From positions 508,501-572,500 of the forward strand of contig JALBUN010000034.1 of the NCBI GenBank assembly GCA_025174535.1: DNA of 64,000 nucleotides, given 5' to 3'. The translations under genes and the position numbers were made by a program. Positions 1-64,000 of the stretch are shown here, one piece after another (positions within the stretch are counted from its first letter, which is position 1; each line of letters opens with the position of its first letter). The stretch is from Cantharellus purpuraceus. Lineage: Eukaryota; Basidiomycota; Agaricomycetes; Cantharellales; Hydnaceae. The notes under the pieces are model-generated. The model saw only the letters and a list, made by a program, of their open reading frames with translations. It had not been told where the DNA came from and did no database searches.

Positions 1-245
1 TAACTGACGAATCATAGCGTTAGTCTTTATATCAAGCATCACTATTTTGAAAAATGCACTCAGGGCACGCAGGAGAATTCGTGAATGGAGATAGGCAAGA
101 TGCTCTGTAGGATCACTGTACTATATACTAATGCAATAGTTCAGTCACGTGAGATACTCCGTGACCGTGTTGTTACCGATACTGCGTTTCGTTTTGGATG
201 CCAACCTCTAGTTTCGGCTTTGCTGGCTAAATTTCGAGCATGGCC

Positions 246-3200
246 ATGGATTTCCGAAACAACACTCTTTCCTTGAATAAGGAGCAATATTCTGGTTTGT
301 GTCCAAAGCTTCACAAATGCATGAGCTCAATCCGGTAGGGACCAATAGCTGCCACTCATCCGCCGGACGTGCCATTACAGATATTAGCTGGTCCTGGAAG
401 TGGTAAGTTCTCAATTGTTCGACTTGCCTATGTCCTGAGTGCCTCTTTAGGAAAGACAAAGGTTCTAACGGCCCGTGTGGCGTACCTTGTTCAGGAGATG
501 GGCATACCTCCTTCACAGATATGTGCTGTGACATTCACCAACAAGGCGGCCAATGAGATGAAGGAACGTTTGAAGAAGCTTATAGGTTGTCAGCATACGG
601 ATGCATTGCTAATGGGTGTGTTGAATGTGCCTTGACGCTGTCGTCCTCACATAATCTGACTTGAAGGCGCGTTCCGCTAGGCACCTTCCATGCTCTCTGT
701 GCAAAATTTCTTCGGCAATATGGCTCCTGCATATCACTTCCTAGCAATTTCACTATCTGTGATGCAGAAGAAAGGTCTGTAATATGCCGCATCTGCCTAC
801 TTTTTTCAGACACCAACATCTGGTGACAGCAAGAAAATCATTGTCAAGATCATCAAAGGATACGAATCCGAGCTCTCATCTTTAACGATGAAATTTGAGG
901 GCGCACACGTACTCGCTTCCATTTCCAAGGCAAAATCCAAAGGCCATTCTCCCGATGATGTTCGTCGCGCAAGCAGGCCTGACAACAAAATTCAAACGAT
1001 GATCGCTCGTTTTTATGAAGATTACGTCGCTGCGCTTAAGGAAAGCAACTCCCTTGATTTTGACGATTTGTTACTCTATGGCGTGAAGCTGTTCACGACA
1101 GAGCGCAAGATTGTCATTTGGTGTCGACACGTATTAGTGGACGAATTGTGAGTGGTCTAGAGAAAGAGAGGGATCCTCGATGTCACTTACGTGTTTTATC
1201 AGTCAAGATACCAATTCGATGCAATATGAGCTCATGGTCCGCCTGGCCTCTGCTCATGGTTGTGTTACTATTGTCGGTGACCCGGATCAGTCCAGTATTT
1301 GACGTTATGTTGTATTTCTTGGTGTTCCCAGGCTTATTTCCCGTCACAGTATATGGTTGGCGTTCCGCAGGTTGGTAATTTTCTATCACTTTATTTGATA
1401 ACTTATCAGGCATTCTTGGTTAGAAGTGACCAATTTGGGACGTATGCGCAAAGGTTCCACTTTTCGCTTTCCAGGCTCTATGAATATTAATTATTTATGC
1501 TGCTAGACTTTTCTCGGACACGACAGATTTTCCTGGAGCAAAATTATCGCTCCACGGGGTCCATCCTTGCGGCCTGTCTAGCTCTTGTCTCCCAAGGTTG
1601 GTTGCGCCTAGTCGTTGTTTCACGCAAGTAGGAAAACTGAAACTTACACCAGATAAGTCACGCATTGCCAAATCACTTCGCACATCGCATGCAGCTGGAG
1701 CTCGACCAACTCTTCAAGCCTTCTCCTCAGAGCAAGCTGAAGCCGAATTTATTGCTTTTGAGATCAAACGTCTTATTGCCCACAGCGGCGAGATGCTGGG
1801 ATGGAATGATTTTGTTGTTCTTTGTAGGTCATCTGTATGCCTTTATTTCATTACTAACAGCGCTTCAAGTGCGATACAATGCGTTGTCACGAGCCACCGA
1901 AGCTGCTCTTCAAAAGGAAGGAATTCCTAATAGAGTTCTGGCTGGCCAGAAATTCTTTGAACGGCTGGAGGTGTGATTACTTTCTCTTGCCGTTTTCAAA
2001 GCACTTATTCACTGGCATGATAATGTAGATCAAGGACATTCTCGCCTATCTTCAGCTCATTGATAACCCCAGCTACACACCAGCTTTTATTCGCGCTGCA
2101 CACGCGCCTCCACGGGGAATAGGCAAGAAGGTGGTGCACAACTCACTTTGTTCCTGTCTTTAGTGTTCATAATCAGCGACAGACTATATCTGAGCTTACG
2201 TTAAGAGCGAAGACAATGAAGATCTCGCCTATGGAATTGGCGGAAGGCATTTATGCAGGGACGACGCCTGACATCAAGCCGGCTGTGAAGCATAAATTGG
2301 AGAGCCTAGTGAGGCCCGTCGTTGTGCTGCGTAAGCTGGCGCAACAGGCTGGTGCTCATTGTCTCTTTTGGTGGATGCAATGTTAACAGACGACCCTTTT
2401 TGACTCAGGGTGCACCCGTGTCCGATTTAATTCAGCGGTTGCTTGTGCTCGTTGATTATGAAGCACATCTAAAGAAGTCGCAACAGGATTGGGAGACTCG
2501 TTGGGAGAACATAGAAGAGCTGGTCAACTTCGCATCGTCGACGAACACACTTGCAGAATCAGCGGAGAACCCCAATCGAGAACCATCCAGTGCGCGGGGT
2601 GCAGAGGGAGGTGTCATTGTTCTGGTTAGTGATAGCAACGACGAGGAACCCGGCAAGTCGAAGTGAGTATGTTGTTCGCGTTTAGACTTACTACCCTTGC
2701 TAAAAGAGGAAGAAACCTAGTGAAACTCCTTTAAGATCATTCCTCCAGGCATCAATGTTATCAACGGATGTTGAGACTCAAGACAACGACAAAGGTATCG
2801 CAGTTAGTGATATTCGCAACACTGTTCTCCACCATCATCTGATCTATGAGTTGTGCTGAATAGAAAGTAACTATTTCCACTTGCCACTCTGCGAAAGGAT
2901 TAGAGTGGCCTGTGGTCTTCGTTCCAGCAGGTACGAAGGCTCACCATTCACTTGTTGAGTCGTAATTGATTATCGTGGTTAATCAGTTGAACAGGGGACC
3001 TTTCCTTTCTATCGAGCAGAGAATATAGAAGAGGAGAGGTATGGTTTCTTGTAAATAAGGGAATGATTTATTGAGACTTTGTAGGCGACTGCTATATGTA
3101 GCATGCACCCGAGCTCAAGGACTCCTATACTTGTCGCATTGTACGCAGCGTATGGCAGCAGGTACTTCTGAACCATTTCAAGCCTGTTTGATTTTCTAAT

Positions 3201-3883
3201 GAGCTTTTGAAGGCAACATAGTAGACAAAGACCTCTCTAGATTCATATCCTGTCTTCCACCGACACTCTTCTCCCCTATTCCCCCTACTCTGACAGCCAA
3301 CGACCGTGTTGAAATCGGTACGCTGCTAGGTCGAAAGACCATCAACGAGGAAGTAATACAAAGCAAGATCCAAGAGCAGTAGGTGATCTGTTATCCTAGA
3401 TGGCGTTGGGGTTGATTTATGTCTTTCATTAGCACTACGGCACATGGGACGAAAATGCAAGAGAAGCAATTTTATGGACGCTCTCATCCACAACCACCAG
3501 TATCAGGCTCCAGCATTGGTTCAGCAAGTGTGAAGACACCGTCAACATTACGAGGCGGAAACAATACTCTGGACCCTGGACCATGGCCCACAGCTTCATT
3601 GAGGAACGGAACTTCTACTCCGTCGGGGCCTCCATTCGGAGTCGCTTCGGAGTTGCACTTACTTGGTTCCAGTCTCCCTGTTCCGAGTGTGGCCGTTCCC
3701 CAAATTAGTTTGTCCTCGTTACAGTCCACGTCAAACGATTGTCTAGCTCGTATGAAGTCTCTTGGCTTGCCAGGAAGCACCGCTCATCTTCCACCAAATC
3801 AGAGGTTGGCGGCTGGGAAAAAAAGACTTGGTATGGGACGACCGACAACTGCTGGATATCCTAATAAGAAGCTAAAATATTAG
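246..3883 (+). CDS. SRS2: Srs2/UvrD-type superfamily 1 DNA helicase (multi-exon)
   Basis: ATP-dependent 3'-5' DNA helicase of the UvrD/Rep/Srs2 family, expected in the nucleus, where Srs2 restrains recombination by removing Rad51 filaments. The ATG at 246 gives [14 protein letters not shown], the usual Q-motif lead. Introns at 295-348 and 403-450 restore the Walker A GPGSGKT, which is split across the second junction. Next come [12 protein letters not shown] (motif Ia), [30 protein letters not shown] (motif III area, about 1275-1370), LEQNYRST, then [13 protein letters not shown] and [15 protein letters not shown] near 2.9-3.1 kb (motifs V and VI). The last exon starts about 3433 and ends at TAG 3881-3883 with a low-complexity Ser/Pro-rich tail. 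All family motifs are present, with no sign of a break. Exon edges in the middle third are approximate. A PcrA-like helicase of other function is the main alternative. Confidence 0.88.
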
Positions 3884-4100
3884 ATGATTGCCACTACTTT
3901 GCCACTACGCATATTTTCCCTATGTTACATAGATACTGCAAATAATATAGCATCACTTGAGATCAGACAGACACAAAGAGCTCGGCAAAATATTAGAATC
4001 ATGTTCAGCAATGGAAAGCGATACAGGGGTCGGGCAACGGAGAGCGTGTGCGCAAAATGCCGATAATTATATCGTGTGGGGTAATTCGACCTGGACGCCC

Positions 4101-5523
4101 ATGGCAAACCAGCCGGTCAGGACGACAATCTCTTATGCGATTTTATCGATCTTCCTCGTTTCCTTTCTGTGGACCGGCCTTCAACACGACTGGCACGGCT
4201 CGCTTCGTGAAGCTCTAACACTTGGCAACTTTCCGCCCTTTTCTGATAGCCATACTTACAAATCCTTCAAAGGTATCTAACTCACTACCCAAACGTTAGT
4301 TTGATACAATTCTGACGAGCGCATCAGGCTGCAGTAACCCCGTGCATCTGAGAACCATAACAGCTAGCGAATTGGCGCTTGGTAAGCGCGTTCTCCGCTC
4401 CTTTTAATTATATAAAGTCTTAATGCACATTTCGTGCTGGGTTCATAGATAAAAAAAGACTCATATTCGTGGGTGATATTCATGGCATGAAATCCTCCAT
4501 CGAGCAAGTTCACTTGCCCTCCTGTGTTGAAATAGTGCTGATTGTCATTTTGTAGCAAACTCCTATCCAAGATATCATACAATGCTTCAGGAGATTTTTT
4601 CATACATCTGGGTGACATTGTCGCCAAGGGACCTGACTCACTTCAGGTTCTATCAGAGTTCTCGGACGCTAATGTTACAGGCGTACGTGGAAATCACGAG
4701 CAGACCGTGACTGATTGGAGGTCTTGGATCGAATGGGTGGAAGGTCATCGCGGAGGAAAGAAATGGTTGAAGAGACTGGAAGACAAGTATCCAAATGGAA
4801 TTGATCGGCAGAAGCGTAAGCGCAAGCTCAGATGGGCGATCCCCAGAAAATGGGAATTTATGGGGGGGCACTACAAAATCGCAAGGTAATCTTAACACGT
4901 CCACTTTGACAGGGACGTGCTTGTGCTGAACTCTGTTTTACAGGCACATGTCTCCTTCTCAGTATGATTACCTGAAGAGTCTCCCCTCAGTAATCCACCT
5001 ACCGTCACTGCATACATTTGCTGTCCACGCTGGGATCCTTCCCTTTAACCCTAAATGTCCCCCTGACTCTCCAAGGCAGCCCCTGGCACATGCCCCAACC
5101 GTAACATCCTTATTTTCCTACCCGACCCGCAGTGCGCAAGAACGAGCTCTTCTTACAGATATCAAACAAAATACTGATCCTTGGGTACTTCTCAATATTC
5201 GAACTGTTCTACATAATGGAGATGTATCACGGAAATTCGATAAGGGCACACCATGGCCCGATTTGTGGAATATGATTATGGAGCAATGCGACGGCTATCA
5301 CAATGAGTCTACGGCGGGCCTCACGTTAGACTATCAAGATGAGTCGACATCGGCATCGCTCCGCCTTTCCTGTTTACCGATCAACGTGGTCTACGGCCAT
5401 TTTGCCTCAAGAGGGCTTGATGTCAGGAGATGGTCGTTCGGGTTGGACGACGGTTGCGTAAGTCTAGGTCGTCTTTTTCATCACAAAAATAGCTATTTCG
5501 ATGTTGAAGCTGTCCTGCGCTAG
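4101..5523 (+). CDS. Membrane-anchored calcineurin-like metallophosphatase, Ppn2-like
   Basis: PPP-superfamily phosphoesterase. The ATG at 4101 opens a short N-tail followed by one hydrophobic segment (YAILSIFLVSFLW), a signal anchor. Introns follow 4272 and about 4381. The metal-binding blocks appear in order: FVGDIHGM, GDIVAKGP, GNHE, HAGI and YGHFASRGLD. The layout (N-terminal anchor plus this compact PPP domain) matches the yeast vacuolar endopolyphosphatase Ppn2, so polyphosphate cleavage in the vacuole is a reasonable guess; other ApaH-like phosphatases share the same motifs. The stop TAG is at 5521-5523. It lies 217 bp downstream of the helicase on the same strand and converges on the metacaspase gene. 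Confidence 0.82.
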
Positions 5524-6117
5524 GTAAAAGGGGGACATTTAACGGCAATGGTCATCTCCCAGCCCACTAATTTTATACCTATTATCAATGCAAAGATGCG
5601 CAAAGTTCCCTTTGGTGGGCATGGGATGGCTCAAATCATTTCTGTTCGTTGTCCAAATTTGTAGACAGTTGTTGAACTTGCTCTTGATATTGAGAGTCTC
5701 GACCTATATTTTTAGCAGGTGTACACTCCTAGCAATAATACCACATCTGATGCATGAGATTTGAAGTATCTAGCTTTACTGTAACAAATAGAGGTGATCA
5801 ATCAATGACGAGAAATTGCTACCTGATGTTATCCAGCACTTCTGAATCACCACAGGACCTACACTGGTCAAGACCTAACACAACATGTATTCTCCAAAAT
5901 ACTACACGGACCCGTCCAACCTGCCAAAAGGAGCTAAAGCTGAGACAGGAGAACCACCGCCAAACTCTCGTACGTCCGAGTCCATCTTAAAGCAGTAATT
6001 CCGAAATTGCAAATATGACATTTCATAGTACAGAAGGCAAGATATCAAGGAAGTACCAAGACAGCAGTCGCAAGGAGTCCAGGATGAGATACAACATAGA
6101 TCTCATCATAAAAGGGA
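5524..6117. other. Convergent intergenic region, no gene seen
   Basis: This stretch separates the 3' ends of the phosphatase (+) and metacaspase (-) genes. It contains only short open frames without recognisable motifs, so it probably holds the two 3' untranslated regions. Confidence 0.5.
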
Positions 6118-8728
6118 TCAGACAATAAACAAGAGATTCGTGTCCTATTAGCAGGGTTAACAATGGAAAGCTTCACATGGATCGAGCAAGTTACCATGGG
6201 ATGAGAGCTCGACAACTGGAGATAACCCGACCATCAGCAAGGTAAGCACATTCTATTCTGGATGGAATGTCATTACCTGAGGTTTCTGATCATATCCAGA
6301 ACTTTTCAAAATGCCACTATTTTACGAGTATGAAGCACCAAGGCAATTAATGTCAAGTTGGACTCACCGGAGGGAGATCAAGAGCTGGGAATAAGTTTGT
6401 TGGCGATTCCCGGCTGAGACATGAAGTGAGCGTCGATCAACAGAACAGGACCTTAGATGTATGATACTCACAGAGGGCGCGAATAAACGCCTTTTGTAAT
6501 CACAACCGAGATTCAGCCACCCAAAAACTGATGAATTAAGTCACTCACATAGCTCATAGCACCGGTTGCTTTGCCAGCTTCCACGGTATCGGCGCTAGCG
6601 ACATAGCATAAAGTATGTTCGTCTTCGAAAGCAAACAGTTTCCTACCTGGTCTGAGCGTCTTTGCACCCACTCCAAGAAATCTGTGGACATACTTTGGTA
6701 AACATAGAACGGGTGACAAGAAACGCTGGTAGAACATACCACATCAGCAGGACTTGTACGGGTCCTTCTTGCATATTCTTCGGCTTTCTGCGTTTGACCA
6801 GTTGCGGATTTAAAGACCGAAGAAACACCACTCATGACGCCGCCCATATCACCACGCAGGTAAGACGTTGCCGCAGAGAACAGGCCTTGACCTGCTTCGG
6901 CGGCGAGATTGGGCTCCTTTATCTTACCTTCAGTGGAATACTAGGAAGTGTCAGGATTCAGGCGATTGTAGAATGTAGTATTCACAACGCACGATATATG
7001 GTAGGTCTGAAAACCGCCATCAGAGCTATGTCATGCGACACGTAGGAGATGTCCACTGACCGAGAGCAGAACCCGAATGGCAAGACTAATATGGTAGAAG
7101 GTGAATACATAGCAAGCGTTGGTAGTATAGACCTACGTCAAAGATTGCCTGAAACATGAATTCAGCTGAACTCAGTAGCGGTGACCACTGTCAAACTTAC
7201 AGTTAGGCGGCAACCGGGTGGCAAAGGCTTAACCTGTGATGTCATTGAGCACATGAAGGGTAAAAAAATCATCACCATAGCATCACACCATGATCATATG
7301 CATATCATCGTCTACGATGTGAGAGGTAGCCTTGTAGTCGACGGGGTATATGACTGCTCGGATGAGTTAGTCATCTGTAGCAGAACGGTACAAGACCGAT
7401 CTTCGACCTTCATCAAATCCATCAGCCTCATCTCCGTTCAAGTCCTTTGTCTGTCCTCCATGGCCAGAATCTGATGAGATGGTGAGTAGTGTCGCGTATC
7501 GAAGTAAAGTTGAAGGCTTACAGTGGAAGAACAGGGAGTCATTGGGTCGTGCATTTTGCACTAGCCATTGCATGGCAGAGATCTGTGAGGAAGCAATGAA
7601 TGATTGGGTAAGAACATGAAAGGACGCCATACAATATTAGCACGAGTTGGAATTTGACGAGGGTGGTTACGGGGATCGTCCGTCAAAACCACAATGTCCT
7701 CTTGCTTATAGCCAAAGTGGCCTGCCAGGTATCATATTAGAGATCAACTATCAGAAGTATTGATTACCATAATACGCACTGCAGAGAAAATTTACTAGAT
7801 TTCGAGCATCATTGTGGCAGCCACGCAATTCACCGCTCTGCCCGATGTAATTTATACCAATCTTTACCAAAGAAATCTCAGCAATAGACTAACAGAAACG
7901 AGGCTGTAACATACACAGAGAGCCTTTTTTCTTCCTGTGCACTGCGAGTATTGGAAATATGGTTGCTGGACCTGCTGATTCGGCCCCTGTACGTGAGGGC
8001 CATAATGCTGCATGTGGGACGGGGGCATCTCTGTGGAAGTAGTAAGTATTTTAGAGAGTAGTAAAAACGAGGGACAGACGTGGAGGGCCGGCTGTAAGCG
8101 TTCGTCAGAGCGAAATCCCTATGTTAAATGAATCATTGCTTACGAGGGGAAGCATATCGATGTGGAATAGCGGCTGCGAGAGGCGGTGCGTATGGCCCCG
8201 TAGGAGGCTGGTGTGTTTGGTGTTGACCTGGGTAGCCTCCATGAGGTGGCGCATGAGGGGAAGCAAAACTAGAAGGAGCAAGCTCAAAGGTTAGAAAAAA
8301 CCAATGCGAAACACCGGGTCAAGGATCTCACGGCTGAGGAGATCCATATCTATATAAAACATTATCAGCAACTTATCTAAAAAACAATATAAGTACGCAC
8401 GCCTGCGGAGGTGGCCCTGGGGGTGCACCATAACTGGGTGGAACACGGGTAGGAGGGGGTCCGCCCGCAGGTCCCGTTGGGGGCGGGTAGCCTCCAGCAG
8501 GTTGGGGAGATGGATAGTTTGCATGTGGTATCTGGCTATAAGGATGCAAGGACTTTGGTACACCTTAGTGGTCGGGAATACAATAGGCTCACGGCGAGGG
8601 ATAACTATGTAGCATTGTCAATGGCGAGTTTGCGAAGACATTGATAGAGGTGCATACCCAAAGCCTCCTGCTGCTCCTGGGGGAGGGGCGTAGCCTCCGG
8701 CTGGTGGTCCTGGCTGGCCGTTCCACAT
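6118..8728 (-). CDS. MCA1: Type I metacaspase (multi-exon)
   Basis: Caspase-fold cysteine protease (clan CD) that cleaves after Arg/Lys and acts in stress response, protein-aggregate control and cell death in fungi. The start at 8728 gives [13 protein letters not shown], the Pro/Gly/Tyr-rich N-terminal region typical of type I fungal metacaspases. The p20 core follows: [19 protein letters not shown] (about 7.86 kb), DIVVLTDD, and the catalytic His in [16 protein letters not shown] (spliced, about 7.46-7.55 kb). The catalytic Cys is in [16 protein letters not shown], which is split by two introns near 7.0-7.17 kb. The p10 part has [14 protein letters not shown] and GAMSYAFI. The final exon gives [11 protein letters not shown] with stop at 6118-6120. 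At least ten short introns are needed. Both catalytic residues are intact. It is transcribed away from Trm8, 247 bp upstream on the same strand. Confidence 0.9.
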
Positions 8729-8974
8729 TCTGTCGGCTCGATAGGAATGCGAAAGATTATAGCGTGTGTCGAGTTAGGTTGCTAACTCGGAGTCAGAGTC
8801 GCAATGTTACAGCCCAGCGCTTCAGGTTAGTGCTGTACCGGCGGCGTCAAGTCGACTACGTAGATGTCGTGGTTGCGATCAATCGAGGTAGGAAGGATTG
8901 ACAGGTTGAACATCAGCCTGCAACCTTCCAATTTCAACGATACCAATCAGGTTTAGTGTTTTGGTGGATGTCTA

Positions 8975-9900
<926 letters not shown>

Positions 9901-9996
9901 CCCTATAAAAAGCTGGCGCTCAACACCACGGGGCTGGAAGACTGGAAGGCAGTAGGTTACATAAGAGACGAGTCTCGTATCGAGGTTGCAACCACC
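9901..9996. promoter_or_regulatory. Short divergent promoter, TRM8 / PNGase A
   Basis: Only 96 bp separate the two divergent start codons, so both promoters and 5' untranslated regions must be compressed here or overlap the genes. No clear TATA box was seen. Confidence 0.5.
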
Positions 9997-12490
9997 ATGC
10001 GCCGCTGCCTTTACTTTTTCTCTTTTGTAGCACTTCCCTTCATTATTCAGACACAGCCCTTACCTGGAGATCCACTGCGGGATTTTCAAGTGTCTCAGCC
10101 TCTCCGATTTCCCAACACGGGACGTAATTGCAACATCCTTCTGATGCATCATTCATTTTCCAATTCCTTTGGTCAACCTGCTGTTTTAGAATATGAGCCG
10201 CCCTTACATTGTGGGATTCCTGGGTCCTGGGCAGCGGTTGGTTTAAACATCACTGCCACTTCTAACGGGGTAGATTACGCGATGCATTCTCTTGCAGCCA
10301 CTGTTGCTTATCCGGCCATCTTTCAGACACAGTTTGATCGATTGGCGGTATATCCTCATAGGGATTGTCCAGGCAGCTATTCGTCCTCACTTTTCATCTA
10401 GAACCTTTATTTAGCTGGAGTAGAAAGTGAGTGCAGATGTGCCGGTGCCATTAAAACACTGCACATCGTATTGTATAGTCTGGAGAACCTCGACGCCTGA
10501 GCCTACTCCTCACGGAATAATTTGGACCGCGTTCAAAGATGTTTCGAAATACACTAGATTGTTTGCTAATAAAGGGTAAGCTGTGCTACTTATATATGTT
10601 CCTTCCTTTAGCACTTTTGTAGAATTATGGTGCTTGATCTGGGGAACCTCCTGGATGCTCAACAAGGCTTGACCGGCGAATATGATGGTCACTGCTCCGT
10701 TTCATTGGGCTACTCATTTTTGATAACCACGTACTTAGTGACGTTGACGGCTCAATTTTTCCCTTCCGACGTCCAGCATCCACCCGCAATTACACCGGAT
10801 GTCATTCTCCCTATATCGGGTAACAGCACGACTCAAGGAAGCGCTTTTTTTGTTCCACCGGCGGGGAATGTGTGTACTTGCTATTCTACTTCAAACAAGA
10901 ATTTCATCTCCGGATGCCTGTTGTTTCAGACCAGGGTTGCAAGGCTTCCTCGCAATATCGCACAGGCCTTTGTTGAGATTTATGCCTCTGGAAACGCGTG
11001 AGTAGTAATGGTTTTTAGGGTTTCATCAACGAATGGTGTGCTTTACGACAGCAACGAAGAGTTTTGGGTGAGCATCGTTTGACTTTGGTTGTGCGAACGT
11101 TCTCTAATTTCATGGGTAGTACGGGAATGTGCCAGACGAGTTTTTTCCTCAACTACCTGACTGGGATGCGCCCGATGGATTAGCCAATCCAAAAGGCAAG
11201 CGTTTTGTGCTATGTGACACGCTGCCTATAACTGACACAGGGCTAGGTCCCTTCAGAGAGGTCCAACTCATCATTGATGGTCTCCTAGCAGGCGTTGTCT
11301 TTCCATACCGTTGAGTCGCTGTGTGATCATGGTGTTATTGTAACTGAACGACTATCGGCATTGACAGCTGTAATATATAGTGGTGAATTCTTGCCATCTA
11401 TTTGGAGACCTATGCTTTCGTATGGTGCATTTGACAGTCCCACATATTACGTCGATATTACACCATTTGTACCCAGCCTTTGCGATGGAGAGCCTCACGC
11501 CTTCACGCTTGATGTAGTTGGTATGGGGACAAACTTTTCCATCAATCAGAACTGGATTGTTTCAGGCAACCTTCAGGTTGGGATGTTTGATTTCTACACA
11601 ACCATTCTGACTAATCCACCCCAGCTACTGCTGGATAACTCGGACATGCCGACAACTGGCAACCTAACCATTTACGAAGCTCCTCCCTTCGTGAGCCCGT
11701 CGGTTGTGGGTTCTGTAGCTGGACCTGCGCCAAATGTGTCGGTGACTACAACTGCCAATCGTACTGTTCATATTGAAGGCCATCTCGAAACTGGAAGCGG
11801 AAAGAAAGCCACTAATGTGTGGCATCAACACCTCAGAGTCAATGGTCTATTAAAATTATCCTGATTCTTGCGCTGAGATATGATGCTTACACAGTTCAGA
11901 AATACGGAGGTCTATACAACGACTCTTTCCAACGTTAGCCGACAGGTGCGCATGGTTATAATCTGTGGACTGTTCTTATGTTCCAGAACCACTGCAGCAA
12001 GTCACCCAAATGTCATATGGGTCCTCTGTCTCTATGCATAACGGCGTCACATTTGTTTTCGACTCATTTGCCTATCCCTTTGCGTTGAACCTGAGTTACT
12101 CGGTCTTGCCTTCTCCAAACGAGACCTTCTTCGACTATGGCGTGGCCTTGCAACATTCATACCAACGAGCCTTTTCGCTGGGATCGGCTCTTGGAGAATT
12201 TACGACGCATATAAATACCGTTCAGACATGCGAGGGGACCGAGGTAATTCTATATCTCTTGATTCCTTATATTTATTGACACGAGCAAGTTTGAGCACCA
12301 ACCAAATGTGACCATCCGGACCGGGAGGACTAGCGAGCAGTTCACTTACAGGGACCACCTATCTCAAACATATTCTCGAGACGTTGAGGTAGCAACGTTT
12401 GTAAACATCACTACAGGTCTCCCCACCGCCAGTAACTCAAGTCTTGTACATGATCATCAGACGGGTTCGTTGACGGCGCAAGAAGTGTAA
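9997..12490 (+). CDS. Secreted peptide-N4-(N-acetyl-glucosaminyl)asparagine amidase A family protein
   Basis: PNGase A/F-type glycoamidase, which releases N-glycans from glycoproteins, probably outside the cell or in an acidic compartment. The ATG at 9997 gives a clear signal peptide (MRRCLYFFSFVALPFIIQT). The order of conserved blocks matches fungal family members: GIIWTAFKDVSKYTRLF, LVLDLGNLLD, PRNIAQAFVEIYASGNA, EEFWYGNVPDEF, GPFREVQLIIDGLLAGV, IWRPMLSYGAFD and the C-terminal NWIVSGNLQV. Many NxS/T sequons are present, as expected for a secreted glycoprotein. At least six introns are needed. The last exon ends with TAA at 12488-12490, 83 bp before the convergent Jjj1 gene. The exact substrate is not shown by sequence. 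Confidence 0.85.
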
Positions 12491-12573
12491 TGCCGGGTAT
12501 AATCTAGGTTACTGCTACTACTGGTTTACAAGAGAAAGGAATCTAACGTTCGACCGCTGGGTGAAGCGGTTCA

Positions 12574-14672
12574 TCATTTAGCCTTTCGAGCCTTGCGACC
12601 ACTGTCAGGTGTGGCTAAGGCGTGACCAGTATCTCTAATATGGCCAAACAGCTTTGTTCTAGAGTCAAATTTGTCGTGGCAGACGTTACACTGGTGCCAG
12701 AATGTCAGATGACCGTGCTCGGTCTGGGATAAAAGATTGGAGACTTGCTTCTTGCTGAACCTCATCACTTTCTCCTTGAGCCTTTTTAGCAGCTTCTCGA
12801 GCTCTGCGCTTGTCTTTCTTCGACATTTGTGCCTGATCTTGCGTTGTTGGCTTGTTTTCCAGGCCCGGAGAAGCTAAACGCGATTAGAAGATGTTCTAGA
12901 AGCTTGGCTGATGTGTCATTTACCCGTTCCGCTTGTGCCTACGCTCTCACCGCCGACATCTGGTGCCTTTCGTCTACGCCTCGACTTTCCTTCTAGAGGT
13001 GTCTCTACTGCCTCCCCGTCCATGTCACTCTGTTTCTTTGCTTTGGCCTTTCGTTGCTTCTTGCCTTTCGAGGGAAGCTCATCAGCCGCCTCCTCTTCCC
13101 TCTTCTCGGCATTATTTATGTTTTTATCTGGCTCATCACTCACGCCTGGTTTGTGTGCACCGCCATTCGGTGCAGCTTCCTGCGTGGCTATAGGGCTAGT
13201 AAGCCCATCGTGGTTGACCATATTGAGGGTCTCATTGTCTTCCTGCATCTCCCTTCGTAGGCTGCGAGACCTCAGCCACTAGCACAGTAGACCACAAGGC
13301 AGACTCACCGTTCAACCTCTTTCAGATGTTTTCTGCTGCGTTCATGGCTCTCCCACGCGGCCTCGGACCTGAACGTGCGAGCACAGGCGACACACTCCCA
13401 TTCTTCTTCGCCCTCTGCTTCTTCCCATTCGGGACCATCTTGTATTTCGTCTTCCTTGAGACGTTGCCAAGCTTGTTCAACATATGACTGCCCTGCCTCT
13501 TCTCGCCGACGCGCTGCCTCTGCAGAGGTTTCTGATTGTATGGCACCCGAGGGTGTGGAAGAGGATGCTTGTGACAGATGAAGCCTGTATCGAGGATCTC
13601 GTTTGCGGACGAAGAGAACAAGTGACTGACACATTCGTGTCAATATGTCAGATCAAATGAGCACCAGAGGACACTCACTCGGACTGTATCATTATATTCA
13701 CGCTTTGAATCGTCTCTGGCTTTCTTGTTCTCTTTTTCCATGAGCCTAGCACTCCATCAGACCTTGTTTAGCGAGCAGAGAAGCCGTTGATACCTTCGGA
13801 CTCTTCTGTCTGGCGCTTCAGATAGATTCCATTGTTCATTCCATGTAAAGTCCTTTGCGGTGGAAAATGACATCCATTGGTTGTAGAAAGTACGGGCAGC
13901 CTCGTGTTCGTGGCCCTTTGCTGCAGTCCACAGCCAGGTGGAATATCCAAAGGAGGGAAGTGCAATCTGTGGATCCCACTTTTCCTCCTCCTCTGCCAAA
14001 CGAAGAAATAGGTTGCGATACAGCGCATGAAAGCCCTAGAAACGACGGATGGGTGCGCAAGGAGGCAATGCGTGATTCAAAGTCCCGCTGACCTTGTCCG
14101 AGTCATCGAAACCAGACCAATTGCTGGCATCGAAAAATTTCATGAGGTGTCGTACAGTGAGCCCGCGGTCGCGAGGTCGAGCTTGCGTCTTGCCTGCCCT
14201 GACTTCTTCCAGGACGGTGCCCGCGTCAGCCTCGGGCACGAGCGAAGCCCTGTGCGAGTCGTACCATGCTCGTTCCTGGTTGAGAACTTGAGATGCTACC
14301 TCATGCAGTGGCGCAGTCGTCTGTCTCGACTCACTTGCTCATCGCTTAGCACCTACACGCTTTGCAGTTAGCTTTGGATCCGATAGAGAGCAAAGCCACG
14401 ACGTGCTTCATAGGCCTGCTGGATTGCAGCGAATCGTTTGGTAGCTTCGTCGACATTATCGGTGTTCTTATCAGGGTGGTGGATGAGAGCTTGCTTGCGG
14501 AAGGCTCTCTACCTTGTTATAGAGATGACTGCCATGGTTAAGAGTCAGTGCTGGCGTTGCTTGCCTTGATCTCATCCTGATCTGCAGACTCGTTGATACC
14601 AAGTATGGAGTAGTAGTCTTGGGCTGCAGCATCGCTGACATTGTGCTCAGTCTTTGACTCTTGTGCCCCCAT
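12574..14672 (-). CDS. JJJ1: Jjj1/DNAJC21-type J-domain protein with C2H2 fingers
   Basis: Cytosolic Hsp70 co-chaperone that in yeast helps release and recycle pre-60S export factors. The start at 14670-14672 opens [20 protein letters not shown]. The J domain follows ([17 protein letters not shown], intron, then [17 protein letters not shown]) with an intact HPD. The middle part ([16 protein letters not shown], then [16 protein letters not shown] and [14 protein letters not shown]) is the Jjj1-specific region. [19 protein letters not shown] is the first C2H2 finger. A charged Lys/Glu linker follows, then a last finger near the C-terminus ([18 protein letters not shown]). The stop TGA is at 12574-12576. 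There are at least six introns. It lies 118 bp downstream of TIM13 on the same strand. Confidence 0.9.
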
Positions 14673-14790
14673 ACTGCAGGAAACTGGGTATTATAAGCGC
14701 CCAGATATCGTTGCGGAGTTTCAGCAACAAAGACTAATACAGTTTTGTTGTATACTCTATGGAGAGAGCGGAAGACAACCCGCAAGTCTA

Positions 14791-15223
14791 CTAGTTCAAA
14801 GCGTCGGCATCTGCTCTCTGTCTGGACACTCGGGATGTGTACGTCCGGCTGATGAGGTCAACTGGAGAGAGAATCACAAGTCAAGCGAGGTTCACACCGA
14901 CACGCAAGCGTTGTCAACGAGTCACGAGAAGCACTCACATGCCTCCATGTAACGGTCCATACACCGTGTGAGACACGTCTGTCGCCGGTACGATCAATAC
15001 GGATCTATCAGCGTGCGAGGCGCTCACCAACCTCCTCGGAACCTGACAGGGAGCTGGAAGGCTTTGTGATACACTTGCCAAAGCACTTTTCGTTCATCTT
15101 GTTCATGAGCTCTTGCGCGTTTGCGAGGGCCATTTCCTGCTTGACCTGCGCCATCATCTCCCGTTTGCGCGTCTCTGCGCTACCTGACACGGGGCTCGGC
15201 GACGATTTGAGAAAGTCGGACAT
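14791..15223 (-). CDS. TIM13: Mitochondrial intermembrane-space chaperone Tim13
   Basis: Small Tim protein that pairs with Tim8 to escort hydrophobic precursors across the intermembrane space to the TIM22 or SAM complexes. The start at 15221-15223 gives MSDFLKSSPSP. The twin CX3C motif is complete: CFGKC in exon 1 and CLTRCMDRYMEA after an intron. A second intron splits the codon before FDLISRTYTSRVSRQ. The stop TAG is at 14791-14793. Spliced length is about 90-100 residues, normal for the family. An upstream in-frame extension to 15400 is open but lacks sense for this family, so the internal Met was chosen. Confidence 0.92.
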
Positions 15224-16066
15224 CTTGCCCCCTTTTTTTTTGTTTGCAAATGGAAGGCGAGCCCTTGTGAACTCCAGGGAGAGGGTAACAACCAAAAAGC
15301 TGCGGAGTTCCAACGCAACTCCGCCAAGAGTCGCGCGGTGCGCGCGCCCTCTGAGAGGGAGGGCGTTTCCTGGGCGCGGCGTTTCACGATGCCCCCCCAT
15401 CAGCGTTCCTCGACTTGTATGTTTTCAGCGCCATCTCTCCATTTGCTGACCGGCGCATTGCCACATCCGGACATCTGTAGCGCATCTTGAAACGCATCAG
15501 TAAGCTGGTCCGCGTCTCCTGTCCATACTGCCGGTAGCTTCTCCAGCCAAGACCGATCATCTGTGGCGAGCTGTGGCGTTGTCGTCTGGCATTACACGCC
15601 GTGCATTACTACACTGCCACAAGGAACGCGAATCGGTGGGCACCCCAGATCGCACCAGCGTCCAAGGAAACCGTATATATCGGCGCTGGGTCCTCTATCG
15701 ATCCGACCGCGGATCCGCGGATAGGCTCTGACGAGAGGCGGGGGGGCTCGCAGACGCCACAAGAGAGATGGGCATGGTGTATTTTTTTTTCTTGAGACTA
15801 GTGTAACATGGCTACAACGTAAAAAGTTATCGGAATGGGTATAGTAAAGCCCTTCTAGAGCTACAAGCTTGGATACCCGATGCATGCCGTGGGAAGCCAA
15901 GCCCCAACACCCAGGGGGGAGGAAAAAAGAAGAGAAAAAGAAAGGATAGGGATGAGACACGGATATAAAAGACGATACCAGCGGCGTGTAGGACGAGATG
16001 TAGATGATGCAAACCGATGAGATAGATTATAGAAAGCGTGTGTGATGAGCCAGCCTGTGCCTGACC
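15224..16066. other. Intergenic region between TIM13 and the homeodomain gene
   Basis: This region holds the TIM13 promoter and the probable 3' untranslated region of the homeodomain gene. Several short open frames occur but none has recognisable motifs. An A/T tract lies at 15232-15244 near the TIM13 start. Confidence 0.45.
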
Positions 16067-17943
16067 TTATGGCGTAGGCTGCGGTGGATCATGTTGTGAT
16101 GCAATGCTCAAGGTGGCCTCGAATGGGGAATCATGGGATGCAGAAGGCTGCTGGCCCGAGGCGCTGGAAAAGGGTGATGGCTCAAGGGCGCCAGACCCTG
16201 CAGCAGACATTTGAACGTTTCGGTGGAGGCTGGAGGGATCAAACGCCGACGTGAGCAGGGTGGGCGAGGCCGCCTCGAATTGGCTGGGAGGCGCGTCTGC
16301 AGAGCCATACTGGCCGCCGGCGCCATGCAACACAGAGGAGGTCGTCGGCTGTGGGCCAAAGGGAAAGCGCGTGTCGACGGACGAGGCCGAGTAGGGGCGC
16401 GGTGCGGCGGCGTGGGAGATGGGCACGGTGCTATAGTCGGCCAGCGAGGGATGGGGGGCGGCGGACGGAAAGCCTCTGAACAGGGAGTACTCGGACGGAA
16501 AGGACATGGAGCTGGCTCGCTGCTCTGGAAACGCCGAGGGGAAGGAGGACTGGACCTCTGAGGTGGCTGCGGGGGGGGCGCCGAGGAGGGCAAAGTCGGG
16601 CAGGTCGTGTGAGGACTGGATCAGGGCGGGAGGGCCCGAAAACGACCGCTTGCGGCCATGGGCGAGGTGAGCATGGGAAGGAAACGAAGGGGGGGGCTCC
16701 AAGCCGGCCATGGGGGGCTGGGGGATGTGCATGGTGGGCATGGCCTCGGGGTAGGGACTTGTGGACATGGAGGGGGCGGGGGGACGGGGATGCTGCGGAC
16801 CAGGCAAGCTTTTGAGCGCGTTGACGAGGGGGACGGCGGCGCCGACGAGATCGTGGCGGAGGATTTTGGTGGCCTGTTGCCCTTCGGTCCAATCTGCGCA
16901 TTTTTTCCAGATTTTGGTGGCGGGCGGGGCGGCGGAGGGGGAGGCGGAGGCCTCGAGGTAGAAGAGGGGCGGGCGGGAAAGGAAAAAGGAGGCGAGTCCC
17001 TGGCCAGGGGAGGCACCTGTGAAGCTGGTGCTGGTGATGGTGTCAAAGGGGATCTCCATTTTGAAGCCGTATCCGTTGGAGTAGATGAACCAGGTCAGAC
17101 AGCGCCTGGCGGCGGAGAGGTAGGCGACGAGGTCGTGCTGGCCGAGGGACGCGGAGATGCGACGCCAGCTGCCGATGGAGAGGTCGCTGCACGGGATGAA
17201 TGTGACGGCTGGGCGGGGGTGAGAGGGGGGCGCAGGCGGGGAGGGGGCACTCACGTTCGTCCTCGTGGATCAACGTCTGCACATCGACGTCTAGGGCGGG
17301 GGCAAAGTCGGGCGGCGTGTCGGGAGGGCTGTCGCCGCCAGAGGTGGGCGAGCCTCTGAAGCCGACCTTGCCCTTTCCCTCCAGGGTCTTGGCCTTTGCG
17401 CGTCTGTGTGCGGGGAGGGTCAGCAGGGGGCGGCGGGGGGGCGGGCGGGACGCGCCTGTTCTGGAACCAAATCTGGGTCTGCCGCTCCTGCATGCCGAGC
17501 ATCTCGCTGATTTCCTTGCGCTTGGCGGCGGTGGGGCTGCGGTCGAGGGCAAAGATGCGCTCGAGGTGGGCCAGCTGCTCGGGGGTCACTCTGGAGCGCT
17601 TCCGCTTTTCCTTTTCGGGGCCGCCGCCGGGGGGCGCCGGCTTGGGGGGGTTGGCGACGGTGGCGGAGCGGTGGCGGACGAGGGCGGGGACGGGGGCGGC
17701 GGGGGCGGCGTGGGTCATGGCGCGGGGACGGGCGGGGGCGGAGGAGGGCGCGGAGGAGGGCGTGGGGGGGGCGTCGCCATGGGTGTCCAGCTGGAGCTTG
17801 GACGCGTCGAGGTGGAGGGAGGTGCGGCGTGCGCGGGCGGGGAGGGGGGGATTGTCGGCGGGAGGGGGGTCTTTCGCTGGGGAGGGGAAGAGAGGGGGCG
17901 TTGGGAGGAGGAGGAGCGGTGGGGGGTGGTACTCACACTCCAT
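16067..17943 (-). CDS. Homeodomain transcription factor (basidiomycete type)
   Basis: Nuclear DNA-binding protein. The start at 17941-17943 gives ATGGAGT followed by a GTGAGT donor; splicing to the CAG near 17880 yields MESKDPPPADN. The homeodomain begins KRKRSRVTPEQLAHLERIF and its recognition helix is QTQIWFQNRR, with an intron inside the following basic stretch. Downstream is a conserved fungal region (FIPCSDLSIGSWRRI, AARRCLTWFIYSNGYGFKMEIPFDTI, here abbreviated; residues roughly 150-290). A long Pro/Ser/Ala-rich tail runs to TAA at 16067-16069. Coding DNA is very GC-rich, and long opposite-strand open frames here are a by-product of that. It does not look like the paired b/HD mating-type genes, because no divergent partner lies beside it. 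Confidence 0.85.
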
Positions 17944-18243
17944 TGCGGCAAAGTCCCAGGCCGCGAGGTTGGTGAGGAGAGTGGCCGCCAGGGTGGGAGA
18001 AAGGAGAGGCCACAGGCCAGCCCGCCGAGGACCAGGGGGAGGGAGGAAAGAGAGTGTGGTGCGGTGTAGACGCGTGGAGGAGTTGGACGAAGCAAAACAG
18101 GTGGCACGCACCTCGCGTCGGGCGGCCCGCGTCTTGCGTGTCGTCCCTGACTGCCTCGTCACCCTGGCAAGGCCCACTTCCCGGTCCCCGGCATTCCCGC
18201 CCGTGCCTATCAATCTCACACTCTGCTATTTATCATACTTACA

Positions 18244-19545
18244 CTAGTACCGTCTAGCCCGTTTCGCCTCTCGCTCCTCGTACATCCCCCCCTCCCGCTT
18301 CAGCTCTCCGTTCTCTCCTCCCCCGTACCCGATCCCCCGTCCCCTGCTGCCGGCTCCGTCATTGTCCTCGCCCAGTCCAGAACGCACGTACCTCATCCCG
18401 CCCCCCCGCCCCCCGTACCCCCGCTCCCCGCCCCCAAACCCGAACCCTCGCTCGCCTCCCCCCCCGCCCCCAAACCCGCCTCCCCCCCGGAACCCCCCCC
18501 GGAACCCACCTCTGTCCCCGCCGCGATCTGCCCCGTCGTCAGCGCCGTCACGCTGCACACACGCGCGCCCACGCACCTGGAAACCCGCCACGGCCGCCAA
18601 ACCCTCCCCCGCGGGCCCCGCCTCGGAACCCGCCCCCGCCACCCCCTCCTCGAAACCCGCCCCCGCCGCCGCCGCCGCCACCACCGCCACCTCCTCCCCC
18701 CACCCGCCCCACTGGAAACGCAGGCTGGCTCTCCGGCTTGGGTCGTCCTCCCAGTCCTCCCCCCAGTCGGCGCGGCTTCCATCCCCGCACCGTTCTCCCT
18801 CGCTCCACGTCCACGAGTATTTTCTTACCCAGTATCACTACCCCGTCCGCTTCCTTGTACGCAGCTACCCTTGTAGTGATCAGTCTCTGTCTCGCTTCCC
18901 TAGCCATGTCCGTACCTTTCATGTCACGCTCCCGTTCATATACCAGAAACGCGTAGCCACGGCTCCTGCCCTTCTTGTCCCGCACCACCCGCACCCGCTC
19001 CAGCGGCCCAAAATGTTCAAAATGTCGTCGCACATCGCCCTCGCTGGCATTTTTTGACTGTGTGCACACTCATCAGCCATCCGCTCCACACACACACCAG
19101 AGGTGCCCACGCACTAGTCGTGAGATGAACAGCGTCTTGTAAGGATCTCCAACAGCCTCGGCATCTTCGCTGGGCTTGTCTGCGCGCGCCCATCCGTCAG
19201 CGCGCACCTGCCTTGCAACTGCCATCGTGACTCACAGCTGTCCTTGGCCTTTTTGAACTGCTCCTCCTTTTGTTTCTTCCTTTCCTCCCGTCGCATCTCC
19301 CTCACCGTCTCCTCCGCATGCGTCAGCACCCTTTCTTCGCCCTCCTCCCCCTCCTCATCCTCCTTTTGGCCCTTGCTGATCAGCCCCGCAGTGCTGTCTT
19401 CGCGTATCTCCAGCAGGATAGACCCCACCCCAGACACGTGCTTGCCTCGCACACGGTCGGGATCCCGCCCCACAGGCCGTGTGTACGGCAGCGGCGGTCG
19501 CGGCGCAAACAGTTTCAAGAGGTTGGGGGGCAGCAGGTGGGTCAT
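18244..19545 (-). CDS. SNP1: U1 small nuclear ribonucleoprotein 70 kDa
   Basis: RNA-binding core protein of the U1 snRNP, which binds stem-loop I of U1 RNA and helps define 5' splice sites. The start at 19543-19545 gives MTHLLPPNLLKLFAPRPPLP, the U1-70K N-terminal signature. A Glu/Lys-rich helix follows. The RRM has RNP2 KTLFISRL (about 19.13 kb, just before an intron) and RNP1 RSRGYAFLVY. KILVDVERGRTVRGWKPRRL with GGGLGG marks the end of the RRM, again a family hallmark. The C-terminus is unusual: long Gly runs with FRGG/RGG repeats instead of an extended Arg/Ser domain, ending REAKRARRY. An intron lies within the Gly-rich part (donor after GGFP, acceptor before DRGGDRGG). The stop is at 18244-18246. 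Confidence 0.92.
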
Positions 19546-19643
19546 GGTGAAAGGCTGTCGGAGTTTGAATTAGTTGTGTATGTCCATGGTCTTCTGGTTC
19601 ATCACACCAGTGGAACAACCGCTCTCAACCCCTTGTGCAGAAG
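19546..19643. promoter_or_regulatory. Short divergent promoter, U1-70K / YTA7
   Basis: A 98-bp gap between divergent start codons. The two genes very likely share a bidirectional promoter. A CAG acceptor-like site directly before the YTA7 ATG leaves open a leader intron. Confidence 0.5.
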
Positions 19644-22600
19644 ATGGTCACCTCCATTGACGACCCTCCCCTCCGACGCTCCACCCGCTCCACCCGTTCC
19701 AATCCATCAGGCTCGGAATACTCTGGTGGCACCAGCTCACCCAGCTCCAGGAGCCATCATGACCGCACCGCCGACGACGACGACGACGAACAGCAGTATA
19801 CCACCTCAAAGCGGGGCAGAAAGCGAGTCGTCAAATCATACAAGGAAGACACCAGCGACCTTGATCCAGAGGATGAGGACGAGGACGATCTCGTGGCCAG
19901 TCCCAGAAAGACTCGCACCAGCGGCCGCAACACACGTCTCAACGGCTTCATCGTCAGCGACGATGACGGCGGAGAGGCCGCCAAATACAACACCAGGGCC
20001 CGTGCAAAGTCCGTCTCCCTCGCCCCCAAGCAACGGCCACCCCCCCGCGAACGCGCACCGTTACGCCCCAGACGCCGGACGCGTCGAAGCGCGAGGGATC
20101 TGCTCGAGGAGGAAGGCTACGTGGACGGCGCGGACGACGACGCGGATGCCGACGGCTCCCTCGACGACGACATTGATCCCGACGCGCCACACACCTCTCC
20201 CTCCCCTGAACCCGATCCAGACGAACATGATAATGGTGGAAAGACCTATAGTTTCCGCAAGCGTGCACCTGTCAACTATGCCATCCCGCCACCGCTCGAG
20301 GATCTGTCCAAAGACAGCCTGGGCAACGGCAGAAGTCGTGGCGACCGTGGCAGGGGACGTGCAAAGCCGCCCCGGTGGGGTGCCACCGGTACCGAATTGA
20401 GTCGTATGATGGGCCTGCCCATCCCCCACAGCGACTCTGACTCGGATGGTCCGGCCAAGACCCCAAGAAAGACATTCGGAGCCGGGGGCGTTGGTGGTGG
20501 CATGTTCGCAAACGGTTCCGCTGCAGGCGTCATGCCAGGCGAGTTTGGTGTGGGCACACCTTCGAATCTGGGAAAAGTGGGAGAATCATGTACGCTTCAA
20601 CTTGAGCGTCCTCTTGGCTTTCCTCTGACCTCCCTGTCCAGCATTAGCCGATGCTGACCCGTTAGGGGTCAACCCTAATGTAACTTTTGACTCTGTTGGT
20701 GGCCTGGACGACCGTACGTTGTTGCATCCCGTCCTTGACCGACAGGTGAATGACCGTCCGCCACAGATATATCGGCCTTGAAGGAGATGACGTTACTCCC
20801 GCTCTTATATCCTGAACTTTTCCAACGCTTCAATCTCACTCCTCCCCGAGGTGTTTTATTCCATGGTCCTCCTGGTACAGGTAAAACGCTCCTTGCTCGA
20901 GCCCTAGCTTCCAGCGCTCGCAGTGGTGGCCGCAGTATATGTGTGTCCTCTTCTCTGCGGTCTAGCTCTGACCTGACGCTGCCATAGCATTTTTCATGCG
21001 AAAGGGAGCAGACGTTCTTTCCAAGTGGGTAGGCGAGGCCGAGCGGCAGCTGCGTATACTATTTGAAGAAGCCAAGGCATGTCAGCCTAGCATTATTTTC
21101 TTCGACGAGATCGACGGTAATACGTTTCGTCTGCTTTGCATCCGGGTTCGCTGACGGCTTGTATAGGACTTGCGCCAGTACGTAGCTCAAGACAAGACCA
21201 GATACATGCCAGTATCGTGGCCACACTTTTGGCACTAATGGACGGCATGGATGGACGAGGTGAGCCGGCATTTATGATTAGCTCTTCATCATTAATCCCC
21301 CTGCAGGTCAGGTGGTTGTCATTGGCGCCACGAATCGACCGGACGCCGTGGATCCTGCATTACGTCGACCCGGACGCTTCGACCGGGAGTTTTATTTTCC
21401 TCTCCCCAATCTCACCGCGCGTGCAAAGATATTAAGTATTCTCACCAAGGATTGGCATGGATGGGACGGCGAGAAGGGAGAGGACGCTCGTCAAGGCCTC
21501 GCCAAGCTCACCAAAGGCTATGGCGGTGCTGATTTGAGGGTTCGTCAGCGACTCCACTTGTTTATCACTGATGCCTTGTCCGATCCATTTTAATGGCTGC
21601 AGGCACTTTGCACTGAAGCTGCTCTGAACGCCGTACAACGACGCTATCCACAAATCTACCAATCCGAGGAGCGATTGCTTGTCAAGCCAGAGTCGGTCAA
21701 TGTGGAGCCAAGAGATTTTATGATATCCATCAAGAGTACGTTCAAACCAGTGTGTCGCTGTGTTCTGGTATTGATTATGCGTAGAACTGGTTCCGTCGTC
21801 TGCTCGTTCTTCGTCTTCCGTCGCCACTCCTCTGGCGACTCAATTTGTACCACTACTTGGCGACGCATTAGCCGTGGTTCGGGCCGCTCTTGAGAAGGCA
21901 ATGCCTGTGCCAAAGAAGCGCAACGCTCTTGAAGAGGCTGAGTGGGAAGAGGAGGGTAGTCATGAGAATGCTCTGGAGAGGGAGATGCTACTCCAATGTA
22001 CGTCCTTTCTCGATCTCTTGGTCAGTCTCTCACCACTTGACGACTCTTAGCCATGGACACTCTGCGTGTTTATCGACCTAGAATTGTTTTGCACGGACCG
22101 TCGGGCATGGGTCAAGGCTATGTTGGTGCTGCAGCCCTGCACCACTTGGAGGGTTTCCATGTGCAAAGTCTTGACTTGGGAAATCTAATGAGTGATTCCT
22201 CGAGGGTGAGCACGGCGAGACTCCTTCACTCAAGTTGCTGTGTTTTGATCACGATCCAAAGACCATAGAAGCCGCTATTGTGCAGCTTTTTCTGGAGGCA
22301 AAGCGGAATCAACCTTCCGTCATATACATCCCGTCCCTCACAGGATGGTGCGCCGCCCTGTCAGAGACTGCACGTGCCACTGTGCGCTCGATGCTGGAAT
22401 CACTTGCACCCACCGATCCCGTGCTCTTATTGGCTGTTGCTGATTGTCCTTTTGCGTCATTGCCACGGGACGTTAGAGCCTGGTTCGGTATGATCCGAGA
22501 AAATCGCGTTTCCTTTGATGCGCCTAGCGCTCAACATCGGTCCACGTTCTTCAATGACCTCATCCAATTGGTACGGAAACCTCCCGCAGAGTTTCCAGAC

Positions 22601-24218
22601 GCGGTGAAGCGCAAGAGACGAATATTGGAGAAGTTGCCCGTTGCTCCTCCCATTGCTCCGCGAGTTCCCACAGCAGCAGAATTAGCGCAGCAGGAGCAGA
22701 AGGATGAGCAAACAATCGCCATGCTCAAGTTTCGTCTCGGTCCAGTGTTGATAGAGTTAAAGAAAAAGTTCAAAAGATTCTCAAAGCCTGCCGCTGTAAG
22801 TCGCTCGTGGCCACTTGCTTGTCTGACCCCAGGCGTCTGATGTTTTATAGGATGAATACGGTTTTGATGAACTCACTGGCCAAATTGGGGCTTTCCGATA
22901 TCCAGCACCTATCTTGCCCATCCCGCCTGTCCCCGTTCCTCAAAGTGATGTATTCAGTGCCACAGAACCCAATGGCGTAGTCAATGGTGAAGGGTGCAAT
23001 GCCCCCACCGTCAATGGAGCGCCAAATGGCATGCATACCGACGCCATAGAACCTCCCGCACCCACTCGTCCAAAGATGTACAATATTGATTTAGAACGGA
23101 TCCATGCACACCTCTATCGTGGTAAATATCTCACAACTCAGGATTTTTTGGATGATTTGGGCAAAATTGTTCACAATGCCACCGTTTTCCCTGGCGACAA
23201 TGAGAGATTAGTGAAGGCACAGATGATGTATACCACCGCCCAAGTGCACACCAACGAGTTCGACTCACATTTCCACTTGGAATGCGAACGCATGGCCGCT
23301 CGAGAAAGGAAGAGACGAGAGGAATGGGCTGCTGCTAACCCAAAGCCAGCTGGACCGTCCAACCGCGCGAATGCTCAGACTATTCGCCGAAGTGCGCGGA
23401 ATAATGGTCAGCAACCGGAGGTGCTCATCACTGACCCTGTCCAATTGGAAAGAAGACTAAAAAGGCAGAGATCCTCTGAGCCGTCTGGAGAGTCTCAGGA
23501 CGAGATTGGCCAGGACGCACCACGGTCTCCCAAGAAAGCTAGGATGACAAGTGAGGACGAGGAAGATGCTGGGGATCCTTTGGATGTTGTGGGGCCAACG
23601 TCTTCGCAGCCACGACCTTCAACCGTACGCTTTGTACAGGAGTTAACGGAGCAAAAGATGACGTCGCCATCACCTACAACTCATGATCAGGGGGAGGAGA
23701 ATGGTATGGTGGTCGACACCCCATCACGACTTCATCCTCATGTTGAAGTATCCACCTTCACACCTCCGCCTGCCGTAGCGACTCAAACCAGTTCAGCTCG
23801 GCTAAATCATATACTTGTTTTGCCGCAAGATGGGCCAACATCTGTCCCTGCGCCGCTTTCCAGATTTGAAGCTGCGCCTTCAACTGCACCACCTCCCGTG
23901 TCTCACCCTTTAATATCGAATTCCCCTACACCTACTGTGCAACCCGAAATATCACCCCGGACACCCAGTCCATCTCCAGGACCCCAACCTACATTCAGCG
24001 TGTCAGATCATTACCTACATGCTCTTTCAGAGAAACTGGTGGACAGCACCGATGCATTCACTGTAGAGCAACTAGAGCAACTTAGAGCGGCATGTCTCGG
24101 TTGTGTTTGGCGGCGAAGGTCTGATTGGCAACGTGATGAGATGGCCCAGGAGTTATTAGATATTGTCAGTGTCTTTGTCGAGGAGATCACGGAAAGGGAT
24201 TTGTCGCATGAAGAATAA
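19644..24218 (+). CDS. YTA7: AAA ATPase with bromodomain, Yta7/ATAD2 family
   Basis: Chromatin-associated hexameric ATPase that binds histone tails and controls nucleosome density and histone-gene expression. The start at 19644 gives [17 protein letters not shown] long acidic and basic disordered region (about 300 residues) leads to [11 protein letters not shown], the entry to AAA1. AAA1 has Walker [14 protein letters not shown], Walker B IIFFDEID, the sensor [20 protein letters not shown] and the arginine-finger region. A second AAA domain near 22.05-22.6 kb has GPSGMGQG in place of a Walker A Lys, so it is probably non-hydrolytic, as is usual in this family. The divergent bromodomain ([20 protein letters not shown], then [11 protein letters not shown]) lies at about 23.09-23.2 kb. 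The C-terminal [10 protein letters not shown] ends at TAA 24216-24218. At least eight short introns occur in the middle. The first kilobase is much more GC-rich than the rest. Confidence 0.93.
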
Positions 24219-24390
24219 TTTTCGATCTCTCTCTCTCTCTTTTTATTCGAATGTACTGTCTCACCGTAATGGAAGACCGGTTGTAGCTGTCGCATGTCTG
24301 AATCTAACTTGTGTTTACGAGTGTCCACCGGAATCTGAAGACTAGGTGAAGTAAGCGCCCACACAAGCGACCAGCTCTTTGAACAGCACT

Positions 24391-25023
24391 ATGGCAGACA
24401 CCGCATTCAGAAAAATAGACATCGATGCCTTCGACGAGGACACTGTGCTAGAATCAGAGCTTTATGAGCCGGATCCTCGAGATCCTCGGGCTGTTTTGAA
24501 CGACGCTAAGCAAAAGCAGACTGCGGTTAGGTCTTCGTTGTCCAGGTGAGCGTGGCTCCCGATGGGCGCAACGGACTGATCCCATTCCCAGAGGCGACAT
24601 TGCGGGAGCTTTAACCGCAGTCTTGGAGGATGCCCCATACGGACCGAACGTAGACGAAGCCAAGGTATGTCCAGCTTACGTCGTGTTCAACTCACGATTA
24701 TCAACCAAATGATGACGTAGACAATCACACTTCAAACCCTCCTCCTCATCCTCAACTCTACGAAGGCGACTGACATACCCTCCATCGTTAAAGCGCTCTC
24801 ACCAGACGCACAAGACATTCTCATGAAGTATATATACAAAGGCATGGCCATGTCTGGATGGGGAGATGTCTCGGGAAGCGTGTTGTTAACATGGCATGAA
24901 AAGGCAAGTTTAACATACTTTATTTGCCAATTCTGTACTTACATGTCTATTAACGTGGAGTTAACCGAAGTCGCGGGGACAGGCTGCATAGTGCGGGTGA
25001 TGACTGATCGGAGAGCTGTCTAA
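24391..25023 (+). CDS. ARC15: Arp2/3 complex subunit 5 (p16)
   Basis: Small all-helical subunit of the Arp2/3 complex, which nucleates branched actin for endocytic patches. The ATG at 24391 gives MADTAFRKIDIDAFDEDTV. The body includes AVLEDAPYGPNVDEAK, LQTLLLILNSTKATDI and YKGMAMSGWGDVSGSVLLTW. The final exon gives LTEVAGTGCIVRVMTDRRAV with TAA at 25021-25023. Three introns are needed. The third uses a GC-AG boundary (donor AAG|GCAAGT at about 24903), because reading through would add unrelated residues before the conserved C-terminus. Spliced length is about 150 residues, as expected. Confidence 0.92.
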
Positions 25024-25189
25024 CTAGAGAGCGCAAGAGCTGCCTGCGCTTTGCTCTGGCATCCTTCCTCAGGGGTGAAATTTACATTTTCACCAAAGCT
25101 CTAGCTTTGATTTCGTATATGAGTGCAGTTTGCGAGATGTGCATTGCTCCCGAGATTGTGTGCTTCAAGGTGCAATGAAGGTACATAGC

Positions 25190-25292
25190 TACCCATAACC
25201 ATGAATTCATGTCTCTTGTCCGCAAAATTCAACCGGGTCTATTCATCCACTCAATTTACATGGAGGAGGATCTTGAGAAAGCAGAGAGGTGG
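25190..25292 (+). pseudogene. Palmitoyl-protein thioesterase (PPT1-like) exon remnant
   Basis: In the frame starting at 25199 (CAT GAA TTC) the DNA reads HEFMSLVRKIQPGLFIHSIY followed by MEEDLEKAER, closely matching the conserved early region of lysosomal palmitoyl-protein thioesterases (LEFM..VR..HPGIFIHSVYI). Homology stops after about 30 residues, and neither the upstream GLGDS exon nor the downstream catalytic GFSQGGQF region was found nearby. It looks like the surviving piece of a gene whose remainder was lost or displaced at the boundary with the repeat block. The match is from memory of the family and needs a search. Confidence 0.5.
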
Positions 25293-25742
25293 ATGGGTGC
25301 ACCATATGAAGTTCATGTCTGGTATATCCCTTGCTGACTTATGTATGTCGCAGTTTGGAAAAGACGCATGGGTTCTTGATTTTGGTTCTGAAGGAGTCGT
25401 CTTGTTGCAAAGTCACATGCGGGAGATTCAGATTCTTTTAGATAGCACTGTGATGGACACAATGCAAATAGCATTGTTTGATACAGTGACAGTTGGGTGG
25501 CTTTTCTAGCTTGTTGTGTTCCTCTGAATTTCAGTAACTAAAATCACAGATATGGAAACCACATGAAATGACTAGTGAGAGATATATGGCTACTTATGTG
25601 AGTGGGTGAGTGTTGTTTGGCCACCCTGACTACCTAACACCTCCATAAGGTCTCACTTATGAAGGCACATCTGCCCCTCCATTTGCATTTGACTGCTCTG
25701 CATGCCAGGATTCATTCTTCATAAGCTCCATGTGCAGTCTAT
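25293..25742. other. No gene recognised; transition to repeats
   Basis: This stretch carries only short frames without motifs and no clear similarity to the LTR families listed below. Confidence 0.4.
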
Positions 25743-25976
25743 TGTTAAGTGCTGAGATGGGCTTCAAGGAGTAACTGGAGTTTGGATGCTAGAGTCAAAT
25801 GGAGGGGACTTTCCTGTTTCCAGTTCAACTGGAGACAGGGAGGTTCAAGAACTATTGTGTCAGATTGAGTGGACTGGGCTTCAACTTATGTGTTGTGCCC
25901 CCTTGGATTGTCAGTCCAATATTTCAGAGTTCAGAGGTACAGAGTTGGATCAGGAATCTGGAGTTTGACTTGTCCA
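25743..25976 (+). repeat. LTR family F fragment (5' part)
   Basis: Begins TGTTAAGTGCTGAG and matches the first about 230 bp of the copy at 38001. It is cut off where the hairpin module GTAAGTACC begins at about 25981. Confidence 0.7.
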
Positions 25977-26224
25977 GAAATGTAAGTACCTTGGGTGCTT
26001 ACTCATATCTATATGTATATACAGCATTCCCTTAAGGAATGCTGCCCTTTTGGTAGACATATGCACCCATGGGATGCATATATAGTTGTTACATAATCTG
26101 TGGACCCAAGTGGTGCATGCAGTTTTGTTGGTGAAGAAAAGCAACTATATATTTTTATTTTACCAAGTTACATATAGTTCTTGTTCATTAGATAATATGG
26201 TGTTTAAACTGTCATGTCACATGC
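25977..26224 (+). repeat. Hairpin-module repeat, copy 1
   Basis: A run of small inverted repeats: GTAAGTACC..GGTGCTTAC, then CAGCATTCC..GGAATGCTG, then TATGCACCC..GGGATGCATA, followed by GTGGACCCAAGT. The same modules in the same order recur at 46.9-47.1 kb and, reversed, at 63.4-63.64 kb. It ends at the LTR-A insertion. Confidence 0.7.
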
Positions 26225-26229
26225 ACTGT

Positions 26230-27682
26230 TGTATGGGAACTGGTTTTCCCTTAAAAAGATCTTGTTTAAAGTCCCGAAACTGTACAATTTCGCTTGATGG
26301 CCTTAAAATATCAGCATATATCTGCTGCTTTCTCTTGATTCAGGGCCATTCAAATATTCTCTATTTTTTCATATTTTTTTGGGAATTTTCCATGCAGAAA
26401 TGAGTCTACAAACTTATTGTTCTGCTGGGCGAAGTTTTGGGACCCACATGGACCCACAAACCTTCGCAGATGTCAGCAGCCTCAAAGTCAGCCGGAGTCA
26501 CCCGGACAACTGACTCATTGTCGATCACATGACTCATTTCAATCTCCGACTCAATCTGGTCACCACTGCCAGTAAATGCTCAATATCTTCGCAACCACTG
26601 CACCTCCTGACTCCATTTTCAGTGGAGAGTTCAATAGAAGCCATGCCTACCCATAGCCGTGCTAATCAGCCTGGGAAACGAAGTATTGACCGAGTTATTT
26701 GAGTAATGGTGACTCATGCAATGACTCCTGCCATGACTCATGCTATGACTCCTTCCATGACTCATACCATGACTCCTGTGATTACTCATACTATGACTCC
26801 TGCTCTGAGTCACACTATGACTCCATCCATGACTCATGCCATGAGTCAGAGCAAATCCAAGCAGCTCATTGGCTAGGAAACTTCCACCCCCTTCTCACAT
26901 ATTCCACTAGCTTCCAGTAGTTTCCATCTATTAATAGGTAGAAGTTTCCAGTAGTATTAGTCAGCTCCTGTAAATACAATATAAAAGGAGCCCATTCTGC
27001 CTCTGAATAAATAACCATTTCTACCCCATCATCTGCACATCAGTGTGACTAGAGTGACATACAGTGTCATCCTCTATATCTCAGTAACTGTTGATTGTCC
27101 AGTTCAAGGGTTGCTTACAGTTGTGTAACTGTATTTGATTGCACTTGAAGTAGTGATTGTCCTGCTTTGGGCGTGAGTGTAGTATCTACCTCGCGTGACT
27201 ACGAATCTACAGGGTGAGATTGTCTGTCGATAGTCCTGCCATTAGTGCTCTTGTTTAAGTTACTAGTGTGTACTGCCTTTGCAGAGCATTAGAATCTTGA
27301 ACTCGTGTGAAGCAGTTGCTAGACTACTTCACACATCGCTGTTACCCGCTTCAGAGTGTCACTGGTTGGACGGTTGGATTCATCCACCTACTTCCTCTAG
27401 CCTCTAAGTGCATTCCCCTCTTTTTGGAATATCTGGACCCCTAAGCGTCCGTGAACTCTAGACTCTGGAAGTCTTATTCATTCCCTACTGCTAAGAAACG
27501 TATTACCTTCCTGCGTATCGTCTGCATTGACCATTACAACGGATTGTAACCAAAGTACAAACATTAAATCGTTTCTGGAGTTGTGCTGCAGTAGGATTTG
27601 ATATTCTTCTCAGCTGTTCATTCACGGAATTGTGGTGATTTAGAGTTTGCCCTAACACCATAATTTTGCGGGTTCCAAAACA
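26230..27682 (+). mobile_element. Solo LTR, family A, copy 1
   Basis: A 1453-bp LTR with ends TGTATGGGAACT..GTTCCAAAACA, flanked by the 5-bp duplication ACTGT (26225-26229 and 27683-27687). It has a TATA-like TATAAAAGGAG near 26982 and AATAAATAA just downstream, as expected for U3/R. No coding region lies within it. Other copies are at 38168, 43035 and 59657, with a reversed one at 40895. Confidence 0.9.
26710..26853. repeat. 12-bp TGACTC tandem array in LTR-A U3
   Basis: Twelve units of 12 bp, each beginning TGACTC or a close variant (TTACTC, TGAGTC), start at 26710 and then every 12 bp to 26842. Several give the full AP-1/Gcn4 heptamer TGACTCA or its reverse. The array lies about 130 bp upstream of the TATA box. 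Confidence 0.9.
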
Positions 27683-27687
27683 ACTGT

Positions 27688-29618
27688 TGTTTTGGAACTG
27701 TGAACTTCAACCTAAACTGTGGTGTTAATCACAATCTAAGTTTAGCCTGAGGATGTATGACCTTTCAAGGCTAGCAATAAGCTTGAAACTATTTTAACGG
27801 AGAACCCAATTAAGAAATTATACTCTGGTGAACAATCACAATCAATGTTGCCACAGGAAGTGAAGCAATAGAGATTTATGCTTGTCACGTGTAGTTAACA
27901 CTTTACTGCTGATGCAATGTAAAGTCAAAGATTGACAGGCATTCAAGGGTTCAGATACTTCAAAGGGGGTAGTAACCTAGTGCCTTAGTACCGCAGGTTG
28001 AGTGGATTAAAGCTAACAATAATCCCTTCAACGTAAAAAGATAGATATGCACTTGAACACTTCCTTCTGAACAAGCATATTCACTGTACGTGTTTATCTG
28101 TGATAGAATCAACAGTCAAGGGATATTAATCTTGTCTCAAAGAGGTGAGTTAATAGACTGTGTTGTTGATTTATTGAAATGCCCACAATTGAACCAACCG
28201 ATCAATAGCAAAGTACGTGTTAACCTGACTAACCTCAGAGTCTCAATTAAACGTGCAGTATTCTTGACCAATCAATAGCCTAGTACATATTAACCTGACT
28301 AACCTCAGAGTCTCAATTAAACGTGCAAGATTCTTGATTATAACCAATAGCCCGATACGTGATAATTTGACTAACCTCAGAGTCTCAATTACACGTGTGT
28401 TATGATATATTCATTAATGCCCAGATCCCCATCCGATCCCCTCAGATCCCCACGCATATGAAATCTATACTCCATTTGGAAACTGCTACGTCTCCATTTT
28501 CCTGTCCGATTGTCACCGCCGATTCCGCCCATCCGTCTCTGGTTCCAATTGATGCATCAGCATCACCATAGGAACCCGGACATCCGTCCCCATCGGACTT
28601 GGACATACTCATGTAAGGCCATCGGCCTCGGAGACCCATCACCAGAGTAATTATTATTAGATTTCGAATATGTATTTAATTTGCCGACTGGGGACTCCAT
28701 TCCCCAGTTCAAATATCGAATCACGCCTAGCTTCTAAGTCCGATCCTAACTCTGTAAGTCATACTCCATCTCCGAAATCTTGGACACCGGTATTAGTGAG
28801 GGCGCAGCACATAAGCTGAAGCCAAGTCTGTTCCGACCCCCACGACGTGCTCCGACTCCGACCCAACCTCTGACCCAATCTCCAACCCCAATCGGACCTA
28901 GTGCGTAACAACGTGTAAGGTTCTTGATCAATGAATAACAATTAATACACTTCAAGTTACTGCTCTGAGTGGGCTTGTAGTGTGTTAATTACTAATCAGT
29001 TACTCTGTATTAACCTCTTCTCCGAGTTTGATTAATATTAGAGCCTGCTGCGCTTGTAATATAGTAACTTCTGGCTTCTCCGAGAGTCAATCAAAGTTAA
29101 TATACACTAAGAGTAGCTGATATAAGCATGATGCTTATGTGATGATTACTCAATGCTTGAGTAGACACTGCTGTGTGTGTGTGGTAAAAAGATCTTATTT
29201 ATTGCACTGCTGTTGCAGCCCTTTTTATATACATGTACTATCTAGCTTATGTAACTAATCAGAGAACATTCCTGGCGCTTAGGGAAGCCCCTGGAAGGAA
29301 AGAGAAGGCCGGGGAACCTTGTGGAAGGTCCAGGAAGGTGTCAGAACCTTCTGTGGCTGCTTGTGGCTGAAGTGCATGAACTCTGATGATTATGTAATGC
29401 ACGCGTCGTTCGCTCGTGTGTGAGTGCTCGTCGGAGTTGAATGACAGATTATATCAGCAACCGACCCCTTGTGTACACTTGTGGGCTCAAATACACAAAA
29501 AAGCGAAATATAAGTACATTCAATAGAACATTTGAAATACCTTTAAACTACTAAATAATAGTCCTTATTTGAAGTAGTTTAGAACTGCATATACCCCAAC
29601 AACTGTCATGCTGTAACA
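27688..29618 (-). mobile_element. LTR family D (3' LTR of a second copia lineage), split by LTR-B
   Basis: In minus orientation it runs from TGTTACAGCATGACAG (29618) to CAGTTCCAAAACA (27688), about 1.41 kb once the inserted LTR-B is removed. It is preceded on the minus strand by a polypurine AGGGGGG tract and a copia RNase H remnant, so it is the 3' LTR of that element. A TATATAAAAAGGG box near 29217 and GCAATAAATAAG follow the LTR pattern. Interrupted at 28398-28915. Confidence 0.75.
28398..28910 (-). mobile_element. Solo LTR, family B
   Basis: 513 bp with ends TGTTATGA..GTAACA and target duplication ACGTG (28393-28397 and 28911-28915), inserted into LTR-D. Relative to the copy at 56220 it lies in reverse orientation. 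Confidence 0.9.
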
Positions 29619-30138
29619 TGCCCCCCTGATGTGGCAAGTCTAAATCTTCAGATTACTCCCATTTTCTTTCAGTGCTTCTCAACCAGTTTGCAAGGTAGAG
29701 CCTTGGTGAGTAAGTTGGTGGGCATGTCTTCAGTTGGGATGTATGAAGTGCTGATGATTCTTTTTGAAACAGTGTTGTGCAGCCAGAAGTATCATAAGTC
29801 CAGGTGCTTCATTTGTGCTCTGGGTTTTTGGTCACAGTTAAGGCTGATTGGTTGTCAATGCAGGTATTTGATGGACCATCAATTTTGAAATCTAGTTCAT
29901 CAAGGAAATTTTGCATCCAAACTACTTCTGTGCCAGTGGCCATTGCTGCAACATATTCAGCTTCAGTGGTCAAGAGGACTACTACACTTTGTAGTTTGCT
30001 ACTCCAACTCACAGCGCTGGTTCCTATGTTTATGACATATCCTGTGGTTGATTTTCCATTGTTGAGGTTTCCACCATGGTCTGCATCAGTCCAGGTTTCA
30101 AATGAGGAGTTGGAGTCACTTGGAGCATAGGTTAGTTT
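29619..30138 (-). pseudogene. Copia-type RNase H remnant of the LTR-D element
   Basis: The minus strand encodes AVSWSSKLQSVVVLLTTEAE and YVAAMATGTEVVWMQNFLDE, then IDGPSNTCIDNQSALTVTKN, the end of a Ty1/copia RNase H domain. Downstream minus-strand sequence reaches a polypurine tract and LTR-D. The upstream part (RT, integrase, gag) is missing because LTR-B sits at 30139. Confidence 0.8.
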
Positions 30139-31480
30139 TGTTACACACTAGGTCCGATTGGGGGTCGGAGATTGGGTTGGAAGTTGGGTTGGAGGTTTGG
30201 TTGGAGTCGGAGAGGGAGTTGGGGTACGTTGTGGGGGTTGGAACGGACTTGGCTTCAGCTTATGTGCTGTGCCCTCACTAATACCGGTGTCTGAGATTTC
30301 AGAGATGGAGTACAACTTAGAGAGTTAGACTTAGGAACTAGGTGTGATTTGATATTTGAACTGGGGAATGAAGTCCCCAGTCGGGCAGCTTAAATACATA
30401 TTTGAAATCTAATAATAATTACTCTGGTGATGGGTCTCCAAGGCCAATGGCCTTACATGAGTATGTCCAAGTCTGATGGGGATGGATGTCCAGGTTCCTA
30501 TGGTGATGCTGATGCATCAATCAGAACCGGAGATGGATGGGTGAGGTTTGGCAGTGACAATTGGACAGATAAATGGAGATGTGATGGTTTCCAAATGGAG
30601 TATAGATTGTCAAGAATTTATTCAAGTACCATTATGATCTATTGGAGTAAGAAGGGGGAGTTTTATGATAAGGAAAAGTTGTGAAAAGTTTAGGGATTTT
30701 TTTTGATTAAGGGATGAGGAGGAGGTGATTTTCGATTTTATTTTGTGAGCCATCCTTCCGTTCTACAGGGGTGGCTACTACTCAAAAAGGGAGGTATTAT
30801 GATGATTTTCATTTGTCATAAACCTCAAATCAAACGGGTAAAAACTCCTTTCTCTATAAAAAGTTTTTCCCTATGACATCACATATTATCAGTATCCACA
30901 TCATTTCTTTTATCATATGTTTCAATCTTACTAAAAGGCATTCTTATCATGTGATTGCCAAATTGACAACTGTGTACGAGTATCTATCATCGGATTCACT
31001 ATTCTTAATCCCTTCCAAGCTGCAAACAAACAGCTCGTGTCAATTTTCTGTCGTTCCTGGAATAACTCCTAAATGACCTATTCAATTTGAAATCTTTTGC
31101 ATATCCCATTAACTATTGCTATCTCAATTACGAACGATTTGGATCATTACATCCATTTCTATTAAGCAAACACTTTTTCGAAGTGTTGCTATTCCCATTT
31201 CTGCTCAAATATTTTGCAGAAGTCCCAGTTCTTAACCGAATATTCTGATATTTGGTAACATCACTCTACTAAACAACACCTCTCTATTGACCCCACATAT
31301 ATCTGCATCCTTGCAGTAATTGCTCCTCTATTCAAAAATTTATTGCACCACCATCTCTCACCTTCATTTTACACTCACACACAACACCCCTCCACATCTT
31401 TTCCTAACATAGATCTCATATGTGCAGGGATCTGAGTGGATTGGATGGGGATCTGGGCGTTAATGAATATAGTCATAACA
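30139..31480 (+). mobile_element. LTR family B copy, split by LTR-C
   Basis: Starts TGTTACACACTAGG and ends ATAGTCATAACA. After removal of the LTR-C insertion it aligns end to end with the 529-bp copy at 56220. Flanks (AGTTT / GTATC) do not match. The following GTATCTC is also found after LTR-F at 40071, so it may be a 5' LTR joined to its internal region. Confidence 0.8.
30608..31409 (+). mobile_element. Solo LTR, family C, nested in LTR-B
   Basis: 802 bp with ends TGTCAAGAATTT..TCCTAACA and target duplication TAGAT (30603-30607 and 31410-31414). It interrupts the LTR-B sequence GTATAGATTTCATATG seen intact elsewhere. Only copy in the window. A TCTCTATAAAAAG box lies near 30855. Confidence 0.85.
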
Positions 31481-31641
31481 GTATCTCTCCATTTAAGGCT
31501 GAGCCCCTGAGGCCTCATGTCTGTGGATTGAATAGGTGAGATGGTAGGGCGCAGTTGGAGTTATACTGGGGGTCTGGAGACATATAAAAGGAGGGGCATG
31601 ATTGAGGTCTTATCCTCAACAATGTCAAACCCTTTGCAAAC

Positions 31642-32052
31642 ATGAGCATGGCTGAGCTTGAGCAGTTGCTCCTGGCTCGACGGAAGGAAGAGGAAGAGCA
31701 GAGATGGAAAGAGGAGGAGGAGGCAGAATGGAGACGGAAGGAGGAGGAGGAGGCAGAATGGAGATGGAAGGAGGAGGAGGAGGAGTGGAGATGGAAGGAG
31801 GAGGAGGAGGAGTGGAGATGGAAGGAGGAGGAGGAGGAGCGGAGATGTAAGGAGGAGGTGGAGACGGAATGGAGAAGGAAGGAGGAGGAAGCGAAAGCTG
31901 AGCGAGCCCACAGGGTCAAGGAACTTGCGGCCGCGATGGAGGCCACAAGACTGAAGGAAGTGGAAGAGCAGGCACACGAGCTAGAAGCTGCCATGGAGGT
32001 AGAGGAGGAGGTGACCGGTGATGAGCCAGGATGCATTGAGGACGTATATTGA
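31642..32052 (+). CDS. Glu/Arg/Trp-rich coiled-coil ORF of a non-autonomous LTR element
   Basis: 136 residues starting MSMAELEQLLLARRKEEEEQ. The centre is a run of near-identical units of the form EWRWKEEEE, made by tandem repetition of 24-30 bp purine-rich DNA, followed by a Lys/Ala/Glu helix ending DEPGCIEDVY. A TATA-like ACATATAAAAGGAG lies about 60 bp upstream. The C-terminal end recurs at about 63.28 kb in front of another third-ORF copy, so the two ORFs travel together. A single long helix or coiled coil is predicted by composition. Function unknown; it may stand in for gag. Confidence 0.5.
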   Translation: MSMAELEQLLLARRKEEEEQRWKEEEEAEWRRKEEEEAEWRWKEEEEEWRWKEEEEEWRWKEEEEERRCKEEVETEWRRKEEEAKAERAHRVKELAAAMEATRLKEVEEQAHELEAAMEVEEEVTGDEPGCIEDVY

Positions 32053-32225
32053 ACCACTCTGACAGTCCAACTCTGCCAGCGTCTTTTCATATCAAACTTT
32101 TAAATAGTGCCACAACTCCCTCTCCATCTCAGTCTCTAATTCTAGCCATCAATCGTCACTCGTGTTTCATCGCCATCAATCATTATCAGCCTTCTATTCA
32201 CACCAATCCTTTCATCATCATTCAC

Positions 32226-32660
32226 ATGGCTTCCAATTCTATTCCCCTCTCCAACATCACTTCTAATAATACGTCACACTGGTCTCTGGACACAGAGGAC
32301 TATCAAAAATACGCCGAGCTCCATGGGCATGTTAAGCCACCTCCACGTGTCAAAATACTTCCAAAACTCTTTCAACGTCCAAGATCCCCACCATGTCTCT
32401 CTTATGCCATTGGCGATCCTATATTCTTTCACAATTCCATTGAACCATATACATTCCTCAGCATTTCGCCTCTATATCGTAACACGGATAGAAGAGTCAA
32501 ATGTGAGGTAGAATTTCAGTTGCCATCGCTGACCTATCCTCCCACTTCAATCCAACTCAGGTTACATCATGTCAGGCAAAGGGACCGAATACCCTTGGAA
32601 CGGGATACCATATGGAGACAGATCACTAAGACAATAAGGAGTATTTGTTGTGGTTGCTGA
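32226..32660 (+). CDS. Retroelement third-ORF protein (ORF3), non-autonomous element copy
   Basis: 144 residues from MASNSIPLSNITSNNTSHWS to IRSICCGC. Blocks: SHWSLDTEDYQKYAEL, CLSYAIGDPIFFHN, VKCEVEFQLPSLTYPPTSIQ, then IWRQITKTIRSICCGC. The same layout and almost the same length occur in the ORF after the Ty3 integrase at 54323 (ITWSVDSRDTARAVEDY, YYIGDPLFIGNHD, LLWQRVRRDLAECFRVC). No known domain was recognised. The Cys-rich C-terminus could be acylated, but this is a guess. Confidence 0.6.
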   Translation: MASNSIPLSNITSNNTSHWSLDTEDYQKYAELHGHVKPPPRVKILPKLFQRPRSPPCLSYAIGDPIFFHNSIEPYTFLSISPLYRNTDRRVKCEVEFQLPSLTYPPTSIQLRLHHVRQRDRIPLERDTIWRQITKTIRSICCGC

Positions 32661-32673
32661 CTGAAGTCCTCAT

Positions 32674-33120
32674 GTGACTCAGGGTCAATTTACCTTCAGA
32701 GCCATAGGGAAGATGGTATTGGTGGACGTTTCTATTGTTCTTTTATATGACTCACCCCTGTTTCATCTTTTAATTCATTCATACACAACTTACTCATCCT
32801 TGTTCTATTTTTGGTTCTTTTATTACTCATCACCTCCTATTCTTACAAAGATTACCCCTATCTGTCACTTCATTTCTCCATGATTTCCCCATTAGTAGTT
32901 CAACTTCACATGCTTTGTCAGCTGGCTTGATCAGCATATCTTGCATCATATCGCATCATTTGCTCATATTGTATCATTGTGCCCTGGGGATTTGTATATA
33001 AAAGGGCGCTAGTTTTTGCCTTTGGAATCAATCAACAAGTTTTCAGCCAACACTCTAAAGTCAAAGTCCACGCTCTATAAGTCTATACTCTATGCTCTAT
33101 ATCACAATCCATCATCTCTA
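32674..33120 (+). repeat. LTR family E (3' side of the ORF3 element), truncated
   Basis: Begins TGTGACTCAGGGTC just after ORF3 and matches the copies at 42712 and, reversed, at about 62255-62713. A TATATAAAAGGGCGC box lies near 32998. It is cut at 33120 by the copia LTR. Confidence 0.6.
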
Positions 33121-33271
33121 TGTAGAGCTCAAAAGCGAAGTTGGATGATATTAGATAAGCTAAACTACAAACTCAGCAAAAAAGCAAAATTGTAGCACAT
33201 AAAACACTCATATCTCCTCACACAATGACCCAATCCATACCAAACTTTGTAGGGACCTTCAGTGCATTCCA
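33121..33271 (-). repeat. Copia 3' LTR
   Basis: 151 bp, ends TGTAGAGCTC..GTGCATTCCA on the plus strand. It sits inside LTR-E at a CTCTA site. Confidence 0.85.
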
Positions 33272-35352
33272 TCACACCCCCTTCAGGGTTCTTGGATACC
33301 CCAATGGCAGGTTGACTGTCACAGAAAAGTGTGATTGGAGGAAGATAGTAACCAAGTTCATTCAGCAGCTGTTTCAACCACATTGCTTCATGTCCCCCAA
33401 AGTTGGCTGACATGTATTCAGCATCAGATGAGGATGTTGCCACTGTAGGTTGTCATTTGCTGCTCCAGCTCACTGCTGCTCCACCAATGAAGAACGCATA
33501 TCCAGTCGTTGACCGTCTCCTGTCCTCATCTCCTGCATAGTTGGCATCACAGTAGGCCTGGAGCATCACTTGGGAACCAGAGTCTGCAGGTCCATATGTC
33601 AATCCCAGTTCAGAAGTGCCCTTGATGTATTTGAGCACGTGCTGTACCGCCTTCCAATGGCACAAACCAGGATTTGAGTTGAATTGGCCAAGTTCACCAA
33701 CTGCATGTGCAATGTCTGGTCTGGTTCCAATCGCAAGATAGTTCAGGCTTCCAACAGCAGCAAGATAGGGAACGCTCCTCATGGCCTCAATGTCCTCCTT
33801 TGACTCTGGACTAAGTTTCTTGGACAGATGGCATCCTGGATCAAGAGGGGTAGACACTGGCTTGCAGTTCTCCATGTTGAACCACTTCAAAACATCCAAT
33901 GCATACTTGTGCTGGTTAATGTGCAGCGTCCTCTTTCTCCTGTCTCTGTGGATTTCCAGACCAACAATGTATCTGGCAGGTCCCAAGTCCTTCATTTTGA
34001 AATGTTGCGACAGCTCAAGCTTAACTTTGTCAAGATGACTCTGACTGTTGCATGCCATAAGCTGATCGTCAACATAGACAGGGATGTAGACTTTGATGGA
34101 TCCTTGGATGTACAGGTAAAGGCAGCTGTCCACTTTGGACCTGGTGAATCCCATCTGAAGGAAAGCTTGGTCCAGTTTAGCGTGCCACCTGTTTCCTCCT
34201 TGTCTGATTCCATAGATTGCCTTGTTCAGTCTCCTAACTTTCTCTCCCTGCTTGTAGCCATCTGGAAGCTCCATGTAGACCTCTTCTTCAATCTCACCGT
34301 TCAAATAGGCAGATTTGAAGTTGACTTGGTCCAATTCCAGATCCTCAATGGCGGTAATGGCAAGGAGCACTCTGAGTGTGTTGAATCTCACAACAGGGGC
34401 AAATGTTTCTGTGAAGTCAATCTCTGTCTTCTGTGTGTATCCTTTTGCAACCACTCTAGATTTGAAGTGCTCAATGGATCCGTCAGGGTGCTTCTTGATT
34501 TTGAATACCCATTTGGAGCCCACAGCCTTCTTGCCAGGAGGGAGATCCACCACCGTCCAAACATTGTTGTCCATAAGCGACTGATATTCTTCATCACAGG
34601 ACTCTCTCCACCATGGTGCATCAACTCTAGACATGGCTTCCTGATAACTGGATGGTTCAGGGAGGTCAGGAGCATTGCTGAGCTTGACGAGTTCCTCAAG
34701 TGGATGTCGGACAGATGGTATGGCGGATTCTGCCTGTTCCACCCCCTCATTCGATGTCATCCACCCCCTCAGTTGGATCATCTCTCCCCTGTGACTCAGG
34801 TGGAGGATTCCTGTACTGGGCAGCATTTGGGATAAGTCACCATGGTTGGGGAGGCATGTGTGTGTGTGCTGAATGCCTTGGAGGAGGGTCAGATGGTAGA
34901 GGTGGAGATGGGGATGGTGGAAGGGATGGTGGAGGGGATTGTGTTGCAGCATCTGGCAAAGGTGGTGAGGTGGGAGTAGCTGGAGGGATAACTGGAGGGA
35001 AAGTAGATGTCTGGTGAATGGGCACATCATCAGGAAGTTGCACAAGTTGCAGTGGTGGGTTGTGTGTGATGGATGTGTGTGAGTGGCCAGATTCATCAAA
35101 AATGACATCCCTGCTGATCAATACCCTCCTTCTAGCTGGATCCCGTAGTTGCCATGCCTTAGTCCCATTTTCATATCCAATCATGATGCACTTGGTGGAG
35201 TGTGACTCAAGGTGACGCCTTTTAGATTTGGGGACATGGACAAATGCAGTGGAACCAAATACCCTGAAATGCGCAACAGATGGCTTGTGGCCATGCCAGG
35301 CTTCATATGGAGTCCTTTGGGATATATGTAATGAGGCTCCTGAATCAGTGCA
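33272..35352 (-). pseudogene. Copia pol remnant: integrase C-terminus, RT, RNase H
   Basis: Reading on the minus strand: the integrase C-terminal part (FRVFGSTAFVHVPKSKRR, KCIMIGYENGTKAWQLRD) at about 35.1-35.3 kb, then a Pro/Ser/His-rich linker containing a frameshift. RT follows (KWVFKIKKHPDGSIEHFKSR, LDQVNFKSAYLNGEI, and catalytic PVYVDDQLMA) at about 33.9-34.6 kb, then STPLDPGCHLSKKL and RNase H (YCDANYAGDEDRR, VSWSSK). An in-frame TGA at 33453-33455 interrupts RNase H before QPTVATSSSDAEYMSA. The end after SKNPE runs directly into LTR-like sequence, so the last part is deleted. The protein cannot be made intact. Confidence 0.85.
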
Positions 35353-36261
35353 CTAAAGGGAACTGGTATCAGAGACAAGGTGTGCATGAGGAAGAGAGGG
35401 AATGCTTGCGGTGGTAAATGCCGATCCTGCAACTTCAACAACAGAGGAGGTAGATTCATCTGCCTGTTTAGCCTTGTGCCTCTGCTTCTTCTCCTGCTTA
35501 GCCGTCTGTCTGCGCTCCAGATTAGCCTTCTTGGCATTGGCTAGAGAAAAGCAAACATCGGTGTTATGAGTAGATGATTTGCAGAAGTTACACCATTCAG
35601 AAGAGGGTGTTGAAGCAGGTGGTTTGGATAGCATGGCTGATTGAACAGAATGGTGCAGATGGTTGTTCTCCTCTGTGATAAAGGCTTCAATAACTTTGGC
35701 CTTGTCAATGTCCTTTTGAAGCAGTAATGCAGATGTGAAGCTGTCAAACTCCTCAGGAAGGGCTCTAATCAGTGTCATGATCACCAGTTCCTCATCCTGT
35801 CTGGCTAGTGTATAGGAGCCATCAGATGGACAAAGGTTCTGGCAGAGTTGCATGGCAGAGCTGACACGACCAACCAGAGACTGAAGTGTCTCATCTGGAG
35901 CCTTCCGTATATTGAAGAGTGCATCATAGGCATTGAAACGAGTGCCTGCCTGCTTCTGAACATGTACCCTGTGCAGAGCTTCCCACATTTTCACCAGATT
36001 GTCCTCTAATCCCTGAACATGAACTTGCTGCCCTTGTTCCAAGGTTGATGCAATGAGTCCAGCTGCTACCTCCTGATCCAATTCCCATTTCTCCATGTCT
36101 GCAGGTTCAGTGGGGTGCTTTTTTCTGCCATTGACAAGCATCCATAAGCCCTTTGAACATAAGCTAGCAGTCATGTTGAATGCCCAGTCATGATAATTTG
36201 AGTCTGAGGGCATGGGGAAGTTAGGAGAGAGAGTGTGATCATTGGAGGTGGTTGTAGACAT
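35353..36261 (-). CDS. Copia gag (UBN2-type)
   Basis: 302 residues from MSTTTSNDHTLSPNFPMPSD. Contains the gag-polypeptide/UBN2 features WAFNMTASLCSKGLWMLVNG, LFNIRKAPDETLQSLVGRVS and VIMTLIRALPEEFDSFTSAL, then a zinc knuckle CNFCKSSTHNTDVC (CX2CX4HX4C) and a Lys/Arg-rich tail. The open frame ends at the internal deletion, where protease would normally continue. Confidence 0.85.
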   Translation of the reverse strand: MSTTTSNDHTLSPNFPMPSDSNYHDWAFNMTASLCSKGLWMLVNGRKKHPTEPADMEKWELDQEVAAGLIASTLEQGQQVHVQGLEDNLVKMWEALHRVHVQKQAGTRFNAYDALFNIRKAPDETLQSLVGRVSSAMQLCQNLCPSDGSYTLARQDEELVIMTLIRALPEEFDSFTSALLLQKDIDKAKVIEAFITEENNHLHHSVQSAMLSKPPASTPSSEWCNFCKSSTHNTDVCFSLANAKKANLERRQTAKQEKKQRHKAKQADESTSSVVEVAGSAFTTASIPSLPHAHLVSDTSSL

Positions 36262-37021
36262 GGTCTAGAGGTGTGTGCAGCAAGGGATAGATATGACTAG
36301 ATGATTTGGGTGAGATATGAATGAAGTTTGGTTGAGTGTATAAGAGTCCAAATGCAGATATTGATAATTGCAAGTGAAGGGATGATAGGAGAGGTTCGCA
36401 GAGTTGTGGGATGGTGATAGACACCAGAAAGACTGTGGACACAAAGTGTGGGAGGTGGTATGCGCACAGGGAGCGCAGGAGAGTAAAAATGAGTGCAGAG
36501 CACTAAATCCAAGTGGGGTAAAAGTCCTAGGGAGTCCAGAGGGATCCTGAGTCGTCCAGGGGGGTCCTGAGTTGTCCTAGGAATGGGGAAAATAGTCCAA
36601 ATGGCACCAATCACCTTCCAGCAACTTCAGGGACAACAGGACTCAGAATGAGATGGCACAACCTCACTGCGAATCAGGTGAACTGTTATGAGTCTGCAGA
36701 CCACAGACTCCAGCACCCAAGGTTAACAAGAGGCCTCAGTCAACCGGCAAACTAAGGCCAGGGGTGTGGCTTTGTAACACTAGGCAATGAGGAGGGATCC
36801 TTTCTCACCACTGGAACCTGAAACCCTTTGGGAGCTGAAGAGATGACTGCTGGGAGAAGCTGAGGGGGAAGGGGAGGATGTAGTGTGGTAAAAAAAATGA
36901 AGTGTAGTTGTGGTTGAAGTTGTTGTTTAATGGGAAATGATAGGGTTGGAAAAGGTGGATGGAACTGAGAGGATTTTGATGATATAGGAGTGTTAGAGCA
37001 ACTGTTTAGGCCTGGAGGCCA
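36262..37021 (-). other. Copia leader, non-coding
   Basis: Sequence between the PBS and the gag ATG. Related copies occur at 56.75-57.6 kb and 57.63-57.83 kb. No conserved frame was seen. Confidence 0.6.
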
Positions 37022-37033
37022 GGGCCCATAACC
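37022..37033 (-). promoter_or_regulatory. Copia primer binding site, half initiator-tRNA type
   Basis: Directly after the 5' LTR (minus strand ..CTCTACA) comes GGTTATGGGCCC, complementary to the anticodon stem-loop of initiator tRNA-Met (GGGCCCAUAACC) rather than to a tRNA 3' end, as in Drosophila copia. Confidence 0.7.
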
Positions 37034-37184
37034 TGTAGAGCTCAAAAGTGAAGTTGGATGATATTAGATAAGCTAAACTACAAACTCAGCAAAAAAGCAA
37101 AATTATAGCACATAAAACACTCATATCTCCTCACACAATAACCCAATCCATACCAAACTTTGTAGGGACCTTCAGTGCATTCCA
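37034..37184 (-). repeat. Copia 5' LTR
   Basis: 151 bp, the same ends as the 3' LTR and three transition differences from it. Confidence 0.85.
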
Positions 37185-37609
37185 ACAGGATCAAGGATCT
37201 GGAGTTTGACTTGTCAAGAAAGTACTTGTCAAGAAGCTAGCAACCAAGAAGTTGATGGGGCAAATCTTAGTCGATATACAAACTACTGTAACAGACAGGG
37301 AGTAGCCTTTATATGTGGAACATTGAATGATAAAACTAAAAGTGATAAGACAATAAGACAGATATGGAGTACAACACAGAAAGGAGTTTAGAGTTTGGAC
37401 CCCAAGTCCAAACTAATACTAAGCAATATGAAGGAAGAAGGTTTGTTGTGACCTGTAAGAAAAAACTACTCATAAGGAGAACAATAATGGAGTTTGGAGT
37501 TAATGGAGGTGGAGTTGACAGAGGTGGAGTAGATGGAGATGCAGTAGATGGAGATGCAGTAGATGGAGATGCAGTCTGGAGATCAGATGTGGTGTTACAG
37601 GATGTAACA
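37185..37609 (+). repeat. LTR family F fragment (3' part)
   Basis: Matches the second half of the copy at 38001-40071, ending GGATGTAACA. Contains three tandem 15-bp TAGATGGAGATGCAG units near 37530-37575. The left side is replaced by the copia LTR. Confidence 0.7.
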
Positions 37610-37830
37610 TCCTGACATTTCTTGTTGGCCTGAAACATCTGGCTGATGTGACTTTCAATGATTGCATCATATGCTGCTAACAGGTTTGATTGAGCCTGTT
37701 GTGTGAACTGCCTGACACCCTTAAATTTGGTGTCATTATTCATAGGTATGCCTATTCTAGGCATATACCCATAATTAAGCTCAAACAGAGTAAATCCCAT
37801 CATTGAGCTTATATTGGGGTTCAGTGCAAA
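37610..37830 (-). pseudogene. Ty3/gypsy integrase C-terminal fragment
   Basis: The minus strand encodes MMGFTLFELNYGYMPRIGIP, then GVRQFTQQAQSNLLAAYDAI and IESHISQMFQANKK, the stretch after the integrase core in basidiomycete Ty3 elements. It is a different lineage from the element at 48.75 kb. Confidence 0.65.
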
Positions 37831-37837
37831 CTTGTTA

Positions 37838-38000
37838 CAATTCAGATGTGCAGATAATCAGATGTGCATGGATTCAGGTATGCATGTACTGAATCCATGC
37901 ACATCTGAATCCATGAATCCATGCCCATCAGAATACATGGACATCTGAATATCTACACATCTGAATACCTGCATACCTGAATACATGCATGCCTGAACCC
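37838..38000. repeat. Degenerate CATCTGAAT repeat with a perfect inverted repeat
   Basis: Short repeats built on ACATCTGAAT and ATACATG. Within it 37859-37877 and 37889-37907 are perfect 19-bp inverted arms separated by 11 bp. Confidence 0.75.
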
Positions 38001-40071
38001 TGTTAAGTGCTGGGATACTAGGGGTTCAATGGAGTAAACAGAGTTTGGATGCTAGTGATGTAGGGGAGGGGACTTTACTGTTCCAGTTCAACTGGAGACA
38101 GAATGGGGCAATAACTATTGAGTCGGATCGAGTGGACTTGGCTACAACTTGTGTGTTGTGCCCCCTCTGTATGGGAACTGGTTTTCCCTTAAAAAAGATC
38201 TTGTTTAAAGTCCCAAAACTGTACAATTTTGCTTCATGGCCTTAAAATATCAGCATATATCTGCTGCTTTCTCTTGATTCAGGGCCATTCAAATATTCTC
38301 TATTTTTTCATATTTTTTTTGGGAATTTTCCATGCAGAAATGAGTCTACAAACTTATTGTTCTGCTGGGCGAAGTTTTGGGACCCACATGGACCCACAAA
38401 CCTTCGCAGATGTCAGCAGCCCCAAAGTCACCCGGAGTCACCCAGACTACTGACTCATTTTCGATCACATGACTCATTTTAATCTCCGACTCAATCTGGT
38501 CACCACTGCCAGTAAATGCTCAATATCTTCGCAACCACTGCACCTCCTGACTCCATTTTCAGTGGAGAGTTCAATAGAAGCTGTGCCTACCCATAGCTGT
38601 GCTAATCAGCCCGGGAAACGAAGTATTGACCCAGTTATTTGAGTAATGGTGACTCATGCAATGACTCCTGCCATGACTCATGCTATGACTCCTTCCATGA
38701 CTCATACCATGACTCCTGTGATTACTCATACTATGACTCCATCCATGACTCATGCCATGAGTCAGAGCAAATCCAAGCAGCTCATTGGCTAGGAAACTTC
38801 CACCCCCTTCTCACATATTCCACTAGCTTCCAGTAGTTTCCATCTATTAATAGGTAGAAGTTTCCAGTAGTATTAGTCAGCTCCTGTAAATACAATATAA
38901 AAGGAGCCCATTCTGCCTCTGAATAAATAACCATTTCTACCCCATCATCTGCACATCAGTGTGACTAGAGTGACATACAGTGTCATCCTCTATATCTCAG
39001 TAACTGTTGATTGTCCAGTTCAAGGGTCGCTTACAGTTGTGTAACTGTATTCGATTGCACTCAAAGTAGTGATTGTCCTGCTTTGGGCATGAGTGTAGTA
39101 TCTACCTCGCGTGACTACGAATCTACAGGGTGAGATTGTCTGTTGATAGTCCTGCCATTAGTGCTCTTGTTTAAGTTACTAGTGTGTACTACCTTTGCAG
39201 AGCATTAGAATCTTGAACTCGTGTGAAGCAGTTGCTAGACTACTTCACACATCGCTGTTACCCGCTTCAGAGTGTCACTGGTTGGACGGTTGGATTCATC
39301 CACCTACTTCCTCTAGCCTCTAAGTGCATTCCCCTCTTTTGGAATATCTGGACCCCTAAGCGTCCGTGAACTCTAGACTCTGGAAGTCTTATTCATTCCC
39401 TACTGCTAAGAAACGTATTACCTTCCTGCGTATCGTCTGCATTGACCATTACAATGGATTGTAACCAAAGTACAAATGTTAAATCGTTTCTGGAGTTGTG
39501 CTGCAGTAGGATTTGATATTCTTCTCAGCTGTTCATTCACGGAATTGTGGTGATTTAGAGTTTGCCCTAACACCATAATTTTGCGGGTTCCAAAACACCC
39601 TCAGATTGTCAGTCCAATATTTTGGAGTTTGGAGCATGGAGTTGGATCAAGGATCTGGAGTTTGACTTGTCAAGAAAGTACTTGTCAAGAAGCTAGCAAC
39701 CAAGAAGTTGATGGGGCAAATCTTAGTCAATATACAAACTACTGTAACATACAGAGAGTAGCTTGTATAAGTATGTGAAGAATTGAATGATAAACTAAAA
39801 GCGATAGGACAATAAGACGGATGTGGAATACAACATGGAAAGGAGTTTGGAGTTTGGACTCAAGTCCAAACTAATACTAAGCAATATAAAAGATAAAGAT
39901 TTGTTGTAACTCATAAAAGGAAACTACTTATAAAGAGAACTAATGGAGTTTGGGGTTGATAGGAGTGGAGTTGATGGAGGTGGAGTAGAGGGAGATGGAG
40001 TTGATGGAGGTGGAGTAGAGGGAGATGGAGATGGAGTCCAGAGATTATATGTGGTGTTACAGGATGTAACA
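38001..40071 (+). mobile_element. LTR family F copy, split by LTR-A copy 2
   Basis: Runs from TGTTAAGTGCTGGG to TTACAGGATGTAACA, about 636 bp after removal of the insertion. Contains purine-rich GGAGTAGAGGGAGATGGAG repeats near 39.96-40.04 kb. It is followed by GTATCTCC, the same start as the sequence after LTR-B at 31480, so it may be a 5' LTR. Confidence 0.75.
38168..39597 (+). mobile_element. Solo LTR, family A, copy 2
   Basis: 1430 bp, target duplication CCCTC (38163-38167 and 39598-39602), nested in LTR-F. Its 12-bp TGACTC array has ten units (from 38650). Confidence 0.92.
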
Positions 40072-40300
40072 GTATCTCCTGTCTAGATTGAGCCCATGAG
40101 ATCTTAGTCAGCATCATGGGAAAAATGTTGGTGTATGCATTTAAATTGGCACATAAGGCTGGGCCAATTATTAAAATGTGTGTTGTTCCCTCTTTTCCTC
40201 TTACCATCATCTGCTATGCCCTCTGCAGATGAGCTTCACTAGCAACACACTGAATTGGACAAATTGATCATGGAGGCTGGCTGATGCTGCAGAGAAAAAG

Positions 40301-40611
40301 ATGGCAGAAGAAGAGAAGAAGATAAAGAGGGAGGAGGTGGCTCATGTGAGGGCTGTTGAAGTTGCCCAAGTCAGGGCAGAGGTTGCAAAGAAGAGGGCCT
40401 TGATGAAGGCGGCCATGAAAGGCAAGGAGGTTGTCCGGGACCTGGACAAGGAGTCTGAACTGGACCTCATATGCGATATGTGTATAAAATGTGATGACAT
40501 GTGTGAGTGGGCAATGGTGAGTGAACAGTGATGGTAGATTGTATGATACTGATTATTATTTTAGTTGGGGAAGTCCCGTTCTTGCCTCGTGTGTCAATCA
40601 AATCAGCTGAA
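40301..40611 (+). CDS. Coiled-coil plus Cys-cluster ORF of an LTR element (two exons)
   Basis: Starts MAEEEKKIKREEVAHVRAVE, an Ala/Glu/Lys helix, then CDMCIKCDDMCEWAM. A GTGAGT donor at 40516 and TTTTAG acceptor near 40564 remove the stop and continue LGKSRSCLVCQSNQLKYEVK. The Cys spacing resembles the paired zinc-cluster tails seen on some basidiomycete transposon-linked proteins. It follows the GTATCTC start after LTR-F. The downstream part is cut by the reversed LTR-A at 40895. The 3' end of the frame is uncertain. Confidence 0.45.
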
Positions 40612-40894
40612 ATATGAGGTGAAAGGTAGTGCTCCTCTGTGTCGAAAGTGTGATCATGAGAAAGGCAGGTGGAACCTTCTCCCAAGCATCGGAGGCCTGC
40701 AAGTACTGGTCCTGCTGCAGAGGTGATCTCTCCTGCCCTGATTGAAGCCATGCAAGATATGTCAGAATTCATATGACTGCCATGGCTTGCCATTTGCTTG
40801 ATACCAACAAGCAAGTGAGGAGTAACACCAATGCCCTCCAAGGCATTGAACTCAAATTGGAGAGTTTAATAACTTGTTCCATAAGTATGCAACG

Positions 40895-42319
40895 ATGTTT
40901 TGGAACCTGCAAAATTATGGTGTTAGGGCAAGCTCTAAATCACCTGAATGAACAGCTGAGAAGAATATCAAACCCTGCTGCAGCACAACTCCAGAAACAA
41001 TTTAACGTTTGTCCTTTGGTTACAATCCCTTGTATTGGTCAATGCAGACTATATGCAGAAAAGTAATACATTTCTTAGCAGCAAGAAATGAATAAGACTT
41101 CCAGAGTCTAGAGTTCACGGATGCTTAGGGGTCCAGATATTCCGAAAAGAGGGGAATGCACTTAGAGGCTGAAGGAAGTAGGTGGATGAATCTAACCGTC
41201 CAACCAGTGGCACTCAGAAGCGGGTAACAGCGATGTGTGAAGTAGTCTAGCAACTGCTTCACATGAGTTCAAGCTTCTAATGCTCTGCAAAGGCAGTACA
41301 CACTAGTAACTTAAACAAGAGCACTAATGGCAGGACTATTGACAGACAATCTCACCCTGTAGATTTGTAGTCACATGAGGCAGATACTACACTCACACCT
41401 AAAGCAGGAATATCACTACTTTGAGTGCAATCAAGTACAGTTACACAACTGTAAAAGATCCTTGAACTGGTAATCAACAGTTACTGAGATAGAGGATGAC
41501 ACTGTATGTCACTCTAGTCACACTGGTGTGCAGAAGATGGGTAGAAGTGGTAGAATATGTTACTATTTCAGAGGCAGAATGGCCTCCTTATATATTGTAT
41601 TTACAGGGGCTGAGTAATGCTTCTGGAATATTCTACCTATTAATAGATGGAAACTACTGGAAGGTTGTGGAAGGTGGAAGAAAGGGGTAGAATATTCCAA
41701 GCCAATCACAGGTTCTGATCACTGCACTAACACTGATCAGGAGCTGAATAATGGTTCTGGAAAGTTCTATCTAATAATAGAGGGAAACAGCTAGAATGCT
41801 ATGGAAAGGGGTAGAATATTCCAAGGCAATCACCTGATTTGATCACCCACCAGCTGATTTGATCCCTGAACTAGGCACTGATCAGGCAAAAAGAAGGGTG
41901 TCCACCCTGTTTTCTGCACTGGTTTGGACAGCCATGGATAGCCACATCTCAGGTGATGATCCGCATGGAAAATAGTGCCCTGAGAGGCTGTGATTGTCAA
42001 GTTACAGAATATTTATTGATCAGAGACATCTGAGCTTGAATTCAGGCCAAATGCCTGGTCCAAAGGGGGAGAGCTGGCTGTGCGAAGGTTTGTGGGTGCC
42101 TATGGGTCCACAACTGTAGCACAGCAGGAATAAATGATTCTGGGCCGAGTTCTGCATGGAATATTCCTGAAAAAATATCAAAAATTAGAGAATATTTGAA
42201 TAAGTCCATTCCAGGTACAAGCATCAAATATATGCTGATATTTAGGAATGGAAAAGCAAAGTATAGCACATTGGTGCTGCATAAATGGAATTTGATAAGA
42301 AAAAGGTGGTTCCTATACA
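40895..42319 (-). mobile_element. LTR family A, copy 5, reversed and diverged
   Basis: The minus strand runs from TGTATAGGAACC to GGTTCCAAAACA, about 1425 bp. It is clearly older than copies 1, 2 and 4, with many CpG to TpG/CpA changes. Flanks AACGA/GACAA do not match. Confidence 0.8.
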
Positions 42320-42470
42320 GACAAATCATGGTTTGGGACTGCTCCATAAGGAGATAATTGCACTGGAGATGGAGGATCTGGTCATGGTTAATGACTCGGA
42401 TTTGGACACAGACTCTGTGGGGTCTTGGAAGTACATCAGAGAACTACCATGGGTCAGATGATGAGAGGGT

Positions 42471-42698
42471 GTGGGCACTGGGAGCCATACATTCCTTGGT
42501 ATTTCACCTCTATCTCATAACATGGATAAAAGAGTTGAATGTGAGGTAGAGTTTCAGTCACCATCACCAACCTATCCTCCCACTTCAATCCAACTCAGGT
42601 TACATCTTGTCAGGCAAAGGGACCGAATACCCTTGGAACAGGATACCATATGGAGACAGATCACCAAGACAATAAGGAGTATTTGTTGTGGTTGCTGA
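42471..42698 (+). pseudogene. ORF3 fragment
   Basis: Encodes SHTFLGISPLSHN, VECEVEFQSPSPTYPPTSIQ and IWRQITKTIRSICCGC, the second half of the protein at 32226-32660. The upstream half is missing or degenerate. Confidence 0.7.
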
Positions 42699-42711
42699 CT
42701 GAAGTCCTCAT

Positions 42712-43034
42712 GTGACTCAGGGTCGACTTACCTTTGGAGCTGTAGGGAAGATGGTATTGGTGGACATTTCTATTGCTCTTTTATATGACTCACCCCTGTT
42801 TCATCTTTTAATTCATTCATACATGATTTATTCATCCTTGTTCTATTTTTGGTTCTTTTATTACTCATCATCTCCTATTCTTACAAAGATTACCTCTATC
42901 TGTTGTTTTGTTTCTCTATGATTTCCCCATTAGTAGTTCAACTTCACACACTTTGTCAGCTGGCTTGATCAGCATTTCTTGCATCATATCGCATCATTTG
43001 CTCCTCATATTGTGTTGTTGTGCCCTAGGGATTT
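42712..43034 (+). repeat. LTR family E fragment
   Basis: TGTGACTCAGGG and following sequence match 32674-32990; cut by LTR-A copy 3 at a GATTT site. Confidence 0.65.
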
Positions 43035-44253
43035 TGTATGGGAACTGGTTTTCCCTGAAAAGATCTTGTTTATGGTCTCAAAATTGTATATTTTCACTTT
43101 ATGGCCTTAAAATATCAGCATATACATGCTTTCTCTTGATTTAGGGTCATTCAAATATTCTCTATTTTTTTTCATATTTTTTTTGGGAATTTTCCATGCA
43201 GAAATAGGTTCACAAATTTATTGTCCTGCTGGGCAAAGTTTTGGACCCACATGGACCCACACAACTTTGCAGATGTCAGCAGAGTCACCTGATCTACTGA
43301 CTCATTTTTGATCACATGACTCATTTCTCTGACCCAATCTGATCACCACTGCCAGTAAATGCTCAATATCTTGGCCACCACAGCTCCTTCTGACTCCATT
43401 TTTGGTGGAGCTTTCAATCAAAGCTGTGCCTACCCATAGCTGTGCTGATCAGCCCAGGAAATGGGGTATTGCCTGAGTTAAGTAATAGTGACTCAGGCTA
43501 TGACTCCTGCCATGACTCATAACTATTAATAGGTAGAAGGATTAGTCAGCTCCTGTAGATACAGTATATAAGGAGGCCATTTTGCCTCTGAATAAATGAC
43601 CATTTCTACCCTATCATTTGCATATCAGTGTGACTAGAGTGACATACAGTGTCATCCTCTATATCTCAGTAACTGTTGATTGTCCAGTTCAAGGGTCGCT
43701 TACAGTTATGTAGCTGTATTTGATTGCACTTGAAGTAGTGATTGTCCTGCTTTGGGTGTGAGTGTAGTATCTGCCTCACGTGACTACGAATCTACAGGGT
43801 GAGATTGTCTGTTGATAGTCCTGCCATTAGTGCTCTTGTTTAAGTTACTAGTGTGTACTGCCTTTGCAGAGCATTAGAATCTTGAACTCATGTGAAGCAG
43901 TTGCTAGACTACTTCACACATTGCTGTTACCCACTTCAGAGTGTCACTGGTTGGATGGTCGGATTCATCCACCTACTTCCTTTAGCCTCTAAGTGCATTC
44001 TCCTCATTTTGGAATATCTGGACCCCTAAGTGTCTATGAACTCTAGACTCTGGAAGTCTTATTCATTCTCTACTGCTATTCTGCATATCGACTGCATTGA
44101 CCATTACAGGGGATTGTAACCAAAGTACAAACATTAAATTATTTCTGGAGTTGTACTGCAGTAGGATTTGATATTCTTCTCAGCTGTTCATTCACGGAAT
44201 TGTGGTGATTTAGAGTTTTGCCCTAGCACCATAATTTTGCAGGTTCCAAAACA
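43035..44253 (+). mobile_element. LTR family A, copy 3, shortened and diverged
   Basis: 1219 bp. Ends TGTATGGGAACT..GTTCCAAAACA are kept, but the flanks (GATTT / ATATG) do not match. The TGACTC array is reduced to about three units and many CpG sites read TpG or CpA. Confidence 0.85.
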
Positions 44254-44458
44254 ATATGGCTCTGGAGGGGGGTGACTCTCAGTTGTCCCTGATGTTGTCA
44301 TGATATCCTCATCCAATGGGATAGATGAGGAGGAGGTAACCACTAGTGTGGTGTCTCACTCAAGGTCACAATCTAGCTTATTGTGACACAAATGCTCCAC
44401 TAGGGAGTGTTTAGCAGCTTTTTGTGCTGCTTGAGGGGCTCCTAGAAGTCCCTGTTAC

Positions 44459-45628
44459 TTACCAACCCTGGCAGGTTGGTTGAATGCTTCTCCAGATATG
44501 ATATGTCTGGTGAACACCTCTAGGAGTACAGCACAAACAGGTGATGCCTCCCATTTGTCCAAGCCAGACAGCTAATTCCAGCTCAGTATGCTCTTTGGGG
44601 GGACAACTCCCCCAATCATATGCTTCCATAATGGAGGCATGGAATGAATCATCACAGGTTGGTGAAAACTTACAGTCACAGGTCAATAGTTCCAATTGAC
44701 TGACTTTCTGGAACATAGTCTGGAGGTTCTTCTTGAATATAGAAGAATCCTTTTTAGGTGTGACTTTCTGGAGCCACATCCAAATATCTACATCTTGTAG
44801 ATTCATTGTACCATCTGACTCTTGCTGGATGGCCAGGGAAACCTGTGGGGATTCACTTGCCACCTTTGTCTGAGGCAAGCATATCTATCAGTGTAGTTGG
44901 TAGAGTAACAATAAGGATTGCATTGCTGGTGTGAGCCAGTAGAGTCATTCTTTTAATGACTCTACACATTGGCACTGTTTGTTCAGTGAATGGGTTGGCC
45001 AATGCCTTTTTGTGCAATGACATGAACTCAGCAGAGCCTGTGTTGCATACATCAAACCAGTTTATCCTAATAGGGATGGACCTACCCAGTGGTTGAGGCA
45101 AATGGCCTGTGACTGTCCTGGGAGGGTCAGCCACAGTCAAGAACCGCACCCACTTTGGGAATGATTTCCCTGCATTGGCATGCTTAAGAGCATGCCCAAA
45201 ATCATCCCAGCGTTTGTGACAATTCACATGCTAGGCTCCCTCCAGCATTTTCAACACTGGATCTTTTAGCATATGGCTGGCATCACTAGCCATATACAGT
45301 ACTCCTTATGAAGCTGATCAATTTCAGCTTCAATTTTAGATAGGGAAAACTCTTTGAGTTTGCCTGATTGCTTAGCACCCTTAGAGATGCTAGACAGGAG
45401 GAGACCACATTTGTGGTTGTAGTCCTCCCAGATTGGGTCAGTGTCATCCCAATCATGACTCTCAAATTCTTGAGAGTCAAAATGAGGCAATTTATTTAGA
45501 TGATCATCCTCCTTAGTGAGGGCAATCGTTTCCTGTGATGATGATGCCATGGGTTGCAATAAAGCAATGGCAGGCAATGACTTACCTGCCATGGTGTGTG
45601 ATGATGAAGCTACTGTGGCCAAGCACAT
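44459..45628 (-). other. Unrecognised minus-strand frames inside the hairpin chain
   Basis: Three consecutive minus-strand open stretches: 45266-45628 (120 residues, starts MCLATVASSSHTMAGKSLPA, acidic DWDDTDPIWEDYNH), 44853-45227 (124 residues, includes FPKWVRFLTVADPPRTVTGH) and 44459-44878 (139 residues). They lie in different frames and may be exons or decayed pieces of one gene. I recognise no domain. Their codons overlap the hairpins. A further 71-residue Lys-rich frame lies at 45698-45913. Confidence 0.3.
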
Positions 45629-45916
45629 TGTTGTGAGCTTGGTTTTATAAGTAGGGGGTGCTTTTAATGAGCCTCCTTCATTGACTGTAACTCATTCTCA
45701 AGACAAGTTACATACTTGAGATTTCTCCTGTTTGAGATATCTCTCTAGCTCTTGGAGGGCCTGTACAAACAGGTCCTTGTTGTCCTTGTACAGCTTATTG
45801 TAACCTTTATGATAAGAGCTAGTGACATTGTCCTTGATGTTGTGTTTAACCATGGCCATGCAGTTCTTATGACACTTGTTCAGAAATACATCAAATATGT
45901 ATATACAACCCATTTC

Positions 45917-46037
45917 CTCAAATTTTATATAATATACTTATATTAAAACATATTTTGATATTTCATACATGATTCTCAAATTTATATAATTTACTTAGAT
46001 TTAAAACATATTTTGATATTTTGACATGATTCTCAAA
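45917..46037. repeat. AT-rich tandem duplication
   Basis: Two imperfect copies of about 60-70 bp containing TCAAATTTATATAAT and AAACATATTTTGATATTT. Confidence 0.7.
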
Positions 46038-46390
46038 AATAATTCTTTTTTTTTTCATTTACTGGTGGCAACTGCTTCAAGGGAATATTCTACTCCTGCT
46101 ACACTTAATTTCTTTCACTCATTCTTTCTTGTACTATACTGGTCAAATAATCTAATGTACCTTGACTCCTCACCTGTATATCTAAATATTCTCTATTATA
46201 CCAATAATATTAGTATATATTACTGTTATATTCATATAAATAATTATGTTCATCCATAACAAACATAAAGTTTATTAAAATATGAAATATATATTTATAT
46301 TTATAAAAATTTAAGATATCCAAAAAAAACTTGGATATCCGAAATCTTTAAAGATATCCAGATTGTAACTCCCTATTTTTATGATCATTA
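46038..46390. other. AT-rich stretch, no gene
   Basis: Very AT-rich sequence with T- and A-runs and inverted repeats such as GATATCCAA/TTGGATATC near 46316. No coding signal. Confidence 0.5.
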
Positions 46391-47493
46391 TTAAAATTCT
46401 GATGTACATCTTGTATACATCAGAATATTGTATAACAGCATCCTTCCGAACAAGCGTCTATGGCTTTCTCCACTGCAGTGGTGGAGGGATATAGTCAGCT
46501 CCAATTCTGAGCTTTGACCAAGTGCAAGACATAGCCATTGCACTTCTGATACCCCTGAGGGTGATGGATGGCAATGCCTCCATGCCATCTGCTGATCTTC
46601 CAGGTCATTGTGTCTTGATGACCTTGGATTATTTCAGCAGCACTTATTATAAGTGCTGCAAAGGTGGAAGGTTGTTTGACTTCCATTGGATGCTCATTTT
46701 GAGCATCCATCATCTCCCTCATGGGAGATGACATTTGATGGGGGGTGATAGTGGTTCAAAGAAACACCTTAGCCTTTTCACAGCTATACCTGAAAATTTC
46801 CTATGGGGAAAATTTTTTTTTTTCGGTGACTAATTCACATAGGTGTGATGTGATTAGGTATTGCTTGTGCCTTTCATGCTACCATGGGTAGCACAAAGGT
46901 AAACTTGTAAGTACCCTAGGTACTTACTTATGGTAAAACATTATAGATATATATATATATATAGGTATTTGTATCTACAGCATTCCCTTAAGGAATGCTG
47001 CTTCTTGACAGCTATAACAGTTTATTATATAATTGGTGGACCCAAGTATATGTGTGGGTCCATGTGTAGTAAAGGGAACTTAGATTTTAACCACAACTAA
47101 TAAAACTTGATTGAGTTCTGTGTCAGTGTGAACTAAGTCACACTTCTTACACACTTTTGAACTTCCACAGGAAGAATCAGTTGATTCTTCCTTCTTATTG
47201 AAGTTTTCTAGCCAGTGCTAGAAAACCAGCTGTTGCTGGTGTACAGACATATACCAACCCCCCCAGTTGCTTACACAAGTGAGCAACTAGTAGACTAAAT
47301 TAGTTAGTCTACAGAAGCAGAAGAGAAGGAGTCATCATAATGATGACTTGAAGTAGAGTGAGTCATGCTGGCAGCACCCAGGACATCATAAATGATGAAC
47401 AGTGGCACATAGCCAGCAGTAGAAGCTCCCACAAAGGGGAGCTAGATCCTAGAGAAGTTGCAGGGACTTCTCATAAGAAAGACTCTAGGAGAG

Positions 47494-48085
47494 TGTTACA
47501 TCCTGTAACACTGAGTTCCGATCTCCGGATTCCATCTCCACCTCCATCAACTCCACCTCCGTCAACTCCAGATCCCACCATTGTTCTCCTCATTAGTAGT
47601 CTTCTTCTTATGGGTTACAACAACCATTATACTTTCTAATTGTTTAGTATTAGTTTGGACATGAGTCCAAACTCCAAACTCCTTTCCATGTTGTATTCCA
47701 TATTAGTCTTATTGTCTTATCACTTTTAGTTTTACCATTCAATTCTCTACATACTTATACGGGCTACTTCTTGTATGTTACAGTAGTTTGTATATCAACT
47801 AAGATTCCCCATCAGCTTCTTGGTTACTAGCTTCTTGACAAGTCTTCTTGACAAGTTGAACTCTGGATCTTTGATCCAACTCCATACTCCAAACTCCAAA
47901 ATATTGGACTGACGATTCGAGGGGACGCAACACATAAGTTGAAGCCAAGTCCACTCAATCTGACTCAATAGTTATTTGTCCCCATCTGTCTCCGGTTGAA
48001 CTGGAACAGTAAAGTCCCATCCCCTTCCTCACTAGTATCCGAACACCAGCTACTCCTTTAAACTCTGAGTTTTCAGCACTTAACA
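47494..48085 (-). mobile_element. LTR family F copy inside the hairpin chain
   Basis: 592 bp, plus-strand ends TGTTACATCCTGTAACA..GCACTTAACA, in reverse orientation to the copy at 38001. Flanks (GAGAG / CACAC) do not match. Confidence 0.75.
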
Positions 48086-48364
48086 CACACACCAAATCAT
48101 GCATGATCTTTAGGTGCTTTCAGCACCTTAGAAAGGACAGTATCCTTTCTATATGCATCTCATACAATTTGTACAAGGTTGATTCCATGTTCAACATGGG
48201 ATTGCAATGGTGTTCTGTCATCATTTAATGACATTACTTCAATGTCCTCTATTTCTTTAGAGGGCTTGGAATCATCATTCAATGATCCTGCTTGAACATT
48301 GAGTGCTTCAGTTTCCAGCACTCTGTCCTCTTTTCTCTTGAGTAGTCATCTTTGGGTGACTGCT
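48086..48364. repeat. Chain of short inverted repeats, right part
   Basis: Consecutive inverted repeats: 48096-48107 ATCATGCATGAT; 48112-48128 AGGTGCT/AGCACCT; 48131-48149 GAAAGGA/TCCTTTC; 48185-48199 CCATGTT/AACATGG; 48216-48233 TGTCAT/ATGACA; 48246-48263 CCTCTA/TAGAGG; 48302-48322 AGTGCT/AGCACT; 48344-48361 AGTCATC/GGTGACT. Confidence 0.85.
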
Positions 48365-48752
48365 TGTTAAATGTCTGTGATGCTGGAGGTTCAATGGAGT
48401 AACTGGAGTTTGGATGCTAGTGATGAAGGGGAGAGGAATTTACTGTTCCAATTTAACTGGAGACAGAATGGGGACAATAACTATTGAGTCAGATTGAGTG
48501 GACTTGGCTTCAACTTGTATGTTGGATCGTTGGTCCAATATTTCAGAGTTCAGAGTATGGAGTTGGATCAAGGATCTGCAGTTCAACTTGTCAAGAAGGT
48601 ACTTATCAAGAAGCCAGCAACCAAGAAGTTGATGGGGAATCTTAGTCGATATATGAACTGCTGTAATAGACAGAGAGTAGCCCATATAAGTATGTGGAGA
48701 ATTGAATGCTGAAACTAAAAGTGATGAGACAATAAGACAGATATGGAGTATA
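48365..48752 (+). repeat. LTR family F fragment (5' part)
   Basis: Begins TGTTAAATGTCTGTG and aligns with the copy at 38001 until GATATGGAGTA, where the Ty3 5' LTR begins. The missing part is not found after the Ty3 element. Confidence 0.7.
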
Positions 48753-49113
48753 TGTCAGGGTTCAAATAAGTCATATTCTATTTTTAGTATTTTCTCTTGA
48801 CACCCTATCAGCGCAGCCTGTCAGGGTGCGTCTCCCCTATTTCATTGCCCCTATCACTTCCCCTATCTTTCCTCCCCTATCTTGGTTCTCCTATCCGTCT
48901 CCATCATTTAGTATAAAGACTCGCCTTGGTGCAGTGTGATCCCCTCAGCTTGATCTCTGAGGATATCCGCTGTACCAGGTAAGTCCCATGTATTTATCAG
49001 AAACAGCTGTATAGACTGAGGATATCCGCTGTACCAGCTGGCATTATTTCTTATCGGCTCTCACTTATTGAGTATCTTGTTGTTGTGGCCTCGTCATCAG
49101 CGTCGCCCTCACA
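48753..49113 (+). repeat. Ty3 5' LTR
   Basis: 361 bp, TGTCAGGGTTC..GCCCTCACA. TATAAAG at 48912-48918. A 21-bp stretch beginning CTGAGGATATCC occurs twice, near 48957 and 49017, the first copy followed directly by GTAAGT. Confidence 0.9.
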
Positions 49114-49115
49114 GA

Positions 49116-49125
49116 AGATCAAGCT
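49116..49125 (+). promoter_or_regulatory. Putative self-priming primer binding site
   Basis: AGATCAAGCT, two bases after the 5' LTR, is perfectly complementary to AGCTTGATCT at 48947-48956, which lies 35 bases after the TATA box, where the transcript should start. No tRNA 3'-end complement (TGG..) follows the LTR. The pattern matches Tf1/sushi-type self-priming. Confidence 0.6.
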
Positions 49126-49181
49126 CATAAGGCGACCCCACACCTCATAACACTTTCCCTATTAACTACTTCACCGATACC

Positions 49182-50324
49182 ATGACCGATCAGCTCCCTG
49201 AAGCCTATTGGGACACTCTAGGTGAAAGTGGTGGCTTTCTGCGAGCGTTGTTCAACACCCAGGCGCAGCAGCTCCAGCAGCTGCAACTCCAGAACCAGCA
49301 CCTCCAAAGCCAGTTCGCCAATGTCCAGAACAACCTAGCAGATGCTGCCACTGCTGCCGCCATTGCTGCAGCACAGACCATCTCTCAGACCACCTCATTT
49401 CCCACACCTTCTCCTACATCGTCATCCGTTTGCCCAATAAGGGCAGCTGAACCAGCCAAATTCAATGGAGATCGTGCAGAGACGGAAGGTTTCATTCGCT
49501 CTATCAGGCTTGCCATTGCAGTCCAGCCTACATCTTTCCCAGATGAGCGGACCAAGATCCTCTATGCCCTCTCTTTTATGACAGGAGGTTCTGCTGAAGT
49601 ATGGGCGCACAATGAGACACAGGCAGTCATTGACAGGACCTCACCACTCTCCACCTTGGAGGAATTCATTAAGCAAGTGGAGAACGCTTTTGGGGACCCT
49701 GACCGCTCTCGAACAGCACGAACAAAGCTACACGATCTTAGGATGACACCTGGCATGTCAGCGGATGAATACATGGCACAGTTTGAGATACTAGCAGGAA
49801 GGACTGGGTTTAATGATGCAGCACTGGAAGATGCCTATGCCCGAGGGCTCCCTGCAATGATTCTTGACAAGATCCATGCACAGCCATCCCTCCCGTCCGA
49901 TCTCAAGGCATGGAAGGAAGCGGCCTGTCAAATTGACCGCAACCACCGTCGTCTTCTAGAAGTGAGACGTGCTCAGACTTCCCTCACTCCTGCCCGCTCT
50001 ACCCCATCCCGCCCTCACAGCACTCCGGTCATCTCTGTACCAACTACCTTGGCAACCTCTAATGGTGCTGCACCTATGGATATTGACTCCAACCGCCATC
50101 GCATTGAGACTCGGACATGCTACAACTGTGGAAAGCGTGGCCATATATCCCCAGCATGCCCTGAACCACGCAAGGAACGTATCCGAGCTGATCTCACACA
50201 AACAGCAATTGCAGGCATGATATCAGAGTCAGTAGCAGCTGCACTGAAGGCCAAGGAAGAAGCGCAGAAGGCAGTAATTCCAAAGCAAGAGGAGAAGCAG
50301 GATTTTCAGGCCAGTCAGCAGTGA
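49182..50324 (+). CDS. Ty3 gag
   Basis: 380 residues from MTDQLPEAYWDTLGESGGFL. A Gln-rich coiled-coil N-terminus and an Ala run precede the retrotransposon-gag domain (PAKFNGDRAETEGFIRSIRL, LSFMTGGSAEVWAHNETQ, MSADEYMAQFEILAGRTGF). A zinc knuckle CYNCGKRGHISPAC (CX2CX4HX4C) lies near residue 310, followed by a basic/Ala-rich tail. The stop TGA is at 50322-50324. The open frame is intact. Confidence 0.93.
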   Translation: MTDQLPEAYWDTLGESGGFLRALFNTQAQQLQQLQLQNQHLQSQFANVQNNLADAATAAAIAAAQTISQTTSFPTPSPTSSSVCPIRAAEPAKFNGDRAETEGFIRSIRLAIAVQPTSFPDERTKILYALSFMTGGSAEVWAHNETQAVIDRTSPLSTLEEFIKQVENAFGDPDRSRTARTKLHDLRMTPGMSADEYMAQFEILAGRTGFNDAALEDAYARGLPAMILDKIHAQPSLPSDLKAWKEAACQIDRNHRRLLEVRRAQTSLTPARSTPSRPHSTPVISVPTTLATSNGAAPMDIDSNRHRIETRTCYNCGKRGHISPACPEPRKERIRADLTQTAIAGMISESVAAALKAKEEAQKAVIPKQEEKQDFQASQQ

Positions 50325-52594
50325 AGAGCATGCCCTGCCTGACAAACCGGTTTTCAGTTCTTGAATCATGTACTGTAGGGCTCACAAGCGATATGTTACA
50401 TGCACACTCCCTTGTCCATCAGACTGAAACCAAAACAGCCATGCCTGAAACCCCTTCTCAACTTCCAGCTAAACATGATGACCCTCCTCGTCTCTACCTT
50501 CGATCTGCAGACATCCATCGATGTACAAGAATTCCCATGAAAATCCATTCGGTAGACACTGGATACCCTCTAGCCGTGGATGCACTCCTCGATAGTGGTG
50601 CTACAGGAATGTTCATTGATGCAGAATATGTCAAAGCAGAGAAACTTCGAACACGCCCTCTACCACGTGCCATACCTGTTTATAACATTGATGGGACCCC
50701 AAATGAAGCAGGTTCAATCAAGGAAGAAGTCGATCTCATCTGCACATATGGGACCCATACCGAACGTGCCACATTTTCAGTCACAAGCCTGGGAACCTTT
50801 GGCATAATTGTTGGGCACACCTGGCTTGTGAGGCACAACCCAGAGGTAGACTGGCGTACAGGAAAGGTACAGATGACTCGCTGCCCTGATTCATGTGGAG
50901 AAGTACCAGAACACAAAGAGCATTCGCTTGGTACAACTCCTTCAAATGGCAAGAACTCACACGGGCAACCCCAATACAAGGGAGACCGAACATTTGTTAT
51001 CTTTGTAGAAGACTTGGAGAATATCTATGCTGGTTCAACAGTTTCTCAACAGCTCGCACAGAAGGCTGCAGAATCTACTCCAGTCAAAACCTTTGAGGAG
51101 ATTGTCCCAAAGGCGTACTGGGGATTTAAGGATGTTTTTGCAAAGGAGTCCTTTGACCAACTTCCACCTCGAAAACTGTGGGACCACGCTATTGAACTCA
51201 CTCCAGGAGCGCAACCCTTCAGCACAAAGGTCTATCCAATGTCCCCAAATGAGCAGAAGGAGTTGGACGCATTCCTTGAGGAGAACCTACGGAATCATCG
51301 TATACGTCCTTCCAAGTCACCCATGGCATCCCCTGTCTTTTTTGTGAAGAAGAAGGACGGTAATCTTCGTTTTGTGCAAGACTACCGCAAGCTGAATGAT
51401 ATCACAATCAAGAACGCCTACCCACTACCCCTGGTACCAGACATCATGAATAAAATTGCCGCAGCCAATGCCAAGTACTTTACCAAGCTTGACATCCGAT
51501 GGGGATATAACAATGTGCATATTAAAGAGGGCGATGAGTGGAAGGCAGCCTTTCGAACCAATCGTGGTCTATTTGAACCCCTGGTCATGTTCTTTGGTCT
51601 CACAAACAGCCCAGCAACCTTTCAGACGATGATGAATGGCATTTTCAAGGAGCTCATTGATGATGGCACTATGGTAGTGTTCATGGACAACATCCTCATT
51701 TTCACTGAATCCCTAGAACAACACCACACGATTGTGCAATCTGTCCTTGAAATTCTTCGGGCCAACCACCTGTACCTCAAACCAGAGAAATGCCTTTTCT
51801 CGCAACAGAAGGTAGATTATCTTGGATTGATTCTCTCACAGGGACAGGTAGCTATGGACCCAGTTAAGGTGGCCGGAGTCAGGGACTGGCCCACACCACG
51901 CAATGTGACAGAAGTCAAATCCTTCCTGGGTTTCATCAATTTCTATCGTCGCTTCATTGAGGACTTCTCACATATCGCAAAGCCTCTGAATCGGTTAACA
52001 AAGGCAGATACACAGTGGTCTTGGATACCTGATGGCCCAGAACAAGAAGCCTTTGATAAACTCAAGCAGCTTGTCACGTCAACTCCAATCCTTGTCCTCC
52101 CAGATCAAACCAAGCATTTTCGACTAGAGACAGATGCTTCAGCATATGCAACAGGTGCTGTTCTATCTCAACTCTGTGACGATGAGAAATGGAGGCCGGT
52201 AGGTTTTGTATCCAAGAGCCTTTCAGATGCAGAGCGCAACTATGCCATCCATGATAAGGAATTGCTCTCAGTCATCCGTGGACTAGAAGAATGGCGCCAC
52301 ATCTTGGAAGGGACCAAATACAAGATTGAAATCCTTAACGATCATCAAAACCTCACATATTTCCGTACAGCTCAGAATCTCAATCGTCGACAAGCTCGCT
52401 GGTCACTATACCTTTCTCGTTTTGACTTTGAACTGATCCACCGTCCTGGACGACATTCAGCCAAACCTGATGCCCTCTCACGACGTGTAGATCATAAGCG
52501 GGGGAGGAAGATAACCAGAACCAGATTCTTCTTGGCCCTGAGCTGTTCCACATCGATGCGACATCCACCTATCCAGGGCCAGAAGCTCAAATGA
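50321..52594 (+). CDS. Ty3 pol part 1: protease, reverse transcriptase, RNase H
   Basis: The frame is shifted from gag; the first in-frame ATG is at 50330, six bases after the gag stop, so expression needs frameshifting or reinitiation. Protease: DALLDSGATGMFID. RT: SPVFFVKKKDGNLRFVQDYR, LDIRWGYNNVHIKEGDEW, FGLTNSPATFQ. RNase H: FRLETDASAYATGAVLSQ, YAIHDKELLSVIRGLEEW, then DHQNLTYF. The RT metal-binding box reads FMDN (codons 51680-51691) where YxDD is expected, so the second Asp is Asn. After PDALSRRVDH a short G run at 52500-52504 appears one base short, the frame changes, and translation ends at 52592-52594. Confidence 0.92.
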   Translation: MKSMPCLTNRFSVLESCTVGLTSDMLHAHSLVHQTETKTAMPETPSQLPAKHDDPPRLYLRSADIHRCTRIPMKIHSVDTGYPLAVDALLDSGATGMFIDAEYVKAEKLRTRPLPRAIPVYNIDGTPNEAGSIKEEVDLICTYGTHTERATFSVTSLGTFGIIVGHTWLVRHNPEVDWRTGKVQMTRCPDSCGEVPEHKEHSLGTTPSNGKNSHGQPQYKGDRTFVIFVEDLENIYAGSTVSQQLAQKAAESTPVKTFEEIVPKAYWGFKDVFAKESFDQLPPRKLWDHAIELTPGAQPFSTKVYPMSPNEQKELDAFLEENLRNHRIRPSKSPMASPVFFVKKKDGNLRFVQDYRKLNDITIKNAYPLPLVPDIMNKIAAANAKYFTKLDIRWGYNNVHIKEGDEWKAAFRTNRGLFEPLVMFFGLTNSPATFQTMMNGIFKELIDDGTMVVFMDNILIFTESLEQHHTIVQSVLEILRANHLYLKPEKCLFSQQKVDYLGLILSQGQVAMDPVKVAGVRDWPTPRNVTEVKSFLGFINFYRRFIEDFSHIAKPLNRLTKADTQWSWIPDGPEQEAFDKLKQLVTSTPILVLPDQTKHFRLETDASAYATGAVLSQLCDDEKWRPVGFVSKSLSDAERNYAIHDKELLSVIRGLEEWRHILEGTKYKIEILNDHQNLTYFRTAQNLNRRQARWSLYLSRFDFELIHRPGRHSAKPDALSRRVDHKRGRKITRTRFFLALSCSTSMRHPPIQGQKLK

Positions 52595-54216
52595 TCACAG
52601 GAGAAGGAGACATATTCCTGGTACGTGTGCGGAACTGCACCAACAGAGATGAAAAGGTTGTAAAGGCTCTTAAGGAACTTGGTCCCTCTCGGAATTTACG
52701 AGGACAGGAATGGACCGAGGAGAATGGACTTGTCCTCTATCGTGGCAAGGTATATGTCCCTCTTGACCCAAAATTGCGCCATGACATTGTAAGGGCACAC
52801 CACGATACTCACATTACAGGTCACCCTGGTCGCTGGAGAACAACAGAACTTGTATCCCGCAGCTACTGGTGGCCTGGATTTGGACGATACATTGCCAAAT
52901 ATGTCAAGGGATGTGACCTCTGCAATCGGACAAAAACTTTCCCTGCTCCTCCTATGGGTAAACTCCTGCCTAATCGTGTCCCAGATCGGAGGTGGCAAGT
53001 GATATCTGTTGACCTTATTGTAGAACTACCCATCAGCCATGGCTATGATGCACTCCTTGTCGTTGTGGACCGTCTTTCCAAACGAGCACATGTTATCCCT
53101 ACCACCTCTGACATCAACTCCATAGGAGTTGCACGACTTTTCCGAGACCATGTGTGGAAACACCATGGCCTTCCTGAGGAGATCATCAGTGACCGTGGCA
53201 CCCAGTTTGTCTCTCAATTTATGCGTGAGCTCAATAAGCTTTTGGGGATCAAGGTTGCAGCATCCACAGCATATCATCCACAAACCGATGGTCAGACGGA
53301 AAGGGTAAATCAAGAAATTGAACAATACTTGAGGCTTTTCGTCAATCAGCGCCAGGATGACTGGATTGAGTGGGTTCCTCTTGCAGAATTCACATACAAC
53401 AACCGCATCCACTCCTCCACGCAATCAACCCCCTTCATGCTTGATACAGGCCAACACCCAAGGCTTGGGCTAGAGCCAATCCGAGAGACACGACTTGAAG
53501 CACTGGAAGAATTCACTGAGCGTATGGAGACAGCCACCACTGAGGCTCGCTCTGCCCTGGAAAAGGCAGCAGATGATATGGCACGATTCTATGATGCCCA
53601 TCGGCAAGCAGCCCCAGTATACAAACTTGGTGACAAGGTCTGGCTCAATGCACAAAATATCACCACCACCCGTCCAACCAAGAAACTTGATCACAAATGG
53701 TTAGGACCGTATGTGATTAATAAGGTGGTCTCACGAAATGCCTATGGCCTACGACTTCCCCCAATCTTTGGCCGCACTCATCCAGTGTTCTCTGTTGTCT
53801 TACTCCGTCCTTATGAAAAGGATCCCATCCCTGAACGCCAGTCATCTCCTCCACCACCTCCAGTCATTCGAGATGGAGTACAGGAATACGAAGTTGAGAA
53901 GATCCTTGACAGCAGAGTTTTCCGAGGAAGACTGGAATATCTGGTGCGTTGGAAGGGCTATGGAGCTGCTGACGACCTCTGGATCCCAGCTAAGGATGCC
54001 AGTGGGGCTAGAAGGCGCATTGCAGACTTCCATCAGGAAAATCCTGAAGCCCCAAGGCGTATTTCGGCAGCCACCTATGCGGCTCTTCACTTCAGACGCT
54101 TTGAGAACTTCACAGAACCTCCCAAACAGGTCCTCTTTGATTGGACAGCTGGCAGGAACCCAACACGTGGTACTGGACACATTTCAGAGCCGCAGAATAG
54201 GCACAATGAAGCTTAG
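52591..54216 (+). CDS. Ty3 pol part 2: integrase with chromodomain
   Basis: 541 residues; ATG at 52591 overlaps the preceding stop (ATGA). The HHCC zinc domain uses HHDTHITGHPG and CDLCNRTK. The catalytic DDE is present: D in VDLIVELP, D in SDRGTQFVSQF, E in ERVNQEIEQYL. A GPY/F-type region follows (KWLGPYVINKVV). The chromodomain near 53880-54040 has YEVEKILDSRVFRGRLEYLV, RWKGYG and DDLWIP, expected to guide insertion to modified chromatin. In relatives this region is continuous with RT/RNase H, so it was probably one ORF before the frame shift at 52500. Confidence 0.92.
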   Translation: MITGEGDIFLVRVRNCTNRDEKVVKALKELGPSRNLRGQEWTEENGLVLYRGKVYVPLDPKLRHDIVRAHHDTHITGHPGRWRTTELVSRSYWWPGFGRYIAKYVKGCDLCNRTKTFPAPPMGKLLPNRVPDRRWQVISVDLIVELPISHGYDALLVVVDRLSKRAHVIPTTSDINSIGVARLFRDHVWKHHGLPEEIISDRGTQFVSQFMRELNKLLGIKVAASTAYHPQTDGQTERVNQEIEQYLRLFVNQRQDDWIEWVPLAEFTYNNRIHSSTQSTPFMLDTGQHPRLGLEPIRETRLEALEEFTERMETATTEARSALEKAADDMARFYDAHRQAAPVYKLGDKVWLNAQNITTTRPTKKLDHKWLGPYVINKVVSRNAYGLRLPPIFGRTHPVFSVVLLRPYEKDPIPERQSSPPPPPVIRDGVQEYEVEKILDSRVFRGRLEYLVRWKGYGAADDLWIPAKDASGARRRIADFHQENPEAPRRISAATYAALHFRRFENFTEPPKQVLFDWTAGRNPTRGTGHISEPQNRHNEA

Positions 54217-54322
54217 CGCTCACCAAATTCATCCATGCCGAAATTCCACTAACTGTATATAAGCCAGTGAATCCACTTCCCCTTCCTCAGTAAAACCATC
54301 ATCGTTCACTACCCAACCCACC

Positions 54323-54760
54323 ATGCCTTACCAGTCTGAATCCACACCTCTACGCTCACTCCGTTCCTACCCCTCAATCACTTGGTCAGTTGACTCAAGG
54401 GATACTGCACGTGCTGTAGAGGATTATAACCTCCCATCTCCACCTCCACAAGTTCATTTCCCCTTCTGGCATCGTAATCCATCCAGACGCCAGACATACT
54501 ACATCGGGGACCCTCTATTCATCGGCAACCATGACATACCATATGCCTTCCAAGGGCTCGCCGGTAAAGTCACCTATGAGGGAGGGGAGATGATACTTGG
54601 GGCAGTTTTCAGCACGAACAATCCCATATCCCCTGGAGAGTTCACCATCCCACTTTACCCCAAGGCAGAGAAGAGTCACCATCAACACTCGTCATGGGCT
54701 CTACTTTGGCAGAGAGTGAGAAGGGACCTTGCAGAGTGCTTCAGGGTGTGTCTCTCTTGA
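54323..54760 (+). CDS. Third ORF (ORF3) of the Ty3 element
   Basis: 145 residues from MPYQSESTPLRSLRSYPSIT to CFRVCLS, between integrase and polypurine tract. An intact open frame and a TATA-like GTATATAAG 70 bp upstream suggest its own promoter. It shares its layout and length with the ORF3 of family-E elements (32226-32660). No transmembrane segment or signal peptide is visible, so it does not look like an envelope. Unknown function. Confidence 0.75.
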   Translation: MPYQSESTPLRSLRSYPSITWSVDSRDTARAVEDYNLPSPPPQVHFPFWHRNPSRRQTYYIGDPLFIGNHDIPYAFQGLAGKVTYEGGEMILGAVFSTNNPISPGEFTIPLYPKAEKSHHQHSSWALLWQRVRRDLAECFRVCLS

Positions 54761-54814
54761 GATGGATGGGACGATAGTGCATATCGAGACGACATGCATT
54801 AAGAGGGAGGTGAT

Positions 54815-55174
54815 GTCAGGGTTCAAATAAGTCATATTCTATTTTTAGTATTTTCTCTTGACACCCCTATCAGCGCTGCCTGTCAGGGTGCGTCTCCCCT
54901 ATTTCATTGCCCCTATCACTTCCCTATCTTTCCTCCCCTATCTTGGTTCTCCTATCCGTCTCCATCATTTAGTATAAAGACTCGCCTTGGTGCAGTGTGA
55001 TCCCCTCAGCTTGATCTCTGAGGATATCCGCTGTACCAGGTAAGTCCCATGTATTTATCAGAAACAGCTGTATAGACTGAGGATATCCGCTGTACCAGCT
55101 GGCATTATTTCTTATCAGCTCTCACTTATTGAGTATCTTGTTGTTGTGGCCTCGTCATCAGCGTCGCCCTCACA
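54815..55174 (+). repeat. Ty3 3' LTR
   Basis: 360 bp; differs from the 5' LTR at about four positions (small indels in C runs, one A/G). Confidence 0.9.
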
Positions 55175-56082
55175 ATCACTGGTTGAGGGATCTTGATCCA
55201 GGCTGTCATCTCTCCAAGAAACTCTGTCCACAGTCACAGGAGGACATTGAGGCCATGAGAGGTGTTCCATACCTTGCTGCTGTTGGGAGCCTGAACTACC
55301 TTGCCATTGACTGGACATTGCACATGCAGTTGGTGAACTTGACCAATTCAACTCAAATCCTGGTTTGGGCCACTGGAAGGCAGTATGTGCTCAAGGCACT
55401 GCTGAACTGGGGATGACGTATGGACCTCCAGACTCTGGTTTCCAAGTGATGCTCCAGGCCTACTGTAATGCCAGGATGCCAACCTATGAAGAGATGAGGA
55501 CAGGAGATGGTCAATGACTGGATATGCCTTCTTCATTGATGGAGCAGCAGTCAGTTGGAGCTGCAAATGACAACCCACAGTGACAACATCCTCATCTGAT
55601 GCTGAATACATGTCAGCTAACTTTGCAGGATGTGGTTGAACCAGCTGCTGACTGAAAACTTGGTTACCATCTTCCTCTGGTCACACTTAGCTGTGACAGT
55701 CAACCTGCTATTGTGGCATCCAAGAACCCTGAACACCAGGCCAGGATGTAGCACATTGATGTTATGTATCACTGGTTGAGGGAAAAGGTGGAAAGGAGAC
55801 TGCTGAACCTTCAGTTTGTGTCAACAGATGAGATGGTAGCAGATATATCAACCAAGAGTCTGGTGTGTGCCAAATGTGTGAAGTTCAGAGATGGGTTGGA
55901 TATTTGGAGGATTAAAGGGAGACTTCATTGAGGGAATGCACTGAAGGTGCCTAGAAAGATTGGTATGGATTGGATTATTCTGTGAGGAGATATGAGTGTT
56001 TTATGTATTACAATGTCACTTTTTTGGGGAGTTTGTAGTTTGGCTTATCTAATAATACACTTCTTCACTTTTGAGCTCTACA
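55175..56082 (+). pseudogene. Copia RT/RNase H remnant and LTR (second copia copy)
   Basis: The plus strand reads LDPGCHLSKKLCPQSQEDIE, VPYLAAVGSLNYLAI, then a broken RNase H (SSDAEYMSANF, KNPE, IDVMYHWLREKVERR, STDEMVADISTKSL) with several stops and frameshifts. It includes the same in-frame TGA after SWSCK-like sequence as the element at 33453. A partial copia LTR (about 55.93-56.082 kb, ending GAGCTCTACA) closes it. The first bases are a chimera of two parts of RNase H sequence. Confidence 0.75.
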
Positions 56083-57600
56083 ACAAGTCCAGCTGCTACC
56101 TCCTGATCCAGTTCCCATTTCTCCATGTCTGCAGGTTCAGTGGGGCACTTCTTCTTCCCATTGACAAGCTGCTTATCCACAAACCCTTTGAATGTAACCT
56201 TGCATTTATGTTGAATGCCTGTTACACACTAGGTCCGATTGGGAGTCGGAGATTGGGTCGGAGGTTTGGTCAGAGGTTTGGTCAGAGTCGGAGTATGTCG
56301 TGGGGGTTGGAACAGACTTGGCTTCAGCTTATGTGCTGCGCCCTCACTAATACCAGTGTCCGCGATTTCAGAGATGGAGTATGACTTAGAGAGTTAGGAT
56401 TGGACTTAGGAACTAGGCGTGATTCGATATTTGAACTGGGGAATGAAGTCCCCAGTCAGGCAAATTAAATACATATTTTGAAATCTAATAATAATTACTC
56501 CGGTGATGGGTCTCTGAGGCCGACGGCCTTACATGAGTATGTCCAAGTCCGATGGGGACGGATGTCTGGGTTCCTATGGTGATGCTGATGCATCAATTGG
56601 AACTGGAGACAGATGGGCGGAATCGGCAGTGACAATTGGACAGGTAAATGAAGATGTGGCAGTTTCCAAATGGAGTATAGATTTCATGTGCGTGGGGATC
56701 TGAGTGGATCGGACGGGGATCTGGGCGTTAATGAATATAGTCATAACAATGCCCAGTCATGATAATTTGGGTCTGGGAGCATGGGGAAGTTAGGAAAGGG
56801 AGTAATGTCATTGGAGATGGTTGTAGAGATGGTTTATAGATATGTGCAGTGAGGGATAGGTATGATGAGATGAATTGGGTGAGATATGAGTAAAGTTTGG
56901 ATAAGTGTATGTGAGTCCAAATGCACTTTGTGATAATTGCAAGTGAACAGGTGATAGGATAGGTTTGCAGCAGTATGGTTATAGGTAGTGTGAGCACTGT
57001 GTAGACAAGATGATGTATGCACAGGAAGTGCAAGATAGTAAAAATGAGTGCAGAGCACCCAATCGTGCAAACACTATGTAGACAAGATATGGGAGACGAT
57101 ACACACACAAGAAGTGCAGGAGGGTAAAATTAAGTGCAGAGCACCAAATCCCAGATGTAATAGTCCTAGGGGGTTCCAAAACAGTCCTGAGTCATCCAGG
57201 GAGGTCCTAGGGATAGAGAAAATGGTTCAAATGGCACCAATCACCTCCCAGCAACTTCAGAGACAACAGGACTCAGAATGAGATGACACAACCTCACTAC
57301 AACTCAGGTGAACTGTTATAAGTTGCAGACCACAGACTCCAGTGCCCAAGGTTAACAAGAGGTCAGTCAGCCAGCAGACTAAGGCCATGTGTGGCTTTGG
57401 AATGCTAGGCAATGAGGAGGGATCTTTCTCACCACTGGAACCTGAAGCACTTGGAAGCTGAAGAAATAACTGCTGGTAGAAGCTGAGGGGGAAAAGGAGG
57501 ATGTAGTGAGGCAAAACATTGAAATGTGATTGAGGTTGAGGGTGTTGTTTAATGGGGAATGGTAGGGTTGGAAAAGGTGGATGGAATTTATATATTGTTC
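56083..57600 (-). pseudogene. Copia gag 5' end and leader remnant, split by LTR-B
   Basis: Minus-strand sequence matches 36.05-37.0 kb: the gag start region (GLIASTLEQ side, through the gag ATG area) and the leader. It is interrupted by LTR-B at 56220-56748 and fades into the minisatellite at about 57600. Confidence 0.7.
56220..56748 (+). mobile_element. Solo LTR, family B
   Basis: 529 bp, TGTTACACACTAGG..CATAACA, target duplication ATGCC (56215-56219 and 56749-56753), inserted in copia gag sequence. Intact reference copy for the family. Confidence 0.93.
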
Positions 57601-57625
57601 TACTCACATGCACATGCATTGTTCC

Positions 57626-57830
57626 AGGTGTGGCTTTGTAATGAGGAGGGATCCTTTCTCACCGCTGGAACCTGAAGCACTTGGAATATGAAGAAATGAC
57701 TGTTGGTAGAAACTGAGGGAGAAACGGAGGATGTAGTGGGCCAAAAAAGTGAAATGTGATTGAGGTTGAGGGTGTTGTTGAAGGGGAATGGTAGGGTTGG
57801 AAAAGGTGGATGGAATTTATGTATTGTGCC
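57626..57830 (-). repeat. Duplicate of the copia leader end
   Basis: Repeats about 57380-57600 (GTGTGGCTTTG.. to GGTGGATGGAATTTA), with minisatellite-like bases between the two copies. Confidence 0.75.
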
Positions 57831-59518
57831 ATTCACATGTGCATGTATTGTTCCATTCATGTCACATGCATTGTTCCTTTCATGTGCTCATGTATTGTGC
57901 CATTCATGTGTGCATGCATTCCATTCACATGCCCATGTATTGTTCCATTCATGTGCTCATGCATTGTTCCATTCACTTGCCCATGTATTGTTCCATTCAC
58001 ATGTGCATGTAGTGTTCCATTCCCATGCACATGCATTGTTCCATACACGTGCTCATGCATTGCATTCACATCCACATGCATTGTCCCATTTGCATGTGCA
58101 TGGATTCTTTCATTCATGTGTGCATTCATTATTCCATTCACATGCACATGCATTGTTCTCTTCATGTGCACATGTATTGTTCCATTCATGTGCTTGTGTA
58201 TTGTTCCATTCACATGTGATTGGATTCTTGCATTCACATGCACATTCATTATTCCATTTACATGCACATGCATTGTTCCTTTCATGTGCTTGTGTATTGT
58301 TCCATTCACATGCTCATGCATTGTTCCATTTACATGCGCATGCATTGTTCCATTCACCTGCCTATGCATTATTCCATTCACATGTGCATTCATTATTCCA
58401 TTCACCTGCCCATTCATTATTCCATTCACCTGCCCATGGAGTGTTCCATTCACCTGCCCATGGAGTGTTCCATTCACATGCACATTTGCCTGCCTATGTA
58501 TTGTTCCATTCACATGCACATTTGCCTGCCTATGTATTGTTCCATTCACATGCACATTATTCCATTCACATGCACATTATTCCATTCACATGCACATTAT
58601 TCCATTCACATGCACATTATTCCATTCACATGCACATTATTCCATTCACATGCACATTATTCCATTCACATGCACATTATTCCATTCACCTGCCCATGTA
58701 TTGTTCCATTCATGTACTCATGCATTGTTTCATTCACATGTGCATTCGCCTGCCTATGTATTGTTCCATTCACATGTGCACATATTGTTCCATTCACATG
58801 TGCACATATTGTTCCATTCACATGTGCACATATTGTTCCATTCACATGTGCACATATTGTTCCATTCACATGTGCACATATTGTTCCATTCACATGTGCA
58901 CATATTGTTCCATTCACATGTGCACATATTGTTCCATTCACATGTGCACATATTGTTCCATTCACATGTGCACATATTGTTCCATTCACATGTGCACATA
59001 TTGTTCCATTCACATGTGCACATATTGTTCCATTCACATGTGCACATATTGTTCCATTCACATGTGCACATATTGTTCCATTCACATGTGCACATATTGT
59101 TCCATTCACATGTGCACATATTGTTCCATTCACATGTGCACATATTGTTCCATTCACATGTGCACATATTGTTCCATTCACATGTGCACATATTGTTCCA
59201 TTCACATGTGCACATATTGTTCCATTCACATGTGCACATATTGTTCCATTCACATGTGCACATATTGTTCCATTCACATGTGCACATATTGTTCCATTCA
59301 CATGTGCACATATTGTTCCATTCACATGTGCACATATTGTTCCATTCACATGTGCACATATTGTTCCATTCACATGTGCACATATTGTTCCATTCACATG
59401 TGCACATATTGTTCCATTCACATGTGCACATATTGTTCCATTCACATGTGCACATATTGTTCCATTCACATGCACATGCATTGTTCCATTCACCTGTCTA
59501 TGTATTGTTCCATTCACA
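57831..59518. repeat. CATTCACATG minisatellite
   Basis: Degenerate units of TTCCATTCACATGYNCATG type, then seven identical 20-bp units TCCATTCACATGCACATTAT (58541-58680), then about 29 identical 24-bp units (58761-59456) containing TTCCATTCACATGTGCACAT. As 24 is a multiple of 3 and the unit lacks stops, long open frames exist on both strands; these are not taken as genes. Confidence 0.93.
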
Positions 59519-59523
59519 TCCAC

Positions 59524-61482
59524 TGTTATGACTACATTCATTAACACCCAGATCCCCATCCGATCCACTCAGATCCCCACGCACATGAAATCTATACTCC
59601 ATTTGGAAACCCCTACATCTCCATTTACCTGTCCAATTGTCACTGCCGATTCCGCCTGTATGGGAACTGGTTTTCCCTTAAAAGATCTTGTTTAAAGTCC
59701 CAAAACTGTACAATTCTGCTTGATGGCCTTAAAATATCATATATCTGCTGCTTTCTCTTGATTCAGGGCCATTCAAATATTCTCTATTTTTTCATATTTT
59801 TTTGGGAAATTTCCATGCAGAAATGAGTCTACAAACTTATTGTTCTGCTGGGCGAAGTTTTGGGACCCACATGGACCCACAAACCTTCGCAGATGTCAGC
59901 AGCCCCAAAGTCAGCCGGAGTCACCTGGACAACTGACTCATTTTCGATCACATGACTCATTTCAATCTCTGACTCAATCTGATCACCACTGCCAGTAAAT
60001 GCTCAATATCTTCGCCACCACTGCACCTCCTGACTCCATTTTCAGTGGAGAGTTCAATAGAAGCTGTGCCTACCCATAGCTGTGCTAATCAGCCTGGGAA
60101 ACGAAGTATTGACCGAGTTATTTGAGTAATGGTGACTCATGCAATGACTCCTGCCATGACTCATACCATGACTCCTGTGATTACTCATACTATGACTCCT
60201 GCTCTGAGTCACACTATGACTCCATCCATGACTCATGCCATGAGTCAGAGCAAATCCAAGCAGCTCATTGGCTAGGAAACTTCCACTCTCTTCTCACATA
60301 TTCCACTAGCTTCCAGTAGTTTCCATCTATTAATAGGTAGAAGTTTCCAGTAATATTAGTCAGCTCCTGTAAATACAATATAAAAGGAGCCCATTCTGCC
60401 TCTGAATAAATAACCATTTTCTACCCCATCATTTGCACATCAGTGTGACTAGAGTGACATACAGTGTCATCCTCTATATCTCAGTAACTGTTGATTGTCC
60501 AGTTCAAGGGTCGCTTACAGTTGTGTAACTGTATTTGATTGCACTCGAAGTAGTGATTGTCCTGCTTTGGGCGTGAGTGTAGTATCTACCTCGCGTGACT
60601 ACAAATCTACAGGGTGAGATTGTCTGTTGATAGTCCTGCCATTAGTGCTCTTGTTTAAGTTACTAGTGTGTACTGCCTTTGCAGAGCATTAGAATCTTGA
60701 ACTCGTGTGAAGCAGTTGCCAGACTACTTCACACATTGCTGTTACCCGCTTCAGAGTGTCACTGGTTGGACGGTCGGATTCATCCACCTACTTCCTCTAG
60801 CCTCTAAGTGCATTCCCTCTTTTTGGAATATCTGGACCCCTAAGCGTCCGTGAACTCTAGACTCTGGAAGTCTTATTCATTCCCTACTGCTAAGAAACGT
60901 ATTACCTTCCTGCGTATCGTCTGCATTGACCATTACAACAGATTGTAACCAAAGTGCAAACGTTAAATTGTTTCTGGAGTTGTGCTGCAGTAGGATTTGA
61001 TATTCTTCTCAGCTGTTCATTCACAGAATTGTGGTGATTTAGAGTTTGCCCTAACACCATAATTTTGCGGGTTCCAAAACACCGCCCATCCGTCTCCGGT
61101 TCCAATTGATGCATCAGCATCACCATAGGAACCCAGACATCCGTCCCCATCGGACTCGGACAAGCTCACGTAAGGCCGTCAGCCTTGGAGACCCATCACC
61201 AGAGTAATTATTATTAGATTTCAAAATATGTATTTAATTTGCCCGACTGGGGACTTCATTCCCCAGTTCAAATATCAAATCACGCCTAGTTCCTAAGTCT
61301 GATCCTAACTCTCTAAGTCATACTCCGCCTCCGAAATCTCAGACACCAGTATTAGTGAGGGCGCAGCACATAAGCTGAAGCCAAGTCCATCCCGACCCCC
61401 ACGACGTGCTCCGACTCCGACCCAACCTCCAACCCAATCTCCGACCCAATCTCTGACCCCCAATCAGACCTAGTGTGTAACA
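59524..61482 (-). mobile_element. LTR family B in the minisatellite, split by LTR-A
   Basis: Reverse orientation, target duplication TCCAC (59519-59523 and 61483-61487) within minisatellite DNA. About 529 bp once LTR-A copy 4 and its duplication are removed. Confidence 0.92.
59657..61081 (+). mobile_element. Solo LTR, family A, copy 4
   Basis: 1425 bp with target duplication CCGCC (59652-59656 and 61082-61086), nested in LTR-B. The TGACTC array has ten units from 60133. Confidence 0.93.
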
Positions 61483-61487
61483 TCCAC

Positions 61488-61880
61488 ACGTACTGTTCCA
61501 TTCACCTGCCTATGAATTATTCCATTGTTCCATTCACCCGCCCATGTATTGTTCCATTCACATGCACATGCATTGTTCCATTCACATGTGCATGTATTGT
61601 TCCATTCATGTGCCTATGTATTATTTCGTTCATGTGCACATGTATTGTTTCGTTCATGTGCTCATGTTCCTTTCATGTGCGCATGTATTGTTCAATTCAC
61701 ATGTGCATGCATTGTTTCTTTCACGTGCATATGTATTGTTCCATTCACATCCATATATATTGTTCCATTCATGTGCTCATGCATTGTTCCATTCACATGT
61801 GCATGCATTGTTCCATTCATGTCCATATATATTGTTCCATTCATGTGCTCATGCATTGTTCCATTCACGTGTGCTGTCAG
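61488..61880. repeat. CATTCACATG minisatellite, second block
   Basis: Degenerate 18-24 bp units (TTGTTCCATTCATGTGC and variants), the right-hand continuation of the block interrupted by LTR-B. Confidence 0.85.
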
Positions 61881-63282
61881 TTCACTTATGGAATAGACCT
61901 ATAAGCCTGAGCACAATGGTCCTAGCAAACAGATGGTGTGTAATGCAGTTGTTCAGCATGCCAAAGAACTGTCAAGCTGAGGGGTAGTACTGGGTAATCG
62001 GCAAGTGTAATAGTACACTGTGTCTGCTGAGGGTGAATGAAGAGGGTGCTGTTGAGCTGATTTATAGTGCTCTGTGATTGGAGGATGATGGGGAGCAAAA
62101 AGGCTGGTCAAGATGGTAGATCATGTTCTGTGCTCTCTAGCAAGAAGGTTGATTGTGCTCTGTGACTGTAGGATGATGAGGAACACAGTTGGGAGGTATG
62201 TGAAAGCTGGTTTCAGGAGATGCAACCTTGTTGGGGGAGAGAAATCTGATCGTTGAATCAAGGTGCTTTACCTTAGTGTAGAGCTGATGGATTGTGATGT
62301 AGAGCATAGAGTGTAGACTTTGACTTTAGAGCATTGACTGAAAACTTGTTGAGTATCCCAAAAGGTGAAAACTAGCACCCTTCTATATACAAATCCTCAG
62401 GACACAATGACACAATATGAGGAGCAAATGATGCGATATGATGCAAGAAATGCTGATCAAGTCAGCTGAAGCATGTGAAGTTGAACTACTGATAGGGAAA
62501 TCATGGAGGAATGGAGTGATGGATAGGGGTAATCTTTGTAAGAATAGGAGTTGATGAGTAATAGAACAACCAAAAATAGAACAAGGATGAGTAAGTTGTG
62601 TATGAATGAATTAAAAGATGAAACAGGGGTGAGTCATATAAAAGAACCATAGAGATGTCCACCAATACCATCTTCCCTACAGCTCTGAAGGTAAGTCAAC
62701 CCTGAGTCACATGAGGACTTCAGTCAGCAACCACAACGAATACTCCTTATTGTCTTGGTGATCTGTCTCCATATGGTATCCCATTCCAAGGGTATTTGGT
62801 CCCTTTGCCTGACACGATGTAACTGGAGTTGGGTTGAAGTGGGAGGATAGGTTGGCAATGGCAACTGAAACTCTACCTCACATTTGACTCATTTATCTGT
62901 GTTACGATATAGAGGCATGTATGGCTCAATGGAATTGTGAAAGAATATGGGATCGCCAATGGCATAAGAGAGACATGGTGGGGATCTTGGATGTTGAAAG
63001 AGTTTTGGAAGTATTTTGGCATGTGGAGAGGTGGCTTTACATGCCTGTGGAGCTCAGCATATTTTTGATAGTCCTCTGTGTCTAGAGACCAGTGTGACAT
63101 ATTATTAGAAGAGATGTTGGAGAGAGGAATAGAATTGGAAGCCATGTGAATGATGATGAGAGGATTGGTGTGAATAGAAGGCTGATAATGATCGATGGTG
63201 ATGAAACATGAGTGATGATCAATGGCTAGAAATAGAGACTGATTTGATATATGTCCTTGATGCGTCCTGGCTCGTCAGCACA
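61881..63282 (-). mobile_element. Family-E element fragment, reversed
   Basis: On the minus strand: the end of the Glu-rich ORF (about 63.28 kb), ORF3, then LTR-E sequence beginning TGTGACTCAGGG near 62713 and continuing to about 61.9 kb, including a TATAAATCAGC box near 62068. It supports the order coiled-coil ORF, ORF3, LTR for this family. Confidence 0.6.
62724..63145 (-). pseudogene. ORF3 copy with frameshift
   Basis: Starts MASNSIPLSNISSNNMSHWS at 63145, keeps frame to about residue 47, then a small indel relative to the 32226 copy shifts the frame near 63015. The end TRIRC-GC with stop at 62724 is in the other frame. Confidence 0.7.
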
Positions 63283-63350
63283 TGTATTGTTCCATTCACG
63301 TGTGCATGTATTGTTCCATTCACGTGTGCATGTATTGTTCCATTCACATA
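63283..63350. repeat. Minisatellite, third block (about three units)
   Basis: TATTGTTCCATTCACGTGTGCATG repeated, abutting the truncated family-E element. Confidence 0.8.
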
Positions 63351-63359
63351 TGGTTCTAT

Positions 63360-63635
63360 TGTTATTGTCTGTCTTAGTTCACACTGTTGCACAGAACTCA
63401 ACCAAGTGTATTGGTTGGGCAATGTGTTGTACAGTGTGGTAGTTAACTAAGTTCTATCTACTACATGTGGGCCCACATGTGTACTTGGGTCCACTGGCTT
63501 ATATAATAACTATACATATGCACCCTATGGGTGCATATATCTACCAAGAAGACAGCATTCCTTAATGGAATGCTGCATACATTAATTATGACTATCTAAC
63601 TATATACTATAGTAAGTAAGTACCCTGGGTACTTA
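63360..63635 (-). repeat. Hairpin-module repeat, copy 3 (reversed)
   Basis: On the minus strand: GTAAGTACC..GGTACTTAC, CAGCATTCC..GGAATGCTG, TATGCACCC..GGGTGCATA, CATGTGGGCCCACATG, then GTTGAGTTCTGTG and GTGTGAACTAAG as at 47.1 kb. Confidence 0.75.
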
Positions 63636-63744
63636 CATCCATTCACATACCCATGTGTTATTGAATTCACATGTGCATGCATTGTTCCATTCACATGTGC
63701 ATGTATTGTTTAATTCACATGCACATGTATTCTTTCATGTGTGT
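63636..63744. repeat. Minisatellite, fourth block
   Basis: Units of TTCACATGTGCATG type, cut by an LTR-B start at 63745. Confidence 0.8.
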
Positions 63745-63930
63745 TGTTATGCACTAGGTCCGATTGGGGGTCAGAGATTGGGTTGGAGGTCGGGTCGGAG
63801 TTGGAGTATGTTGTGGGGGTTGGAACAGGCTTGGCTTCAGCTTATGTGCTGCGCCCTCACCAATACCGGTGTCTGAGATTTCAGAGATGGAGTACAACTT
63901 AGAGAGTTAGGATCAGACTTAGGAATTAGG
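63745..63930 (+). repeat. LTR family B, 5' part, interrupted by LTR-F
   Basis: Begins TGTTATGCACTAGGTCCG and matches 56220-56408, then breaks at an LTR-F start. Confidence 0.75.
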
Positions 63931-64000
63931 TGTTACATCCTGTAACACCGAGTTCTGATCTCCGGATTCCATCTCCACCTCCGTCAACTCCACCTCCATC
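63931..64000 (-). repeat. LTR family F, cut by window end
   Basis: TGTTACATCCTGTAACACCG and following TCCATCTCCACCTCC repeats match the start of the copy at 47494. Confidence 0.75.

Follow-up and report, generated by a model that had tools for sequence, protein, structure and literature searches.

The hairpin-rich stretch at 44254-48364 of the window, the 64,000 nucleotides of Cantharellus purpuraceus contig JALBUN010000034.1 that were analysed, is the remains of a fungal Ty3/gypsy LTR retrotransposon. It consists of nested pieces of a high-copy family, most of them in minus-strand orientation, with foreign repeats lying in between. All parts of this family that were examined consist of hairpins in a row, with stems that are mostly 6-10 bp long and loops of 3-10 nt. 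We consider it somewhat more probable than its rivals taken together that selection favoured local folding during the element's replication and that template switching helped to write the hairpins.

Hairpins were counted as non-overlapping perfect inverted repeats with arms of at least 6 bp and loops of 0-12 nt, and compared with 20 dinucleotide shuffles. Between 44263 and 48364 there were 66 of them versus 14.7 ± 3.1 in shuffled sequence (maximum 21), and for arms of at least 7, 8 and 9 bp the counts were 45, 25 and 17 versus 4.65, 0.7 and 0.3. The hairpin excess of the original prediction was thus borne out, and the density clearly differed from that of shuffled AT-rich sequence under both dinucleotide and synonymous shuffling. 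The arms listed in this stretch were unlike one another, as had been described; the described spacing of one hairpin every 30-40 bp was too dense, since 66 in 4.1 kb amount to one per 62 bp. Across the 64-kb window, the 1-kb bins beyond 44-49 kb contained 0-7 hairpins, with the exception of the 63-64 kb bin, which contained 9 and where an LTR of the hairpin family sits. At 1-36000 the count was near chance for arms of at least 6 bp (97 versus 89.5 shuffled) and slightly raised for arms of at least 8 bp (11 versus 5.5). A search of 40000-52000 against Rfam resulted in 0 matches at the gathering threshold.

The composition of the stretch and its surroundings is listed below; per-block hairpin counts are given against 30 shuffles, and L020 and L092 are, like the other numbered relatives, copies within the same 40-Mb fungal genome.

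37599-37832, minus strand: further family piece, integrase, 80% identical to L020; 4 hairpins versus 0.5.
44254-45867, minus strand: family piece covering most of ORF3 and reaching close to its 3' end, 74% identical to L020 2301-3854, where the minus-strand frames are open; 21 hairpins versus 5.8.
45868-46461, no strand assigned: later AT-rich, MITE-like, high-copy insert outside the family, found elsewhere in both orientations; 10 hairpins versus 4.2.
46462-46904, minus strand: family piece with the beginning of ORF3 and the preceding stretch; 11 hairpins versus 1.5.
46906-47151, plus strand: LTR of a second family copy in opposite orientation, TGTAAG...CTTACA, aligned with the 275-bp solo LTR of L020 (6451-6725).
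47152-47492, plus strand: hairpin-dense 5' untranslated internal region after that LTR, forming one unit with it in L092 (reverse complement of 333-943).
47493-48083, minus strand: foreign repeat outside the family, first arm of a large inverted repeat; 4 hairpins versus 1.6.
48084-48364, minus strand: family piece running from the end of RNase H into the start of integrase, 86% identical to L020 5971-6250; 7 hairpins versus 1.0.
48365-48752, plus strand: foreign repeat, second arm of the large inverted repeat; 0 hairpins versus 0.9, no excess.
48753-56000, plus strand: related Ty3/gypsy element with a chromodomain (Pfam), a natural control; 15 hairpins versus 19.6 shuffled.
63360-63640, minus strand: further family LTR, 87-89% identical; 6 hairpins versus 1.0.

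The LTR and 5' untranslated region together (46905-47492) contained 13 hairpins versus 1.8 in shuffles, and 40 copies of 46906-47492 were scored of 327 first-look candidates. The 40 matches of 46500-46900 were the piece itself and 39 others at 74-83%, and those of 48084-48364 were the piece itself and 39 others at 85-89%. For the insert at 45868-46461, 40 of 41 other matches were 93-97% identical and one was 74% identical (40 scored of 684 first-look candidates). What had been taken for one 4-kb unit is actually a set of nested family fragments broken up by foreign repeats, and the suggested single non-autonomous or non-coding element is replaced by fragments of a protein-coding LTR retrotransposon with hairpins throughout its genes. 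A MITE or foldback element (terminal inverted repeats, non-coding) was ruled out by the LTR ends and the pol genes.

The family has the layout LTR, 5' UTR, gag, protease, RT, RNase H, integrase, SH3/chromodomain-like tail, ORF3, LTR, with a length of ∼9 kb that is an estimate from the L092 and L020 maps side by side and not an assembly. The solo LTR of L020 starts with TG, ends with CA and carries AACTC on both flanks, a 5-bp target duplication; the empty site is present in L025, L022, L015 and L016. The frames in L031 gave the pol order protease, RT, RNase H, integrase, with the integrase last. Pfam matches in the family included RVT_1 (9.1e-11), RNase H (1.6e-24), the integrase core (3.0e-8) and H2C2 (4.8e-16), and the Tf2-1-like SH3 domain preceding the chromodomain-like match in L024 was above the Pfam cut-off. 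The protease match was weak and below the cut-off, the Ty3-type capsid (PF19259) had an E-value of 9.5e-6 yet its 25.6 bits were under the cut-off of 29.1, and the chromodomain match at L024 1717-2112 reached 15.7 bits, under the cut-off of 25.1. ORF3, which is an additional frame lying downstream of pol, gave no Pfam match above the cut-off and has two environmental relatives. Beyond this genome, relatives of the family are known as proteins alone, 51-78% identical among the 120 of 222 matches listed; in the environmental relatives P0001-P0003 the integrase is 69-77% identical. Among viral contigs there were three pattern matches, none of them a relative.

Other copies carried hairpins in the LTR, 5' UTR, gag, protease, RT, RNase H, integrase and third ORF. 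Their 6,144 coding bases contained 94 hairpins versus ∼21 after synonymous shuffling, and seven ORF pieces of L020 contained 43 versus 10.4 ± 2.8 after synonymous codon shuffling. The bulk of the excess in L020 was at loops of 3-10 nt (55 versus ∼2.2), the minimum loop being 3 nt. Five other copies had 32-42% of their bases within hairpins, at a median centre spacing of 41-52, and each of 70 aligned copy pieces (∼0.45-0.7 kb each) contained 4 to 16 hairpins. Among 179 stems of at least 6 bp, 3 were longer than 10 bp.

The predicted folding of the family was as strong as that of phage MS2 RNA: in 200-nt windows the sense folding z was -4.55 to -4.92 in L020, L024, L023, L016 and L030 and -4.59 in L092, and that of MS2 was -4.36. 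The neighbouring Ty3 element, whose integrase is 36% identical to that of the hairpin family, had a folding z of about 0 (-0.09 at 49182-54216). Neither folding energies nor mismatch types in stems gave a consistent strand preference; the sense strand folded more strongly in L024 and L023, the antisense strand in L030, and the two were about equal in L020, L016 and L092. Within-stem mismatches common to most copies were G.U in 18 cases, A.C in 29 and other in 49 (overlapping sets), a test of low power because a similar count on MS2 gave 13 to 11. GNRA loops, 5 sense and 0 antisense of 23, are a weak hint at the sense strand. An excess of A at the last loop base of the gag and RT pieces, seemingly sense-specific, was dropped because decay of the closing pairs (C.A, T.G) confounds it; in the window copy the count was 12 to 12, with no excess.

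The arms evolved under constraint. A lower raw divergence of arms (8.4% versus 17.6%) was discarded as evidence because picking stems that are perfect in L020 could yield about that difference, and was replaced by a comparison of private and shared variants with a neutral simulation. Private variants per site and copy were about equal in arms and linkers (0.0196 and 0.0199), whereas in arms the variants shared between copies were rarer by a factor of 1.8 to 4.6 (0.077 versus 0.164 per site in the internal set, 0.072 versus 0.328 in the LTR and 5' UTR). The shared arm/rest ratios were 0.45, 0.21 and 0.45 versus 0.93, 0.94 and 0.90 in the simulation. At third codon positions shared variants were 0.130 in arms and 0.339 elsewhere, 2.6 times lower in arms. 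This comparison of copies showed stems that were held during replication of the element and decay in inserted copies.

The raw covariation, 132 double pairing cells, was not accepted as compensation because many of these cells arise from CpG decay, which leaves TG in one copy and CA in another and so mimics it. CpG-type columns were masked, removing 115 of 591 pairs. Copies with heavy TG/CA decay were observed, which suggests that the host methylates them. After masking, 40 double-change cells in 12 of 476 pairs kept pairing and 0 did not; 12 slid controls gave 1-10 pairing cells in 1-9 pairs and 9-22 non-pairing. In single sets, the pairing and non-pairing double cells were 8 and 2 in LTR (one slid control also had 8 pairing), 26 and 5 in O3C (slid controls 2-12 pairing) and 0 and 1 in INT. 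As to conversion of several bases of one arm to match the other, none of the 12 double-changed pairs were adjacent, two lay separately in one hairpin, and masked CpG-type columns could hide some such cases. A further 307 single-change cells broke pairing after masking, which we read as decay after insertion. The outcome for compensation is mixed because these single-sided breaks outnumber the 40 double changes that keep pairing. The suggestion that structure is under selection stood insofar as the replicating lineage shows constraint on its arms and double changes keep pairing; that the RNA or single-strand form was selected is what we infer.

Exact inversions of a loop between intact arms were found in four cases (L016, L010, L052 and L043, the last a two-base flip), which show template switching, and a loop inversion in L009 was one base off exact. 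Fold-back template switching, the other process that had been proposed, was in this way supported. Of the 20 LTR rows displayed, 4 had an ATA/TAT flip of a loop. Loops that were nearer to an inverted partner by at least 3 numbered 7/123, 2/19, 3/21 and 3/14 versus control means of 1.1, 1.0, 0.4 and 0.05, counts that include nested and CpG-ambiguous cases; the LTR set by itself scarcely exceeded its control (2 versus 1.0). Loop inversions at INT 290, PROJ 1786, PROJ 2522 and O3C 328 were disregarded because they are CpG-ambiguous or weak.

These inverted loops, together with the missing strand preference, would also fit a purely mutational process, in which reverse transcriptase or host replication switches template in near-palindromes often enough to write and re-match arms without benefit, protein selection only limiting where. 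PMC8604942 and PMC8794818 describe such events in yeast genes and rRNA stems, respectively. We regard this account as unlikely: by our reasoning re-matching should not reduce shared change in arms, which was 0.21 to 0.45 of that elsewhere and remained lower at third codon positions, and stems above 10 bp were rare, the double-changed pairs had no neighbours among them and the neighbouring Ty3 element was without hairpin excess. Selection on a double-stranded DNA form, as cruciforms or through disturbed pairing between copies that hinders homology-based silencing or favours integration, is improbable. It agrees with the lack of strand preference and with the methylating host suggested by TG/CA decay, but cruciforms extrude poorly from stems of 6-10 bp, and the GNRA loops were sense-only; the mismatch-based strand test had low power. 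That arms are conserved for other reasons (protein motifs, LTR promoter sites), with biased composition or palindromic motifs giving rise to hairpins as a side effect, is very improbable; arms are indeed conserved and some LTR stems are near-identical among aligned copies, yet the counts far exceed both shuffles and contradict it, the arms differ from one another, third codon positions are constrained and double changes keep pairing. Chance in AT-rich DNA or an assembly artefact is refuted for practical purposes by the 66 hairpins versus 14.7 and by their presence in each of the 70 copy pieces.

If local folding was selected, what selection acted on would be the folded state of one strand, most probably that of the genomic RNA, with the proteins preserved. 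Some of the changes would probably come from template switching between arms, a process that inverts loops and is able to make arms match. Least certain, stems shorter than one helical turn may keep the RNA self-folded, which might leave few long stretches open to antisense or small RNAs and form no long duplex for Dicer. Tentatively, and as a possibility we would not call probable, the lineage may have recoded its whole genome, LTRs and genes, into a selected chain of micro-hairpins that shields it against host silencing.

The family resembles the chromovirus branch of Ty3/gypsy in its TG...CA LTR, 5-bp duplication, usual order of RT, RNase H and integrase, and SH3 tail, a likeness resting in part on weak matches (capsid below the cut-off, protease weak). 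It differs in that its whole sequence is short hairpins, in ORF3 downstream of pol and in a chromodomain match below the cut-off. MITEs and foldback elements, with which it shares inverted repeats and high copy number, have one terminal inverted pair, in contrast to dozens of unrelated local pairs inside protein-coding sequence. Selected whole-genome folding is a topic in RNA viruses. As in GORS, the folding energy is far below that of shuffles along the coding genome, with z similar to MS2; unlike GORS, which concerns RNA virus genomes and is tied to evasion of innate sensing, the family is a DNA-integrated retrotransposon. Compared with MS2 it has many short perfect stems (70 in the 4,251 bases of L020 versus 16 in 3,569, arms of at least 6 bp). 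Among the literature titles and abstract beginnings listed, none described a retrotransposon with hairpins throughout, which is not proof of absence.

Here, then, is a retrotransposon family predicted to fold as strongly as MS2 RNA, and because many copies and a relative without it share one genome, the trait lends itself to dating, comparison and testing. The family resembles the quasi-palindrome template-switch mutations described in PMC8604942 and PMC8794818 in the inverted spacers between intact arms and in double changes that preserve pairing. PMC8604942 lists 10 spacer inversions in yeast coding genes, whereas the family combines ∼16 hairpins per kb within a single element with constraint on the arms. 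The element is a natural system for the origin and persistence of perfect stems by selection versus template switching, a question raised in PMC8794818. If true, the shield would be the equivalent, in a DNA-integrated element, of the ordered genomes of RNA viruses, though built differently, from many perfect stems of less than one helical turn.

Hairpins, defined as perfect local inverted repeats with an arm ≥6 and a loop of 0-12, were counted and compared with dinucleotide shuffles. The stretch at 44263-48364 contained 66 hairpins compared with 14.7 ± 3.1 in 20 shuffles (25 compared with 0.7 at arm ≥8), which bore out the dense hairpins of the original prediction; the predicted spacing of 30-40 bp was an overestimate of the density, as 66 hairpins in 4.1 kb amount to one per 62 bp. 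Window positions 1-36000 were close to chance (97 vs. 89.5 shuffled), with a slight excess at arm ≥8 (11 vs. 5.5). A second dense spot was present at 63-64 kb, where 6 of the 9 hairpins were located inside an LTR of the same hairpin family. The dense stretch was divided as follows.

44254-45867: block with hairpin excess
45868-46461: AT-rich insert among the family blocks, hairpins 10 vs. 4.2
46462-46904: block with hairpin excess
46905-47492: block with hairpin excess
48084-48364: block with hairpin excess

Two arms of another repeat sit between and beside these blocks. They form a large imperfect inverted repeat (47694-48063 and 48389-48750) with about 85% complementarity and an inner-arm distance of 325 bp. 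Its halves are partial copies, in opposite orientations, of a single repeat, and they flank the family piece 48084-48364 on both sides. The insert of 594 bp had 684 first-look candidates in the genome and 93-97% identity in 40 of the 41 other scored matches, and is therefore a MITE-like repeat, young and highly successful, that inserted into the ORF3 of the family; its own hairpin excess was moderate. Elsewhere in the window, 24-bp satellite arrays of the ATTGTTCCATTCACATGTGC type were observed at 57819-59523 (higher-order periods of 48 and 72 bp), 61494-61874 (72 bp) and 63281-63731. A GC-rich block at 16001-20000 (64-68% GC; 37-49% in the repeat-rich part from 26 kb on) contained a frame matching the TRF2/HOY1 PH-like domain (E 6.7e-13).

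The genome (40.15 Mb, 50 contigs) was searched with four family pieces, which gave 106, 178, 97 and 327 first-look candidates (40 scored for each); copy numbers are lower bounds. The same genome had 15 hydrophobin and 6 STE3 matches, which mark the host as a filamentous fungus and probably a basidiomycete. In a clearer copy at another locus (L020 2200-6450), minus-strand frames matched the H2C2 zinc finger of integrase (E 4.8e-16) and a Tf2-1-like SH3 domain (E 5.4e-11); RNase H (E 1.5e-25) was found immediately upstream. Further copies had Pfam matches to RT (9.1e-11) and the integrase core (3.0e-8), a weak protease match and a Ty3-type capsid match below the cut-off. A 275-bp TG...CA LTR at L020 6451-6725 was flanked by AACTC on each side, and its empty site was seen at four other loci (L015, L016, L022 and L025). 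The order at locus L092 was LTR, 5' UTR, gag, protease, RNase H, integrase, with the gag and protease pieces scanned against Pfam and the remaining parts placed by similarity to L020. Based on these domains, the flanked LTR and the gene order, the window pieces are parts of a Ty3/gypsy element whose reading direction is the minus strand; one LTR-5' UTR piece is from another copy, in plus orientation. The family is also discrete: of 974 integrase candidates in this genome, 150 were scored, and their identities fell from ≥57% to ≤42%. Most of the coding content in 44263-48364 was an extra reading frame, located in the clearer copy as follows.

L020 2393-4227, minus strand: ORF3, downstream of pol

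The Pfam matches of ORF3, with E 0.025 to 0.099, were all below the cut-off; its relatives were two environmental sequences, 46-48% identical across roughly two thirds of the query.

Hairpins per 300 bp were high wherever the family was present in L029, L030, L031 and L092, and fell in inserts. The 14 pieces of coding sequence tested (6,144 bp from gag, protease, RT, RNase H, integrase, the tail and ORF3) contained 94 hairpins, compared with about 21 in synonymously codon-shuffled versions; every piece exceeded its own shuffle mean. Most of the excess was in loops of 3-10 nt (55 vs. about 2.2), with a small residue at 11-25 nt and chance level at 0-2 nt and >25 nt. Stems >10 bp made up 3 of the 179 of ≥6 bp (one region counted in two copies).

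As the family copies are dead and decaying, variants were split into private ones (one copy only, mostly post-insertion) and shared ones (≥2 copies, mostly from the replicating lineage).

Variants in arms and linkers, CpG-type columns removed (private per site and copy, shared per site)
Internal set, 15 rows: private, arms 0.0196, linkers 0.0199; shared, arms 0.077, linkers 0.164
LTR + 5' UTR set, 21 rows: private, arms 0.0147, linkers 0.0112; shared, arms 0.072, linkers 0.328 (contrast may be inflated by indel-rich linkers)
O3C set, 23 rows: private, arms 0.0167, linkers 0.0141; shared, arms 0.172, linkers 0.369
Integrase set, 26 rows: private, arms 0.0103, linkers 0.0105; shared, arms 0.043, linkers 0.076

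Neutral simulations along trees built from these alignments (25 runs per set) gave shared arm/rest ratios of 0.93 ± 0.10 (internal), 0.94 ± 0.12 (LTR + 5' UTR) and 0.90 ± 0.14 (O3C), compared with observed ratios of 0.45, 0.21 and 0.45. The arms were held during replication of the element and released afterwards. Protein constraint alone is insufficient, because shared variants were rarer in arms also at third codon positions (0.130, elsewhere 0.339; first positions 0.068 vs. 0.110, second 0.049 vs. 0.072).

Compensatory change in the arms was partly observed. Naive double-change counts were set aside, as CpG decay inflates them. Masking of CpG columns left 476 of 591 pairs in 18 rows, among which 40 double-change cells in 12 pairs still paired and 0 did not; in each of 12 slid controls, 1-10 cells (1-9 pairs) paired and 9-22 did not. 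The cells are non-independent because the rows are related. On the other side, 307 cells had one-sided changes that break pairing. When stems from any of the copies were used, pairing and non-pairing double cells numbered 8 and 2 in the LTR (one slid control also reached 8), 26 and 5 in O3C and 0 and 1 in integrase, so the signal is carried by the wide set and O3C. Copies at L020, L009, L016, L026 and other loci frequently differed by TG/CA at apparent former CpG sites, a pattern suggesting that the family undergoes methylation and deamination at CpG in the host.

Selection and template switching had been predicted as alternatives; the arm constraint and the loop inversions led us to invoke both together. 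Exact loop inversions with intact arms were found in L016 (TACT/AGTA), L010 (TGAGGGTTCA/TGAACCCTCA), L052 (TGCCAG/CTGGCA) and L043 (CCCAAGG/CCTTGGG, a two-base flip); one in L009 was off by one base, and among the 20 LTR rows displayed, 4 had an ATA/TAT flip. Published work describes spacer inversion between perfect arms as a mark of template switching in yeast genes (PMC8604942) and proposes that template switching creates and maintains RNA hairpins (PMC8794818). Template switching is therefore a likely writer of the family hairpins. The flips are mostly private and may thus be host events that postdate insertion. We think that selection is needed besides template switching, since re-matching alone, by reasoning, would not lower shared change in the arms.

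Folding z, computed per 200-nt window, at loci of the same genome and in the neighbouring Ty3 element
L020: sense -4.62, antisense -4.74
L024: sense -4.82, antisense -4.06
L023: sense -4.68, antisense -4.04
L016: sense -4.92, antisense -4.83
L030: sense -4.55, antisense -5.10
Neighbouring Ty3 (window 48753-56000, plus strand; folded over 49182-54216): sense -0.09, antisense -0.04

Neither the folding of both strands nor the mismatches (G.U 18, A.C 29, other 49) consistently favoured sense RNA; a similar count in phage MS2 gave 13 to 11, which makes the mismatch test a weak one. GNRA loops, out of 23, numbered 5 in sense and 0 in antisense (expected 0.80 and 0.51), a weak pointer to RNA as the folded molecule. 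We lean towards the folded RNA of the element as what selection would have acted on. Its use is more doubtful: folding might have kept the RNA from forming long duplexes and from meeting small RNAs, an analogy to GORS viruses, which evade innate sensing by means of structured RNA (PMC3950689).

The neighbouring Ty3 element, with an integrase 36% identical to that of the hairpin family, differed in having 15 hairpins of its own compared with 19.6 shuffled. The structured RNA genome of MS2 resembled the family in folding z (-4.36 sense, -3.81 antisense), but at arm ≥6 it had only 16 hairpins in 3,569 bases, compared with 70 in 4,251 bases of L020.
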